Translations under genes and position numbers: made by a program
Part shown: positions 1 through 55,082 of the stretch, in pieces
How positions within the stretch are numbered: position 1 is the first letter of the stretch
How the letters are laid out: each line of letters starts with the position of its first letter
Notes under the pieces: generated by a model
Seen by the model: the letters and a program-made list of their open reading frames with translations, nothing else
Databases searched by the model: none
Told to the model about the DNA's origin: nothing
Source: Lachnospiraceae bacterium
Lineage (GTDB): Bacteria > Bacillota > Clostridia > Lachnospirales > Lachnospiraceae
Assembly: GCA_029227035.1 (NCBI GenBank)
Contig: JAQXZD010000093.1
Span: forward strand, 1-55,082
DNA: 55,082 nucleotides
Direction: 5' to 3'

Positions 1-483
1 GAGTCTGCCGGAACCTTAAAGATGTTTGCATTATATCCGGAATTACAGGACGTGTTGGAGAAGGGTAGTGTATTCTTTATTGATGAATTAAATGCTCGTC
101 TGCATCCGCTGCTTGTAAGGAATTTTCTACTTACATTTTTAAATCCGGAAATTAATACCAATCATGCTCAGATTGTATTTACAACTCACGATACATGGCA
201 GTTGTCTAATCAATTATTGCGCCGTGATGAAATCTGGTTTGTAGAAAAAGATGATCGAGGAGTTTCTACACTTTATTCATTGGCTGATTTTGTGGATGAG
301 GATGGTTCCCATATCCGTAAGGATGAAAACTACGAGAAGAATTACCTGATTGGAAAGTACGGTGCGATTCCTGAATTAAAGAGTATCGACATTTTAAAAA
401 GAAATGATGAACAGCAGCTGAAACGATTGCAAGCATATTCACAGTCAATTAGCGAGGCGAAAAAGTATGGCGAAAAAAGATAG
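1..483 (+). CDS. ABC-like AAA ATPase, C-terminal part (AbiLi/RloA-like), cut by window edge
   Basis: The reading frame is open from base 1, and the residues ahead of the first ATG read ESAGT, like the signature stretch of ABC-type ATPases. The ATG at 22 is therefore probably internal and the gene starts outside the window. The visible 160 residues hold a Walker B strand ending in an acidic pair (VFFIDELNARLHP) and a following TTHD switch, the layout of AAA_15/AAA_21 OLD- or RloA-like ATPases. The end overlaps the next gene by 17 bases, which suggests translational coupling. An ATPase coupled to an RloB protein is the make-up of the lactococcal abortive-infection system AbiL. The defence role is inferred from that pairing. 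Confidence 0.75.
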   Translation, partial: ESAGTLKMFALYPELQDVLEKGSVFFIDELNARLHPLLVRNFLLTFLNPEINTNHAQIVFTTHDTWQLSNQLLRRDEIWFVEKDDRGVSTLYSLADFVDEDGSHIRKDENYEKNYLIGKYGAIPELKSIDILKRNDEQQLKRLQAYSQSISEAKKYGEKR

Positions 484-1111
484 AACAGGTAACAGAAAGA
501 CAAGAGAGCAGAGAAAGCAATTCAAGTTGCCGGAATTAGGCTACTACTTGATTGTGACGGATACAGAAGCTACGGAGCGTTGTTTCTTCACCGGGCTTCA
601 TCAGGCTTTGCCAGAGGATGTGAGAAATAAGCTTGTAATAAAGGTGGTAGAGACAAAGACTCGCACCATGATTGATAGATGTCTTGAACTCACGGCTTAT
701 GATGCACAGTATCGAATTCCGTGGATTGTGTTTGATAGAGATCAAGTGCAGGGATTTGATGAAATTATTGCAGAGGCAGAGAGTAAAGGAATACAGGTGG
801 GCTGGTCCAATCCATGTTTTGAAATATGGATGTATGCTTATTTCGGGTCTATGCCAGTAATCCAAGATTCGTGGACATGCTGCTCAGATTTTGGACGAGT
901 ATATGAAACTAAAACCGGACAGAAGTATTCCAAAGCTGATGAGCAGATGTATGGCAAGCTCTGCAAAGTAGGTGACGAGGAGAAGGCAATTCAGATAGCA
1001 CAGCAGAAGCTGGAGCAGTGTATCAGAGAAGGAAAAATGAAACCATCAGAGATGTGTCCGTGTACAACGGTGCATGAACTGGTGGGAGAGATTAAAGGCA
1101 AGACTTCCTAA
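467..1111 (+). CDS. RloB-like Toprim-type protein (AbiLii-like)
   Basis: This 214-residue protein has the RloB pattern: a basic N-terminus, an early strand followed by a glutamate motif (DTEATERCFF), an acidic FDRDQ motif near residue 90, and the characteristic SNPCFEIWMYAYF stretch near residues 110-122. RloB proteins are thought to be Toprim-fold nucleases that work with an ABC-like ATPase. The start ATG lies inside the ATPase gene. No promoter is visible between the two, so they should be co-expressed. Together they match the AbiL type of anti-phage pair. Activity has not been shown from sequence, and restriction-associated functions are also known for Rlo proteins. Confidence 0.75.
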   Translation: MAKKDRTGNRKTREQRKQFKLPELGYYLIVTDTEATERCFFTGLHQALPEDVRNKLVIKVVETKTRTMIDRCLELTAYDAQYRIPWIVFDRDQVQGFDEIIAEAESKGIQVGWSNPCFEIWMYAYFGSMPVIQDSWTCCSDFGRVYETKTGQKYSKADEQMYGKLCKVGDEEKAIQIAQQKLEQCIREGKMKPSEMCPCTTVHELVGEIKGKTS

Positions 1112-1172
1112 ATTTGAGCAACAGAAAAGCACCTGCAAAATTAGCAGATGTATGACCTTAATTATAGGTGCT

Positions 1173-1224
1173 TTCCCCTTAAATGACGTGATGTTTTAAG
1201 GGAAAAGCATAATCTTTAAGGGAA
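1173..1224. repeat. Inverted TTAAGGGAA half-sites downstream of fic
   Basis: TTCCCCTTAA at 1173-1182 and TTAAGGGAA at 1196-1204 form an inverted pair with a 13-base gap. A third copy in direct orientation lies at 1216-1224 and touches the fic stop codon. The same 9-mer occurs in two further pairs with the same 13-base gap upstream of fic. The regular spacing suggests protein binding sites rather than chance, and no terminator-like T run follows. Confidence 0.7.
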
Positions 1225-2271
1225 TTATTTTATTCTGAAATAGCAAATGTTTTTTCCTGAACCTTCACGTTTTAGTTCACCTGAAGCAACCAGCTTACGC
1301 AGTGCACCTTCTATCGAACTTATGCTGAACGAAGGGCAGAGCTCTCGGATATCTTGCTTTGTGAAGCGGCCTATTTTGTTTAAGGTTGCTCGTCTGACTG
1401 TTTCGAGAGCCGGTAGCTTTGTTTCCACAAGCTCAAAACGTTCCTCAAAGTCCTTGTATGCTGCAAGAATGGTGCCAAGTAGATATTTAATAAATGGGAC
1501 TACATCTTCCGTTCCTTCATGCCAGCCGATTTGTGCCTGCCCAAGTGCGTCGTAGTACAAGTCCTTGTTTTTAGCAATCTTAGCTTCCAGTGAAATATAC
1601 TTGCCAATGTAAAAGCCGTTTCTGTATAACAAAAGTGTCGTAAGCAAACGACTCATTCGTCCATTCCCATCGTTGAATGGATGGATGCAAAGAAAATCAT
1701 GAATGAAGATTGGAATTACAATCAGAGGTTCAACTTCCATATTTCCAATAACACGATTATATTCCTCACATATTTTATCCAAAGCCTGTGGAGTATCGTA
1801 TGGAGCGAGTGGTGTAAACAGAGTTTCTACATGACCATCAGGATAGGTAGCGCTAATATAGTTCTGTACACTTTTTGTTCTGCCGGCCATAGGATTATTC
1901 ATGTGGCTATACAATATTTTATGAAGTTGCAGGATATAGTTTTGGGTAATTGGAATAGCGTCAAAACTCTCGTGAATAGTGTTAAGCACATCACGATAGC
2001 CTGCAATTTCTTGCTCATCACGATTCTTAGGTGTTGTTTTTTCTTCAACAAGCTGTTTGACACGAGTGCTTGTTGTAACAATACCTTCAATGGCATTGGA
2101 AGCCTCGGTGCTTTGCACCTTAGCAATTTCAACCAATTTTTCTAATTCTTCCGGACGTTGCTTCAGGGACATTTCCTGCTTACCAGCTTCTTTATAAATT
2201 GCAGCAATTAAACTAAGAATGTCTGAATCCCATTTTTGATGCTTGATTTCAGAGTAATTAAAAGTTCGCAT
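1225..2271 (-). CDS. Fic family protein AMP-transferase with C-terminal winged helix
   Basis: The 348-residue protein has the full Fic active-site loop HPFNDGNGRMSR at residues 197-208, so the catalytic His, the acidic Asp and the nucleotide-binding Arg are present. An N-terminal SNAIEG at residues 58-63 fits the inhibitory helix motif (S/T)xxxE(G/N), which makes this a class II, self-inhibited Fic enzyme. The last 70 or so residues look like a winged helix-turn-helix. The ATG at 2271 was preferred to an upstream TTG because GGAGG sits 8 bases before it. Fic enzymes usually transfer AMP to target proteins. The target here is unknown. The gene is flanked on both sides by TTAAGGGAA sites, suggesting autoregulation through the winged helix. 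Confidence 0.9.
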   Translation of the reverse strand: MRTFNYSEIKHQKWDSDILSLIAAIYKEAGKQEMSLKQRPEELEKLVEIAKVQSTEASNAIEGIVTTSTRVKQLVEEKTTPKNRDEQEIAGYRDVLNTIHESFDAIPITQNYILQLHKILYSHMNNPMAGRTKSVQNYISATYPDGHVETLFTPLAPYDTPQALDKICEEYNRVIGNMEVEPLIVIPIFIHDFLCIHPFNDGNGRMSRLLTTLLLYRNGFYIGKYISLEAKIAKNKDLYYDALGQAQIGWHEGTEDVVPFIKYLLGTILAAYKDFEERFELVETKLPALETVRRATLNKIGRFTKQDIRELCPSFSISSIEGALRKLVASGELKREGSGKNICYFRIK

Positions 2272-2289
2272 TACCTTCACCTCCAATTA

Positions 2290-2373
2290 TTCCCTTAAAT
2301 AGTAGCATAAAATAAGGGAAAAGCCAATGCGTCAAGTGAAATTTCCCTTAATATTATGTGTGCTTTAAGGGAA
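2290..2373. promoter_or_regulatory. Two 31-bp inverted half-site pairs over the fic promoter
   Basis: TTCCCTTAA (2290-2298) with ATAAGGGAA (2312-2320), and TTCCCTTAA (2343-2351) with TTAAGGGAA (2365-2373), each span 31 bp with a 13-base gap. On the minus strand a TTGACG box near 2335 and a T-rich -10 region place one site in the promoter spacer and another beside the fic ribosome binding site. This is a typical repressor layout. The binding protein is unknown; the Fic winged helix is the closest candidate. Confidence 0.7.
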
Positions 2374-2513
2374 AATATGCAAGAATAGGATTTATTTTTA
2401 GATACCGCTATAATTACAAGGTTTTACAAGAATTTTTCCTGAAGTTTTCATTAGTATGTTATTCTGTTTTTATGTCAAATGCGAATAGCAGGGTGCGCGG
2501 GAGGAAGTTTTTT

Positions 2514-3302
2514 ATGAATTGCATAAACTGTGGAGCAGAGTTAGAGCCGGGCGCTCTGATTTGTCCATATTGTGGGACAGAGAATGAGGCTGTGGCAAAG
2601 GCACAGCATGAAAATGAAATACGTGAAATTCATGAAAAAATAGATCAGCTGGATAAGACTATGCAAGAGGACAGAGTCAGGAAAGTCAATCATTCTCTGA
2701 GCAGATTGGCGTTGATTGTGGGGGCGCTGGTGTTATTGTTGATTGTTGGTATCTTTGCAGTCACCAGAATTCAGTCAGGGGTTGCACTTTCCAGACAGCA
2801 AAAGAATCTTGAAAAGCTGGAAGGTTATTATCAGGATGGAGATTATGATGCTGTAGTGAAATATATGGATAAATATAAGCTTAAAGGAAATACCTTTGGA
2901 AAGTATCAGAAGACAAAGGATGCCATGGAATGGATGGATTATGGATTATCCTATGTGGGGGATGAGGAGAATTACTTTAAGTATGTTATGGATTATGAGA
3001 AATCACGGGATGGTATTGCATATAGTCTGGAAATAAATATCAACAGTCTTTGCCGCAGTCTGTATCAATTGGATCAAATGGGAGAGAAGGGTTATTTATA
3101 CGGGGAGCAGGCAGTTGTGGAGTATGCAAAAGAGCAGGTGATGCAGGCATTTGAAACCCATTTTCTTGTTACGGAAGAGGAGGTTGAACCCTGGATCGCG
3201 TTGCAGGGTGAAGAGGATGTGGAAGGATCCTGGTATAAGGAGCAGGCACAAATGGTGGCAGACCGTCTGTGGCAGAGTGGACGATTCCAGGAAAGTGAGT
3301 AA
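2514..3302 (+). CDS. Zinc-ribbon single-pass membrane protein, copy 1
   Basis: The 262-residue protein starts with a double CxxC zinc ribbon (CINCG...CPYCG) in the first 25 residues, then a charged coiled stretch, one membrane segment at about residues 62-84, and a long acidic, tyrosine-rich outer or inner domain. The ATG at 2514 is preferred because GGGAGGAAG lies just upstream and the zinc ribbon starts there. An in-frame upstream ATG at 2358 would add unrelated residues. It is followed after 17 bases by a related gene with the same plan, so the pair arose by duplication. No enzyme motif is recognised. A role in membrane sensing or envelope function is only a guess. Confidence 0.8.
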   Translation: MNCINCGAELEPGALICPYCGTENEAVAKAQHENEIREIHEKIDQLDKTMQEDRVRKVNHSLSRLALIVGALVLLLIVGIFAVTRIQSGVALSRQQKNLEKLEGYYQDGDYDAVVKYMDKYKLKGNTFGKYQKTKDAMEWMDYGLSYVGDEENYFKYVMDYEKSRDGIAYSLEININSLCRSLYQLDQMGEKGYLYGEQAVVEYAKEQVMQAFETHFLVTEEEVEPWIALQGEEDVEGSWYKEQAQMVADRLWQSGRFQESE

Positions 3303-3319
3303 GGAAGGGGGTAGATAAA

Positions 3320-4069
3320 ATGATATGTAAAAATTGTGGAGGCAATTATCGCACCAGAGAATTAATCTGTCCGTATTGCGGAACAGAAAATCTTGTCGGA
3401 AAATTGTGGATGGCGCAGCGTACAGAAGCAGAGCTTGCGTATGAGCGGGCAAGAAAAGAAGCGAAGAGAAAAACGTCCCCGTATGTGCTGAACCGTGCAA
3501 TAGGGCGTCTGGCACTTATTATGGGGTGTCTCTGCGTGGTGATGCTTATTGGCGTATGGTGTGTGTCTATGGTACTGGAAATCAGCAGGAACGTGCATAG
3601 GAGCAGCCGCGCCGGAGAAATCCAGAGTACGAAGGAGATGTTGTATGAGCAAGGGCGTTTTGAAGAGCTTTATGCGTACATGGATAAATATGATTTGTTC
3701 AGTCAGGACGATTACGCATACAGTCAGGCGGCACTTATGGTGTATGATTATGATTCTTTTGTCAACCGCAAGTTGGAGTTTGCCGGCATGGATAATGAGG
3801 AAAAGCAGGAAGACAGTTATTGTCTGGAGTCGATTCTAAAACGTGGTGCAGATGTCTGTCATTTGGATTTGGGACTGTATGACGAGTTAGATCCGATGAA
3901 TGAAGATATCTATAACAATTATTGCGCAGAGATTAAAACTTTCTGGCAGTATTATCTGGGTATGACAGAGGAAGAGATAGATACAATTTTAAAAGATGAT
4001 CATCCGGCAAGCTCTGTGTATGAAGAACTGACAGCTACACTGATGAAACGGAGGGCATGGGAAGAATGA
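3320..4069 (+). CDS. Zinc-ribbon single-pass membrane protein, copy 2
   Basis: This 249-residue paralogue of the preceding gene has the same order: zinc ribbon (CKNCG...CPYCGTEN), basic helical linker, an RLALIMG-like start of the membrane segment near residue 62, then a DKYDLF/DKYKL-like soluble repeat region. The shared CPYCGTEN and the YMDKY stretch after the membrane segment support a tandem duplication. GGGGGTAGATAAA gives a usable ribosome binding site. Its stop overlaps the next start. Function unknown. Confidence 0.8.
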   Translation: MICKNCGGNYRTRELICPYCGTENLVGKLWMAQRTEAELAYERARKEAKRKTSPYVLNRAIGRLALIMGCLCVVMLIGVWCVSMVLEISRNVHRSSRAGEIQSTKEMLYEQGRFEELYAYMDKYDLFSQDDYAYSQAALMVYDYDSFVNRKLEFAGMDNEEKQEDSYCLESILKRGADVCHLDLGLYDELDPMNEDIYNNYCAEIKTFWQYYLGMTEEEIDTILKDDHPASSVYEELTATLMKRRAWEE

Positions 4070-4500
4070 AACAGAAGAATCCAATCATAGGTATTGTGTG
4101 GAAATCAGTATTGGTTTTATACTTTGGAATGCTATTTTATACCATGATTAAAATTTCGGTAGAAATGATTGTGGACTATAATCAGGATCATTATAATCAG
4201 GCGGAATCTATTGAACGGTGCGATTATGATTATTATAACCGGAATTTTGGAGGCCTAAGGGAAACGCTGACCTTGAACCACCTTCATGATGAGATATTTG
4301 ATAAATATTGGGAAGTTGTGGATGGTTATGAGGATTATGTGAACTATGTCACATGGCAACGGGCAGCGAATCAGGGAGTGGAAGAGAGTAGTACACAGGT
4401 AGAAAATTACAGGACGGCGGTGATAGAGAACAGCAAAAACTGTAAGTTCAGTGATAACCAGGAGATACTGGATGGATTTGTGGAGAACATGGAGCTGTAA
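4066..4500 (+). CDS. Small single-pass membrane protein, third gene of the zinc-ribbon group
   Basis: The protein has 144 residues, a basic N-terminus, one membrane segment (about residues 8-30) and an acidic tyrosine-rich remainder. It lacks the zinc ribbon but resembles the two genes before it in its post-membrane part, including DHYNQAE and D/Y-rich stretches. The ATG at 4066 overlaps the previous stop (ATGA) and is preferred to the in-frame ATG at 4057, which sits only one base from the GGAGGG. The operon ends at this gene, with a hairpin over its stop codon. Function unknown. Confidence 0.7.
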   Translation: MKQKNPIIGIVWKSVLVLYFGMLFYTMIKISVEMIVDYNQDHYNQAESIERCDYDYYNRNFGGLRETLTLNHLHDEIFDKYWEVVDGYEDYVNYVTWQRAANQGVEESSTQVENYRTAVIENSKNCKFSDNQEILDGFVENMEL

Positions 4501-4530
4501 AGTGATGATTTAACAGCTCCAATTATTTTG
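4491..4530 (+). terminator. Hairpin terminator over the stop codon
   Basis: GGAGCTGT at 4491-4498 pairs with ACAGCTCC at 4513-4520, and AATTATTTTG follows. The stem includes the last codons of the membrane-protein gene, so transcription of the three-gene group probably ends here. The T tract is imperfect. Confidence 0.6.
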
Positions 4531-4579
4531 TGGCTTTTTAGCGCATTGTATCGAATCCAATTGGAATCTTTTTGAAAGG

Positions 4580-4608
4580 TTGACACAATGCGTGTAAAAG
4601 GATATACT
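4580..4608 (+). promoter_or_regulatory. Strong sigma-A promoter for the nuclease-like gene
   Basis: TTGACA (4580-4585) and TATACT (4603-4608) are separated by exactly 17 bases. CAATGCG occurs in the spacer (4586-4592), downstream (4622-4628) and, inverted, upstream (4542-4548), so the promoter may be under operator control, possibly by the small HTH protein encoded after the nuclease-like gene. Confidence 0.75.
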
Positions 4609-4645
4609 ACCAATATTAACGCAATGCGATACGTGGGGGTATATC

Positions 4646-5170
4646 ATGGATAAGAATATAAATGTTATTACGGATTTAGATGGAAGCAAAGTTGTATTGA
4701 TAAATGATCTTCGATTTAAATCAAGAAATGATATTAATTGGAATCAGGTTGAGGAATATCTTAAAGAGTATATTGGAGAATATTTTGAAATAGCTGAGAC
4801 GGCTGAAAAGATTTTTATAGGTACAGATTTTCCTGATGAATTTAGTCATTCTATGGATACAAAAGGATTAAAGGGTGCCAATAAGAAAGCAAAAGCCAAT
4901 ATGGTTTCTTCTATAGGCGATTTAGTTCAGATAGCACGAAATAAGGCAGAATTTCCAGATTATAATGGCAAGCACAAAAGAAAAGCAAAATATGGTTGGT
5001 ATAGATATGATACAAGGTTTGGTTTGCCGGTTTATGATGAACGAGGAAAGCTTGAGAAATATAATATTTTTACCACTCGTATGTTGGTTCGGTGTGATGA
5101 AGATGGAAAGTTATATCTTTATGATTTTGTGAGAACAAAAAAAGAAACGAGCAGGCCGCTTGAACAATAA
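4646..5170 (+). CDS. BECR-fold nuclease-like protein (phage Barnase-EndoU-ColicinE5/D-RelE type), putative toxin
   Basis: The 174-residue protein resembles the PBECR group found in phage-linked and mobile Firmicute proteins: an N-terminal acidic beta region with IGTDFPDEF, a central basic helix (NKKAKANMVSS), then KHKRKAKYGWYRYDTRF with conserved His, Lys, Tyr and Arg, and a C-terminal strand pair ending in FVRTKKETS. Such a layout fits a small RNase. Family assignment is by memory of the pattern and is not certain. The gene has its own strong promoter and is followed after 76 bases by a small HTH gene, which recalls a toxin-antitoxin arrangement with the toxin first. Confidence 0.55.
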   Translation: MDKNINVITDLDGSKVVLINDLRFKSRNDINWNQVEEYLKEYIGEYFEIAETAEKIFIGTDFPDEFSHSMDTKGLKGANKKAKANMVSSIGDLVQIARNKAEFPDYNGKHKRKAKYGWYRYDTRFGLPVYDERGKLEKYNIFTTRMLVRCDEDGKLYLYDFVRTKKETSRPLEQ

Positions 5171-5246
5171 ATGTTGTACGGTAGTAAACTTCGTTTCTTC
5201 TGCAATAAGAATATAGTATTATAGGTAAAATGTCAAGAGGTAATAT

Positions 5247-5438
5247 ATGGATGCGCAAAAAGAAATCAAAGAATTAAGAGAAGCAACGGGCATGAATCGC
5301 AGAGAATTTAGCGAGTATTATGGGATCCCTTATCGTACAGTGCAGGATTGGGAGGCAGGAAAGCGAACCATGCCTGAGTATGTGCTCAGACTTATGAAGT
5401 ATAAGGCTGAGATGGAGAACTTGTGCAAGAAACGGTAA
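5247..5438 (+). CDS. Small helix-turn-helix protein
   Basis: The protein has 63 residues and is almost entirely one XRE-like HTH: REATGMNRREFSEYYGIPYRTVQDWEAGKRTMPEYVL shows the usual recognition helix and the W-E-x-G-x-R turn. AGAGG lies 6 bases before the ATG. Its size leaves no room for a second domain, so it is a DNA-binding regulator or antitoxin. Its position after the BECR-like gene suggests it controls that gene, with the CAATGCG repeats around the promoter as candidate sites. That link is an inference. Confidence 0.8.
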   Translation: MDAQKEIKELREATGMNRREFSEYYGIPYRTVQDWEAGKRTMPEYVLRLMKYKAEMENLCKKR

Positions 5439-5461
5439 ATATAAAAATTTTTGCAAATATT

Positions 5462-5490
5462 TGTAACGAAACTTAGGATTCTCCGACTAA
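5462..5490 (+). promoter_or_regulatory. ECF-type autoregulatory promoter
   Basis: TGTAAC (5462-5467), 16 bases, then CGACTAA (5484-5490) match the ECF sigma promoter pattern of Firmicutes (SigX/SigV type: TGTAAC with CGAC or CGTC). No sigma-A boxes fit as well. It lies directly before the sigma gene, so the sigma factor probably drives its own operon. The implied transcript starts only a few bases before the ribosome binding site. Confidence 0.75.
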
Positions 5491-5515
5491 CCTATGAAGA
5501 AGGAGGTGAGCAGTT

Positions 5516-6001
5516 CTGGATTATGAGAAATTATACCATACATATTATCTGCAGGTATATTCGTATGTGATGACAATCATAAAGAATCAATCATTGGCTG
5601 AAGAGGTAACGCAAAATACGTTTTTTAAAGCAATGACTTCAAAGAAAAAATTTGAAGGAAGATCCAGTGAGATGTCATGGTTGTGCGGAATAGCAAAGCA
5701 TCTGGCAATGGATGAATTTCGCAAGAATAAAAAACTACAGGGATTTGATGAAAATATAGAAGAGACAGAGGCATCTGTTGATATTGAAGCAAAGGTGGCG
5801 GATGAGGACAGTGCCCTTCAAATACATCGGATTCTACATGAACTGCAGGAACCCTACAAAGAAGTATTTCAGTTAAGAGTGTTTGGCGAACTGTCATTTG
5901 CACAGATCGGATGCATTTTTGGAAAAACTGAAAACTGGGCAAGGGTTACTTATCATAGGGCCAGAATAAAAATTCAGGAAAGGATGGAGAAAAATGGATA
6001 A
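5516..6001 (+). CDS. ECF RNA polymerase sigma factor with probable CTG start
   Basis: This is a sigma-70 family factor with region 2 (LAEEVTQNTFFKAM, then SWLCGIAKHLAMDEFRK) and region 4 (FGELSFAQIGCIFGKTENWARVTYHRARIK). Family members normally begin about 17 residues before the first in-frame ATG at 5567, with a sequence like LDYEKLYHTYYLQVYSYV. Here that reading starts with CTG at 5516, six bases after a near-perfect AAGGAGGTGA, and a TGA at 5507 closes the frame upstream. CTG is therefore the likely start, giving 161 residues; starting at 5567 would remove part of region 2. The gene overlaps the anti-sigma gene by 8 bases. The controlled stress is unknown. Confidence 0.85.
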   Translation: MDYEKLYHTYYLQVYSYVMTIIKNQSLAEEVTQNTFFKAMTSKKKFEGRSSEMSWLCGIAKHLAMDEFRKNKKLQGFDENIEETEASVDIEAKVADEDSALQIHRILHELQEPYKEVFQLRVFGELSFAQIGCIFGKTENWARVTYHRARIKIQERMEKNG

Positions 6002-6986
6002 GAATAATTATGACGAATGTGATATTGTACAGGATTTACTTCCGCTGTATTATGATGACGCATGTAATTCTGCCAGCAAACAGTTGGTTGAAGAACATTT
6101 GAAATCATGCGCAAAATGCCAGAAAACATATAAAGAATTGCAGGACACTACAATCGATACAATGATTCAAAAGGAATCTACCGGTGTGCTGGAGCGGCAT
6201 GTAAAAAAAGAAAAGAATGCTGCTTATAAAGCGGGAGTGATAATTGCACTGTTATTGATGGTTCCCATCATTATTACCTTTTTGGTTTCAGCAGGCAGTG
6301 GCGGTGGATTTGGAGCATTTTGGGTTTTGGCAGCTTCCATGCTGTTGGTAGGAGCATTGACGGTCGTTCCGTTGACATCAAGTCACAATAAACTGGTGCG
6401 AAGTATTATCATTGGGATTGCAGCCCTGTTACTGATCATGTTTTTTGTTGATCGCATGAATGGAGGCGGAGAATTTATTTTATGGTCTGTTCCGACTGTT
6501 TTTGGGTTATCCGTAGTATTTTTCCCAATTGTGATCAGACAGCTAAAGCTTCCGGTAATACTGGCAGATAAAAAGGCGCTTGTTACAATGCTGTGGGATA
6601 CGGCATGGTTGTATCTTACAATATTTGAAGTCTGTAATCATTCCGGAGATGTGGAAGGAATGCGGGGGGGCTTGCTTACTGCATCCGTTATGATGAGCGG
6701 AGTATGGTTGGTGTTTTTGATAATCCGATATTTAAAAGTGAACGGATGGATGAAAGCCGGATTTGCATTAATCATTACAAGTATCTGGATTGCTTTTTCC
6801 AATGATGTATGTGCATTATTTGTTGAAAATAAGAGACAGTTGACGATTGCGTCAGCTAATTTTTCGGACTGGGCCGGCACGACTTGCGTAAATGCCAACG
6901 TATTTGTTCTGACATTGATTATCGGTGGCATTATAAGCGGTATTTTACTGATAATCGGATTTGGGAAAATGTTAAAGGAAAAATAA
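5994..6986 (+). CDS. Zinc-finger anti-sigma factor, multi-pass membrane protein
   Basis: The N-terminal 40 residues form a zinc-binding anti-sigma domain (HLKSCAKC, the HxxxCxxC pattern, preceded by DLLPLYYDDAC). The rest of the 330-residue protein has about eight hydrophobic segments, starting near residue 80. The start lies inside the sigma gene, so the two are made together, as is usual when an anti-sigma factor holds its partner at the membrane. The many membrane segments are unlike single-pass RsiW-type anti-sigmas, so release may depend on something other than simple site-1 cleavage. That last point is inference. Confidence 0.85.
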   Translation: MDKNNYDECDIVQDLLPLYYDDACNSASKQLVEEHLKSCAKCQKTYKELQDTTIDTMIQKESTGVLERHVKKEKNAAYKAGVIIALLLMVPIIITFLVSAGSGGGFGAFWVLAASMLLVGALTVVPLTSSHNKLVRSIIIGIAALLLIMFFVDRMNGGGEFILWSVPTVFGLSVVFFPIVIRQLKLPVILADKKALVTMLWDTAWLYLTIFEVCNHSGDVEGMRGGLLTASVMMSGVWLVFLIIRYLKVNGWMKAGFALIITSIWIAFSNDVCALFVENKRQLTIASANFSDWAGTTCVNANVFVLTLIIGGIISGILLIIGFGKMLKEK

Positions 6987-7016
6987 CGATACAAAGTTTC
7001 ATGACAATATGAAATG

Positions 7017-7049
7017 GCTCTGGGGTGTAAACCTCAGAGCTGTTTTTTT
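7017..7049 (+). terminator. Intrinsic terminator after the anti-sigma gene
   Basis: GCTCTGGGGT (7017-7026) and ACCTCAGAGC (7031-7040) form a 10-bp stem with one G-T pair and a GTAA loop, followed by TGTTTTTTT. It closes the sigma/anti-sigma operon. Confidence 0.85.
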
Positions 7050-7111
7050 GATAGAATTTGGGTGTCAAAAGGTACTCTTGAGGAAGAGGATGGGAGTATC
7101 AAGAAAAAACA

Positions 7112-7141
7112 TTGGAATAAATTGTCATATTATGGTATAAT
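7112..7141 (+). promoter_or_regulatory. Probable promoter of the chemoreceptor gene
   Basis: TTGGAA (7112-7117) and TATAAT (7136-7141) are 18 bases apart. The implied leader of about 130 bases has no riboswitch consensus that I recognise. Confidence 0.5.
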
Positions 7142-7282
7142 GAAGCCATTTAGGACAGACCAAACTATTTGCGGCAGAGACCGTAAGAATATGATTCTGA
7201 CCTCGTAACTGTGAATGGATGGAACCGTAAAAACTAAATGTAGTGATTGGAAGATACTCACCAGGAAAAGGAGGATGTTACT

Positions 7283-8698
7283 ATGAATGAAAAAAAGAAA
7301 AGTATTGCGAGAAAACTAATTTTTATCATGGCGATAATGGGATGCATTACCCTGATTATGTGCATATTAAATGTTGCGGCCTTATCGACAATTGACTCTT
7401 ATAACAAAACTTTATCTTCCTGTGTGGCGGAATATGAAGAAGCTGTAGAAGGCGGTCAAATTGATACGGAGCTTACAGAGAAGATTGAATATATTTTTAA
7501 CAAGAGTGAAGTTAAGATTGAAGGAACTTACATATTTAATATTGTTTTAGTAATATTGGCTATCGTCAGCACAATCATAACGATGCTGATTGCGGTTCGA
7601 ATGATTGTTAAACCGGCTAAGAAAGCCAGTGTTGAATTAGAGGATATTGTGACCGGAATTGAAAATGATAAAGGAGATCTTACAGCCAGAATCAGCGTAC
7701 ATACCGATGATGAAATAGGACAGATGGCAACAGGAATCAATCATTTTATTACCGTACTTCAAGATTATATGAATAAAATGAAAAAAGATGCTGATGTGAT
7801 GGTGGATTCTATTGAACATGTTACAAGCCGGATTGATCTTTCCAACCAGAATGTATCCAATGTATCTTCGGCCACAGAAGAATTATCTGCAAGCATGGAA
7901 GAGATTTCGGCGACTCTTCAGCAACTTGCCGATGGCAGTACCTCCATTCTTTCAAAATTGCAGGCGATGAGCGATGAAGCAAATTCGGAGGTGGAATCAG
8001 CCAATGAGATTAACAAGCGTGCCGGAAGTATGAGTGAATCCATTATTGAAGGCAAGAATGAAACAATCAATATTTTTCAGGAAATCAGCAGTGTTTTACA
8101 GGAGTCTGTCAAAGAAAGCCGGAATGTGGAACAAATCAATCGGTTAACGGAGGACATTTTAAATATTGCAGGTCAGACCAATTTGCTGGCACTGAATGCT
8201 TCGATTGAAGCAGCGCGGGCCGGTGAAGCAGGAAAGGGATTTGCTGTTGTGGCAGATGAAATTCGGGTGTTGGCGGATAACAGTCGGGAAACTGCCAATA
8301 ATATTCAGACAATTAGCGGTTCTGTGATTAGTGCGGTAGAAAAACTTGCCCAAAATGCAGATGAAATGTTGGGATTTATCGACAGCAATGTAATGAAGGA
8401 TTATGATGCGGCCGTTAATCTGGCAAAACAATATCAGCAGGATTCAGGACGGATGAATGAAATTTTATCCGATTTTGCACAGGCTTCCGGTCAAATCACC
8501 GGCACTATGCAGACAATGGATTCTGGTATTCATGATATTACAACTGCTGTTGAGGAAAGTACAAAGGCTGTTACCAGTGTTGCAGTGGATGCATCTGAAT
8601 TAGTTTCTGCAATGACAGATATTCAGGAAGCTACGGACAAAAACAAGCGTATTTCCACCGATATGGAGATGCAGGTAGGTCGATTTAAAAATCTTTAG
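7283..8698 (+). CDS. Methyl-accepting chemotaxis protein
   Basis: The 471-residue protein has two membrane segments (about residues 13-34 and 82-108), a HAMP region after the second, and a long signalling coiled coil whose hairpin tip reads [20 protein letters not shown] before [13 protein letters not shown]. Only about 45 residues lie between the membrane segments, too few for a dCache or four-helix ligand domain, so it may sense at or near the membrane or through a partner. The ATG at 7283 is chosen for the AAAGGAGGATGTTACT before it over an upstream TTG at 7247. It stands alone with a terminator behind it; no chemotaxis genes are nearby. Confidence 0.93.
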
Positions 8699-8728
8699 AA
8701 ATGAAAATCTTACAGAAAAATAGAAATG

Positions 8729-8752
8729 GCGTCAGTTATCTTGGCGCTTTTT
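8729..8752 (+). terminator. Short terminator after the chemoreceptor
   Basis: GCGTCA pairs with TGGCGC (one G-T pair) around a GTTATCT loop, and TTTTT follows. Confidence 0.6.
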
Positions 8753-8823
8753 CTATGTCAAAAAACAATAAATCAATAAATTAAATATCCAGTAATTCCC
8801 TGTCTGTTATTTTAAATATGTGA

Positions 8824-8856
8824 TTGACTTTTACCCAACGGTTAGTGTACTCTAAC
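8824..8856 (+). promoter_or_regulatory. Promoter with a 16-bp palindromic operator
   Basis: TTGACT (8824-8829) and TGTACT (8846-8851) form a promoter with a 16-base spacer. The -10 box lies in the middle of GTTAG-TGTACT-CTAAC (8841-8856), which matches its own reverse complement at 14 of 16 positions. Such a site is typical of a TetR or MarR repressor. No regulator gene adjoins this operon, so the repressor must be encoded elsewhere. Confidence 0.65.
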
Positions 8857-8893
8857 GAAAGTAAGCCATAAATTACATCGAAGGGAGATTTAT

Positions 8894-9067
8894 ATGAACA
8901 AACATAAGATTTTTTCATGGATAGCAACCATTTGCATGGTAGTTACATTTATTTCAGGGTTTCTGACAGACCATATGCTGTTTTTGCATCTGCACAAACT
9001 CTGTGGCTGTATTGCATTTGTGCTGCTAATTGCAGCGATGGGAACCGGCTATAAAAGAAAAAAGTAA
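8894..9067 (+). CDS. Small hydrophobic membrane protein, 57 aa
   Basis: The ATG follows AAGGGAGATTTAT and the protein has two hydrophobic stretches (about residues 7-23 and 31-51) separated by a His-rich turn (DHMLFLHLHKLCG), ending GYKRKK. It is the first gene of a group with a DUF454 protein and two ABC half-transporters; 12 bases separate it from the next start. The three His residues and one Cys at the turn could bind metal or heme, which would fit a CydDC-like neighbour, but this is speculative. Confidence 0.75.
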   Translation: MNKHKIFSWIATICMVVTFISGFLTDHMLFLHLHKLCGCIAFVLLIAAMGTGYKRKK

Positions 9068-9079
9068 TCGGGAGGCAAT

Positions 9080-9463
9080 ATGAAACTGATTTGGATTATT
9101 TTTGGCTTTTTAAGTCTGGGGATAGGAGCAGCAGGAGCGGTACTTCCGTTTCTGCCTACATTTCCGTTTTTGATGCTGACACTGTTTTGTTTTGCGAAAA
9201 GCTCCAGGCGTTTGCATCAGTGGTTTTTGGGAACCAAATTGTATCAGAACAATCTGGAATCTTACGTGAGAAATCGTTCCATGACAGTGCGGACGAAGGT
9301 GAGAATCATGGTAATGGTTACAATTCTTATGGGATTCGGATTTTGCATGATGAGCCGTGTGCCGGTTGCGAGGGTTGTGCTGGTGTTGGTCTGGCTGTGT
9401 CATGTTTTATATTTTCTGTTTGGCGTCAGAACTTTAAAAACGGAAAAAGTAATGGAAGAATAG
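9080..9463 (+). CDS. DUF454 (YbaN-like) inner-membrane protein
   Basis: The 127-residue protein shows the DUF454 pattern: a first membrane hairpin with GAAGAVLPFLPTFPFLML, then a helix with FAKSSRRLHQWFLGTKLYQ, a basic linker and two more membrane segments. DUF454 proteins are small membrane proteins of unknown function that often occur near transport or heme-handling genes. GGGAGG lies just upstream. The following ABC gene starts 11 bases on. Confidence 0.85.
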   Translation: MKLIWIIFGFLSLGIGAAGAVLPFLPTFPFLMLTLFCFAKSSRRLHQWFLGTKLYQNNLESYVRNRSMTVRTKVRIMVMVTILMGFGFCMMSRVPVARVVLVLVWLCHVLYFLFGVRTLKTEKVMEE

Positions 9464-9474
9464 GAACAGGGGAG

Positions 9475-11247
9475 ATGATAAAAAAACGTTTAGTGGGACT
9501 TCTGTCTCATGCAAAAAAATATATTGTTTACAATGTGCTGTGGCAGTGGATTGCTTTGCTGGCGCAGATTACAGTGATTTTTACGGTGGCAGGGCTTTTG
9601 GAAGAAACTCTCCGGGGAACAGCAGGAAGCAAAGAGATTTACGGTGCTGCATTTATACTGGCAGGTGCAATGCTGCTTCGATACTTTTGCGACCGGATGG
9701 CAGTGCGGGCATCCTATGCAGCCGGCGTAGATGTAAAACGGATTCTTCGGGAAAAGATATATGAGAAGCTGTTGAAGCTTGGGACATCTTACAGAGAACA
9801 GACATCCACTTCTGAGATTGTGCAGCTTGCCACGGAAGGAGTGGAACAGTTGGAAACTTATTTTGGACGGTATCTTCCGCAGCTTTTTTACAGTTTGCTT
9901 GCTCCGGTTACGTTATTCATGATTTTATCTTTTGTAAACCGGAGAGCAAGCGTGATTCTGTTAATCTGCGTACCGCTGATTCCGGTTTCTATCGTGGCAG
10001 TTCAGAAATTTGCAAAGAAATTGCTGAATAAATACTGGGGGATCTATACCAATCTGGGAGACAGTTTCCTGGAAAATCTGCAAGGTCTGACCACTCTTAA
10101 AATTTATCAGGCAGATGAACAGAAGGCAAAGGAAATGGATGAGGAATCCGCACGTTTTCGAAGCATTACCATGAAGGTTCTGATCATGCAGTTGAACTCA
10201 ACCAGTGTCATGGATGTAATTGCCTATGGTGGTGCAGCGGTTGGAATGATTGTTGCCATGACAGAATACGGAAGAGGAAATGTAGGATTTGCAGGTACGC
10301 TTACGATTGTGCTTCTGGCATCGGAATTTTTTATTCCACTGCGTTTACTGGGCTCTTTTTTTCATATTGCAATGAATGGAATGGCGGCAAGTGACAAGAT
10401 TTTTGCTTTGCTGGATATTCCGGAGCAGGAAGAAAAGTCCGGTGAAATCATAGGAGAACAGACAGCGGCACAATTGGAAAATATACATTTTTCTTACGAG
10501 GAAAATCGTGAAATTCTTAAAGGGATAAGTATGGAATTCCCGGCAGGAAGCTTCACAGCGCTGGTGGGCACTTCCGGGTGTGGAAAAAGTACAATAGCGG
10601 GAATCCTGATGGGAAGAAACAGAGGATACCGGGGAATGGTCACCATCAATGGAGTGTCACTTGATGAAATCAGAGAGCAGAGCCTCACGTCACATGTGAC
10701 ACTGGTAACTCATAACAGCTATCTTTTTCAGGGGACGGTGGAAGAAAATCTGCGCATGGCAAAATCCGATGCCACAGTAGAAGAATTATGGAACGTGCTT
10801 CGGAAAGTAAATCTGGAGGGATTTTTAAAGACACAGGAAGGACTAAATACAAAGATACAGGAGAAGGGGAGCAATTTTTCCGGTGGACAGTGTCAGAGAC
10901 TTGCCATTGCAAGAGCACTTTTGCATGATACACCCATGTATATCTTTGATGAGGCAACTTCAAATATCGATGTGGAAAGTGAAGAATTGATTATGAAGGT
11001 GATTCACGAATTGGCAGAGAAGAAAACGGTAATTTTAATTTCCCACCGGCTTGCAAATGTTATGAAAGCGGATCAGATTTATCTGTTACAAGATGGACAG
11101 ATTGAGGAACAGGGAAATCATGAATCCCTGATGGAGCGGGAAGGCGTTTATCATAAATTATATAGTTATCAGAGTCGGCTGGAACAGTATGGTTTCACAG
11201 GAAAAGATACGAAATGGAAGGGAGTGAGCGCATGCGGGAACAGATAA
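9475..11247 (+). CDS. ABC transporter, fused permease and ATPase (CydD-like half)
   Basis: The 590-residue protein has an N-terminal six-helix export domain and a C-terminal nucleotide-binding domain with Walker A GTSGCGKST, signature FSGGQCQRL and Walker B YIFDEATSNID. The sequence resembles CydD-type exporters of thiols or heme-related compounds. The frame is open far upstream, but the ATG at 9475 follows CAGGGGAG and begins a normal export domain. The second half-transporter starts inside its 3' end, so the two should form a heterodimer. The substrate is not evident. Confidence 0.88.
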   Translation: MIKKRLVGLLSHAKKYIVYNVLWQWIALLAQITVIFTVAGLLEETLRGTAGSKEIYGAAFILAGAMLLRYFCDRMAVRASYAAGVDVKRILREKIYEKLLKLGTSYREQTSTSEIVQLATEGVEQLETYFGRYLPQLFYSLLAPVTLFMILSFVNRRASVILLICVPLIPVSIVAVQKFAKKLLNKYWGIYTNLGDSFLENLQGLTTLKIYQADEQKAKEMDEESARFRSITMKVLIMQLNSTSVMDVIAYGGAAVGMIVAMTEYGRGNVGFAGTLTIVLLASEFFIPLRLLGSFFHIAMNGMAASDKIFALLDIPEQEEKSGEIIGEQTAAQLENIHFSYEENREILKGISMEFPAGSFTALVGTSGCGKSTIAGILMGRNRGYRGMVTINGVSLDEIREQSLTSHVTLVTHNSYLFQGTVEENLRMAKSDATVEELWNVLRKVNLEGFLKTQEGLNTKIQEKGSNFSGGQCQRLAIARALLHDTPMYIFDEATSNIDVESEELIMKVIHELAEKKTVILISHRLANVMKADQIYLLQDGQIEEQGNHESLMEREGVYHKLYSYQSRLEQYGFTGKDTKWKGVSACGNR

Positions 11248-12821
11248 ATACTATGGAAAAACGCGAAAGACGCAGTGGATTTTTGATCATGAAGCAGTTG
11301 ATTGTTCTTGTGAAACCATTGCTTCCGGTTATGTGTGCAGCTATTTTCTTTGGGGTGATCGGTTATCTTTGTGCCATTTTCCTGACCATACTTACCGGAT
11401 ATGGAATCCTTGGATTGCGCCCTGTATTTGTTGTGCTTTTATTGTTAGCGGTCAGTCGGGGAATTTTCCATTATATCGAGCAGTACTGCAATCATTTTAT
11501 TGCGTTTAAGTTGTTGGCAATCATTCGTCATAAAGTATTTGCAGCACTGCGCAGGCTTTGTCCGGCAAAATTGGAAGGACGTCAAAAGGGAAACCTGATT
11601 TCCATTATCACTTCCGATATTGAACTGTTGGAAGTATTTTATGCACACACGATTTCTCCGATTGCGATTGCATTTTTTACGTCGTTGATTATGGTTCTTT
11701 TTATTGGGCATTTTGATGCCGGAGCGGGGTTGATTGCAATGTGCGGTTATCTTGTGGTTGGTGTTGTGATTCCGCTTCTCAAAGGCAGGGCAGGCGCAGA
11801 AACGGGCATGAAGTTTCGGAATGCATTTGGCAATCTGAATAGTTTTGTGCTGGATTCCCTGCGGGGGCTGGAAGGACTCAGTAAGCTGGAGGGGGAGCAG
11901 AGAGGACTGACCAATCTGATGGTGCTTTTGTTTTCTTTTCTTGTATTGTTTTATATGATTTTCCGGATGCAGAGTGGAAATGCAACTTTTGAGGAGTTGC
12001 TGCTGGTTGTGATTTCCATGATGGGTTCCTTTGGACCGGTCATTGCGCTTTCAAACCTCTCCAACAATCTGAACCAGACACTTGCCAGTGGAGAACGTGT
12101 GTTACGGCTTTTGGAGGAACAGCCGGCAGTAGAAGAAATTGCGGATGACGGAAATTCTGCCACATCGGATTTTACCGGAGCGGAGACGGAGCAGGTTACT
12201 TTTGCTTATGAGAGCGAGACGATTTTAGCGGATTTTTCCATGAAACTGGAGGCGGGAAAGATTGTCGGTATCCATGGCGCCAGCGGCTCCGGCAAATCAA
12301 CGCTTCTTAAACTTCTGATGCGCTTCTGGGATCCGAATAAGGGAACCGTGCGTATTTCGGGAGAAAATATAAAGACAATCCAAACAAAGAAGCTTCGCAA
12401 TATGGAGAGTTATGTAACGCAGGAAACACACTTGTTTCATGATTCCATTGCAAATAATATTGCCATTGGAAAACCGGGAGCAGGGAGGGATGAGATTATA
12501 GAAGCAGCGAAGAAAGCTTCCATCCATGATTTTATCATGAGCCTGCCGAAGGGATATGATACCGAAGTCGGAGAACTGGGCGACACTTTATCCGGTGGTG
12601 AAAAACAGCGAATCGGAATTGCCCGTGCGTTTTTACATGATGCGCCGTTTCTGCTTTTGGATGAGCCTACCAGCAATCTGGATGCTCTGAATGAAGGAAT
12701 TATTTTGAAGTCTTTGCATGATGAATGCAATTATAAGACGGTCGTACTTGTGTCGCATAGAAAATCTACGATGAATATAGCGGAACAGGTTTTTGAGATG
12801 AAGAGTGGAAGAATATCATAA
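11232..12821 (+). CDS. ABC transporter, fused permease and ATPase (CydC-like half), membrane domain probably shortened
   Basis: The 529-residue partner has Walker A GIHGASGSGKST, signature LSGGEKQRIG and Walker B FLLLDEPTSNLD. It starts at 11232 after GGAGTGAGCGC and overlaps the preceding gene by 16 bases. The membrane domain appears short. In relatives, a stretch of roughly 30-40 residues (a long intracellular helix) normally separates LDSLRGLE from the RALTNL-like start of the fifth membrane segment. Here the two join through GLSKLEGEQRGL. The flanking CTGGAAGG and CTGGAGGG at the DNA level could have allowed an in-frame deletion. If so, transport may be impaired. The missing length is estimated from memory of the family. 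Confidence 0.85.
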   Translation: MREQINTMEKRERRSGFLIMKQLIVLVKPLLPVMCAAIFFGVIGYLCAIFLTILTGYGILGLRPVFVVLLLLAVSRGIFHYIEQYCNHFIAFKLLAIIRHKVFAALRRLCPAKLEGRQKGNLISIITSDIELLEVFYAHTISPIAIAFFTSLIMVLFIGHFDAGAGLIAMCGYLVVGVVIPLLKGRAGAETGMKFRNAFGNLNSFVLDSLRGLEGLSKLEGEQRGLTNLMVLLFSFLVLFYMIFRMQSGNATFEELLLVVISMMGSFGPVIALSNLSNNLNQTLASGERVLRLLEEQPAVEEIADDGNSATSDFTGAETEQVTFAYESETILADFSMKLEAGKIVGIHGASGSGKSTLLKLLMRFWDPNKGTVRISGENIKTIQTKKLRNMESYVTQETHLFHDSIANNIAIGKPGAGRDEIIEAAKKASIHDFIMSLPKGYDTEVGELGDTLSGGEKQRIGIARAFLHDAPFLLLDEPTSNLDALNEGIILKSLHDECNYKTVVLVSHRKSTMNIAEQVFEMKSGRIS

Positions 12822-12882
12822 ATGAATTTATTATAACCGATGAATTTTAAATAACTCCTACATAGTATTTACTCAACTACGA

Positions 12883-12926
12883 TTTAGTCATTTTTACTTG
12901 ACTAAAATGTAAAGAGGAATTATAGT
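12883..12926 (+). promoter_or_regulatory. Promoter with inverted repeat over the -35 box
   Basis: TTGACT (12898-12903) and TATAGT (12921-12926) are 17 bases apart. TTTAGTC (12883-12889) and GACTAAA (12900-12906) are perfect inverted copies with a 10-base gap, and the right arm covers the -35 box. This suggests repression of the DUF234 ATPase gene. Confidence 0.65.
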
Positions 12927-12952
12927 TATTATGGGGAAACGGAGGAATCATT

Positions 12953-14350
12953 ATGTTTGTAGGAAGAGATAGAGAATTAAATTCATTGGAAAAGCTATAC
13001 AAGTCAGACAAGTTTGAGTTCGCAGTAATATATGGCAGGCGCCGTGTTGGTAAAACGGAGTTGATTAAGAAATTTATTGAGGGGAAGAAATCCATTTACT
13101 ATATGGGTATTGAGAGTAATGAGAAGCAGAACCTTGAGAACCTCAGCAAAGAAATTATTGAATGTAGCAGTGGAATTTCGACGGAAACATCCTTCCCTAC
13201 ATTCCAGGCTGCTTTGGAGTATACATTTCAGTTAGCGGAAAATGAAAGAATTATTCTTGCGATTGACGAATATCCGTATGTGGCGCGGGCCTCGAAAAGC
13301 CTAGCATCTACATTACAGCTCCTGATAGATAAATATAAAGACACCTCAAAATTGATGCTTATCTTGTGTGGATCCTCGATGTCATATATGGAAGACCACG
13401 TACTTGCATACAAAGCACCTCTTTATGGAAGACGAACAGCGCAGATGAAGATTTTGCCGTTCGATTTTGAAGAAAGCTGCAGATGCATGAAGAATTTATT
13501 AGATGAAGATAAAGCATTGATATACGGCATTGCGGGAGGTACACCGCAGTATCTTTTTCAGATGAATGATAAGCTTAGTGTGGAGGAAAATATAAAAAAT
13601 ACGTATTTGAATCCGACATCATTCTTGTATGAAGAACCAGTGAATCTTTTGAAGCAAGAGGTTCGTGAGCCTTCCATTTACAATGCAATTATCGAAGCAA
13701 TCGCTACCGGACATTCGCGAATGTCTGAGATTTCTTCAAAGGTAGGAGAAGTCACAAATGTGTGTTCCAATTATCTTAAAAATCTGATAAATCTTGGTAT
13801 TGTAAAAAGGGAGACTCCATATGGAGAGAAAGAATCAAAAAAAACAATATATTCCATAGAAGATCATATGTTTTGCTTCTGGTATCGTTTTGTAATGGAT
13901 AATAATTCTTTGATTGTCAGAGGGGCAGCGGATTTAGTATATAAGCGTATAGAATCGGAGTTATCGAATTACATGGGAAGTATCTTTGAAGAAATTTGCA
14001 AACAGTATCTGTGGAAACAACTGCTTGCAGGAAATGTACCTATAGAATTTGTTTCTCTTGGCCGTTGGTGGGGGAATGATCCGATACAGAAATGTCAAGC
14101 GGAAATAGACATTATGGGAGAACAGGATAATCAATCGGCTTTATTTGCAGAATGTAAGTGGAAAAATGAAAAGCTGGATTTAAATGTTCTTGAAATACTG
14201 ATAGGACGAAGCAGATTGTTTCGATACACGAAGGTACACTATTATCTGTTTTCAAAATCCGGTTTTACAACAGGCTGTATTGAGAAAGCAGAAGAAATGG
14301 GAAATGTAACGTTGGTTAGTTATGCAGATATCCTGAGTTCAATGAAATGA
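12953..14350 (+). CDS. Archaeal-type ATPase with DUF234 domain
   Basis: The 465-residue protein begins FVGRDRELNSLEKLY and has a Walker A motif GRRRVGKTEL near residue 30 and a Walker B ending in LAIDEYPY near residue 105. The central part carries a winged-helix stretch (ATGHSRMSEISSKVG). The C-terminal 100 residues contain AEIDIMGEQ and ALFAECKWKN, the D...ExK layout of a PD-(D/E)XK nuclease-like fold as found in DUF234. Such ATPases are common, mobile and mostly uncharacterised. It has its own promoter with an operator-like repeat. AAACGGAGGAATC precedes the start. Confidence 0.88.
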   Translation: MFVGRDRELNSLEKLYKSDKFEFAVIYGRRRVGKTELIKKFIEGKKSIYYMGIESNEKQNLENLSKEIIECSSGISTETSFPTFQAALEYTFQLAENERIILAIDEYPYVARASKSLASTLQLLIDKYKDTSKLMLILCGSSMSYMEDHVLAYKAPLYGRRTAQMKILPFDFEESCRCMKNLLDEDKALIYGIAGGTPQYLFQMNDKLSVEENIKNTYLNPTSFLYEEPVNLLKQEVREPSIYNAIIEAIATGHSRMSEISSKVGEVTNVCSNYLKNLINLGIVKRETPYGEKESKKTIYSIEDHMFCFWYRFVMDNNSLIVRGAADLVYKRIESELSNYMGSIFEEICKQYLWKQLLAGNVPIEFVSLGRWWGNDPIQKCQAEIDIMGEQDNQSALFAECKWKNEKLDLNVLEILIGRSRLFRYTKVHYYLFSKSGFTTGCIEKAEEMGNVTLVSYADILSSMK

Positions 14351-14437
14351 ATATACAGATTTTCAAAAACAAGCCAATCAATATGTTGACAGGGCATTGT
14401 TTGTTTACCGTTTTTATGGTAAAAGTAAAGTAGGTAT

Positions 14438-14458
14438 AAGGTGCAACAATCGCACCTT
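14438..14458 (+). other. Perfect 7-bp hairpin before the DUF3990 remnant
   Basis: AAGGTGC and GCACCTT are separated by AACAATC. No T run follows, so it is not a normal terminator. It lies 28 bases before a short ORF. A weaker inverted repeat TTTACC/GGTAAA lies at 14403-14422. Either could be an operator of the former module. Confidence 0.45.
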
Positions 14459-14486
14459 GGATTATTCAGGCGAAGAAGGTGAAAAC

Positions 14487-14588
14487 ATGGCAATGATGAC
14501 AGTATATCATGGGGGTTATCAACCGGTACAATACCCGGAGATTCGACAGGGAAGAAATACAGCACAGAGCGTGCACTCACATGTTTGA
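14487..14588 (+). pseudogene. DUF3990 ART-like protein, N-terminal remnant
   Basis: GAAGAAGGTGAAAAC precedes an ATG that opens a 33-residue ORF: MTVYHGGYQPVQYPEIRQGRN is the characteristic start of DUF3990 proteins (His of the YHG motif included). Normally the sequence goes on with a DFG-GFY block. Here it changes to TAQSVHSHV and stops. The rest of the domain, about 150 residues, is missing, so this is a deletion remnant. A small conserved gene that usually accompanies such modules follows. An intact DUF3990 gene of a different subtype lies at 38560. Confidence 0.6.
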
Positions 14589-14616
14589 CTTTTAGGGGAT
14601 ACGAAAAGGTGGAAGG

Positions 14617-14991
14617 ATGAATATGATTGGACGAGAATCACAGGAAGATAATAATTTGTTTTACACATGCAGCTTGATCGAATATATTTCAAGAAAAACA
14701 AAGAATACGCGTGTGACGGTTGTGAATAAGCTTGGGGAGAAACGGATCGGAAAAATATTGGATCTGGCGGATGTTTATCATTGTGATAATATAGAACGGG
14801 TCAGTGAAGATTTTATTGAGGATGCGTGTATTGAAGAAGGAATGTTTGACAATGTTGCTGAGTGTCGTTATGCGATTCCGTCTTATTGGGATATAGGAAA
14901 AGTGTATAAAAGATTGATTAAGCGAGTGGCAGAAGAAGAGGAAAATCCAAGCTATATATTTGAGTGTTTTAAAGAGCAGAAGATGCTTTAA
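14617..14991 (+). CDS. Conserved hypothetical protein, former partner of the DUF3990 gene
   Basis: The 124-residue acidic helical protein contains YTCSLIEYISRKTKN, LDLADVYHCDNIERV and a repeated DIGKVYKRLI-type helix. I recall proteins of this pattern beside DUF3990 genes in Clostridia, often longer at the C-terminus, so this copy may be truncated as well. ATGs at 14617 and 14623 both have a plausible ribosome binding site (AAGGTGG or GGAAGG). A function as immunity partner or target-recognition factor is inferred only from neighbourhood. Confidence 0.55.
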   Translation: MNMIGRESQEDNNLFYTCSLIEYISRKTKNTRVTVVNKLGEKRIGKILDLADVYHCDNIERVSEDFIEDACIEEGMFDNVAECRYAIPSYWDIGKVYKRLIKRVAEEEENPSYIFECFKEQKML

Positions 14992-15010
14992 ACCAAATTG
15001 TTCACAACCA

Positions 15011-15050
15011 CCACAGACAGATGTCGCTGTTTTGCAGCTTATGTCTGTGG
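15011..15050. terminator. Two-level hairpin between convergent genes, overlapping the pyrB stop
   Basis: CCACAGACA (15011-15019) pairs with TGTCTGTGG (15042-15050), and an inner GCTG/CAGC stem lies within the loop. It sits between two convergent genes and includes the last codons of pyrB. A clear T run is lacking on either strand, so termination efficiency is uncertain. Confidence 0.45.
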
Positions 15051-15971
15051 CTCGGCTAATCCCAATAACATCATAATTAAAGCCATGCGAATATAGACAC
15101 CGTTTTGCACCTGGTCAAAGTAGGCGGCTCTGCTATCCTGGTCCACATCCATAGCAATTTCATCAACGCGTGGAAGAGGATGCAGTACCGGCATATCAGC
15201 AGATGCAAGCTGCAATTTATCAGCCGTCAACGTATAGATCCCTTTTAGACGAAGATAATCATCTTCGTTAAAGAATCGTTCTTTTTGAACCCGTGTCATA
15301 TAAAGGACATTCAGTTTCGGAAGCGTATCTTCCAGACAGGTTACTTCCATGTAGCGTGAGCCGGCAGGAATTAAAGTGTCCTCAATCAGATAGTCCGGAA
15401 TGCGCAGTTCTTCCGGGGAAATAAAATAGAACCGGTTGTCCGGATAACGTACAAGGCTGTTTACAAGGGAATGAACTGTTCGTCCGAACTTCAGATCGCC
15501 ACAGAACCCGATGGTAAGATGATCCAGCCGCTTTTTTCGTTGACGAATGGTCATTAAATCAATCAGGGTCTGGGTAGGATGGCTATGTCCGCCATCCCCT
15601 GCATTGATAACCGGGACACGGGAAAACATGGAAGCACAAAGAGGTGCGCCTTCCTTTGGATGCCGCATGGCAATAATATCAGCATAACAACTGACAACTC
15701 TTGCAGTATCTGCAACGGTTTCTCCTTTGGTGGCACTGGACTGGTCAGCGCCTGAAAATCCAAGTGTTGTGCCTCCAAGACTCAGCATTGCTGACTCAAA
15801 GGAAAGACGTGTTCTGGTACTTGGTTCATAGAATAGTGTGGCAAGTTTCTTCCCCTCTGCCACATGGGAATACTTCGCTGGATTTGCTGCTATTCGTTCT
15901 GCCAAATCCAGAACCATTTGTGTCTCTTTATCTGTAAAATCCGTGGGAGTTATAAAATGTCTCATAGCCAT
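15039..15971 (-). CDS. pyrB: Aspartate carbamoyltransferase catalytic subunit
   Basis: The enzyme joins carbamoyl phosphate and aspartate in the second step of pyrimidine synthesis. The 310-residue product has the carbamoyl-phosphate loop [12 protein letters not shown] near residues 52-63, the SATKGE loop, [11 protein letters not shown] and [10 protein letters not shown], all intact. AAAGGAGAGGAGC precedes an ATG at 15971; a second ATG two codons later is also possible. No pyrI regulatory subunit gene or other pyr gene adjoins it, which is unusual, since pyrB commonly lies in a pyr operon. Its promoter carries a LysR-type site shared with the DUF1275 gene at 17116. Confidence 0.95.
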
Positions 15972-16005
15972 GCTCCTCTCCTTTTAGACTTTTTTGCCAG
16001 AAGAG

Positions 16006-16052
16006 ATTATACTAATAGCATTGCAATATGTAAAAACTATTATTGATATAGC
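16006..16052 (-). promoter_or_regulatory. pyrB promoter with LysR box, copy 1 of a 30-bp element
   Basis: On the minus strand, CTAT-N7-ATAG (a T-N11-A LysR box) lies just upstream of TTTACA (16034-16029), which is followed by 17 bases and TATAAT (16011-16006). The 30 bp at 16023-16052 match 17031-17060 (other strand) at 27 positions, with the same orientation and distance to the downstream -10 box. The site is placed for activation by the adjacent LysR protein. Confidence 0.8.
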
Positions 16053-16072
16053 AGACATAATAATATGATATT

Positions 16073-16990
16073 TCATTCTGCTGTTACCTGGCTGATGATG
16101 GAAGCATTTTCCAAAATAAACATCTTTAATTGCCTTGCTGCAGCATTTAGTGGGCGGTGGGAATCATATACCATACAGATATTCCGGTTTGGAATTTCTT
16201 CGCGTAATGATATTTGGACAATTTCCTGTCTCTGAATGGCTTCCGCGGCCATCGGTTCGGGTATGAAGGCAAGACCAAGTTCGCATTTTACCAGTGGCAA
16301 TATCTGATCGGAGGTTGCAGCTTCCGTATCCGGTTTCAATTCGAGACCATGGGAGAGAAAGAGTCGGTTATAAAACCGGAAAGTCATTGTTTCCTGTCCC
16401 AGACAGATAAGAGGATAGTCTTTGAGTTCTTCAAGAGAAAGCTGCTGACTTCCAAGAGCAGTAAAAGTCTTTCCGCCTATAAGGATTTCCTGAAACGGAA
16501 GAAGAACGACCTGTTTTAATGGAGGTTCTGTTTTCGCAGGGGTTGTTACAATTGCAAAATCTGTTGTTCCGTTTTTAACGGCGTCGATTGCCTGAGGCGT
16601 AGAGTGATTATATATCTTCAGCCGAATTCCGGGATAACGCATATGAAAGGCTCGCAATTTATCCAGAAGATAGATATTTAATGCGGTTTCACTGGCACCG
16701 ATTGAAATACTTCCGTGAGAAAGATTGGAACTGTCGGATAGTTCTTCTTCTGCTGCAAAAAGTTGGGACATAGCGGCTGAAACATGGAGATTAAGTTTTT
16801 CTCCTTCCGGGGTGAGTTGAATTCCACGGTTGGTACGCACAAACAAGGTACAATGCAGTTGCTGTTCCAGACAATTCATGGCTCTTGTCACATTAGGCTG
16901 GCTATTCCCAAGGGCATGTGCTGCTTTCGTAAAATTGCAATATTTTGCCACATAATAAAAAATTTTATAGTATTCAAAATTTACATTCAT
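16073..16990 (-). CDS. LysR-family transcriptional regulator
   Basis: The 305-residue protein has an N-terminal winged HTH (CNFTKAAHALGNSQPNVTRAMNCLEQQL) and a full LysR effector domain with ETALNIYLLDKLRAFHMRYPGI and a CLGQETMTFRFY stretch. AAAGGAGTTGTGATTT precedes its start. It is divergent from the DUF1275 gene and codirectional with pyrB. Both of those genes carry the same 30-bp promoter element, so it probably controls both, and it may regulate itself from the site in the divergent region. The effector is unknown; a pyrimidine or nucleobase is a reasonable guess. Confidence 0.92.
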   Translation of the reverse strand: MNVNFEYYKIFYYVAKYCNFTKAAHALGNSQPNVTRAMNCLEQQLHCTLFVRTNRGIQLTPEGEKLNLHVSAAMSQLFAAEEELSDSSNLSHGSISIGASETALNIYLLDKLRAFHMRYPGIRLKIYNHSTPQAIDAVKNGTTDFAIVTTPAKTEPPLKQVVLLPFQEILIGGKTFTALGSQQLSLEELKDYPLICLGQETMTFRFYNRLFLSHGLELKPDTEAATSDQILPLVKCELGLAFIPEPMAAEAIQRQEIVQISLREEIPNRNICMVYDSHRPLNAAARQLKMFILENASIISQVTAE

Positions 16991-17029
16991 AAATCACAAC
17001 TCCTTTTTGACATATCAATTGCTTATGGC

Positions 17030-17077
17030 AGCTATATCAAAAATAGCTTTTACATATTTCGTCAGGCTCAGTATAAT
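17030..17077 (+). promoter_or_regulatory. DUF1275 gene promoter with LysR box, copy 2 of the 30-bp element
   Basis: AGCTAT (17030-17035) and ATAGCT (17043-17048) form a perfect inverted repeat with a T-N11-A spacing. TTTACA (17049-17054), 17 bases and TATAAT (17072-17077) follow at once. The same arrangement precedes pyrB. Confidence 0.8.
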
Positions 17078-17115
17078 ATCTTTCGGTTTAAATTACAAGA
17101 AAAAGGAATAACTCG

Positions 17116-17820
17116 ATGGAGAAAGCAGTTATGAAAACATGCAATACCAACAGACAAATGTCAGAGTCTTTTTTGACGGCTGCTTTACTGTCTGTATCCG
17201 GCGGACTTCAGGATTCTTATAGCTATATTGTCCGGGGAGAGGTATTCGCCAATGCACAGACAGGAAATATTGTCTTATTAAGCCGGTATGTTTTTGAAGG
17301 CAAATTTTATGCAGCTCTGCATTATCTGGTGCCGCTTATATTTTTTTCTCTGGGTGTTGCTACGGCAGAACTGATTCGGCAAAAGTACAAAAACGCTAGA
17401 AAAGTCCACTGGCGTCAACTTGTTTTGATCATAGAAATGGGGTTACTTGTGCTGGTTGGCTTTTTCTCTGAAAAGTGGAATCTTCTGGCCAATTCTCTGG
17501 TTTCTTTCTCCTGTGCCATGCAGGTTCAGGCATTCCGGAAAGTAAAAGGATATGCTTTCGCAAGCACGATGTGTATCGGTAATATTCGAAGTGGTGTGGA
17601 AGACTTATGCACTTATGGACGGACAAAAAATAAGAAAATATTATATAAATCTTTCCATTACTTCAGCATTATCTTTCTGTTTGCTCTCGGAGCAGGCTTG
17701 GGAAGCCGTCTGATTCAAATGGGTGGAATACATACAATCTGGGCATCTGTTGCGCTCCTGTCAATTGGCTTTTTCCTGATGTTTATCCGGGAAGAAGAGA
17801 AGAAAGTTGAAAATCTGTGA
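17116..17820 (+). CDS. DUF1275 (YoaK-like) membrane protein
   Basis: The 234-residue protein has six hydrophobic segments and the DUF1275 hallmarks SGGLQDSYSYIVRGEVFANAQTGNIV early on and a later FASTMCIGNIRSG. Family members are membrane proteins of unknown function. The gene is divergent from the LysR regulator and shares the regulatory element with pyrB, so it could act in uptake or export of a compound related to pyrimidine metabolism; this is inference. ATGs at 17116 and 17131 are both usable, with AAAGGA before the first. Confidence 0.88.
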   Translation: MEKAVMKTCNTNRQMSESFLTAALLSVSGGLQDSYSYIVRGEVFANAQTGNIVLLSRYVFEGKFYAALHYLVPLIFFSLGVATAELIRQKYKNARKVHWRQLVLIIEMGLLVLVGFFSEKWNLLANSLVSFSCAMQVQAFRKVKGYAFASTMCIGNIRSGVEDLCTYGRTKNKKILYKSFHYFSIIFLFALGAGLGSRLIQMGGIHTIWASVALLSIGFFLMFIREEEKKVENL

Positions 17821-17849
17821 TTGAGTAAATTGTAGAAATATGTTATATT
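17821..17849 (+). promoter_or_regulatory. Probable promoter of the cobalamin operon
   Basis: TTGAGT (17821-17826), directly after the previous stop codon, and TATATT (17844-17849) are 17 bases apart and lie about 20 bases before the riboswitch. Confidence 0.55.
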
Positions 17850-17870
17850 TAGTTGAATTGAATATGTAGT

Positions 17871-18040
17871 AATCAGGTGTCGGAGCAATCATGCATGATG
17901 ATTGGCTCCGGTGAAAAGGGAAACAGGTGCAAATCCTGTACGAACTCGTCACCGTAATTAGGGAGCTGAAGCCAATATGTCACTGGGAAACCGGGAAGGC
18001 GGCGGATGCAACGATCTATAAGCCGGGAGACCTGCCTGAG
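17871..18040 (+). ncRNA. Cobalamin riboswitch
   Basis: The conserved blocks occur in order: AGGTG near the 5' end, GAAAAGGGAA, the B12-box-like GGTGCAAATCCTGTACG, CGTCACCGTAATTAGGGAG, GTCACTGGGAAACCGGGAAGG and AAGCCGGGAGACCTGCC. TCAGG (17873-17877) pairs with CCTGA (18035-18039) to close P1. The element senses adenosylcobalamin or a related corrinoid and lowers expression of downstream genes when it is plentiful. It heads the largest gene cluster of the window. Confidence 0.95.
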
Positions 18041-18089
18041 AACTGTACGGAAACGATTGTTTCAAACCACGAGTAACTGGTTGTACGTA

Positions 18090-18160
18090 AAAACTGTAGG
18101 ATACAGTTTTATTTTGCGTGGAAACCCTTTACCTGTCACAAGGAAAAGGGTTTTATTTGT
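18090..18160 (+). terminator. Two terminator hairpins of the riboswitch expression platform
   Basis: AAAACTGTA/TACAGTTTT (18090-18098 with 18102-18110) is followed by ATTTT, and AAACCCTTT/AAAGGGTTT (18122-18130 with 18145-18153) by TATTTG. The second is the likelier regulatory terminator. Having two in series would tighten shut-off of the operon. Confidence 0.75.
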
Positions 18161-18237
18161 TTTGGTTTTAAACTCGTTTTTGCAGTGATACATATTTCAA
18201 AAATAACACAGCAGGAAACTGCAGAAATGAGGGAAAA

Positions 18238-19449
18238 ATGAAAAAGAAAGTAGTAGCATTATTCATGGCAACAGTAATGGCAGCAGCTTGTATGACAGCA
18301 TGTGGAGACAAAGCAGACACAAAGACAGACACTGTGGAAACAAGCAGCGAATCAGAAGCTGCCGATGTGACAGAAGATGCAGATCAGAAGGCTGCCGATG
18401 AAGTGGCAGCAATGATTGATGCAATTTATGTACAGGAGAGAACCGATGAGACAGACAAGCAGTGTGCGGATGCAAAAGCAGCCTGGGATGCCCTGACAGA
18501 TGCACAGAAAGAACTGGTAGCGGGAGAGAATGCGGATCCGGATTATTTTGGAAGAGATACCGGTGATGCTTCAAAAGATGATGCAAGAAATCAGGATGAA
18601 ATTGGCGAGAATGAAATTCTTGTAGTAAGCTTTGGTACCTCTTTTAATGACAGCCGTGTTGCTGACGTGAAAGGAATTGAGGATGCACTGCAGGAAGCTT
18701 ATCCTGACTGGTCTGTAAGAAGAGCTTTTACAGCGCAGATTATTATCAATCACGTGCAGGCAAGAGATGGCGAGTGTATTGATAATATGGATCAGGCAAT
18801 GGAGAGAGCTGTTGAAAACGGAGTAAAGAATCTGGTTATCCAGCCGACTCATTTGATGCATGGAGCCGAATATGATGAAATGTTTGAAACCGTTGAGGCA
18901 TATAAGGATAAGTTTGAATCCGTAAAGGTTGCAGAGCCATTGCTTGGAGAAGTTGGTGAAGATGCAACAGTTATTAACGAAGATAAGAAAGCAGTTGCTG
19001 AAATTCTTACAGGTGAGGCAGTAAAAAAGGCCGGATATGAGAGCCTTGATGCAGCCAAAGAAGATGGAACGGCATTTGTATTCATGGGACACGGAACATC
19101 CCATGCCGCAAAGGTGACTTACAGTCAGATGCAGACACAGATGGGTGATCTTGGATATGATAATGTCTTTATCGGAACGGTAGAAGGTGAGCCGGAGGAA
19201 ACATCCTGCGAAGCAGTGATTGATGCTGTAGAAAAAGCAGGTTATAAAAAGGTCATTCTTCGCCCATTAATGGTAGTGGCCGGAGATCATGCCAACAATG
19301 ATATGGCCGGAGCGGATGAGGATTCCTGGATTAGTCAGTTCCAGGCATCCGGCAAATTTGAAAGTGTGGATACACAGATTTACGGTCTTGGATGCATTGG
19401 GGACATTCAGCAGATTTATGTAAACCATACTGCAGATGCAATGAAATAA
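18238..19449 (+). CDS. cbiK: Exported CbiK-type sirohydrochlorin cobaltochelatase lipoprotein
   Basis: The 403-residue protein has a lipoprotein signal (lipobox MTAC, Cys22), an acidic Ser/Thr/Glu-rich linker and a Lys/Asp-rich helical insert, then a full CbiK chelatase domain from about residue 125 (ILVVSFGTSFNDSR) with PTHLMHGAEYDE and VFMGHGTSHAA, which carry the two metal-site His residues. CbiK normally inserts cobalt into sirohydrochlorin in the cytoplasm. Here the enzyme should sit outside the membrane, next to exported binding proteins, so a role in capturing or remetallating tetrapyrroles is possible. It is the first gene after the riboswitch. Confidence 0.9.
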   Translation: MKKKVVALFMATVMAAACMTACGDKADTKTDTVETSSESEAADVTEDADQKAADEVAAMIDAIYVQERTDETDKQCADAKAAWDALTDAQKELVAGENADPDYFGRDTGDASKDDARNQDEIGENEILVVSFGTSFNDSRVADVKGIEDALQEAYPDWSVRRAFTAQIIINHVQARDGECIDNMDQAMERAVENGVKNLVIQPTHLMHGAEYDEMFETVEAYKDKFESVKVAEPLLGEVGEDATVINEDKKAVAEILTGEAVKKAGYESLDAAKEDGTAFVFMGHGTSHAAKVTYSQMQTQMGDLGYDNVFIGTVEGEPEETSCEAVIDAVEKAGYKKVILRPLMVVAGDHANNDMAGADEDSWISQFQASGKFESVDTQIYGLGCIGDIQQIYVNHTADAMK

Positions 19450-19490
19450 GCGACCGGATCCAGGGATAATAGGAAAGGTATGGCAGATAT

Positions 19491-20339
19491 ATGAAAAAGA
19501 AAATAATGGTGATGATCAGCACATTGATGCTGACATGCAGTCTGTTAGGCGGATGTTCTAATGGAACAGATCAGGAGCCTGTTAAGGATACACAAATACC
19601 GGAGACGGAAAGTGCTGCAGAAGCAGCACTTCCGGATGGTGTGTATACAGCAGAGTTTGATACGGATAACTCGATGTTTCATGTAAGTGAGGCATGTGAC
19701 GGAAAAGGAACACTGACTGTAGAAAACGGAAAGATGACCATTCATGTTTCGCTCGGCTCGAAAAATATTGTAAATCTGTATCCGGGCCTTGCAGAAGATG
19801 CACAAAAAGAAGGCGCAGAGCTTTTGGAACCAACTGTTGATTCTGTTACATACAGTGATGGAATGACAGAGGAGGTTTATGGGTTTGATATACCGGTTCC
19901 GGCATTGGATAAAGAATTTGAACTTGCATTAATCGGAAAGAAAGGAACATGGTATGACCACAAGGTGGTTGTCTCCAATCCGCAGCCTTTGACAGATTCG
20001 GAAAAACCGGAAGATGGAAGTTATACGGTTGAATTTACTTTTGAAGGTGGAAGCGGAAAAGCAGAAATTATATCTCCTGCGAAACTTACGGTAGAAGGCG
20101 GAAAAGCGACGGCAACGTTGCAATGGAACAGCCCTAATTACGATTATATGATAGTGGATGAGGAGAAATATCTTCCGGTAAATACGGAGGGCGATTCAGT
20201 ATTTGAAATTCCTGTTTCCGTATTTGATGAGCCGATAGATGTGGTTGGTGATACGGTGGCAATGAGTAAACCACATGAAATAGAATATACTCTTACTTTC
20301 CATTCTGATACCATTCAGGCTGTAGAAGAGGATAAGTAA
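19491..20339 (+). CDS. Lipoprotein with two beta-rich domains, NEAT-like
   Basis: The 282-residue protein has a lipobox (LLGGC, Cys22) and two related domains of about 110 residues. Each opens with DGxYTxEF and has an LTVExGK strand; the second contains SPNYDYMIVDEEKYLP. This spacing of Ser and Tyr residues recalls NEAT-type heme-binding domains, though I cannot confirm the family. It lies between the exported chelatase and a corrinoid-type ABC binding protein under the cobalamin riboswitch, so a surface receptor for a tetrapyrrole or corrinoid is likely. The ligand is not known. Confidence 0.65.
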   Translation: MKKKIMVMISTLMLTCSLLGGCSNGTDQEPVKDTQIPETESAAEAALPDGVYTAEFDTDNSMFHVSEACDGKGTLTVENGKMTIHVSLGSKNIVNLYPGLAEDAQKEGAELLEPTVDSVTYSDGMTEEVYGFDIPVPALDKEFELALIGKKGTWYDHKVVVSNPQPLTDSEKPEDGSYTVEFTFEGGSGKAEIISPAKLTVEGGKATATLQWNSPNYDYMIVDEEKYLPVNTEGDSVFEIPVSVFDEPIDVVGDTVAMSKPHEIEYTLTFHSDTIQAVEEDK

Positions 20340-20340
20340 A

Positions 20341-21504
20341 ATGAGAGGAAGAAAAAAGATAACAATTTTATGCTGCTTATTTTTTGCAGGACTGCTGGGG
20401 CTGTGTAGCTGTGGCAGTCCTTCTTCTGCTTCTGTAGAAAATAATACTGCACAGGTGGAGAGCGGAAGTGAACTTGGATATGAAAGCAGTATGGAGCTTA
20501 AATATGCCAAAAACTTTTCGGTAGATTGTTATGAGGGCGGATACAAGATGCTGTCAATTAAGGATGGAACGCAGATCCTTGTGATACCGGAAGGAAAAGC
20601 GGTGCCGGACCATCTGGATGAAGACGTGATTATTATGAAACAGCCGATTAAAAATCTTTATCTGGTGGCATCTTCTGTGATGGATATGTTCGATAAACTG
20701 GATGCACTGGATACAATTCGTCTTTCCGGGCAGAAGGAAGATGGCTGGTATATTGAATCGGCCAAAAAGGCAATGGAAGATGGCAATATTTTGTATGCAG
20801 GAAAATATAATAAGCCGGATTACGAACTGATTGTATCTGAAAATTGTTCCCTTGCCATTGAAAACATGATGATTTCCCATTCGCCGGAAGTGATTGAAAT
20901 GTTAAATGATTTTGGAATTCCGGTGATGACAGAGTATTCCAGCTATGAATCCCATCCTCTTGGCAGAGTGGAATGGATTAAGTTCTTTGGAGCATTGGTA
21001 GGGAAGGAAGAAGAAGCAGAGAAAGCATTTAATGAGCAGGTGGCTATTCTGGATAAAGTAACAGCAGACGAGAAAACAGATAAGACAGTGGCTTTCTTTT
21101 TCGTAACATCCAATGGACTCATACAGGTGCGTCAGAGTTCTGATTATATTCCAAAGATGATAGAACTGGCCGGCGGAAAATACATATTTGAAAATATCGG
21201 GGATCCGGAATCGGCTCGCTCGACCTTGAACATGCAGATAGAAGAATTTTATGATGGAGCGAAAGATGCAGATTATATCATCTACAACAGTTCCATAGAT
21301 GGTGGTGTCAGCTCTGTGGATGAATTGGTGGATAAATGTGAAGTCTTACAGGATTTTAAAGCCGTGAAGGAAGGAAACGTCTGGTGCACCACCAATGATA
21401 TGTACCAGCAGTCCATGTCTGTCGGATACCTGACCAAAGACATTCATGCTATGCTTCAGGGAAAAGATGAAGAGGAAATGACTTATCTCTTCCGATTACG
21501 ATAA
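20341..21504 (+). CDS. Corrinoid/iron-type ABC transporter substrate-binding lipoprotein (BtuF-like)
   Basis: The 387-residue lipoprotein has a signal peptide with Cys24 (LCSC) and a class III periplasmic binding fold: an N-terminal lobe with a VASSVMDMFDKLDALD stretch, a long connecting helix after GVPVMTEYSS-like strand (FGIPVMTEYSSYESHPLGR), and a second lobe with MIELAGGKYIFEN. It begins one base after the preceding stop. With the following permease and ATPase it forms a complete importer. Riboswitch control argues for a corrinoid substrate, but heme cannot be excluded. Confidence 0.85.
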   Translation: MRGRKKITILCCLFFAGLLGLCSCGSPSSASVENNTAQVESGSELGYESSMELKYAKNFSVDCYEGGYKMLSIKDGTQILVIPEGKAVPDHLDEDVIIMKQPIKNLYLVASSVMDMFDKLDALDTIRLSGQKEDGWYIESAKKAMEDGNILYAGKYNKPDYELIVSENCSLAIENMMISHSPEVIEMLNDFGIPVMTEYSSYESHPLGRVEWIKFFGALVGKEEEAEKAFNEQVAILDKVTADEKTDKTVAFFFVTSNGLIQVRQSSDYIPKMIELAGGKYIFENIGDPESARSTLNMQIEEFYDGAKDADYIIYNSSIDGGVSSVDELVDKCEVLQDFKAVKEGNVWCTTNDMYQQSMSVGYLTKDIHAMLQGKDEEEMTYLFRLR

Positions 21505-21520
21505 AGGCTGGGTGATTGAT

Positions 21521-22537
21521 ATGCATCATAGAAAAATCAGATATATAGCAGTGTTTCTTCTGTTGGGAATTGGTGTGCTGGTATTTGTGATATTAAATGT
21601 CTGTATCGGAACCGTATCCATATCCCCGCAGGATATCCTGGCGTCTCTCGGCGGACGTGAAATCAGCAATGACAGAATTGTGCGGGATATCAGAATGCCG
21701 AGAGCGATGGCTGCAATGATTCTGGGAGGAGCACTGGCACTGGCAGGTTATCTCCTGCAGACCTTTTTTCACAATCCGATTGCCGGCCCTTTTGTACTTG
21801 GGATTTCTTCCGGGGCAAAAATGGTTGTCGCGCTAGTTATGGTTTTTTTGATGGAACAGTCCGTAAGGGTCAGTTCCGCGGCTTTGATTATCGCAGCGTT
21901 TACAGGGGCAATGATTTCCATGGGATTTGTGCTTCTGATGTCCCGCAAAGTAAATAATATGTCCATGCTGGTGGTCAGCGGAGTTATGATTGGCTATATA
22001 TGTTCGGCAATAACCGAACTGGTCATCACTTTTGCCAATGATGCGGATATTGTGAATCTGCATAACTGGTCAAGAGGAAGTTTTTCGGGTATTACATGGG
22101 ATCATGTGGCTGTCATGGCAGAAGTTGTGGCAGTTACTTTTGCAGCAGTATTTTTTATGGCCAAGCCCTTAAGCGCATACCAGATGGGAGAGTCATATGC
22201 ACAGAATATGGGGGTGAATATTCGCCTGCTGAGAGTCTCTCTGGTGGTGTTGTCCAGTATTTTGTCTGCCTGTATTGTTGCATTTGCAGGTCCCATTTCT
22301 TTTGTGGGTATTGCAGTTCCGCACTTGGTAAAAGGTTTTCTGGGAACCACAAAACCGATTCTTATGATACCGGCCTGTTTTCTTGGCGGAAGTGTATTTT
22401 GTCTGTTCTGCGATTTACTGGCAAGAACCATGTTTGCCCCTACGGAGCTTAGTATCAGTACTGTTACCGCAATATTCGGTGCGCCGGTAGTGTTATGGGT
22501 TATGATAAGGCGAAATAAGGAGAAAATGGTGCAATGA
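21521..22537 (+). CDS. FecCD-family ABC permease (BtuC-like)
   Basis: The 338-residue protein has about ten membrane segments and the FecCD/BtuC hallmarks RMPRAMAAMILGGALALAG, NPIAGPFVLGISSGA, and GPISFVGIAVPHLVK near the end. The ATG at 21521 has GGTGA 5 bases upstream; an in-frame GTG at 21512 is an alternative. Its stop overlaps the ATPase start (ATGA). Confidence 0.92.
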   Translation: MHHRKIRYIAVFLLLGIGVLVFVILNVCIGTVSISPQDILASLGGREISNDRIVRDIRMPRAMAAMILGGALALAGYLLQTFFHNPIAGPFVLGISSGAKMVVALVMVFLMEQSVRVSSAALIIAAFTGAMISMGFVLLMSRKVNNMSMLVVSGVMIGYICSAITELVITFANDADIVNLHNWSRGSFSGITWDHVAVMAEVVAVTFAAVFFMAKPLSAYQMGESYAQNMGVNIRLLRVSLVVLSSILSACIVAFAGPISFVGIAVPHLVKGFLGTTKPILMIPACFLGGSVFCLFCDLLARTMFAPTELSISTVTAIFGAPVVLWVMIRRNKEKMVQ

Positions 22538-23634
22538 CATATTATTTCAGGACAGAAAAAATGAGCGTTGGCTATCATAAAGTTCCTTTGATTGAAAACG
22601 TGGAAATTGGTCTGAAGCAGGGAGAAATATTAACCCTGATAGGTCCAAACGGTGCCGGTAAATCTACAATTTTAAAGAGTATAGCAAAGCAGCTTTCCCT
22701 GATTGCCGGAACAGTCTGGCTGGATGATAAGAATATGGAAAGTATGTCCGGTAAGGAAGTATCACAGAATATGGCTGTTGTTCTGACAGAGAAGCTTCAC
22801 ACAGAACTGATGACCTGTGAAGATGTGGTAGCTACAGGAAGGTATCCGTATACCGGACGTTTTGGCATTCTCTCGGAAGCGGATTATGAAAAAGTGCAGG
22901 AAGCAATGGAACTTGTTCATGTGAATGAACTGCGGGATCAGGATTTTACAAAAATCAGTGATGGTCAAAGGCAGCGAGTCATGCTTGCCCGCGCAATCTG
23001 TCAGGAACCGCAGATTATTCTTCTCGACGAGCCTACTTCGTATCTGGATGTAAAATATAAACTGGAGTTTTTGTCGGTATTACAGGATTTGCGCAGGAAA
23101 AAGAAACTCACGGTAATTATGTCTCTTCATGAACTGGATCTGGCAGGAAAAGTATCGGATAAGATTCTGTGCATCAATGGAAAGTATATGGAGAGATTTG
23201 GAAGACCGGAGGAAGTGTTGGAGCCGGGATATATTTCAAAATTATTTTCCATCACAACAGGCAGTTACGATGAAGAGAATGGAAGCATGGAGCTTCCGGC
23301 GGCAAAGGGCGAAGCAAAAGTATTTGTGATAGCAGGGGGCGGAACCGGAAGAAAGTTGTACCACAGATTGCAGCGACAGGGAATCCCCTTTGCGACAGGC
23401 ATTCTTTTTGACAATGATCTGGATTATCCGACAGCCGGGGCATTGGCAACAGAGGTGATCGCGGCAAAGGGATTTGAGCCGATTCCGGAAGAGAAGCTTG
23501 AGATGGCAAAGCAAAGAATCGATACTTGTGAAAAAGTATTTTGTTGCAGGAAAAATTTTGGAACATTCGAACAGGCTAATGGTAAATTATTGGAATATGC
23601 AAAGCAATTGCATAAAGAGATTAAGTTTATATAG
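22534..23634 (+). CDS. ABC transporter ATPase (BtuD/FecE-like) with C-terminal Rossmann-like extension
   Basis: Residues 1-250 are a normal ABC ATPase with Walker [10 protein letters not shown], a slightly altered signature ISDGQRQRV in place of LSGGQ, and Walker [13 protein letters not shown]. Residues 258-366 form an extra domain that opens with [17 protein letters not shown], a nucleotide-binding-like turn, and includes an ILFDNDLDY strand and a CCRKNFG motif. FecE-type ATPases usually end near 260 residues. The extension may be regulatory or may handle a substrate. The start overlaps the permease stop. Confidence 0.9.
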
Positions 23635-23644
23635 GAAGAATTTT

Positions 23645-25132
23645 ATGGCGAAAGTGATTATGATACAGGGAACCATGTCCGGTGCAGGCAAAAGTCTTCT
23701 GGTGGCAGGTTTATGCAGAGTGTTTAAACAGGATGGTTATCGGGTTGCGCCATTTAAATCCCAGAATATGGCACTGAATTCTTTTATCACAACAGAAGGA
23801 CTGGAGATGGGACGGGCGCAGGTTATGCAGGCAGAGGCGGCGGGAATAATGCCGATGGTATGCATGAATCCGATTCTGTTAAAGCCAACCAACAATGTTG
23901 GCTCCCAGGTGATTGTAAATGGGGAAGTTCTCGGAAACATGAGCGCCAGAGATTATTTTGAATATAAAGTGAAACTGATTCCCGATATCAAAAAGGCGTT
24001 TCGCAAGCTGGAAGAATTCGCGGATATTATTGTAATAGAAGGAGCGGGAAGCCCTGCGGAAATTAATTTAAAACAGAATGATATTGTCAATATGGGAATG
24101 GCAGAAATGGTAGATGCATCGGTTCTTCTGGTAGGAGATATTGACAGAGGCGGTGTATTTGCCCAGCTTTTGGGAACGTTGATGCTTCTTACGGACAGTG
24201 AGAAGGACAGAGTGAAAGGAATGATCATCAATAAATTCCGTGGAGATCAGTCAATCCTGGATCCCGGAATCGAAATGTTAGAGGAGAGAGGAAAGGTTCC
24301 GGTAACCGGTATTGTTCCTTATATGGAGTTGTTGTTGGAGGATGAAGACAGTTTAACAGAGCGGTTTGATCATAAAGCAAAGGGGCTTATTGATATTGCG
24401 GTTATTCATTATCCAAGGATTTCCAATTTTACGGATTTTAATGTTTTTGAACAAATTCCTGAAGTATCTGTGCGTTATGTGAGCAGTGTAAAGGAATTGC
24501 AGCATCCGGATATGATAATTCTGCCGGGAAGTAAAAATACCATGGGTGATTTGAAGTGGATGAGACAGAATGGCCTGGAAGCGGCCATAAAGAAGCTGGC
24601 TGAGGAGATTCCTGTGTTTGGAATCTGTGGCGGATATCAGATGCTTGGTATGAAAATTGAAGATCCGGATGTGGTGGAAGAGGGCAGCAGTATCCGGGGA
24701 ATGGAATTATTACCGGTTACCACTGTTTTAAGGAAAGAGAAAAAGCGCTGTCAGACAGAAGGCATGATTAATCAGATAGAAGGCATTTTCAGCAGGCTTT
24801 CAGGGAAAGGTTTTATGGGTTATGAAATTCACATGGGGGAAACAACCGGTTTGGGAGCCACGCGGAAAAATAAAGAAGCGATGCCTGTGGTAATCTCTGA
24901 CAATCGGAATGTATATGGTTCTTATGTGCATGGATTGTTTGACGGGGAAGATATCGTGAATGGAATTGTACATATTCTGGCAGAGAGAAAAGGAATTACC
25001 ATAACAGAAGGAGTGCTTGAAGATTATCCGTCATATAAAGAGAAGCAGTATGACAAACTGGCAGATACGCTAAGAGAATATCTGAATATGGAGGACATAT
25101 ATGGAATGCTTAGAGAAGCCCGCCTGGAATAG
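23645..25132 (+). CDS. cobQ: Cobyric acid synthase
   Basis: The enzyme amidates four side chains of adenosylcobyrinic a,c-diamide. The 495-residue protein has the dethiobiotin-synthetase-like ATP domain ([12 protein letters not shown], then [10 protein letters not shown]) and a glutamine amidotransferase domain with catalytic Cys in [11 protein letters not shown] and His in [10 protein letters not shown]. The frame is open upstream, but the ATG at 23645 begins the P-loop strand at the normal distance. The symbol cbiP is also used. The next start lies within its 3' end. Confidence 0.95.
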
Positions 25133-26198
25133 ATTTACAAGAAAAAAATTGGAGCAGATAGTAATCGGTGAACCGGATGCGGATGTGCGAAACAGGATAT
25201 TGCAAACCTGGGATACAGTGGCAAAACCGCTGGATGGAATGGGAAAATTTGAGACGCTGACAGCACAGATTGGAGCGGTTCTTGGTACAGAGAATATCGA
25301 CATTTCCAGGAAAGCGGTCATCATTATGTGTGCAGATAACGGTATTGTTGAAGAAAATGTGACCCAGACCGGACAGGAGATTACAGCCCGTGTTGCCGCA
25401 GCAATGGGAAAAAGAACTTCCTGCGTAGGAAGGATGGCAAAGATAGTCGGGGCAGAAACCATTCCTGTGGATATCGGCATTAACAGTATGGAAAAGATAG
25501 ATGGTGTTCTCGACAGAAAAGTAAGATGTGGAACAAGAAATTTCAGCAAAGAACCGGCTATGACAGAAGAGGAAGCAATTGCTGCAATTGCAGTCGGCAT
25601 AGACATGGTAAAAGAGTGTAAAAAGGACGGATACACCATCCTTGCAACCGGGGAAATGGGGATTGGCAATACGACAACCAGCAGTGCAATTACAGCAGCT
25701 CTTCTTCATTGTGAAGTGAGTCAGGTGACAGGCAGGGGTGCAGGATTAAGCGGTGAGGGGCTGATACATAAACAGCAGGTGATTTTGGAGGCAATACAAA
25801 AATATGATTTATATCACAAAGACGCTTTGACGGTGCTTAAGACAGTAGGAGGTTTTGATATTGCGGGACTTGCAGGCGTGTGTATGGGCGGTGCCATATA
25901 TCATGTACCAATTGTTCTGGACGGAGTAATCAGTATGGTTTCGGCACTTCTGGCGGAACGGATACTTCCGGGAACAAAGGCTTATTTACTTCCTTCCCAT
26001 AAAGGAAAAGAACCGGCAGTAGAACTGTTAATGAAAGAACTGGGGCTGGAACCGGTTATTGATGCAAATCTTGCATTGGGAGAAGGTAGCGGCGCAGTGA
26101 TGATGTTTTCCCTGCTGGACATTGCACTGGGAGCTTATGGGAACCGAACAACATTTTCCGAGCTTCAGATGAAACCATATCGGAGGTTTGAAACATGA
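25101..26198 (+). CDS. cobT: Nicotinate-nucleotide-dimethylbenzimidazole phosphoribosyltransferase
   Basis: CobT activates the lower-ligand base to its alpha-riboside phosphate. The 365-residue product contains PLDGMGKFE, the [16 protein letters not shown] block, [14 protein letters not shown] and the catalytic-Glu region [11 protein letters not shown]. It overlaps cobQ by 32 bases and the cobU stop/start by 4. Confidence 0.95.
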
Positions 26199-26737
26199 TG
26201 ACATTAATTATCGGAGGTAGCGGCAGCGGAAAATCAGCTTATGCAGAAGACTATCTGTCCGACATCTCGAAAAACAGCAGAAAATATTATCTTGCAACCA
26301 TGCAGGCTTTTGATATGGAAGGCAGAATGAAAATTGAGAAACACCGAAAAATGAGAAACGGAAAAGGATTTCACACCATAGAACAGCCGATGGATATCGA
26401 TACTGCATTAAATGAAATGGAAGAACCAAAAGAAAGCGCAGCACTTTTGGAATGCATTTCCAATCTGACTGCAAATGAAATGTTTTCGGGAGAGCAGGCA
26501 AAAGACAGCAGGGAAGTAACCGAAAAAATTGTAAATGGGGTAAAGCAGCTAAAGGAGAAATTAAATCATCTGGTAATTGTCAGCAATAATGTATTTGAAG
26601 ACGGAATCCGGTATGATGAGACCACCATGGAGTACATAAAGGCTATGGGAATGATTAATGAAAGGCTGGCAGCCATGGCAGATCAGGTGATCGAGGTAGT
26701 TGTAGGGATTCCGGTTGCTGTAAAGAAAGGAAATTAG
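26195..26737 (+). CDS. cobU: Adenosylcobinamide kinase/guanylyltransferase (CobU), copy 1
   Basis: CobU phosphorylates adenosylcobinamide and adds GMP. The 180-residue protein has the P-loop GGSGSGKSAYAE and the KIEKHRKMRNGKGFHTIE block that contains the guanylylated His. The usual NEVGxGIVP motif near residue 125 is replaced by NNVFEDGIRYDE. That motif is kept in a separate smaller CobU-like gene 774 bases downstream, so the two copies have diverged. Confidence 0.9.
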   Translation: MMTLIIGGSGSGKSAYAEDYLSDISKNSRKYYLATMQAFDMEGRMKIEKHRKMRNGKGFHTIEQPMDIDTALNEMEEPKESAALLECISNLTANEMFSGEQAKDSREVTEKIVNGVKQLKEKLNHLVIVSNNVFEDGIRYDETTMEYIKAMGMINERLAAMADQVIEVVVGIPVAVKKGN

Positions 26738-26738
26738 T

Positions 26739-27506
26739 ATGCGGATTATAAAATCTTTTATTATCGCATTTTCCATGTATTCCACAATTCCCATGCCACA
26801 GTTTGAGTGGAAGGACGAGGATATGAAATATATGCTTTGCTTTTTCCCCTGGGTAGGTGCAGTGATTGGCATTTGTGTTTATTTATGGAAAATGGTTTGT
26901 GCCAGATTTGGAATCGGCTCCCTGTGCTATGCATGCATAGGAACTGCCATTCCGCTTCTTATCACAGGGGGCTTTCATGTGGATGGATTTATGGATACGA
27001 TGGATGCATTCCATTCCTATCGGCCAAAAGAAAAGAAACTGGAGATATTGAAGGACTCCCATATCGGAGCTTTTGCAGTAATCATGCTGGGAACCTATGG
27101 GCTCATATATCTGGGGGCGTTTTTGCAAATTCAAAACAAGGATATATTACAAATTGTCTGTGCGGGATTTTGTCTGGCCAGAGTCTTAAGCGGAATCAGT
27201 GTGGTTTCCTTTCCAGCTGCCAAAAAGGAAGGCATGCTTTATCATTTTGCAGACAGTGCACAAAAAAACATTGTAAAAATCTTTCTGTATTTACAGGGCA
27301 TATTGTGCATCGGCTTTATGTTATGGAGATCTTTTTACGTAGGTCTTATTGTGTGTGCAGCAGCTTTAGGAGCATTTGTCTACTATTACAGGCGGTGTAA
27401 AAAGGAACTTGGTGGAATTACGGGAGACACTGCGGGTTATTTTGTATTAATCTGTGAAGGTTGTATGATGGTGAGCGCAGCAGTTTTTAATGTACTTGGA
27501 GGATGA
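26739..27506 (+). CDS. cobS: Adenosylcobinamide-GDP ribazoletransferase (cobalamin synthase)
   Basis: CobS is the integral membrane enzyme that joins the activated corrinoid and alpha-ribazole. The 255-residue protein has six or so membrane segments and the Mg-binding GGFHVDGFMDTMDAFHS motif near residues 69-85, plus IGAFAVIMLGTYGL. Only one base separates it from cobU. Confidence 0.93.
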   Translation: MRIIKSFIIAFSMYSTIPMPQFEWKDEDMKYMLCFFPWVGAVIGICVYLWKMVCARFGIGSLCYACIGTAIPLLITGGFHVDGFMDTMDAFHSYRPKEKKLEILKDSHIGAFAVIMLGTYGLIYLGAFLQIQNKDILQIVCAGFCLARVLSGISVVSFPAAKKEGMLYHFADSAQKNIVKIFLYLQGILCIGFMLWRSFYVGLIVCAAALGAFVYYYRRCKKELGGITGDTAGYFVLICEGCMMVSAAVFNVLGG

Positions 27507-27510
27507 AAAA

Positions 27511-27894
27511 ATGAAACTGGTAATTGGCGGATATTCACAGGGAAAACTGGGAGTTGTATTATCAAATTATAAAGAAGAGGAAGTGGAAGTTTTTGATGGT
27601 TTACTTCCTCCGGATGAAGAGCAACTGACAAAAACCGTAATCATCAATCATTTCCATAACTGGGTAAGAAACCGGTTGCTGCAGGAAAAGAAACCGGAAG
27701 CAGAAATAGAATCCTATTTAAAAAAACATCCACAGACAATCATTATCAGTGATGAGATTGGAAATGGAATTGTGCCCGTAGATGCTTTTGAAAGAGAGTA
27801 CAGGGAGCGAACAGGGAGAATTCTTGTAAATCTGGCAAAACAGGCAGATGAGGTGGTGCGTGTGATATGCGGAATTGGTCAGAAAATAAAATAG
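27511..27894 (+). CDS. Small CobU-like protein, copy 2
   Basis: This 127-residue protein has a degenerate P-loop (GGYSQGKLG in place of GGxxSGKS) and a well-kept C-terminal CobU half: ISDEIGNGIVPVDAFEREYRERTGRILVNLAKQADEVVRVICGI. The central region is shorter than in CobU and the HRxxR stretch is missing. It may supply the guanosine-binding end or be a regulatory subunit. The ATG at 27511 follows TTGGAGG; the ATG at 27490 lies before this site. Confidence 0.75.
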   Translation: MKLVIGGYSQGKLGVVLSNYKEEEVEVFDGLLPPDEEQLTKTVIINHFHNWVRNRLLQEKKPEAEIESYLKKHPQTIIISDEIGNGIVPVDAFEREYRERTGRILVNLAKQADEVVRVICGIGQKIK

Positions 27895-28493
27895 AGCTGG
27901 TACTTATCCGGCATGGAGCCACGAAAGCCAATCAAGAACACAGATATCTGGGAAAGACAGATGAAAGCTTAAGTCCGGAAGGTATAGAAGAGCTTAAGAA
28001 GGCAAGACAGAAAGGCTTTTATCCTGCTGTTGACAGCCTGTTTGTAAGTCCGATGAAAAGATGTATGGAAACAGCAGAGATTTTATATCCAGACAAAGCA
28101 GTGATTCCCATACAGGAATTTGAAGAAATGGATTTTGGAATCTTTGAAGGAAAGAATTATCTGGATTTGCAGAATGATAAAAGATATCAGGCGTGGATTG
28201 ACAGTAATGGCACATTACCGTTTCCGGAAGGAGAAAGCCGGGAAGATTTTATCAGAAGATGTGAACAGGGATTCCGGAAGATGATAGATTCTATTAGGGA
28301 TAATCATGCACAGGGAACGATAAAGGCAGGGGCAATTGTACATGGAGGCACCATCATGTCGGTTCTAAGCAGTTTTTACGGTGGAGATTATTTTGATTAT
28401 CAGATTCAAAACGGAAAAGGATACATCTGTAAGCTGAAAGGAAATACTTATGAAATATCACATATCGGCATTCTTTCTGGGGTTTCTTCTTGA
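27867..28493 (+). CDS. cobC: Alpha-ribazole phosphatase (histidine phosphatase family)
   Basis: The 208-residue protein has the histidine-phosphatase signature LVLIRHGATKAN near residues 10-21, SPMKRCMETAEIL, the acid EMDFGIFEG and the second His in AIVHGGTIM. In this operon it should remove the phosphate from alpha-ribazole phosphate or the final cobalamin phosphate. It overlaps its neighbours on both sides. Confidence 0.88.
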   Translation: MRNWSENKIELVLIRHGATKANQEHRYLGKTDESLSPEGIEELKKARQKGFYPAVDSLFVSPMKRCMETAEILYPDKAVIPIQEFEEMDFGIFEGKNYLDLQNDKRYQAWIDSNGTLPFPEGESREDFIRRCEQGFRKMIDSIRDNHAQGTIKAGAIVHGGTIMSVLSSFYGGDYFDYQIQNGKGYICKLKGNTYEISHIGILSGVSS

Positions 28494-29436
28494 TTTGATT
28501 TTGGGCGATCCCCATTGCTTTCCACATCCAATCCGTCTGATTGGATACTTGATAGAGAAGTTGGAAAAATGGTTACGAAAGAAGCCTGATTCGCGAGATG
28601 AAAAGAAAGAAATAAAAAAAGGAATCCTACTTGTGCTTATCGTGCTTGTGATTACGGCTGCAGTGACATCCATAGCAGCAATTGGAGCATATTACATAAA
28701 TCCTTATCTGGGAGTTGCAGTGGAAACCATTATGACGTATCAGATTCTTGCCACAAAGAGTCTTAGGACAGAAAGCATGAAGGTATATAAAAGTCTGAAA
28801 GAAGAAGGCCTCGAAGAAGCAAGAAAGGCTGTTTCCATGATTGTGGGAAGAGATACAACAGTTCTGGATGAAGAGGGTGTGACAAAAGCTGCAATAGAGA
28901 CCGTAGCGGAAAATACTTCTGATGGAGTGATTGCTCCCATGCTGTATACGGCACTTGGAGGGCCGGTTCTGGGATTTTTATATAAGGCAGTCAATACCAT
29001 GGATTCCATGGTTGGTTATAAGAATGATAAGTATCTGTATTTTGGAAGGGCTGCAGCAAAACTGGATGACGTGGTGAATTTCGTACCGGCCAGAATCAGC
29101 GCGTATCTGATGATTTTAGCGTCTTTTCTTGGCGGTAAGAATTACAATGGAAAGCAGGCATATGGTATATACAAAAGGGACAACCGGAAGCATGCAAGTC
29201 CAAATTCCGCCCAGACAGAATCGGTATGTGCCGGGGCTTTGGGACTTCAGTTAGCCGGAGATGCCAGTTATTTTGGAAAGGTGGTAAAGAAGCCATATAT
29301 TGGGGATGCCTTAAGGAAGGTGGAATACGAGGATATTAAACGGGTAAATCATCTGATGTATTTAACGGCAGGAATCAGTGAAATACTCTGTCTTATTTTG
29401 ATGATAGTTTTTACATATCTGATAGAAGGGATGTGA
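28450..29436 (+). CDS. cbiB: Adenosylcobinamide-phosphate synthase
   Basis: CbiB attaches aminopropanol phosphate to adenosylcobyric acid. The 328-residue membrane protein has LDLILGDPHCFPHPIRLIG at the start, the AAIETVAENTSDGVIAPM block, and NAQTES-like HASPNSAQTESVCAGALG near residue 245, all typical. The start lies within cobC. Confidence 0.95.
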   Translation: MKYHISAFFLGFLLDLILGDPHCFPHPIRLIGYLIEKLEKWLRKKPDSRDEKKEIKKGILLVLIVLVITAAVTSIAAIGAYYINPYLGVAVETIMTYQILATKSLRTESMKVYKSLKEEGLEEARKAVSMIVGRDTTVLDEEGVTKAAIETVAENTSDGVIAPMLYTALGGPVLGFLYKAVNTMDSMVGYKNDKYLYFGRAAAKLDDVVNFVPARISAYLMILASFLGGKNYNGKQAYGIYKRDNRKHASPNSAQTESVCAGALGLQLAGDASYFGKVVKKPYIGDALRKVEYEDIKRVNHLMYLTAGISEILCLILMIVFTYLIEGM

Positions 29437-29443
29437 CCGGTAA

Positions 29444-30475
29444 GTGGGTGGAATACATGGCGGAGACATTTACAGAAATAAAGTAAATATGGATTTTTCC
29501 GTAAATATCAATCCTCTGGGGATACCGGATGAGGTGAAAAAGGTACTGAAGGGCGCAGCGGACCGATGCCTGGAATACCCGGATATGGAGGCATCTGAAT
29601 TAAAATCTGCGGTTAGTAATATGCTGGGCATTCCGGGAGAGTATCTGACATTCGGAAATGGGGCATCCGAGATTTTTATGGGAATTGTGCATGCACTGAA
29701 ACCGGAGAAAACGCTGATTCCGGTTCCTTCATTTTATGGTTATGAATATACCACAGAGGCGGCTTCAAGTGATATTGTTTATTTTCCATTGAAAGAAGAG
29801 AATGAATTTTTGCCGGATGAAGATTTACTGGAAGCCCTGACAGAAGATATCGATATGCTCTGGTTTGCAAATCCCAACAATCCCACGGGAAAGAGGGTAG
29901 AGACAGAGTACCTGAAAAAACTGTTTCAGGTGTGCAGAGAGAAAAACATCTATGTGGTACTGGACGAGTGCTTTATCGAGTTCTGCGGCAGTGAATATTC
30001 CATGCTGCCGGATATGGAAGATTATGCGCATGTATTGATTGTCCGTGCATTTACAAAGATTTATGCAATTCCCGGAGTGAGATTAGGGTATCTGGTGTGC
30101 AGTAATAAGACTTTGTCAGACAGAATCAGAAAGCAGCTTCCGGAGTGGAACCTGTCCGTTTTTGCACAGGCGGCAGGTGTTGCATGCACAGGGCAGAGGA
30201 CCTATGTAGAAAAAACAGTAGAGTATGTAAAAAAAGAAAGAAAATATTTAACCGATGGATTAAAAAGGTTCGGTTTTCATGTGTATAACAGTGATACAAA
30301 TTTTATTCTGATTTACAGCGAAAGACCATTGTATGAAATGCTGTTGCAAAGGGGAATTTTGATTCGTGACTGTGCAAATTTTAAAGGTTTGTCAAAGGGA
30401 TTTTACAGAATTGCGGTAAAGCAGAGAAAGGATAACGAAAAGCTGTTGGAAGCGATAGGTGATTGTATTGGATAG
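29444..30475 (+). CDS. cobD: Threonine-phosphate decarboxylase, PLP enzyme
   Basis: CobD makes aminopropanol phosphate for CbiB. The 343-residue type I PLP protein starts with GGIHGGDIYRN and VNINPLG, and has NPNNPTGK, the LDECFIEF strand, and the Schiff-base Lys in RAFTKIYAIPGVRLGY. A GTG at 29444 is the only start that keeps the HGGD motif, since TAA precedes it. Its ribosome binding site is weak, so it may depend on coupling with cbiB. Confidence 0.93.
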   Translation: MGGIHGGDIYRNKVNMDFSVNINPLGIPDEVKKVLKGAADRCLEYPDMEASELKSAVSNMLGIPGEYLTFGNGASEIFMGIVHALKPEKTLIPVPSFYGYEYTTEAASSDIVYFPLKEENEFLPDEDLLEALTEDIDMLWFANPNNPTGKRVETEYLKKLFQVCREKNIYVVLDECFIEFCGSEYSMLPDMEDYAHVLIVRAFTKIYAIPGVRLGYLVCSNKTLSDRIRKQLPEWNLSVFAQAAGVACTGQRTYVEKTVEYVKKERKYLTDGLKRFGFHVYNSDTNFILIYSERPLYEMLLQRGILIRDCANFKGLSKGFYRIAVKQRKDNEKLLEAIGDCIG

Positions 30476-31106
30476 GATAGAACATTTATTACCGGAAGAA
30501 ATTGAAAAGAGAAGTTTTGAGATTATTTCACAGGAACTGGAACAAAAGGGAATTGTCCTGCCACAAGAACAGGAAATGATTACCAAACGGGTCATCCACA
30601 CCAGTGCAGATTTTGATTATGTTAAGACTCTTTGCTATTCAAAGAACGCAGTGAGAATTGCAAAAGACTTAATTTTAAATGGCGCAGACATTGTGACGGA
30701 TACCAATATGGCCAGGGCAGGAATCAATAAGAAAATGCTGGCTCGTTTCGGCGGAGAAGTACATTGCTTTATGGCAGATGAGGAAGTGTCACAGACAGCA
30801 AAGGAAAGAGGAACCACACGGGCAGCAGTCAGCATGGAAAAGGCATCTAAGCTGACGAAACCGGTTATTTTTGCCATAGGAAATGCGCCGACAGCTTTAA
30901 TTCAATTGTATGAAATGATGCAGAGCAAAGCCTTTCGACCGGCCTTTGTGATTGGGGTTCCGGTAGGGTTTGTGAATGTGGAAGTCGCAAAAGAACTGAT
31001 TATGGAAATGGATGTGCCGTATATTGTAAACAGAGGAAGAAAAGGCGGAAGTAACGTGGCAGCAGCAATCTGTAATGCATTGCTTTATGAGCTTGGCAGG
31101 AGGTGA
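30468..31106 (+). CDS. cbiC: Cobalt-precorrin-8 methylmutase
   Basis: CbiC moves a methyl group from C11 to C12 of the corrin ring. The 212-residue protein contains IEKRSFEII, the catalytic-His region RVIHTSADFDY, TDTNMARAGI and the end block GFVNVEVAKE...NRGRKGGSN. A TTG at 30468, five bases after AGGTGA, is preferred; a GTG at 30459 would add three residues. It overlaps cobD. Confidence 0.93.
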   Translation: MDRIEHLLPEEIEKRSFEIISQELEQKGIVLPQEQEMITKRVIHTSADFDYVKTLCYSKNAVRIAKDLILNGADIVTDTNMARAGINKKMLARFGGEVHCFMADEEVSQTAKERGTTRAAVSMEKASKLTKPVIFAIGNAPTALIQLYEMMQSKAFRPAFVIGVPVGFVNVEVAKELIMEMDVPYIVNRGRKGGSNVAAAICNALLYELGRR

Positions 31107-31110
31107 GCAG

Positions 31111-32232
31111 ATGCGATATGGTTTTACCACAGGCAGTTGTGCGGCAGCGGCGGCAAAAGCAGCGGCATATATGCTGTTGGCCGGAAAAGTGAAGACGGAG
31201 ATAACCATAGAAACGCCAAAGGGGATTCACTATACGGCGCAAATTCTTAAGATTAGGCGGGGGGAAAAGGAAGTAAGCTGTGCGGTAGAAAAGGATGGCG
31301 GGGATGATCCGGATATCACCACCGGAGCATTGAGTTGTGCAAAGGTTTCCTATATTGATACAGAGGAAGAGGCTAAGGTTCTGGTTGATGGCGGCATCGG
31401 AGTAGGGCGTGTGACAAAGCCCGGTCTGGATCAGCCGGTGGGAAATGCGGCAATCAATCATGTCCCAAGGGAGATGATTGAGAGAGAGGTACTACAGGTA
31501 TGCAGGTTGTTGGATTATCAAGGTTCTTTAAAAGTAGAAATCTCCGTTCCGGAAGGGGAGCGGATTGCAGAATAGACCTTTAATCCGAGACTGGGAATCG
31601 AAGGGGGGATTTCTATTCTTGGAACCAGTGGAATTGTAGAGCCCATGAGCAATCAGGCAATATTGGATACAATTCGGGTAGAGCTGAATCAGAGAAAAGC
31701 ATTGGGGTATGATTACGTGGCAGTTTCTCCGGGAAATTATGGCTTGGAGTTTATGAAGAAAGTCTATGGCTACGATTTGGATCAGAGCGTGAAATGCAGT
31801 AACTTTATCGGAGATACCATTGACATGGCCGTAGAGCTTGGTTTTAAAAAGATGCTTCTCACCGGACATATCGGAAAGTTAATCAAGGTGGCAGGAGGCA
31901 TTATGAATACTCATTCCAAGGAAGGCGATTGCAGGATGGAACTGTTGACTGCTTTTTCCGTAAAATCCGGAGTGGAATCAAAGCAGGCAAGTGAAATTTT
32001 AGAGTGTGTTACAACCGAAGAGGCTGTGCGTATTCTTAAGGAAACCGGTAAGCAGCAGGAGGTAATGGATTATGCCATGGAGCGTATCTGTTATTATCTA
32101 AATAAACGTGCAAAAGGAAAGATGCAGGTTGATTGCATCATGTATTCCAATGAGTTTGGCGAGTTGGCAAAAAGTAAGGAGGCGAAGGAATGGTTTACTT
32201 TGTTGGAGCGGGAACAGGAGCAGCAGATTTAA
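31111..32232 (+). pseudogene. cbiD: Cobalt-precorrin-5B C1-methyltransferase gene interrupted by an in-frame TAG
   Basis: The frame runs from MRYGFTTGSCAAAAAKAA (after AGGAGGTGAGC) to 32232 and is a full CbiD of about 373 codons, except for TAG at 31573-31575. The protein reads VPEGERIAE, then TAG, then TFNPRLGIEGGISILGT without loss of frame or residues. Relatives usually have Lys at this codon, so an AAG-to-TAG change is likely. The stop separates a 154-residue N-terminal piece from a C-terminal piece whose first ATG is at 31645. Many genes here end in TAG, so general recoding is unlikely. Either cbiD is dead, or the two parts are made separately, or the TAG is suppressed or a base-call error. 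Confidence 0.9.
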
Positions 32233-32951
32233 TTACGGTCAGGGGAATGCATCTTTTGGAGCAGGCAGACGTCATTATTTATGCCGGTTCTCTGGTAAAT
32301 CCCAAACTGCTTGATTATGCAAAAAAAGAATGTGAAATTCATAACAGTGCAAAGCTGACGTTGAATGAAGTGATAGACATTATGAAGAAAGCGGAAGAAG
32401 AAGGAAAAGTGACGGTCAGACTTCATACAGGGGATCCAAGTATTTACGGTGCAATCAGAGAGCAGATGGATGAGCTGGACAGACTGGGAATTGAATATGA
32501 AAGTTGTCCTGGTGTCAGTGCCTGTTTTGGAGCGGCGGCTTCTCTGAATCTGGAATACACCCTGCCGGATATTTCCCAGTCTTTGATCATTACAAGAATG
32601 GAAGGAAAGACAACGGTTCCGCCGAGAGAAAGCATAGAAAGTTTTGCGGCACATCAGGCTTCCATGGCAATCTATTTAAGTACCGGTATGCTGGAGGAAT
32701 TAAGCAGGAGACTGCTTGCAGGCGGCTACAGAAAAGACACGCCTGCAGCGCTTGTGTATAAGGCGACCTGGCCGGAAGAACAGGCATACATCTGCACGGT
32801 AGAAACCCTGCAAAAGACAGCCGAAGAACATGGAATTACAAAGACGGCATTAGTTCTGGTAGGGGATGCCATTATGCATCGGAAATATAAAAAATCCAGA
32901 TTATATGCATCGGATTTTTCAACAGAATTCAGGCAGGCAAAGGAAATATAA
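32190..32951 (+). CDS. cbiF: Cobalt-precorrin-4 C11-methyltransferase
   Basis: The 253-residue SAM-dependent tetrapyrrole methylase starts MVYFVGAGTGAADLITVRG and has the family blocks YAGSLV, LHTGDPSIYGA, CPGVSACFGAAA and the LYLSTG-like IYLSTGML. Its start lies 43 bases inside the cbiD frame with AAGGAGG upstream, so its expression does not require passage through the cbiD stop. Confidence 0.95.
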   Translation: MVYFVGAGTGAADLITVRGMHLLEQADVIIYAGSLVNPKLLDYAKKECEIHNSAKLTLNEVIDIMKKAEEEGKVTVRLHTGDPSIYGAIREQMDELDRLGIEYESCPGVSACFGAAASLNLEYTLPDISQSLIITRMEGKTTVPPRESIESFAAHQASMAIYLSTGMLEELSRRLLAGGYRKDTPAALVYKATWPEEQAYICTVETLQKTAEEHGITKTALVLVGDAIMHRKYKKSRLYASDFSTEFRQAKEI

Positions 32952-32953
32952 GA

Positions 32954-34021
32954 ATGGGTTTAAGTGTGATCAGTTTTACAGAAAATGGAATGCACCTTTC
33001 GGAAAAAATAGCAGGACAATGGAAACTTGCAGAGGTCAGTGTGTTTACGAAATGTTCTTATGTAAAAGAGTTTGCAAACTGTTTCCATATTTCGTATGTG
33101 GAACAGTCCATTGGGGACTGGGCAAAAGAACAGATGAAAGAAAAAAATGCGCTGCTTTTTATCGGAGCCTGTGGAATTGCGGTAAGAGCAATTGCAGGCT
33201 GCATCACGGATAAGCTAAATGACAGCCCGGTATTGGTTATGGATGAACAGGGAAACTATGTGATTTCGATTTTGTCCGGACATGTGGGAGCTGCCAATGA
33301 ACTGGCAGTGAAGATTGGAGAATTGACAGGCGCAATACCGGTTATTACAACGGCAACAGATCTTAACCGGCGTTTTGCCGTGGATTTATTCGCAAAGCAT
33401 AATGGGTTACAGATTGTGAATAAAGATGGCATTGCAAAAGTATCATCGAAGGTGTTATCCGGGAAAGAGATCACCATATCCATAGAATCCGGTCATGTGA
33501 AGGATTCTGCAAAATTGCCGGAAGGCGTAAGGCTTGTCTCCTATCCGCCAAAGCAGTCGGTTGATGTAGTGATAACAACAGAAAAATCGAAATTTGATGC
33601 ACTTCTTTATCTGAGGCCAGAAGAATATGTGATTGGAATGGGATGCAAAAAGGGAAAAGAAGCAGAAAAAATATCGGGTTTGATTGCAAAAAGAATCCGG
33701 GAGGCAGGTATTGAGAAAAGCGAGATTTTTGCACTCACTTCCATAGACCGCAAGAAGGAAGAAGCGGGATTCCTAAGTTGGAGCAGAAAAGAGAAGATTT
33801 CCTTTCTTACCTTTTCGGCAGAACAGTTGCAGGAAACAGAAGGGGAATTTCATGCGTCTGCTTTTGTCAGAGAACAGGTTGGGGTGGATAATGTGTGCGA
33901 GAGAGCAGCCTTAGCTGCATGTGGAAAAAATGGAAGGTTAATTTGTGGAAAGCATGCAGAGGATGGAATGACCATAGCAATTGCAAAAAGAGATTGGAGA
34001 GTATCATTTGATGAAGAATAG
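32954..34021 (+). CDS. cbiG: Cobalt-precorrin-5A hydrolase
   Basis: CbiG opens the delta-lactone and releases acetaldehyde. The 355-residue protein has the N-terminal CbiG block LLFIGACGIAVRAIAG, the central SGHVGAANELA and a C-terminal domain starting VIGMGCKKGKEAE, with LTSIDRKKEEAGF. Only two bases separate it from cbiF. Confidence 0.94.
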   Translation: MGLSVISFTENGMHLSEKIAGQWKLAEVSVFTKCSYVKEFANCFHISYVEQSIGDWAKEQMKEKNALLFIGACGIAVRAIAGCITDKLNDSPVLVMDEQGNYVISILSGHVGAANELAVKIGELTGAIPVITTATDLNRRFAVDLFAKHNGLQIVNKDGIAKVSSKVLSGKEITISIESGHVKDSAKLPEGVRLVSYPPKQSVDVVITTEKSKFDALLYLRPEEYVIGMGCKKGKEAEKISGLIAKRIREAGIEKSEIFALTSIDRKKEEAGFLSWSRKEKISFLTFSAEQLQETEGEFHASAFVREQVGVDNVCERAALAACGKNGRLICGKHAEDGMTIAIAKRDWRVSFDEE

Positions 34022-34772
34022 CATTTATATCATAGGAATGGGACCGGGCAAAGAAGAAATGATGACCGGAGAAGCCTTGCAGGCTCTGGAAGAGTCGGAT
34101 GTGATTATCGGGTACACGGTTTATGTGAAATTGCTTGGGGAGCGTTTTGCAGGAAAGGAAATGCTTACAACTCCCATGCGGCAGGAAGAGGAGCGTTGCA
34201 GGCTTTGCTTTGAGGAGGCTGACAAAGGAAAACAGGTGGCCTTAATCTGCAGTGGGGATGCGGGAATTTACGGGCTGGCATCCCTGATGTATGAAATCGG
34301 GAAAGAATACCCGGATACAGAGCTTGCGGTGATTCCCGGGGTTACAGCGGCAAACAGCGGGGCGGCTGTTCTAGGCGCACCTTTAAATCATGATTTTTGT
34401 GTGATAAGTCTGAGCGATTTGCTGACACCGTGGGAAAAAATAGAAAAACGTCTTCTTGCCGCAGCGGAAGGTGATTTTGCCATAGCTATTTACAATCCTT
34501 CCAGTCATAAGAGAAAAGATTATCTGATGCGGGCATGTGATATCTTACTCAGAATTATAGAAGAAGACAGACCGTGCGGTTATGTGGAGAACATCGGAAG
34601 AGAAGGTACAAGGGCAGTGACCTGCACCTTAAAGGAGTTGAGGGAAGCACAGGTAAATATGTTTACAACTGTGTTTGTAGGAAATTCCGGCTCTGAAATT
34701 ATCAACGGAAAGCTGATTACGAAGCGAGGGTATCAAATTGAAGAAAATACTGATATTTGCAGGAACAACTGA
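34011..34772 (+). CDS. cbiH: Cobalt-precorrin-3 C17-methyltransferase
   Basis: The 253-residue methylase carries IYIIGMGPGKEEMMTGEA, the GYTVYVKL strand, ICSGDAGIYGLASLMYE, VIPGVTAANSGAAVLGAPL and IYNPSSHKRKDYL, all typical of CbiH/CobJ, which contracts the ring. The ATG at 34011 follows GGAGAG and lies in the end of cbiG. Confidence 0.95.
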   Translation: MKNSIYIIGMGPGKEEMMTGEALQALEESDVIIGYTVYVKLLGERFAGKEMLTTPMRQEEERCRLCFEEADKGKQVALICSGDAGIYGLASLMYEIGKEYPDTELAVIPGVTAANSGAAVLGAPLNHDFCVISLSDLLTPWEKIEKRLLAAAEGDFAIAIYNPSSHKRKDYLMRACDILLRIIEEDRPCGYVENIGREGTRAVTCTLKELREAQVNMFTTVFVGNSGSEIINGKLITKRGYQIEENTDICRNN

Positions 34773-36774
34773 AGGAAGAAAACTGTCTGAATGTCTGGCG
34801 GCGGCCGGGATTTCCCATACAATCTGTGTGGCTACGGAGTACGGAGAAGTGGTTTTAAAGGAGCATCCCCTTGCAAAGATTCACTGCGGACGAATGAATC
34901 AAAGTGAGATACGGGAATATATCAGAAACGGTCAATTCGCAGCGGTGGTAGATGCAACACATCCATATGCGGAAGTAATTACGGAAAATATACAAAAAGC
35001 AATGGAAGGACTGGACATTCCGTATTTGCGGTTAAAGAGAGACACAGAGGATGAGAGCACTTATCAGAAAATCACTTATTTTGAAAGCAATGAGGATTGC
35101 GCGAAAGCTCTGGAACAGATAGAAGGGAATATTCTTCTGACCACCGGGAGTAAAGAACTGGCGGTATATTGCTCAAATGAGAAAGTAAAACAAAGACTCT
35201 ATGTCAGAATACTTCCCGGAATGGACAGCCTGAAACTGTGTATGGAACAGGATATAATGGGAAAACAGATTCTGGCTTTGCAGGGACCGTTTACTACAGA
35301 GATGAATGAAGCTATGTTATGTCAGTATCAGATAAAATGTCTTGTGACCAAGAAAAGCGGCAGGACAGGCGGGTATCAGGAAAAAATTGATGCGGCAAAA
35401 AACCAGGATATACCGGTGTTTGTGGTTGGACAGGCGAAGCCGCAGAAAGGAGATTCTTTTGCGGAAGTCTGCCATAAACTGGAGGCGATTTGCGGACAGA
35501 CGATAAGAATAACGGATGGAATGGAAATTATACTGGCTGGTGTCGGTATGGGAAGCAGGGATTGCCTCACCATAGAAGTTCGCAAAGAAATTGAAAATGC
35601 GGACATTTTATTGGGGGCTAAGCGCATGATTGCGCCATATCAGCCCAAAGTGGAAAAACAACCATTTTATACGGCAAGCCGGATTATTCCGTATTTAAAA
35701 ACTTTACAGGAAGATGGCAGGGTTGTCATTCTTTTCTCCGGCGATAGCGGCTTTTACAGCGGATGTCAGAGTCTGTATCAGGCATTGCGGGAAGAAATAC
35801 AAGAGGGCAGGCTAAATGCAACAGTTCGCATTATGCCGGGAATTTCTTCGGTGGCATATCTTGCAGCAGGGATCGGGGAGTGTTATCAGGATGCAGACAT
35901 ATGCAGTATGCATGGAAAAAGCCTTATCAATCTGACCGAAAGAATCAGAAGCCATAAGAAGACGTTTCTTATCATGTCAGGGGTTCAGGATGTCAACAGA
36001 CTGGGAAACTTGTTAGCAGATGCCGGATTACAGGACTGTGAAATCTTTGTCGGCTATCAGCTATCCTATCCTGAACAGAAAATCAGGAACATGACTCCGA
36101 AAGAATGTATGGAATTGGAGGAAGAAGGCTTATATTGTTGTTGCATTAAGAATCCTTGTGCTGTAAAAAAGAAATTAACCCATGGAAAAGCAGATGCAGA
36201 CTTTATCAGGGATAAAGTGCCCATGACAAAAGAAGAAGTACGGGAAGTCAGTATATGCAAGATGAACCTGCATCAGGGCGCTGTGGTATATGATATCGGA
36301 AGCGGGACAGGCTCTATCGCCGTTGAAACAGCGGCACTTTCGGATGATATTCAGGTGTTTGCAATCGAACAGAAGAAAGAAGCGGTTTCGCTTATAAAAC
36401 AAAACAGAGAGAAGTTTGGGCTTGAAAACATCGAAGTGGTAGAAGCATCAGCACCGGAAGGATTGACGGGACTGCCGGCACCTACCCATGCCTTTATAGG
36501 GGGAAGCGGCGGACACTTGAAAGAAATATTGTCGGCTCTGTATCAAAGGAATCCCGGGATGCGGGTTGTCATCAATGCAATCAGCATGGAAACCATCTGT
36601 GAAATAAGAGAGATATTGTCCGGATATCCGATAGAGGGGGAAGAAATCGTACAGATGCAGGTCAGCAGAGCGAAGACTGCAGGAAATTATCATCTGATGC
36701 AGGCAGAAAATCCGGTATGGATATGCGCTTTTAACTTTTTTAAGTCTGAACAGGCAGAAAGGGGAACACAATGA
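34738..36774 (+). CDS. Fused precorrin-6A reductase, C5/C15-methyltransferase (CbiJ-CbiE-CbiT)
   Basis: One 678-residue protein joins three enzymes. Residues 1-255 are CbiJ (LIFAGTTEGRKLSE, DATHPYAEVI, LALQGPFTTEMN). Residues 262-460 are the methylase CbiE (IILAGVGMGSRDCLT, FSGDSGFYSGC, IMPGISSVAYLAA). Residues 480-678 are the decarboxylating methyltransferase CbiT (VPMTKEEVR, YDIGSGTGSIAVE, AFIGGSGGHLKEI). CbiE-CbiT fusions are common as CobL; the added reductase makes three successive late steps one polypeptide. The start is TTG at 34738 with GAGGG seven bases before it, inside cbiH. Confidence 0.93.
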   Translation: MKKILIFAGTTEGRKLSECLAAAGISHTICVATEYGEVVLKEHPLAKIHCGRMNQSEIREYIRNGQFAAVVDATHPYAEVITENIQKAMEGLDIPYLRLKRDTEDESTYQKITYFESNEDCAKALEQIEGNILLTTGSKELAVYCSNEKVKQRLYVRILPGMDSLKLCMEQDIMGKQILALQGPFTTEMNEAMLCQYQIKCLVTKKSGRTGGYQEKIDAAKNQDIPVFVVGQAKPQKGDSFAEVCHKLEAICGQTIRITDGMEIILAGVGMGSRDCLTIEVRKEIENADILLGAKRMIAPYQPKVEKQPFYTASRIIPYLKTLQEDGRVVILFSGDSGFYSGCQSLYQALREEIQEGRLNATVRIMPGISSVAYLAAGIGECYQDADICSMHGKSLINLTERIRSHKKTFLIMSGVQDVNRLGNLLADAGLQDCEIFVGYQLSYPEQKIRNMTPKECMELEEEGLYCCCIKNPCAVKKKLTHGKADADFIRDKVPMTKEEVREVSICKMNLHQGAVVYDIGSGTGSIAVETAALSDDIQVFAIEQKKEAVSLIKQNREKFGLENIEVVEASAPEGLTGLPAPTHAFIGGSGGHLKEILSALYQRNPGMRVVINAISMETICEIREILSGYPIEGEEIVQMQVSRAKTAGNYHLMQAENPVWICAFNFFKSEQAERGTQ

Positions 36775-38153
36775 AGCTGAATCGAATCATGATTGCGGCA
36801 CCGAAAAGCGGAAGTGGAAAAACGACAATTACCTGTGCACTGTTACAGGCACTTAAGGATGCCGGAAAAAGTGTTGTTTCCTATAAATGTGGTCCTGACT
36901 ATATTGATCCGATGTTTCACCGGAAGGTAATTGATATTCCTGCTAAAAACCTGGATACTTTTTTTTCAGGGGAGGAAGAAACGAAAAGACTTTTTCTAAA
37001 AAATCGAACGGAAGCAGATTTTGTGGTGATAGAGGGAGTTATGGGCTTGTATGACGGGCTTGGTGGAGTCCGGGAGGAAGGTTCTTCCTATCATCTGGCA
37101 AAGGTGACAGGAACCCCTATTATTCTGGTGGTGGATGCCAAAGGGATGGGGCGGTCAGTCATTCCGCTGATTGCGGGATTTCTGGCATATGATAAGGAAC
37201 ATCTGATTCAGGGAGTGATTTTAAACCGGATGTCCGGATCCTGTTATGAAACAATCAGACCTTTGGCGGAAGAGGAACTGGGAATTTGTGTGCTTGGATA
37301 TTTTTCGGAGAATCGGAAACTTCATATAGAAAGCAGGCATCTGGGACTTATGATGCCGAGTGAACTGGATGATATAAAAGCGCAGATACAGATGGCATCC
37401 GGGGAATTGCAAAAGAATGTTTCGATAGAACGAATCGCACAGATTGCAGAAAATGCCGGAGAATTGGAATGCCATGCATCAAATTTATCGGAAGTGGATT
37501 ATTTCAGGGAGGGGGAAGCTCTTGTGATTGCTGTTGCAAAAGACGAAGCGTTTTGTTTTTATTATGAGGATAACCTTACACTCCTACAGGACTATGGTGC
37601 CGAAATTGTGTATTTTTCTCCGCTTCATGACCAGAAAATTCCAAAGAATTGTCAGGGGATTTTATTGGGAGGAGGTTATCCGGAATTATATCTGGAGAAA
37701 CTTTCCCGCAATGAAAGCATGAAAGAATCCATCCGAAAAGCAATCTCTGATCATATGCCGGTAATTGCGGAGTGTGGCGGTTTTATGTATCTTCATAAAG
37801 AAATCACAGATGCGAAGGGGATAACTTATGAAATGGTTGGAGCATTGGATGGAAGCTGTGTCTATACAGGAAAGCTGGTAAGATTTGGGTATATTGAATT
37901 AAATGAGAGGCGAAGTAACTTTTTACCGGAAGGGACAAAAATAAGAGGGCATGAATTTCATTATTTTGACAGCAATTGTAATGGAGAAGATGTGGTTGCC
38001 AAAAAGCCGGTAACCGGAAGAGAGTATGCTTGTGTCATCGACAGAGAGAATTGCTGGCTGGGATTTCCTCATCTGTATTATCCGTCGAATCCGGAGTTTG
38101 TTCGGAACTATGTGGGGAAAGCGTATGAGTATATGAGAAGGAAGAGAGGATAA
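36771..38153 (+). CDS. cbiA: Cobyrinate a,c-diamide synthase
   Basis: CbiA amidates the a and c side chains of cobyrinate. The 460-residue protein has the ATP-domain P-loop APKSGSGKTTITCAL, KCGPDYIDPMFH, and a glutamine amidotransferase end with Cys in AECGGFMYLHKEI and His in GHEFHYFD. The start overlaps the previous stop (ATGA). Confidence 0.95.
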   Translation: MKLNRIMIAAPKSGSGKTTITCALLQALKDAGKSVVSYKCGPDYIDPMFHRKVIDIPAKNLDTFFSGEEETKRLFLKNRTEADFVVIEGVMGLYDGLGGVREEGSSYHLAKVTGTPIILVVDAKGMGRSVIPLIAGFLAYDKEHLIQGVILNRMSGSCYETIRPLAEEELGICVLGYFSENRKLHIESRHLGLMMPSELDDIKAQIQMASGELQKNVSIERIAQIAENAGELECHASNLSEVDYFREGEALVIAVAKDEAFCFYYEDNLTLLQDYGAEIVYFSPLHDQKIPKNCQGILLGGGYPELYLEKLSRNESMKESIRKAISDHMPVIAECGGFMYLHKEITDAKGITYEMVGALDGSCVYTGKLVRFGYIELNERRSNFLPEGTKIRGHEFHYFDSNCNGEDVVAKKPVTGREYACVIDRENCWLGFPHLYYPSNPEFVRNYVGKAYEYMRRKRG

Positions 38154-38157
38154 GTAT

Positions 38158-38403
38158 ATGGAAAATTCACATCGATTTTTTGAAAATAGAGAGTGCAAAT
38201 ATTTTCCCTGTCATGAGGGGGTGGAAGAGTTAAATTGCCTGTTTTGTTATTGCCCGATGTACCTGATAGAAACTTGCCCGGGAAATCCATATTTTATTGA
38301 AAAGGAAGGAAAGAGAATCAAAGTATGTAAGGACTGTACCTTTCCGCATCAATCGCAGAATTATGACACCGTAATACGGATATTGAAAGAGGGGATCAAA
38401 TGA
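38158..38403 (+). CDS. Cysteine-rich small-domain protein
   Basis: The 81-residue protein has nine Cys, including CKYFPCHEG, CLFCYCPMY, ETCPGNP and VCKDCTFPH, which is the pattern of the Cys-rich small domain found at the ends of clostridial cobalamin operons. It could bind a metal such as zinc or cobalt, or an Fe-S cluster. It is the last gene of the riboswitch-led run, four bases after cbiA. Its biochemical role is unknown. Confidence 0.85.
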   Translation: MENSHRFFENRECKYFPCHEGVEELNCLFCYCPMYLIETCPGNPYFIEKEGKRIKVCKDCTFPHQSQNYDTVIRILKEGIK

Positions 38404-38449
38404 CATTACAGTGTATTGTTCATAACGTGTGAAAACTTCGACATTCGGA

Positions 38450-38478
38450 TTGTGAAATTGTTGCTTTTATGCTATGCT
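38450..38478 (+). promoter_or_regulatory. Promoter of the DUF3990 module
   Basis: TTGTGA (38450-38455) and TATGCT (38473-38478) are 17 bases apart. About 80 bases follow before the DUF3990 start. Confidence 0.5.
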
Positions 38479-38559
38479 TGGACTACAAAAGTTAACTATA
38501 AACCATTGTAGGACGGATGATATCGTAGAAATTGAAAAAGACAATGGGGGATTGTAAAA

Positions 38560-39213
38560 ATGGGAAAACTGATTTTGTATCATGGAACGCCTGATGAAGT
38601 TATACGACCGGTTTTCGGGCGTGGAAATGAAAAGCATGACTATGGAAGAGGATTTTATTTGACCGAAAATGTTGAACTGGCAAAGGAATGGGCAGTTTGT
38701 AGGCCAAATGATACAAATGGTTGGGTGCATAAGTTTGAACTAGATACAGAAGGTTTGAAAATATTAGATTTTCAAGAACATAATGTACTTGTTTGGCTGG
38801 CCGAGCTGATGAAACATAGGGACGCTGCCGACTCAAAACGTTACCGTATGTTGGCAGGTAAGTTTATTGAACGGTATGGCATTGATACCTCTGCGTTTGA
38901 TGTTATCAAAGGTTGGGGAGCCAATGCTTCCTATTTTTACATCGCAAAGGAATTTGTGCGCGATAACATTGATGTGGATATATTGGAGGAGCTTCTGGCT
39001 TTGGGAGGTCTTGGAATCCAATATTGTATTAAGTCCGAAAAGGCATATGAACAGCTCATTGAGGTTCAGGACAGCCTGCTTACTGTTGAATATGTCGAGT
39101 TCAACAATAAGTTCAATCAGCGTGATATATCAGCAAGAAAGAAAATGAGAGAGCTTGTTGATTCCGATAAAAATAAAGTAACTAAGGTGTTCAGCACGCT
39201 TGTGGAGAGGTGA
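38560..39213 (+). CDS. DUF3990 ART-like protein, putative ADP-ribosyltransferase toxin
   Basis: The 217-residue protein has the DUF3990 core: LILYHGTPDEVIRPVFGRG, then YGRGFYLTENVELAKEWA, matching the H-Y motif positions of ADP-ribosyltransferase folds. A later FIERYGIDTSAFDVIKGWGANASYFYIAKEFV block is also usual in this family. GGGGGATTGTAAAA precedes the start. The following small gene starts at its stop codon. DUF3990 genes occur in mobile islands and are suspected toxins. Catalytic activity is inferred from the fold, not seen. Confidence 0.75.
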   Translation: MGKLILYHGTPDEVIRPVFGRGNEKHDYGRGFYLTENVELAKEWAVCRPNDTNGWVHKFELDTEGLKILDFQEHNVLVWLAELMKHRDAADSKRYRMLAGKFIERYGIDTSAFDVIKGWGANASYFYIAKEFVRDNIDVDILEELLALGGLGIQYCIKSEKAYEQLIEVQDSLLTVEYVEFNNKFNQRDISARKKMRELVDSDKNKVTKVFSTLVER

Positions 39214-39218
39214 TGATT

Positions 39219-39635
39219 ATGAGAGCTTATCCGGAAGAATATTTGAATGATGTAGTGGAAAATCAAGGAAAGCTGTTTGATTTTGTGGCTCAAACATTTC
39301 CTGATAAGGATACAGAGGATTTTATTATCACATATATGTCGGGTAAAACAAGAAAAAGTATTGACGAAGCAAAAGCCTATGTCAATACAATGACAGCAAA
39401 GGAATTATGGGATTATTTCTGCAAAACGGAAAAATATACGTTAAAGTCCGGCAAGGCTCTTGCCGGATTTATGCCGGATTGGTTAGGAGAATTTTATGCT
39501 TATTATCAATGGTATTATAATATTTCGAGCATGGAAGTAATCAAAAGAGTTCCAATTGATTTCCTGAAAAAGGCCTACTACGGACTCCATGATCTTGAAC
39601 TTGAACTGGCGGTAAAAAAAGTGGGTGAGGAATAA
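39219..39635 (+). CDS. Helical partner protein of the DUF3990 gene
   Basis: The 138-residue acidic helical protein (AYPEEYLNDVVENQGKLFDF at the start, later FMPDWLGEFYAYYQWYYNISS) is coupled to the DUF3990 gene: GGAGAGG lies in the end of that gene and the ATG at 39219 is 8 bases after it. In-frame starts at 39210 and 39213 are too close to that site. Position and co-expression suggest an antitoxin or a target-recruiting partner. No family is firmly recognised. Confidence 0.65.
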   Translation: MRAYPEEYLNDVVENQGKLFDFVAQTFPDKDTEDFIITYMSGKTRKSIDEAKAYVNTMTAKELWDYFCKTEKYTLKSGKALAGFMPDWLGEFYAYYQWYYNISSMEVIKRVPIDFLKKAYYGLHDLELELAVKKVGEE

Positions 39636-39689
39636 CGAAAGTCGCGGCTCGGATACACATAGATGAGTTACATTGAAAGAAGGGGCTAG

Positions 39690-40598
39690 ATGACATTACA
39701 ACAGTTGAAATATGTGATAACAGTAGCGGAGGCAGGAACCATTACAGAGGCGGCGGAAAAGCTGTACATTTCCCAACCGAGCCTGACCAATGCGATTCAC
39801 GAACTGGAAAAAGAAATGAATATACAGATTTTCAACAGAACCAATAAGGGAATCAGTATATCCAAAGAGGGGGAAGTTTTTCTGGGATATGCCAGACAGG
39901 TATTGGAACAGGTGGTAATTCTGGAAGATAAATACAAAGGCAGTGGCGGTGGAAAGAAGCAGTTTTGTGTATCCACGCAGCACTATTCCTTTGCCGTGAA
40001 TGCGTTTGTGGATCTGATTAAGAAATACGGGCAGGACGAATATGATTTCAGTCTGAGAGAGACACAGACCTATGAAATTATAGAAGATGTGGCAAAAATG
40101 AAAAGTGAAATAGGTATCCTGTTTCTGAACAGCTTCAATGAAGCAGTAATCAATAAAATTTTGAAGTCTCATGAGCTGGAGTTCCATCAGCTTTTTGTTG
40201 CAAAACCTCATGTGTTTATCAGCAGAAATCATCCTCTTGCAGGAAAAACCATGATAACCAACGAGGAACTGGAACCGTATCCGTATCTGTCGTTTGAACA
40301 GGGAGAGCATAATTCTTTTTATTTTTCAGAAGAAATTTTTTCACCTTCGGAGCGAAAGAAAAATATCCGGGTACGGGACAGGGCAACTCTGTTTAACCTT
40401 TTAATCGGGCTGAACGGATACACGGTGTGCAGTGGCATCATTGACCGAAAATTGAATGGGAAAGATATTATTGCCGTGCCACTGGCAGAGGAAAGTGATA
40501 TGCGCATTGGCTATATTACTCACAGGAAAGGGCTGATCAGCAGGCTGGGGAATACGTATCTGGAATTCTTAAAGAAGTACACATATAGTGATTTGTAA
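39690..40598 (+). CDS. LysR-family transcriptional regulator
   Basis: The 302-residue protein has an N-terminal winged HTH (GTITEAAEKLYISQPSLTNAIHELEKEM) and a complete effector-binding domain ending LEFLKKYTYSDL. GAAGGGGCTAG precedes the start. Its first 11 bases, ATGACATTACA, also occur directly at the end of the cobalamin operon at 38400. Candidate targets include metE, about 3 kb downstream, as LysR regulators such as MetR and CmbR-type proteins control methionine genes, but no matching site was found there. Confidence 0.9.
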   Translation: MTLQQLKYVITVAEAGTITEAAEKLYISQPSLTNAIHELEKEMNIQIFNRTNKGISISKEGEVFLGYARQVLEQVVILEDKYKGSGGGKKQFCVSTQHYSFAVNAFVDLIKKYGQDEYDFSLRETQTYEIIEDVAKMKSEIGILFLNSFNEAVINKILKSHELEFHQLFVAKPHVFISRNHPLAGKTMITNEELEPYPYLSFEQGEHNSFYFSEEIFSPSERKKNIRVRDRATLFNLLIGLNGYTVCSGIIDRKLNGKDIIAVPLAEESDMRIGYITHRKGLISRLGNTYLEFLKKYTYSDL

Positions 40599-40641
40599 TA
40601 GGGAACTTTATTATTGTAAAATATAAAAAAGTTCCCTATTA
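40596..40641 (+). terminator. Perfect 14-bp inverted repeat after the LysR gene
   Basis: TAATAGGGAACTTT (40596-40609) and AAAGTTCCCTATTA (40628-40641) are exact inverted copies with an 18-base AT-rich loop. The left arm covers the LysR stop codon. There is no T run downstream, so it could be a terminator of unusual form or a protein binding site. Confidence 0.55.
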
Positions 40642-40653
40642 GTAATTCGATTT

Positions 40654-40706
40654 ATGGGGATTTGAGCGGAAAAAGCGTTTACATGAATGGGGATTTGCGC
40701 TATACT
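40654..40706 (+). promoter_or_regulatory. Promoter with direct repeats for the DUF4143 ATPase gene
   Basis: TTTACA (40678-40683) and TATACT (40701-40706) are 17 bases apart. ATGGGGATTTG occurs at 40654-40664 and 40687-40697, 33 bases apart, with the second copy in the promoter spacer. This is compatible with a regulator binding the same DNA face. Confidence 0.65.
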
Positions 40707-40729
40707 GTCATCTGAGAGGTGATTTTATT

Positions 40730-42076
40730 ATGGAAAATGGCGTATTTAGAAGAAAAATATATAATGAAATACGAGAGTGGAAAGACAGGTACAGTGATAA
40801 ATACGCGCTTTTGATAAAGGGGGCACGGCGTGTTGGAAAGTCTACTATAGCAGAGGAATTTGCAAAGAATGAATTCAAATCTTATATTCTTATTGATTTT
40901 GCTCATACCAGCAAAGAAATCATAGAATTGTTTGATGACACATACAATTTGGATTTTTTCTTTTTGCAATTACAACAGTTGACGGGAACCAGATTATACG
41001 AGAAAGATTCTGTTATTATATTTGATGAAGTCCAGCTCCTTCCAAAGGCTAGGCAGGCAATTAAGTACCTTGTAGCGGATGGAAGATATAAATATATTGA
41101 AACAGGATCACTTTTATCAATAAGAAAGAATACAAAGGATATTTTGATTCCAAGTGAAGAACATAAAATATCAATGTATCCCATGGATTTTGAAGAGTTT
41201 TTGTGGGCGGTTGGCGATGAAGTAACTGCTGACACAATAAAGATGCTTTATAAAAATAAAAAATCTGCCGGGAATACAATGCATAGAAATTTGATGCGTA
41301 TTTTCAGATTGTATATGCTTGTTGGCGGAATGCCGCAGGCAATAGAAACCTATGTGGAACAAAATAATCTTCAGGCGGTGGATGAAACCAAAAGAGAAAT
41401 CATTGATTTGTATGAGGAGGATTTTGTCAAGATTGATGGGACTGGATTAGCTGCTGATATATATGATGCGATACCGGCAAATCTTAGTGGTAATGCATCA
41501 AGATATGTTTTAGCAAATGCCAGAGAAGGAACAAGGTCGGAGCAGGTACGTGAATTAATCCCGGATATGCTTAGCTCTTTTACCGTAAATATTGCTAATC
41601 GCGCAAATGATCCGGGAGTGGGAATGTCATTAACAAAAGATTTAGGGCGATATAAATTATTTGCATCTGATACAGGATTGTTTGTGACACTGGTATTTAA
41701 GGATAAAAACTATACTGAAAATGTGATATACAACAAACTTCTCTCAGATAAACTTGATGCCAATTTAGGATATCTATATGAAAATGTCGTGGCACAGATG
41801 TTAATAGCAAAAGGTAATAACTTGTTTTATTATACGATGGAAAGTGATACGTCGCATCATTTATATGAAATCGATTTTTTGCTTTCAAAAGGAGATAAGA
41901 TTAGTCCCATTGAGGTAAAGTCCGGCAATTATAGAAGCCATAAATCATTAGATGTTTTTTGCGATAAATTTGGTGGTCGTATAAAGGAAAAATATGTAGT
42001 TCATACAAAAGACTATAAATGGGAAAAAGGTATTCATTATATTCCGGTATACATGGTGCCGTTTTTAGAGCAATGA
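40730..42076 (+). CDS. AAA_14/DUF4143 ATPase
   Basis: The 448-residue protein has Walker A KGARRVGKSTIAEEF near residue 30, Walker B SVIIFDEVQLLPKAR near residue 96 and the sensor TGSLLSIRKN, then the PMDFEEFLWA motif of this family. The C-terminal DUF4143 part has YEIDFLLSKGDKISPIEVKSG, a D...ExK nuclease-like core. Such ATPases are frequent in gut Firmicutes and Bacteroidetes, and often mobile. Function unknown. AGAGGTGATTTTATT precedes the start. The nuclease-like gene behind it starts 29 bases after the stop. Confidence 0.88.
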   Translation: MENGVFRRKIYNEIREWKDRYSDKYALLIKGARRVGKSTIAEEFAKNEFKSYILIDFAHTSKEIIELFDDTYNLDFFFLQLQQLTGTRLYEKDSVIIFDEVQLLPKARQAIKYLVADGRYKYIETGSLLSIRKNTKDILIPSEEHKISMYPMDFEEFLWAVGDEVTADTIKMLYKNKKSAGNTMHRNLMRIFRLYMLVGGMPQAIETYVEQNNLQAVDETKREIIDLYEEDFVKIDGTGLAADIYDAIPANLSGNASRYVLANAREGTRSEQVRELIPDMLSSFTVNIANRANDPGVGMSLTKDLGRYKLFASDTGLFVTLVFKDKNYTENVIYNKLLSDKLDANLGYLYENVVAQMLIAKGNNLFYYTMESDTSHHLYEIDFLLSKGDKISPIEVKSGNYRSHKSLDVFCDKFGGRIKEKYVVHTKDYKWEKGIHYIPVYMVPFLEQ

Positions 42077-42105
42077 ATGGTAGAAAAGAGTGAGAGGTGA
42101 TATAT

Positions 42106-43344
42106 ATGGAAGAACTCATAAAAGAAGCATCAGTCATTTTAGAAGCATATAGAAGAAAACGGGATCAAGACGGACTCGATTATAATATTTTTTCACTAAT
42201 GGATATGGAGCGGAATGAGGTAGAGACACATGAAAACATGATTTTTTCCATTTTGAATTATAGAACCAATTCAGAATTAAGTGCTGAATTTAAAAAGCAG
42301 TTCCTAAAAAGCATGGGCTTGCCTGAAAGTTATTTGAATGAGACATGGGTTGTAGAAAAAGAATACTATTTAGGCGAAAGAGAGCGAATTGATATATTTT
42401 TTCAAACAAAGGGAAGCAATCGAAAGTGTGTTGTAGTGGAATTAAAAGTGGATGCTTCAGATCAAAAGCGACAGTTAAAACGTTATGAGGACTGCGCGCG
42501 GACTAGATTTAAGGATTTTAGAATCATTTATTTGACAATAGATGGTAGAGAACCATCTGAGCAAAGTTATGAAGGCATCATGTATCCGGAAAAATTGTTC
42601 CGAAGCAGAAGTTTTGGAGAACATATAAAAGAATGGCTGGAATCCTGTATCAAAATTTGTTGGGAACGAGGGGTAGAAGCAAGTTTCATACAACAGTATT
42701 GGATATTGATTAAAAAGTTAACGGAGGAAGAAAGTGTGGAAGATAATATAGCCGGAATAATAAAAAGTAGTAACGATTTGAAAGCATGTTTGAGATTGGT
42801 TGATGCATTGTCTATCGTAAAGGGACAAATTTTATTTGATTTTATGGATGCAATTTACAAAGAATTGAAAAGGAAGAAGTGTAAATTTTTATATGATTAT
42901 TATGAATGTGCATTGGATTATTGTGGTAGTGGAAGTGAATGTCCGGAGTTTATTTGTAAAATTGCAGATTTTATTTCGAGAAATAAAACAATAACTTTAG
43001 CATTAGGTGTTACGGTGGACGTGTATGGATTATATTTTTATGTTGGATATTTCAATGAAAAAATTGAATTAATAAATAACGAGCAATTCAAAAAGAAAAA
43101 TCAAGGAATTAATCAACGGGTAGAGACTGCAATATCAACCACAATTGGAAAAGATATAAAATCTCATAGTTATGATTCTATCATCTATAAGTACATTTTA
43201 GATACTTCAAATCAGAGATATGACTTTAAACATTTCAATGATACATGTGCAGAATTAAAGGATACAGACGTATTGGAAAAAGAAGCAAAGCGTATAGCTG
43301 GGGAATTAGCATATTACATAAAAGAAATCAAAACAATGTTATAG
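42106..43344 (+). CDS. PD-(D/E)XK nuclease family protein (PDDEXK_4 type)
   Basis: The 412-residue protein has the nuclease core in its N-terminal third: an acidic helix with ETHENMIFSILNY, then RIDIFFQTKG (the D) and CVVVELKVDASDQKRQLKRYED (the ExK and a following helix). The rest is helical with no recognised domain. GAGAGGTGA lies 6 bases before the ATG at 42106, which is preferred to a GTG at 42097. It may form a pair with the preceding ATPase. A role in defence or DNA repair is possible but not shown. Confidence 0.8.
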   Translation: MEELIKEASVILEAYRRKRDQDGLDYNIFSLMDMERNEVETHENMIFSILNYRTNSELSAEFKKQFLKSMGLPESYLNETWVVEKEYYLGERERIDIFFQTKGSNRKCVVVELKVDASDQKRQLKRYEDCARTRFKDFRIIYLTIDGREPSEQSYEGIMYPEKLFRSRSFGEHIKEWLESCIKICWERGVEASFIQQYWILIKKLTEEESVEDNIAGIIKSSNDLKACLRLVDALSIVKGQILFDFMDAIYKELKRKKCKFLYDYYECALDYCGSGSECPEFICKIADFISRNKTITLALGVTVDVYGLYFYVGYFNEKIELINNEQFKKKNQGINQRVETAISTTIGKDIKSHSYDSIIYKYILDTSNQRYDFKHFNDTCAELKDTDVLEKEAKRIAGELAYYIKEIKTML

Positions 43345-43465
43345 AACCGTGAGAAAAACATGATTTCAATTAAGAAATTAACAAAGTACAGAAAACGTCC
43401 CGGTTATAAAATACAACAACAGAAACATTTTCTATAAAAGCAGGAAGAAAATAAAGTAATTTATG

Positions 43466-43507
43466 CAGGGCATCCATAGTTTCAAACTATGGGTGCCCTG
43501 TATTTTT
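43466..43507 (+). terminator. Strong intrinsic terminator before metE
   Basis: CAGGGCATCCATAGTTT and AAACTATGGGTGCCCTG pair over 17 positions with one T-G pair, and TATTTTT follows. It ends transcription of the nuclease gene. The metE promoter lies just after it, so it need not be an attenuator. Confidence 0.85.
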
Positions 43508-43513
43508 ATGTAT

Positions 43514-43542
43514 TATACAAGAAATTTAGAACAAATTATAAT
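43514..43542 (+). promoter_or_regulatory. Probable metE promoter
   Basis: TATACA (43514-43519) and TATAAT (43537-43542) are 17 bases apart. The implied leader is only about 30 bases, with no S-box, T-box or cobalamin riboswitch. Confidence 0.55.
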
Positions 43543-43582
43543 AAAAAAACAAAAAACTATGATTTATTATTTGGAGGACGCT

Positions 43583-45859
43583 ATGAAGACATCAGTAATC
43601 GGTTTTCCCAGAATCGGAGCTTTACGGGAATTAAAGTTTGCTTCTGAGAAATATTTTAGAAAAGAAATTACGGCTAAGGAGCTTAGCGAGACGGCAAAGG
43701 CTTTGCGTAAGACACATTGGCTTGCACAAAAGAATGCAGAAACAGATTATATATCCGGCAATGATTTTTCGTATTATGATTTAATGCTGGATACAGCGGC
43801 AATGTTTAATATAGTGCCGAAGCGTTATAAGGAGCTTAATCTGTCAGAACTGGATACCTACTTTGCAATGGCACGCGGTTATCAGGGAGCGTCAGGAGAC
43901 GTAAAGGCTCTTGCTATGAAGAAATGGTTCAACACGAATTATCATTATATTGTTCCTGAGATAGAGGATGACACAAAGATTCAGCTTTCAGGCAATAAAT
44001 TGTGGGATGAGTATACGGAGGCAAAAGAGCTTGGAATTGAGACGAAGCCTGTTGTAATCGGGGCATATACCTTGTTAAAGTTATGCCGGTATACCGGAGA
44101 AAAGACAGCGAAGGATTTTGAAGCTGCCGTAATTCTTGCTTATCAGGAACTGGTGAAAAAGTGCGAGGCGCACGAAATTGCATGGATTCAGATTGATGAA
44201 CCGGCGCTTGCCCGGGATATGGATCGGGAGGATTTGGAGCTGTTCCATAGAATTTATGACGCGGTTCTTCCGGCAAAAAACAATTGCAAAATTTTGCTGC
44301 AGACCTATTTCGGGGATGTGCGTGATGTATATGGCGATTTGATAAAACTGCCGTTTGATGGAATCGGGCTTGATTTTATCGAGGGAAAGGAAACCTGTAA
44401 TCTTATCGAAAAATACGGTTTTCCAAAGGATAAGCTGCTGTTTGCAGGTCTGGTCAACGGTAAAAATATCTGGAAAAATCATTATAAAAATACCTTACAG
44501 ACATTGGAGGCGTTAAAGCAAAAAGGAATTCAGACGGTATTGTCAACCTCATGCTCTCTGCTGCATGTTCCGTATACTCTGAAAAATGAAACCGCATTGT
44601 CGGATGAGTATTTGTCCCATTTTGCTTTTGCAGAGGAAAAACTGATCGAATTAAAGGAGTTAAAAAAGCTTGCAGAGTGCAGTGATTATCGTGCGGAGGC
44701 AGCGTACAAGAGCAACGAGGAACTTTTTGCCCAAAAGAGAGATTGCGAAAATGAAGGTGTGAAGGAGAGACTTTCGCAGGTGACCGAGCAGGATTATATA
44801 AGACTTCCAAAGCGAAGCGAGCGCCAGAAGTTGCAGAAAAAGGCACTGAATATTCCAAAGCTTCCGACTACCACAATCGGTTCTTTTCCACAGACAAGGG
44901 ATGTAAAGGCAAACCGCTCTGCTTACCGTAAGGGAGAAATCTCAAAGGAAGAGTATGTGGAATTCAATAAGAAAAAAATAGCAGAGTGTATCCGGTGGCA
45001 GGAAGAAATCGGACTGGATTTTCTGGTACATGGCGAATACGAGAGAAATGACATGGTGGAGTATTTCGGAGAAGCATTAGGAGGTTTTCTGTTCACGGAA
45101 AAGGCATGGGTGCAATCCTACGGTACAAGATGTGTGAAACCGCCGATTATCTGGGGCGATGTGTACAGAGAGAAGCCGATTACGGTAGAATGGTCCGTCT
45201 ATGCGCAGTCACAGACAGACAAGATTGTGAAGGGAATGCTTACGGGACCGGTTACCATTTTAAACTGGTCATTCCCGAGAGAAGACATTTCCATCAAGGA
45301 GTCCATCTCCCAGATTGCACTGGCCATCCGGGATGAGGTTCTTGATTTGGAGAAAAACGGAATCCGCATGATTCAGATTGACGAAGCGGCATTAAGAGAA
45401 AAGCTGCCGCTCAGAAAATCGGACTGGTACAGTGAGTATCTGGATTTTGCCATTCCTGCATTCCGCCTGACACACAGCGGGGTAAAACCGGAAACCCAGA
45501 TTCATACCCATATGTGTTACAGCGAGTTTACGGATATCATTCCGGCAATTGATGATATGGATGCAGATGTGATTACCTTCGAGGCATCCCGTTCGGATTT
45601 GCAGATATTGGATTCATTGAAGGAAAATCATTTTGAAACGGAAGTTGGTCCGGGTGTGTATGATATTCATTCGCCGAGAGTACCGTCGGTGGAGGAAATT
45701 GTGGATGCATTAAATACAATGCTTACCAAAATCGACAGGGATAAGCTGTGGGTAAATCCGGACTGCGGATTAAAGACGAGAGGTGTACCGGAAACGGAAG
45801 CAAGTCTGAAAAACATGGTGGAGGCTGCAAAACGGGTAAAATCCGAAAAAAATGTTTGA
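43583..45859 (+). CDS. metE: Cobalamin-independent methionine synthase
   Basis: MetE transfers a methyl group from polyglutamyl methyltetrahydrofolate to homocysteine without B12. The 758-residue protein has the N-terminal half starting [17 protein letters not shown] and a catalytic C-terminal half with [10 protein letters not shown], and the zinc ligands in HTHMCYSEF and [21 protein letters not shown] precedes the ATG at 43583; the open frame further upstream runs through the terminator. Having this enzyme makes methionine synthesis independent of cobalamin, relevant to the damaged cbiD in the same window. Confidence 0.96.
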
Positions 45860-45884
45860 CAACCACTCTCAAAGATGGTATTTT
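45856..45884 (+). promoter_or_regulatory. Promoter of the PTS operon
   Basis: TTGACA (45856-45861, over the metE stop codon) and TATTTT (45879-45884) are 17 bases apart. Confidence 0.6.
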
Positions 45885-45914
45885 TTTAATAAATTTGTGG
45901 TATCTTAGATAAGA

Positions 45915-45967
45915 GGCATTAACTGTACATAACATTTTGGATGTTTATGTGGGCTAGTGCCTTTTTT
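45915..45967 (+). terminator. Leader terminator before the PTS gene
   Basis: GGCATTA (45915-45921) pairs with TAGTGCC (45955-45961), with an inner ACATAAC/GTTTATGT stem, and TTTTTT follows. It lies between the promoter and the IICBA start, so it can act as an attenuator, as in glucose-type PTS operons controlled by GlcT/LicT-like antiterminators. No such antiterminator gene is in the window and I cannot identify a clear RAT site. Confidence 0.65.
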
Positions 45968-46019
45968 CGATATAAACATATGCGTCCGATATGTAATTTT
46001 TTTAGGAGAGAAGAGAGGA

Positions 46020-48110
46020 ATGAAAGATAAAATATTTGGGGTTTTACAACGTGTCGGACGCAGTTTTATGCTGCCGATTGCCATTCTTCCGGTTGCCGGA
46101 CTTTTGCTTGGAATCGGAAGTTCGTTTACGAATGAAACGACGATTTCGACATACGGGCTCGGCTGGCTGTTGGGGGACGGAACGGTTCTTCATGCGCTGC
46201 TGGTTATCATGAGTAAAGTCGGAAGCATAATATTCGACAATCTGCCGTTAATCTTTGCGGTAGGAGTGGCAATCGGGATGGCAAAGAAAGAAAAAGAAGT
46301 GTCCGCGTTGTCCGCCGTGATTGCGTATTTTGTCATGAATATTGCAATTAACGCCATGCTGTCGATTAATGGAAAGATATTGGAGAATGGAGAGCTTGCA
46401 AACGAGGTATTGGACGGAACCATTGCTTCGGCATGTGGAATTCAGACTCTGCAGATGGGCGTATTTGGCGGTATTATTGTAGGATTGGGAGTTGCGGCAC
46501 TTCACAATAAGTTTTACAGGATACAGCTTCCGAATGCATTATCATTTTTCGGAGGAACCAGATTTGTTCCGATTGTTTCAACCGTGGTTTATATGCTTGT
46601 GGGAATCGGAATGTATTATATCTGGCCGGCCGTGCAAAATGGAATTTATGCGCTGGGCGGCCTGGTGACAGGAACCGGATATGTGGGGACATTGGTTTTC
46701 GGCATCATAAAGAGAGCCCTGATTCCGTTCGGGTTGCATCATGTGTTCTATATGCCGTTTTGGCAGACGGCAGTTGGAGGAACGATGGAGGTTGCCGGAC
46801 AGATGGTGCAGGGCGGACAGAATATTTTCTTTGCACAGTTGGCGGATTCTGCCAATGTAGCACATTTTAGTGCGGATGCAACGAGGTATTTTTCCGGAGA
46901 ATTTATTTTTATGATGTTTGGTCTGCCGGGGGCAGCGCTGGCAATGTATCACTGTGCGAAACCTGAGAAAAAGAAAACGGCGGGAAGTTTATTGCTTTCT
47001 GCGACGCTGGCCTGTGTTTTGACCGGTATTACAGAGCCGCTTGAATTTTCCTTCTTGTTTGTAGCGCCTGCATTATTTGTGGTTCAGGTAATTTTGGCAG
47101 GTTCTGCCTATATGGTGGCGCATATGCTGAATATCGCAGTGGGACTTACTTTTTCCGGTGGTTTTTTGGACTTTTTCCTGTTTGGAATCCTGCAGGGGAA
47201 TGAGAGGACAGGATGGATGCTTGTGATTCCGGTTGGAATTGTTTATTTCTTCCTATACTATTTTATCTTTAAATTCCTGATTAAGAAATTTAACTTTAAG
47301 ACGCCGGGCAGGGAAGAAGATGGAGAAGAGACAAAGCTGTATACCAAGGCTGATGTCAATGCGCAAAAAGAAAACCCAAAAACCGGGAACGAAGATACTG
47401 GAGAAGAAGATGAGTTGAGTGCTATAATAACAAGAGGACTTGGAGGCAGGAGCAACATCAGTGATGTGGATTGTTGCGCAACCAGACTCCGCTGCAGCGT
47501 ATATGATGCAAAACTGGTGGATGATAGTGTGCTTAAGTCTACCGGGGCATCCGGTGTTGTGCACAAGGGCAATGGAGTACAGGTGATTTACGGACCAAAT
47601 GTAACCGTGATTAAATCAAACCTTGAAGATTATCTGGAAAAAGAGACTCTGTCCATTACCATCTCCAGTCCGATCAAAGGAATTGCCGCAGATTTATCCA
47701 CTGCGCCGGATGAAGCGTTTGCAGAACGAATGATGGGGGATGGTGTAGTGGTGACGCCGGTTGATTCGTTGGTAAGGGCTCCTGAGGATGGCGAAGTATG
47801 CTTTGTATTTGACACTAAGCATGCCGTGGGATTTATGACCGATTCCGGTATCAGTCTTTTGATTCATGTGGGAATCGATACGGTGAAACTGAACGGAGAA
47901 GGCTTTGAAGTTCTGGTAGAAAGCGGGCAAAAGGTAAAAAAGGGCGAGCCAATGTTAAAATTGGATTTGGATTATATAAAAGAAAATGCACCATCGATTG
48001 TCACACCGATTTTATGCACGGAGCTGGAAGACAATCAGAAGATTCGCCTTTTGAAAGAGGGAGAAATAGAAGCAGGGGAAGCCTTGTTCGCTGTGGAACG
48101 TTATGAATAA
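46020..48110 (+). CDS. PTS glucose/N-acetylglucosamine-type transporter, EIICBA
   Basis: The 696-residue protein has three PTS units: a IIC membrane domain (RSFMLPIAILPVAGLLLGIG at the start, GLHHVFYMPFW, and ITEPLEFSFLFVAP with the substrate Glu), a IIB domain with the phosphorylated Cys in DVDCCATRLR near residue 484, and a IIA domain with the active His in LLIHVGIDTVKL near residue 623. Its general plan matches PtsG and NagE; the exact sugar cannot be told from sequence. AGGAGAGAAGAGAGGA precedes the ATG. ptsH and ptsI follow, so one operon makes a complete sugar PTS. Confidence 0.92.
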   Translation: MKDKIFGVLQRVGRSFMLPIAILPVAGLLLGIGSSFTNETTISTYGLGWLLGDGTVLHALLVIMSKVGSIIFDNLPLIFAVGVAIGMAKKEKEVSALSAVIAYFVMNIAINAMLSINGKILENGELANEVLDGTIASACGIQTLQMGVFGGIIVGLGVAALHNKFYRIQLPNALSFFGGTRFVPIVSTVVYMLVGIGMYYIWPAVQNGIYALGGLVTGTGYVGTLVFGIIKRALIPFGLHHVFYMPFWQTAVGGTMEVAGQMVQGGQNIFFAQLADSANVAHFSADATRYFSGEFIFMMFGLPGAALAMYHCAKPEKKKTAGSLLLSATLACVLTGITEPLEFSFLFVAPALFVVQVILAGSAYMVAHMLNIAVGLTFSGGFLDFFLFGILQGNERTGWMLVIPVGIVYFFLYYFIFKFLIKKFNFKTPGREEDGEETKLYTKADVNAQKENPKTGNEDTGEEDELSAIITRGLGGRSNISDVDCCATRLRCSVYDAKLVDDSVLKSTGASGVVHKGNGVQVIYGPNVTVIKSNLEDYLEKETLSITISSPIKGIAADLSTAPDEAFAERMMGDGVVVTPVDSLVRAPEDGEVCFVFDTKHAVGFMTDSGISLLIHVGIDTVKLNGEGFEVLVESGQKVKKGEPMLKLDLDYIKENAPSIVTPILCTELEDNQKIRLLKEGEIEAGEALFAVERYE

Positions 48111-48162
48111 AAGCAGGAGAGGGAAGAGAAATATATAAGAGCAGAAAGGGCAGACAGATATT

Positions 48163-48420
48163 ATGAAAGAATTTAACTATGTAATTACGGATGAGGTGGG
48201 AATTCATGCGAGACCGGCAGGAATGCTGGTAAAGGAAGCAAAAAAGTATGAAAGCAAAATTGTAATTTCCAAGGATGGAAAGAGTGCGGAGGCAACAAAG
48301 CTGATGGCGCTCATGGGGCTTGGCGTAAAATGCGGACAGACGGTAACGGTAGAGATAACCGGAGCAGATGAAGAGGCTGCATGTGAAGGGGTAATGGCAT
48401 TTTTTAAGGAGAACCTGTAA
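48163..48420 (+). CDS. ptsH: HPr phosphocarrier protein lacking the regulatory Ser46
   Basis: The 85-residue protein has the catalytic His15 in GIHARPAG. Aligned without gaps from His15 to the classical HPr sequence, residue 46 is Lys (GKSAEATKLMALMGLG), with Thr at 45, instead of the Ser that HPr kinase modifies in Firmicutes. It should carry phosphate between enzyme I and the EIIs but may not take part in CcpA-linked catabolite repression. Another HPr may exist elsewhere in the genome. Confidence 0.93.
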   Translation: MKEFNYVITDEVGIHARPAGMLVKEAKKYESKIVISKDGKSAEATKLMALMGLGVKCGQTVTVEITGADEEAACEGVMAFFKENL

Positions 48421-48441
48421 AAATTCTGGAGGTGAAAACAT

Positions 48442-50076
48442 ATGCAAAGCTTTTTAGGAAAACCGGTGTATAAGGGAATTGCCATGGGTCCGGTTGTCGT
48501 TTTGAAACATGATGATTTTCAGGTGAAACGCAAAAAAGCAGAAGATACGGAAGCAGAAATCATAAGGCTGGAACAGGCGAAAGAGCAGGCAGAGAAACAG
48601 CTTCAGGTGTTGCATGACAAAGCGGTAAAAGAAGTGGGAGAAGACAGTGCCGCAATTTTTGAGGTGCACCAAATGATGCTGGAAGACGAAGATTATCTGG
48701 ATGCGATTCACAATATGATTCAAACGGAAGGCGTGAACGCTGAATATGCGGTGGCTGTGACCGGTGACAATTTTGCCGAAATGTTTGCCAGCATGGAGGA
48801 TGATTATATGAAAGCGAGAGCGGCGGATGTGAAAGATATTTCGAACCGTTTGCTGAAGAACCTCGTTGGCGAAGGAGAAATTGATTTTCGTTCCATGGAG
48901 CCATCCATTATTGTGGCAGAGGATTTAAGCCCAAGTGAAACCGTGCAGATGGACAAAGAAAAGATTCTTGCCTTTGTGACAGTACATGGTTCGACAAACT
49001 CTCATACGGCGATTCTTGCGCGTATGATGAATATACCGGCGTTGATTGGCGTGCCACTGAATCTGGAAGAAATTCATACGGGAATGAAAGCGGTTGTAGA
49101 TGGATTTCAGGGGAAAATGATTTTGGAGCCGACCGGAGAAATTTGCAGGCAGACGTCAGACAGGATAGGGGAAGAAACAGAAAAACTGCAGCTTTTACAG
49201 ACCTTAAAAGGAAAAGAAAATATCACTTTGGATGGAAAAAAAATAAATATCTACGCCAACATCGGAAGTGTGGGAGACATCGGGTATGTGCTTGAAAATG
49301 ATGCCGGAGGCATAGGTCTGTTTCGGAGTGAGTTTTTATATCTGGGAAAGAAGGATTTCCCTTCGGAAGAAGAACAGTTTCAGGCATATAAAAAAGTGCT
49401 GCAGATGATGGCCGGAAAAAAGGTGATTATCCGGACTCTGGATATTGGTGCAGACAAGCAGGTGGATTATTTTACTCTGGAAAAAGAGGATAATCCGGCA
49501 ATGGGTTATCGTGCAATCCGCATTTGCCTGAAGCAGCCGGAAATTTTTAAGACGCAGCTTCGCGCGTTGCTTCGTGCAGCAGTATTTGGGAATCTTTCCA
49601 TTATGTATCCAATGATTATTTCCACAGAGGAAGTAACACAGATCTATGAAATTGTGGATCAGGTGCAAAGGGAGCTGGAAGAGGAGCAGATTCCTTATAA
49701 GCTGCCGGAACAGGGAATTATGATTGAAACCCCGGCAGCAGTCATGATAAGTGATGAATTGGCAGAGATGGTTGATTTTTTCAGCATTGGAACGAATGAT
49801 TTAACGCAGTATACTCTGGCAATAGACAGGCAGAATGCGAAACTGGATGACTTTTACAATCCGCAGCACAAGGCAATTATGAAAATGATTCAGATGGTTG
49901 TCGATAATGCGCACAAACACGGAAAGTGGGTTGGAATATGCGGAGAGCTTGGCGCGAATCCGGAACTCACGGAGAGTTTTGTCCGCATGGGTGTGGATGA
50001 ATTGTCGGTTGCCCCTTCCATGATACTTAAAATAAGAAAAGCTGTGAGGGAAATGAAGGTTTTACCGAAGGGATGA
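48442..50076 (+). CDS. ptsI: Phosphoenolpyruvate-protein phosphotransferase, enzyme I
   Basis: Enzyme I takes phosphate from PEP to HPr. The 544-residue product has the active-site His in HGSTNSHTAILARMM, the PEP-binding GIGLFRSEFLYL and the DFFSIGTNDLTQYTLA block, and the catalytic Cys in GICGELGAN. CTGGAGGTGAAAACAT precedes the start, 21 bases after ptsH. Confidence 0.96.
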   Translation: MQSFLGKPVYKGIAMGPVVVLKHDDFQVKRKKAEDTEAEIIRLEQAKEQAEKQLQVLHDKAVKEVGEDSAAIFEVHQMMLEDEDYLDAIHNMIQTEGVNAEYAVAVTGDNFAEMFASMEDDYMKARAADVKDISNRLLKNLVGEGEIDFRSMEPSIIVAEDLSPSETVQMDKEKILAFVTVHGSTNSHTAILARMMNIPALIGVPLNLEEIHTGMKAVVDGFQGKMILEPTGEICRQTSDRIGEETEKLQLLQTLKGKENITLDGKKINIYANIGSVGDIGYVLENDAGGIGLFRSEFLYLGKKDFPSEEEQFQAYKKVLQMMAGKKVIIRTLDIGADKQVDYFTLEKEDNPAMGYRAIRICLKQPEIFKTQLRALLRAAVFGNLSIMYPMIISTEEVTQIYEIVDQVQRELEEEQIPYKLPEQGIMIETPAAVMISDELAEMVDFFSIGTNDLTQYTLAIDRQNAKLDDFYNPQHKAIMKMIQMVVDNAHKHGKWVGICGELGANPELTESFVRMGVDELSVAPSMILKIRKAVREMKVLPKG

Positions 50077-50113
50077 GGCCGGTAAAAAACGGAAGGAAAA
50101 GATAAGTGTAAAT

Positions 50114-51184
50114 ATGAAAAAAGTACGAAAGAAGATATGGTATATTTTGGGCAGTCTGATATGTCTGGTACTTATATATAAATGCTTCATATCAGGACAT
50201 TCCGTTCCGATTTTGGGAGACGCAGCGATATCGGAATATCGAACAGTTGAATTAGGAGATGCAGAGCAAAGCATATTAATCAGGGGAGAAGACAAATCGA
50301 ATCCTGTTTTGCTGTATATTCATGGAGGTCCCGGAGATCCGGAAACTCCTTATATCGTACCCTATCAAAAAGAATGGGAAAAATATTTTACCGTTGTGAA
50401 TTGGGATCAAAGAGGAAGTGGGCGTTCCTATCATGCAGAAATAGGCAGGGACAGTCTGAACACAGAGCAAATATGTGCGGATGCAGTGGAACTGACGGAG
50501 TATTTAAGAGAAGAGTTTTGTGTGGATAAAATATATCTGGTTGGTCATTCCTATGGCACTTATGTTGGAATGAAATGTATTCGAATGAAGCCGGAATATT
50601 ATCATGCCTATGTTGGAATGGGGCAGGTAGCAGACCAGCAGGAAAATGAGAAGATCCTGATTTCGTATGCAACGGAAATGGCAGAAAAAGAGTCCAATAA
50701 AAAGGCAATTGCGGAACTTGCTTCATTGGGAGACCTGCCCTATGATCAAACTGATTTTGGCAGTAAGATTTCGCTTTCAAGGAAATGGACCACTTATTAT
50801 GGCGGAGCCATATTCGACAGAAAAAATGTGAATTTCCTGTTTGCAGAGGCAGTAATCAGGCCGGAGTACAGCCTGATGAATTTAATGGATTATCTTAAAG
50901 GAGAAGAGTTGTATTATTCCAACACAGAGAAGGATACGGCACGTTGGGAATTATTTCATGCAAATTTGCATGAAGAGGCACCGAGTGTAGAGGTACCTGT
51001 TTATTTCATTCAGGGTAAAAATGATTATATTACGTCATATGAAGCATGCGAACGGTATTTTGATGAGATGCAGGCGCCGTTTAAAGAATTGATTCCTTTA
51101 TCGGAATGTGCGCATAATCCCATCATTGAAAAGACAGATGAAGTGAGCAGAGTGCTGATTGATAAGGTGCTGTTGGAGAAATAA
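50114..51184 (+). CDS. Alpha/beta hydrolase, proline iminopeptidase-like, membrane-anchored
   Basis: The 356-residue protein has one N-terminal membrane segment (about residues 9-25) and then an alpha/beta hydrolase: the oxyanion HGGPGDPE, WDQRGSGRS, the nucleophile elbow GHSYGTY, an Asp in GKNDYIT and a His in CAHNPI near the end. This order is that of the proline iminopeptidase group (peptidase S33). The active domain should face outward. The substrate is unknown. Confidence 0.88.
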   Translation: MKKVRKKIWYILGSLICLVLIYKCFISGHSVPILGDAAISEYRTVELGDAEQSILIRGEDKSNPVLLYIHGGPGDPETPYIVPYQKEWEKYFTVVNWDQRGSGRSYHAEIGRDSLNTEQICADAVELTEYLREEFCVDKIYLVGHSYGTYVGMKCIRMKPEYYHAYVGMGQVADQQENEKILISYATEMAEKESNKKAIAELASLGDLPYDQTDFGSKISLSRKWTTYYGGAIFDRKNVNFLFAEAVIRPEYSLMNLMDYLKGEELYYSNTEKDTARWELFHANLHEEAPSVEVPVYFIQGKNDYITSYEACERYFDEMQAPFKELIPLSECAHNPIIEKTDEVSRVLIDKVLLEK

Positions 51185-51255
51185 AAGGATTTGCATGACA
51201 GTCGGGGCGTAAAACTTATTGTGCCAGAAAAGAAGAATTTTGTGAAAAATAGGAA

Positions 51256-51283
51256 TGGACAATATCTCAGATTGTGCTAAAAT
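51256..51283 (+). promoter_or_regulatory. Promoter and operator of the TetR gene
   Basis: TGGACA (51256-51261) and TAAAAT (51278-51283) are 16 bases apart. ACAAT (51259-51263) and ATTGT (51271-51275) form an inverted repeat with a 7-base gap inside the promoter, suggesting autorepression. Confidence 0.5.
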
Positions 51284-51334
51284 TATGAAAAGATTTATAT
51301 AATAATATTTGCATAAGTGAGTAAGGAGAAAAAG

Positions 51335-51907
51335 ATGCCGCCAAAAGTACAAATTCAAAAAGAAAAGATATTGGAAACTGCATTGCAATTGCTGATTCGG
51401 GATGGGTATGAAGCAATTACGATTAAAACAGTAGCAAAGGAGCTTGGATCGTCTACGCAGCCAATTTCATGGACGTTTGGAAATATGGAGAATTTCAGGG
51501 AGGCGCTGGCGGAGTATGCGTTGGAGTATGCAAATCGGAAAATGCATTCTGATTCGGATGATCCGATGGAGGCATATGGAAAAGTTGGTACAGGTTATAT
51601 AGATATGGCTTTTGATGAGCCGAATCTGATTCGGTTTCTTCGCTCGGACGAAAAGCGGCTTCAGGGAAGCGGCGGTCTGGGAGGCAGCTTTGATGACAGG
51701 GCAAAAGCGGACAGGCAAAAGAAACTGGCTGAACAGTATTGCTGTACGGAAGAAGAAGCCGGGAAGTTTATGCAGAATATCGTCATTTATACACAGGGGC
51801 TTGTGTCCATGATTTTGTCAGGCGGACTCCATATTGGGCGGGAAGAGGCATATCAGTTAGTACATGAAATGGCAGAAATTTTGATGCAATCTATTATGAA
51901 GAAATGA
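51335..51907 (+). CDS. TetR-family regulator
   Basis: The 190-residue protein has an N-terminal TetR HTH (KILETALQLLIRDGYEAITIKTVAKELGSSTQPISWTFGN, here split over helix 1-3) and a helical ligand-binding part. AAGGAGAAAAAG lies before the ATG at 51335, preferred to a GTG at 51317. The AraC-type gene starts in its stop codon, so the two regulators are made together. Confidence 0.85.
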   Translation: MPPKVQIQKEKILETALQLLIRDGYEAITIKTVAKELGSSTQPISWTFGNMENFREALAEYALEYANRKMHSDSDDPMEAYGKVGTGYIDMAFDEPNLIRFLRSDEKRLQGSGGLGGSFDDRAKADRQKKLAEQYCCTEEEAGKFMQNIVIYTQGLVSMILSGGLHIGREEAYQLVHEMAEILMQSIMKK

Positions 51908-52512
51908 ATAAATTGGAATATATAAAAGATATATCTGCGGGTATTGAGGTAATCAGTTATGAGAAGGTCGATATTTCATATCCGGAACATACACATATAG
52001 GACATTCCGTATTGGGAATTGTAACAGAGGGAAGGATTGGGATAAGAATCAACGGGGAAGAATACCGTTGTCAGGAAGGTGAGTATTTTTCGGTGGCGCT
52101 CAATGTGCCTCATTCCATCTATCCGATATCGGATACCTATTCCATGATAAGTGTCTGCATACCGGCAGAGGATGACGCAAATAGGGAACTTGATATTATC
52201 AGAAATGAAATCATAGGAAACCCGGATTTGAAAATAAGTATAGCGGATATGGCAGAGAAGGTTCATGTCAGTTCTTATCATATGATTAGAAAATTCACGG
52301 ATGAAAATGGATTAACACCGCATAAGTTTCAACTTCAATGTCGCATCAGAAAAGCACAGGAATTGCTTGCAAGCGGTATGAAAGTAGTTGATGTAGCGCT
52401 GGCTGTGGGTTTTTGCGACCAAAGCCATCTGGACAGGGTTTTTAAGAAACAGGTGGGAATCTCTCCGGAAGAATATGTAAAGTCCGCAATTTTATCCAAG
52501 GCGGGAGAATAA
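51904..52512 (+). CDS. AraC-family regulator with N-terminal cupin
   Basis: The 202-residue protein has a short cupin-like sensor part (HTHIGHSVLGIVTEGRI, then QEGEYFSVALNVPHSI) and a C-terminal double HTH (ISIADMAEKVHVSSYHMIRKF and VVDVALAVGFCDQSHLDRVFKKQVG). The start overlaps the TetR stop (ATGA). It probably acts on the cupin gene downstream or on a distant target; the ligand is unknown. Confidence 0.88.
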   Translation: MNKLEYIKDISAGIEVISYEKVDISYPEHTHIGHSVLGIVTEGRIGIRINGEEYRCQEGEYFSVALNVPHSIYPISDTYSMISVCIPAEDDANRELDIIRNEIIGNPDLKISIADMAEKVHVSSYHMIRKFTDENGLTPHKFQLQCRIRKAQELLASGMKVVDVALAVGFCDQSHLDRVFKKQVGISPEEYVKSAILSKAGE

Positions 52513-52557
52513 GAATTTAGTAAAGTTGTCTTATCAAAAGAAAGAGAGGACAACAAT

Positions 52558-52947
52558 ATGAGCAGAGAAGTTTTTGAAGCATTTAATGACGGCCGTTTGA
52601 CAATTCCGGGAAAGGAAATTCGTTTCAATCAGATTGAATGGTCGAAGCATCCAACCTTTGAAGGAGTAGAATTAAAACATATTGTTACCGGGAAAGATAC
52701 GGATGGAAAGTTCAGTTATCATCTTGTAAGAATTGCACCCGGAAAGGCGATAAAAAATCATATTCACGAAACACAGCTTGAGACACATGAAGTGATTGAA
52801 GGAACCGGTACATGCATCAATGATGGTTTTGAATTAAAATATGAAGTGGGTGTAATTTCTATTATGCCGGCAGGTATTCCTCATGAAGTAGTGGCAGGAG
52901 AAGAAGGATTGTATCTGTTTGCAAAATTTATGCCTGCATTGTGCTAG
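52558..52947 (+). CDS. Single-domain cupin protein
   Basis: The 129-residue protein has both cupin motifs: APGKAIKNHIHETQLETHEVIEGTG, with the metal-binding His, His, Glu and His positions, and IMPAGIPHEV. AAAGAGAGGACAACAAT precedes the ATG. It may be a metal-dependent enzyme or a small-molecule binder. It follows the AraC gene by 45 bases and may be controlled by it. Confidence 0.85.
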   Translation: MSREVFEAFNDGRLTIPGKEIRFNQIEWSKHPTFEGVELKHIVTGKDTDGKFSYHLVRIAPGKAIKNHIHETQLETHEVIEGTGTCINDGFELKYEVGVISIMPAGIPHEVVAGEEGLYLFAKFMPALC

Positions 52948-52983
52948 AAAAGGGGCGAGTTATCGCGGGTAATCAAAGTTTTT

Positions 52984-53077
52984 GAGGGGCAACCTTTTTG
53001 AGGGTATCGTTTGAGGGTTTTATTTGAGGGGATTTCGTGAGGGGCTGGTTTGAGGGTTCTTTGTGAGGGTGAATGCA
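52984..53077 (+). repeat. GAGGG tandem repeat with 13-bp period
   Basis: GAGGG occurs at 52984, 53000, 53013, 53026, 53039, 53052 and 53065. The last six are exactly 13 bases apart; the first interval is 16. Bases between copies are T-rich but variable. The period does not preserve a codon frame, so this is DNA- or RNA-level structure. It lies between the cupin gene and a terminator, just ahead of an ISL3-type transposase gene. The function is unknown. Confidence 0.85.
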
Positions 53078-53082
53078 TAATA

Positions 53083-53132
53083 GAAAACAGGATTAATCAG
53101 TTTTGATGACTGGTCAATCCTGTTTTCTTTTT
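53083..53132 (+). terminator. Intrinsic terminator after the repeat
   Basis: GAAAACAGGATT (53083-53094) and AATCCTGTTTTC (53116-53127) are perfect inverted copies, followed by TTTTT. Confidence 0.85.
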
Positions 53133-53187
53133 ATCCATCTTTCTTTATGATTATTTTGCGGAAATAACTACATTGAAAGGAGGATAC

Positions 53188-54597
53188 ATGAATAGTATCA
53201 CAGATTTACTCGACCTTGAAGACTCTGACATTATTATCTCGGATATTCAGATTCATGGTCAGACCAAAACGCTTACTCTTGAGACTCCACCAACCGCTCA
53301 TTTCTGCCCTTCCTGCGGATTTCGCATGCACTCAAGGGGTATCAAGAAGAGAACTATCAACCATCCCATCTTACAGGATAATTACTCTTTAGTTCTTATC
53401 CTCAAACAGCGACGTTGGCGCTGCACGAATCCGGAATGCCGTTATGACATAAGCGAATCATTCCGATTTGTTAACAAACAACGGCGAACCACCAATGCAA
53501 CAGATATGTTAATTGTAGACGCTTATCGAAATCTTTTAGAAACATCCGCATCTATCGCTAAAAGATTTCATGTTTCTGACTCCCATGCACATGAGGTGTT
53601 TGACCGCTACGTTAAGTTGGACAGGCTTCCTCTCACGGATGCCATCTCTGTCGATGAAGTCCATTTAGATATGGATGACGATTGCAGATATGCATTAGTT
53701 ATACAGGATTTCCACACTGGTGATCCCATTGATTTATTGCGCAGTCGAAGAACTTCTGTCACAGAACCGTACTTTGTTTCCATCCCGACAGAAGAACGAA
53801 ACCAGGTAAAATATCTCATCTCTGACATGTATAATCCCTACATTGCCTATGTTGAAAAATATTTTCCCAATGCTGTTCCTGTCGTGGATTCATTTCATGT
53901 CATTCAATGGATCACCCGTTCTATTGATAACTATATCCGACAGCTTCTGAAAAAATATCGGCAACGTGACAGAGAATATCAGGAAAAACTTTCTTATGAG
54001 CAACAGCGTCCGGTCTCACTTCCACCATCGGACGAAGTCTATCTGCTTCAAAAATACCGATGGCTGATACTTGCTAACCAGTCAAACATACGCTATCACA
54101 GCGAACCACGTATGGATTCGCATTTTCATGCATTAATGAATACTTACGACTATGAAGATGCACTTTTTAGAATTGACCCAAATCTTAAAGACTTCCGGGA
54201 TCTGAAGGAAATGTATATTCAGTTTAATTCCCGCAATGGCGGAAATCCCCTTATTGCAAGGAATGAACTTAAAGAACTGATTCAGGAATACCGGAAATCC
54301 CGCTTTGAAATGTTCCGGGATTTTGCCTCTCTCCTGGAAAAATTTGAAGACCCCATTATTAACTCTTTCATAATGGTGGAAAAAATCGGCAACGGAAAAA
54401 TATATGATGCCCGTCTGTCAAACGGTCCCATTGAATCCATTAACCGGAAGGTAAAAGATCTGAAACGGCTTGGAAGAGGTTTTCGCAACTTTGAACACTT
54501 TCGCAACAGATTTCTTTATGCAACCAGACAGACTCCTGTATTAAATGGAGTCCCTGATTATAACCCTGTAACTTATCTTGAAGAAGATGATTTTTAG
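53188..54597 (+). mobile_element. ISL3-family transposase gene
   Basis: The 469-residue protein has an N-terminal zinc-binding domain (CPSCGFRMHSRG and CTNPECRYDIS), an HTH, and a DDE core with Asp in SVDEVHLDMD, Asp in VVDSFHVIQW and Glu in NGPIESINRKVKDLKRL. This is the ISL3 plan, and the length is usual. AAAGGAGGATAC precedes the ATG at 53188. The gene looks intact. Matching terminal inverted repeats of the element were not found by eye, so its ends are not placed. Confidence 0.9.
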
Positions 54598-54608
54598 GAG
54601 GAACCACT

Positions 54609-54806
54609 ATGGAAAACTACTGTGCATTCAGCAAAGACCACATTTGCATGAAATGGCTCGATTACATGCTGACGCTCCAGGAACTGGAAGAAGCTGACAC
54701 GCTCTGTCATGGAAACTGGATAGAAATACAACGCAAAACGGAATACATACAGACTCTGCAAGCGATTCTGGACAGGCATCAGATATCTTATCCACCGGAA
54801 ATGTAA
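54609..54806 (+). CDS. Small protein accompanying the ISL3-type transposase
   Basis: The 65-residue acidic helical protein (FSKDHICMKWLDYMLTLQELEEA) starts 11 bases after the transposase stop, with TTTTTAGGAGGAACCACT before the ATG. Its position suggests it belongs to the insertion element. I do not recognise a family. Confidence 0.65.
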   Translation: MENYCAFSKDHICMKWLDYMLTLQELEEADTLCHGNWIEIQRKTEYIQTLQAILDRHQISYPPEM

Positions 54807-54820
54807 CTTATTTTAATAAA

Positions 54821-54844
54821 GGGTCTGGCGCTTCCGCCAGACCC
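54821..54844 (+). terminator. Perfect 10-bp GC-rich hairpin
   Basis: GGGTCTGGCG and CGCCAGACCC enclose a CTTC loop. No T run follows, but it directly ends the transposase operon. Confidence 0.6.
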
Positions 54845-54862
54845 TCCAGACTGTAGACAAAG

Positions 54863-54887
54863 TCCCGCACTTTTGTGCGGGATTTTT
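54863..54887 (+). terminator. Intrinsic terminator
   Basis: TCCCGCAC and GTGCGGGA enclose TTTT, and TTTTT follows. It separates the ISL3-type element from the next transposase gene. Confidence 0.85.
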
Positions 54888-54900
54888 CTGTATCAGGTGT

Positions 54901-54948
54901 CGAAAGTTTGGTATTTATGCGGACTTTCGGCTACTTTTTTGGTATAAT
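54901..54948 (+). promoter_or_regulatory. Inverted repeat and -10 box before the IS1182-type transposase
   Basis: CGAAAGT (54901-54907) and ACTTTCG (54923-54929) are inverted copies, and TATAAT (54943-54948) lies downstream without a good -35 box. The repeat may be part of the left end of the next insertion element. Confidence 0.4.
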
Positions 54949-54981
54949 AGAAGTATCAAATTAAGGCAGGTGCTTCTACTT

Positions 54982-55082
54982 ATGATGACTCAGAATGCTG
55001 ATAAAAAAAGAGAACAGGTACAGTTCCTTTGCATGGATGACATGGTTCCCCAGGATCATCTTCTCAGAATCATAGATAAAGC
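54982..55082 (+). mobile_element. IS1182-type transposase, 5' part, cut by window edge
   Basis: The ORF starts MMTQNADKKREQVQFLCMDD and continues MVPQDHLLRIIDKA, the typical N-terminus of IS1182/DUF772 transposases (DDLVPxDHLLRxI). It runs off the window. AGGCAGGTG lies upstream. It is the second mobile element in a row at this end of the window. Confidence 0.8.

Follow-up and report, generated by a model that had tools for sequence, protein, structure and literature searches.

A single in-frame TAG in cbiD of a Lachnospiraceae B12 gene cluster, probably a recent nonsense mutation

Results

A cbiD gene with one stop

The window, that is the whole stretch of 55,082 nucleotides analysed here, contains a real cbiD gene with one stop in its frame, and the profile matches that identify it are far beyond chance. 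Comparison with related sequences suggests a recent nonsense mutation in this gene, at a site that varies among relatives and where a glutamine codon probably underwent a C-to-T change; we give this reading a probability of about two in three. An earlier note on this DNA had placed a TAG in the middle of the cbiD frame, and our searches confirmed it, both halves of the frame matching CbiD profiles:

31111-32232, + strand: cbiD frame, ending in TAA, with PF01888 and TIGR00312 matches
31111-31572, + strand: N-terminal fragment of 154 aa, CbiD family (PF01888, 3.5e-51; TIGR00312, 189.9 bits)
31573-31575, + strand: in-frame TAG, codon 155 of cbiD, followed by A
31576-32232, + strand: frame of the C-terminal fragment, 218 aa, lacking its own start (PF01888, 3.4e-41; TIGR00312, 228.3 bits)

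PF01888 aligns with residues 1-154 over its positions 1-145 (174 bits) and with the frame downstream of the TAG over positions 147-254 (142 bits); the two halves cover positions 1-148 and 150-343 of TIGR00312, the N-terminal fragment scoring just below the cut-off of 200 bits. The TAG thus fills one profile position with neither gap nor frame change, i.e. one codon where one residue is expected. Scanning of the whole frame found no second stop, and the contiguous matches on either side bear out its earlier description as otherwise unbroken and conserved. The gene matches both family profiles over the whole protein but lacks a single uninterrupted open frame. The activity that defines CbiD is methylation of cobalt-precorrin-5B at C1. 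The C-terminal part also has a weak sequence match to PDB 1sr8 (E 0.00087).

The source genome (G000; 2.40 Mb on 121 contigs, with 85.6% completeness and 2.6% contamination) appears to be a metagenome bin. In a whole-genome profile search, PF01888 matched the entire cbiD frame with 334 bits and one TAG inside, and no second copy of cbiD was found.

The stop is private to this genome among those compared

Relatives supplied 102 distinct cbiD frames that run uninterrupted over 330 aa or more. Codon 155 was mapped in 102 loci, one of which is the window itself (L009); a locus that begins downstream of this codon (L096) was dropped. The 101 others include at least five repeats, four of them between two collections (L004/L041, L007/L046, L011/L094, L018/L061) and one at a single place (L022/L023). 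The comparison with relatives that the earlier note had proposed gave a clear result: all 101 other loci, which include no conspecific, have a sense codon at this position and none has a stop, so that the stop is private to this genome. A search of viral contigs by DNA pattern for a conspecific allele gave 0 matches.

The codons found were CAG (31), AAG (27), AAA (18), CAT (7), AGG (4), CAA, CGT and AAT (2 each) and eight further codons once each. Among the eight most similar cbiD genes there were three CAG, two CAT, two CAA and one AAG. The closest cbiD, at 84% identity, is that of Roseburia hominis An869 (L024), which pairs with the window on the cbiD tree with weak support (88/74). Since this nearest relative has CAG, a glutamine codon is a likelier parent than AAG, as judged from these alignments. 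The single-base change from AAG suggested earlier hence stands as to a recent single-base nonsense event; AAG is a possible parent, and a glutamine codon is favoured. The site itself is variable, with Q, K, R, H, E, S, G and N in its column of a 59-sequence alignment. In a structure predicted with TAG read as Q, it lies at the end of a helix (149-156; mean pLDDT of 71 for residues 151-160).

That the two fragments are made as separate polypeptides and reassemble into CbiD is very improbable. The predicted model, read by eye, has the break at the junction of a largely beta N-terminal part with an alpha/beta C-terminal one, and a run of six G (31603-31608) lies 6 bases ahead of an in-frame ATT at 31615; but the first in-frame ATG (31645) is separated from the TAG by 23 codons and lies past the conserved TFNPRLGIEGGISILGTSGIVEP block, and none of the 101 other loci has such a break at codon 155. 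Re-initiation past the TAG was rejected as a candidate, as ATG, GTG and TTG are all absent from those 23 codons.

Conservation of cbiD and age of the stop

The alignment used for conservation comprised the window and 58 relatives picked for their known CbiL state. At the 94 columns invariant among the other 58 sequences the window's cbiD showed 0 changes, and it deviated at 1 of 141 columns of 95% conservation, a middle rank. Compared with L024, dN/dS was 0.091 before the TAG and 0.057 after it; for 13 other genes from cobT (last third only) to cbiA it ranged from 0.049 to 0.293, cbiP and the importer genes being left out of this comparison. With dS values as high as 1.34 and 1.45 in the two parts of cbiD, these ratios describe the long past and not the time since the stop arose. 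No further lesion was seen in cbiD, as expected for a very recent event, and dS is too high for a test of relaxed selection. A pristine sequence of this kind could reflect a mutation of very recent date, an error, or continued use of the gene, the last no less than the first. A side observation from the same comparisons is one stop within the aligned cbiH stretch of L031 and L036, probably the end of that gene.

The second of these possibilities is unlikely but has to be taken seriously: the TAG may stem from an error in consensus or assembly, or from the allele of a minority strain, in an organism whose cbiD is intact. The draft state, incompleteness and contamination of the assembly speak for it, as do the lack of any other lesion in cbiD and an in-frame TAA in one of 76 ABC_tran matches, which shows that stops of this sort, whether genuine or artefactual, occur elsewhere in this genome. 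Against it, the TAG is one clean substitution in a conserved context, there are no frame changes like those that disrupt cbiD in G026, a further genome of the genus, and we saw no direct sign of error.

TAG is a normal stop in this genome

The earlier note had also considered TAG suppression and proposed a search for a suppressor tRNA and pyl genes; the searches made here gave this idea no support. TAG ends 11 of 47 plus-strand genes in a hand-made list for the window, and none of the 76 ABC_tran matches in the source genome contains a TAG. The one in-frame TAA among these matches lies at G000:C89:24754-25155. All 45 tRNA genes found in the genome were typed and none has a CTA anticodon, while tRNA-Gln genes with CTG and with TTG are both present; Trp and Ala tRNAs are missing from those typed, so the tRNA set is incomplete. 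The only PylS model that was run, for the N-terminal domain, had no match in this 85.6%-complete genome. Two genes of the RF-1 family (357 and 361 aa) are present, which we take to be RF1 and RF2. Neither PylS nor a CTA tRNA nor TAG used as sense in other genes was thus found, and taken together with the use of TAG as a regular stop, this makes general amber decoding very unlikely. Decoding dedicated to the cbiD TAG, by pyrrolysine or by a suppressor tRNA that could sit in the missing part of the assembly, is scarcely credible in view of the same searches. Pyrrolysine and amber suppression were accordingly rejected as candidates.

A leaky stop, at which glutamine tRNAs, as near-cognates, would occasionally decode UAG and so supply enough CbiD for a tiny B12 need, is improbable as well. 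Many residues should do at a variable codon at the end of a predicted helix, both glutamine tRNAs are present, and cbiD is pristine. Moreover, the base after the TAG is A, and an A following UAG favours suppression. Against a leaky stop speak the regular use of TAG as a stop in the window, the two RF-1-family genes and the absence of visible selection for read-through.

The B12 cluster around cbiD

The gene lies in a cluster of 20 ORFs, cbiD included, which is headed by a cobalamin riboswitch and extends up to 38153. In gene order, with cbiD between cbiC and cbiF, it comprises:

17858-18053, + strand: cobalamin riboswitch at the cluster head (RF00174, 103.9 bits)
18238-23634, + strand: CbiK-like lipoprotein, NEAT-like lipoprotein, periplasmic-binding protein, BtuC-like permease and BtuD-like ATPase, a putative corrinoid or tetrapyrrole importer
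23474-30475, + strand: cbiP (match beginning at about 23651), cobT, cobU, cobS, a CobU-like ORF, cobC, cbiB and cobD, late corrin and nucleotide-loop genes
30459-31106, + strand: cbiC, open frame (PF02570, 9e-79)
32190-32951, + strand: cbiF, open frame (TIGR01465, 334.5 bits)
32954-34021, + strand: cbiG, open frame
33981-34772, + strand: cbiH, open frame (TIGR01466, 301 bits)
34738-36774, + strand: cbiJ-cbiE-cbiT fusion, open frame
36771-38153, + strand: cbiA/cobB, open frame

The other 19 ORFs are open, and those from cobU to cbiA align with relatives over most of their length. Regarding a complete pathway, cbiF, cbiG, cbiH, cbiC, cbiJ-E-T, cbiA, cbiP and the loop genes are thus all present with open frames. 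The names of the two lipoproteins are tentative, since the CbiK match (183 bits against an NCBI cut-off of 400) and the NEAT match (32.1 bits against a Pfam cut-off of 32.8) are both below their thresholds; the lipoprotein signals were read by eye. At 18238-20339 these two genes adjoin the BtuCD-type importer of the riboswitch-led cluster, with which they possibly form a tetrapyrrole or corrinoid capture system. Beside the full cobU, the short ORF at 27490-27894 matches only the C-terminal part of CobU (PF02283), and such a CobU-like ORF also occurs in 23 of 30 stretches fetched from relatives. These stretches, of about 20 kb each, were read by eye for the importer genes, and many of them cut the cluster; the complete order from the CbiK-like gene through the NEAT-like, binding protein, BtuC and BtuD genes to cbiP was seen in 5 of the 30.

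cbiD in the genus and the family

cbiD was found in 29 of 62 genomes of the genus. In the subset of 30 with completeness of at least 90% and contamination of at most 5%, it is present in 17 and absent from 13, which indicates that doing without cbiD is tolerated. The gene is interrupted in two of the 29 cbiD-bearing genomes, by the TAG in G000 and by a split over two frames in G026 (locus L022, G026:C187). In a draw from the family, cbiD is present in 230 of 397 genomes; of the matches listed, that of G000 is the only one with a stop.

CbiL is not found in this genome and in many relatives

In the source assembly, CbiL was not found (best TIGR01467 match of 52 bits against a cut-off of 163, in an assembly that is 85.6% complete). 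The genome has five TP_methylase matches. By position and sequence, four of them are CobA-HemD, CbiF, CbiH and CbiE; the fifth is presumably RsmI. In the genus, CbiL occurs in 17 of the 29 cbiD-bearing genomes (16 over the cut-off and one at 162 bits), and 12 of them, the source genome included, are without it. In the 33 genomes with the closest cbiD genes, whose completeness is unstated and of which at least two are shared with the genus set of 29, no CbiL over the cut-off was found in 28, their best score being 58.6 bits.

Genomes in which CbiL was not found despite later corrin genes occur among L024-L056 (G481-G513) and comprise also G034, G063, G076, G031 and G013. Isolates are among them, namely R. 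hominis An869, strain NC2008 and G034, taken as R. inulinivorans DSM 16841. In 18 picked genomes searched with PF00590, the four CbiL-bearing ones have six matches each, while of the 13 CbiL-lacking ones besides the source genome eight have four matches and five have five; by elimination, a CobA match is missing from the eight with four.

With CbiL labels set by hand on the cbiD tree (22 with, 36 without), 11 changes are needed against a shuffled mean of 18.5, which means that the character is clustered and does not reflect a single event. A single CbiL loss was considered and is not supported by this count, to which incomplete assemblies may add false absences. It is doubtful that a full de novo pathway existed here, as CbiL was not found in this genome and had no match above the threshold in 28 of the 33 that carry the closest cbiD genes. 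The earlier proposal that the strain had very recently lost de novo B12 synthesis consequently holds only in part: a recent nonsense change fits, but a complete pathway to be lost is in doubt.

Discussion

Our results support the notion that cbiD of this Lachnospiraceae genome was inactivated recently. In the simplest history, a C-to-T transition in a glutamine codon would have produced the TAG at codon 155; translation would end after residue 154, functional CbiD would not be made, and the corrin ring would not be completed past cobalt-precorrin-5B. The cell might then rely on imported corrinoids, using the BtuCD-type importer and the salvage genes. Because these genes stand in the same cluster, the loss of CbiD would be tolerable, and it should be survivable where corrinoids are available. 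The remaining cluster would have had no time to decay, and no other break was seen among the genes compared. If the stop is real, it shows a B12 pathway just as decay sets in, while all 19 remaining ORFs of the cluster are open, and it gives a simple prediction on B12 need. Such a nonsense allele is an ordinary, routine kind of event.

More interesting than the cbiD TAG is the CbiL gap across relatives, which raises the question of how Lachnospiraceae whose late corrin pathway is open get by without CbiL. One reading, tentative and rather doubtful, is that the cluster serves as a salvage route for late precursors rather than as a de novo pathway, the cbiD stop being a lesion or a leaky stop therein. 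CbiH to CbiA are retained in many Lachnospiraceae in which CbiL is missing, CobA being missing from some of them as well. A C20-methylated tetrapyrrole may be imported via the riboswitch-controlled CbiK-like and NEAT-like lipoproteins and BtuCD; alternatively, a so far unknown C20-methylating enzyme may be used. In the 30 fetched stretches, at least part of the CbiK-like/NEAT/BtuCD set was seen for 9 of 13 CbiL-lacking genomes, but for four no such genes lie close by, and the set also occurs in 4 of 16 CbiL-bearing genomes; its link with the CbiL gap is therefore loose.

Passages of published work bear on this question. According to Table 2 of Shelton et al. (PMC6461909), CbiL/CobI is present in 99.2% of predicted producers and 87.1% of tetrapyrrole-precursor salvagers; the accompanying text describes the complete corrin ring genes in these salvagers, which number 201 genomes. 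With only 87.1% of the 201 having CbiL, that table suggests that CbiL gaps are not new there. In contrast, a comparison of Roseburia genomes (PMC7478625) states that all genes from siroheme onward except cobR occur in all Roseburia genomes, which counts against a real CbiL gap and conflicts with the present searches. Passages of another study (PMC7360928) report a full cobalamin gene set in none of its strains, and good growth without cobalamin of all strains but one, in a medium that contained methionine and nucleotides. For an Antarctic Chlorobium, B12 genes are described as varying within one natural population (PMC8620254).

As for known systems, the window differs from the salvagers of cobinamide or tetrapyrrole precursors, as far as they are characterised in passages of PMC6461909, in that CbiL was not found and cbiD is interrupted; it shares with them a partial pathway that leans on an outside precursor. 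Compared with the CbiD family, the fragments of the window's cbiD match end to end and the gene has the same placement between cbiC and cbiF as in relatives, the difference being one in-frame TAG at codon 155. The nearest parallel within the genus, G026, likewise has a broken cbiD in a draft genome, yet its gene is split over two frames and not broken at codon 155. Nonsense-inactivated biosynthesis genes are known in bacteria that are able to import the product. Whereas the cbiD stop has been seen in one draft assembly and from its sequence alone, the window resembles these cases in having a single stop in an otherwise intact pathway gene, with an importer present.
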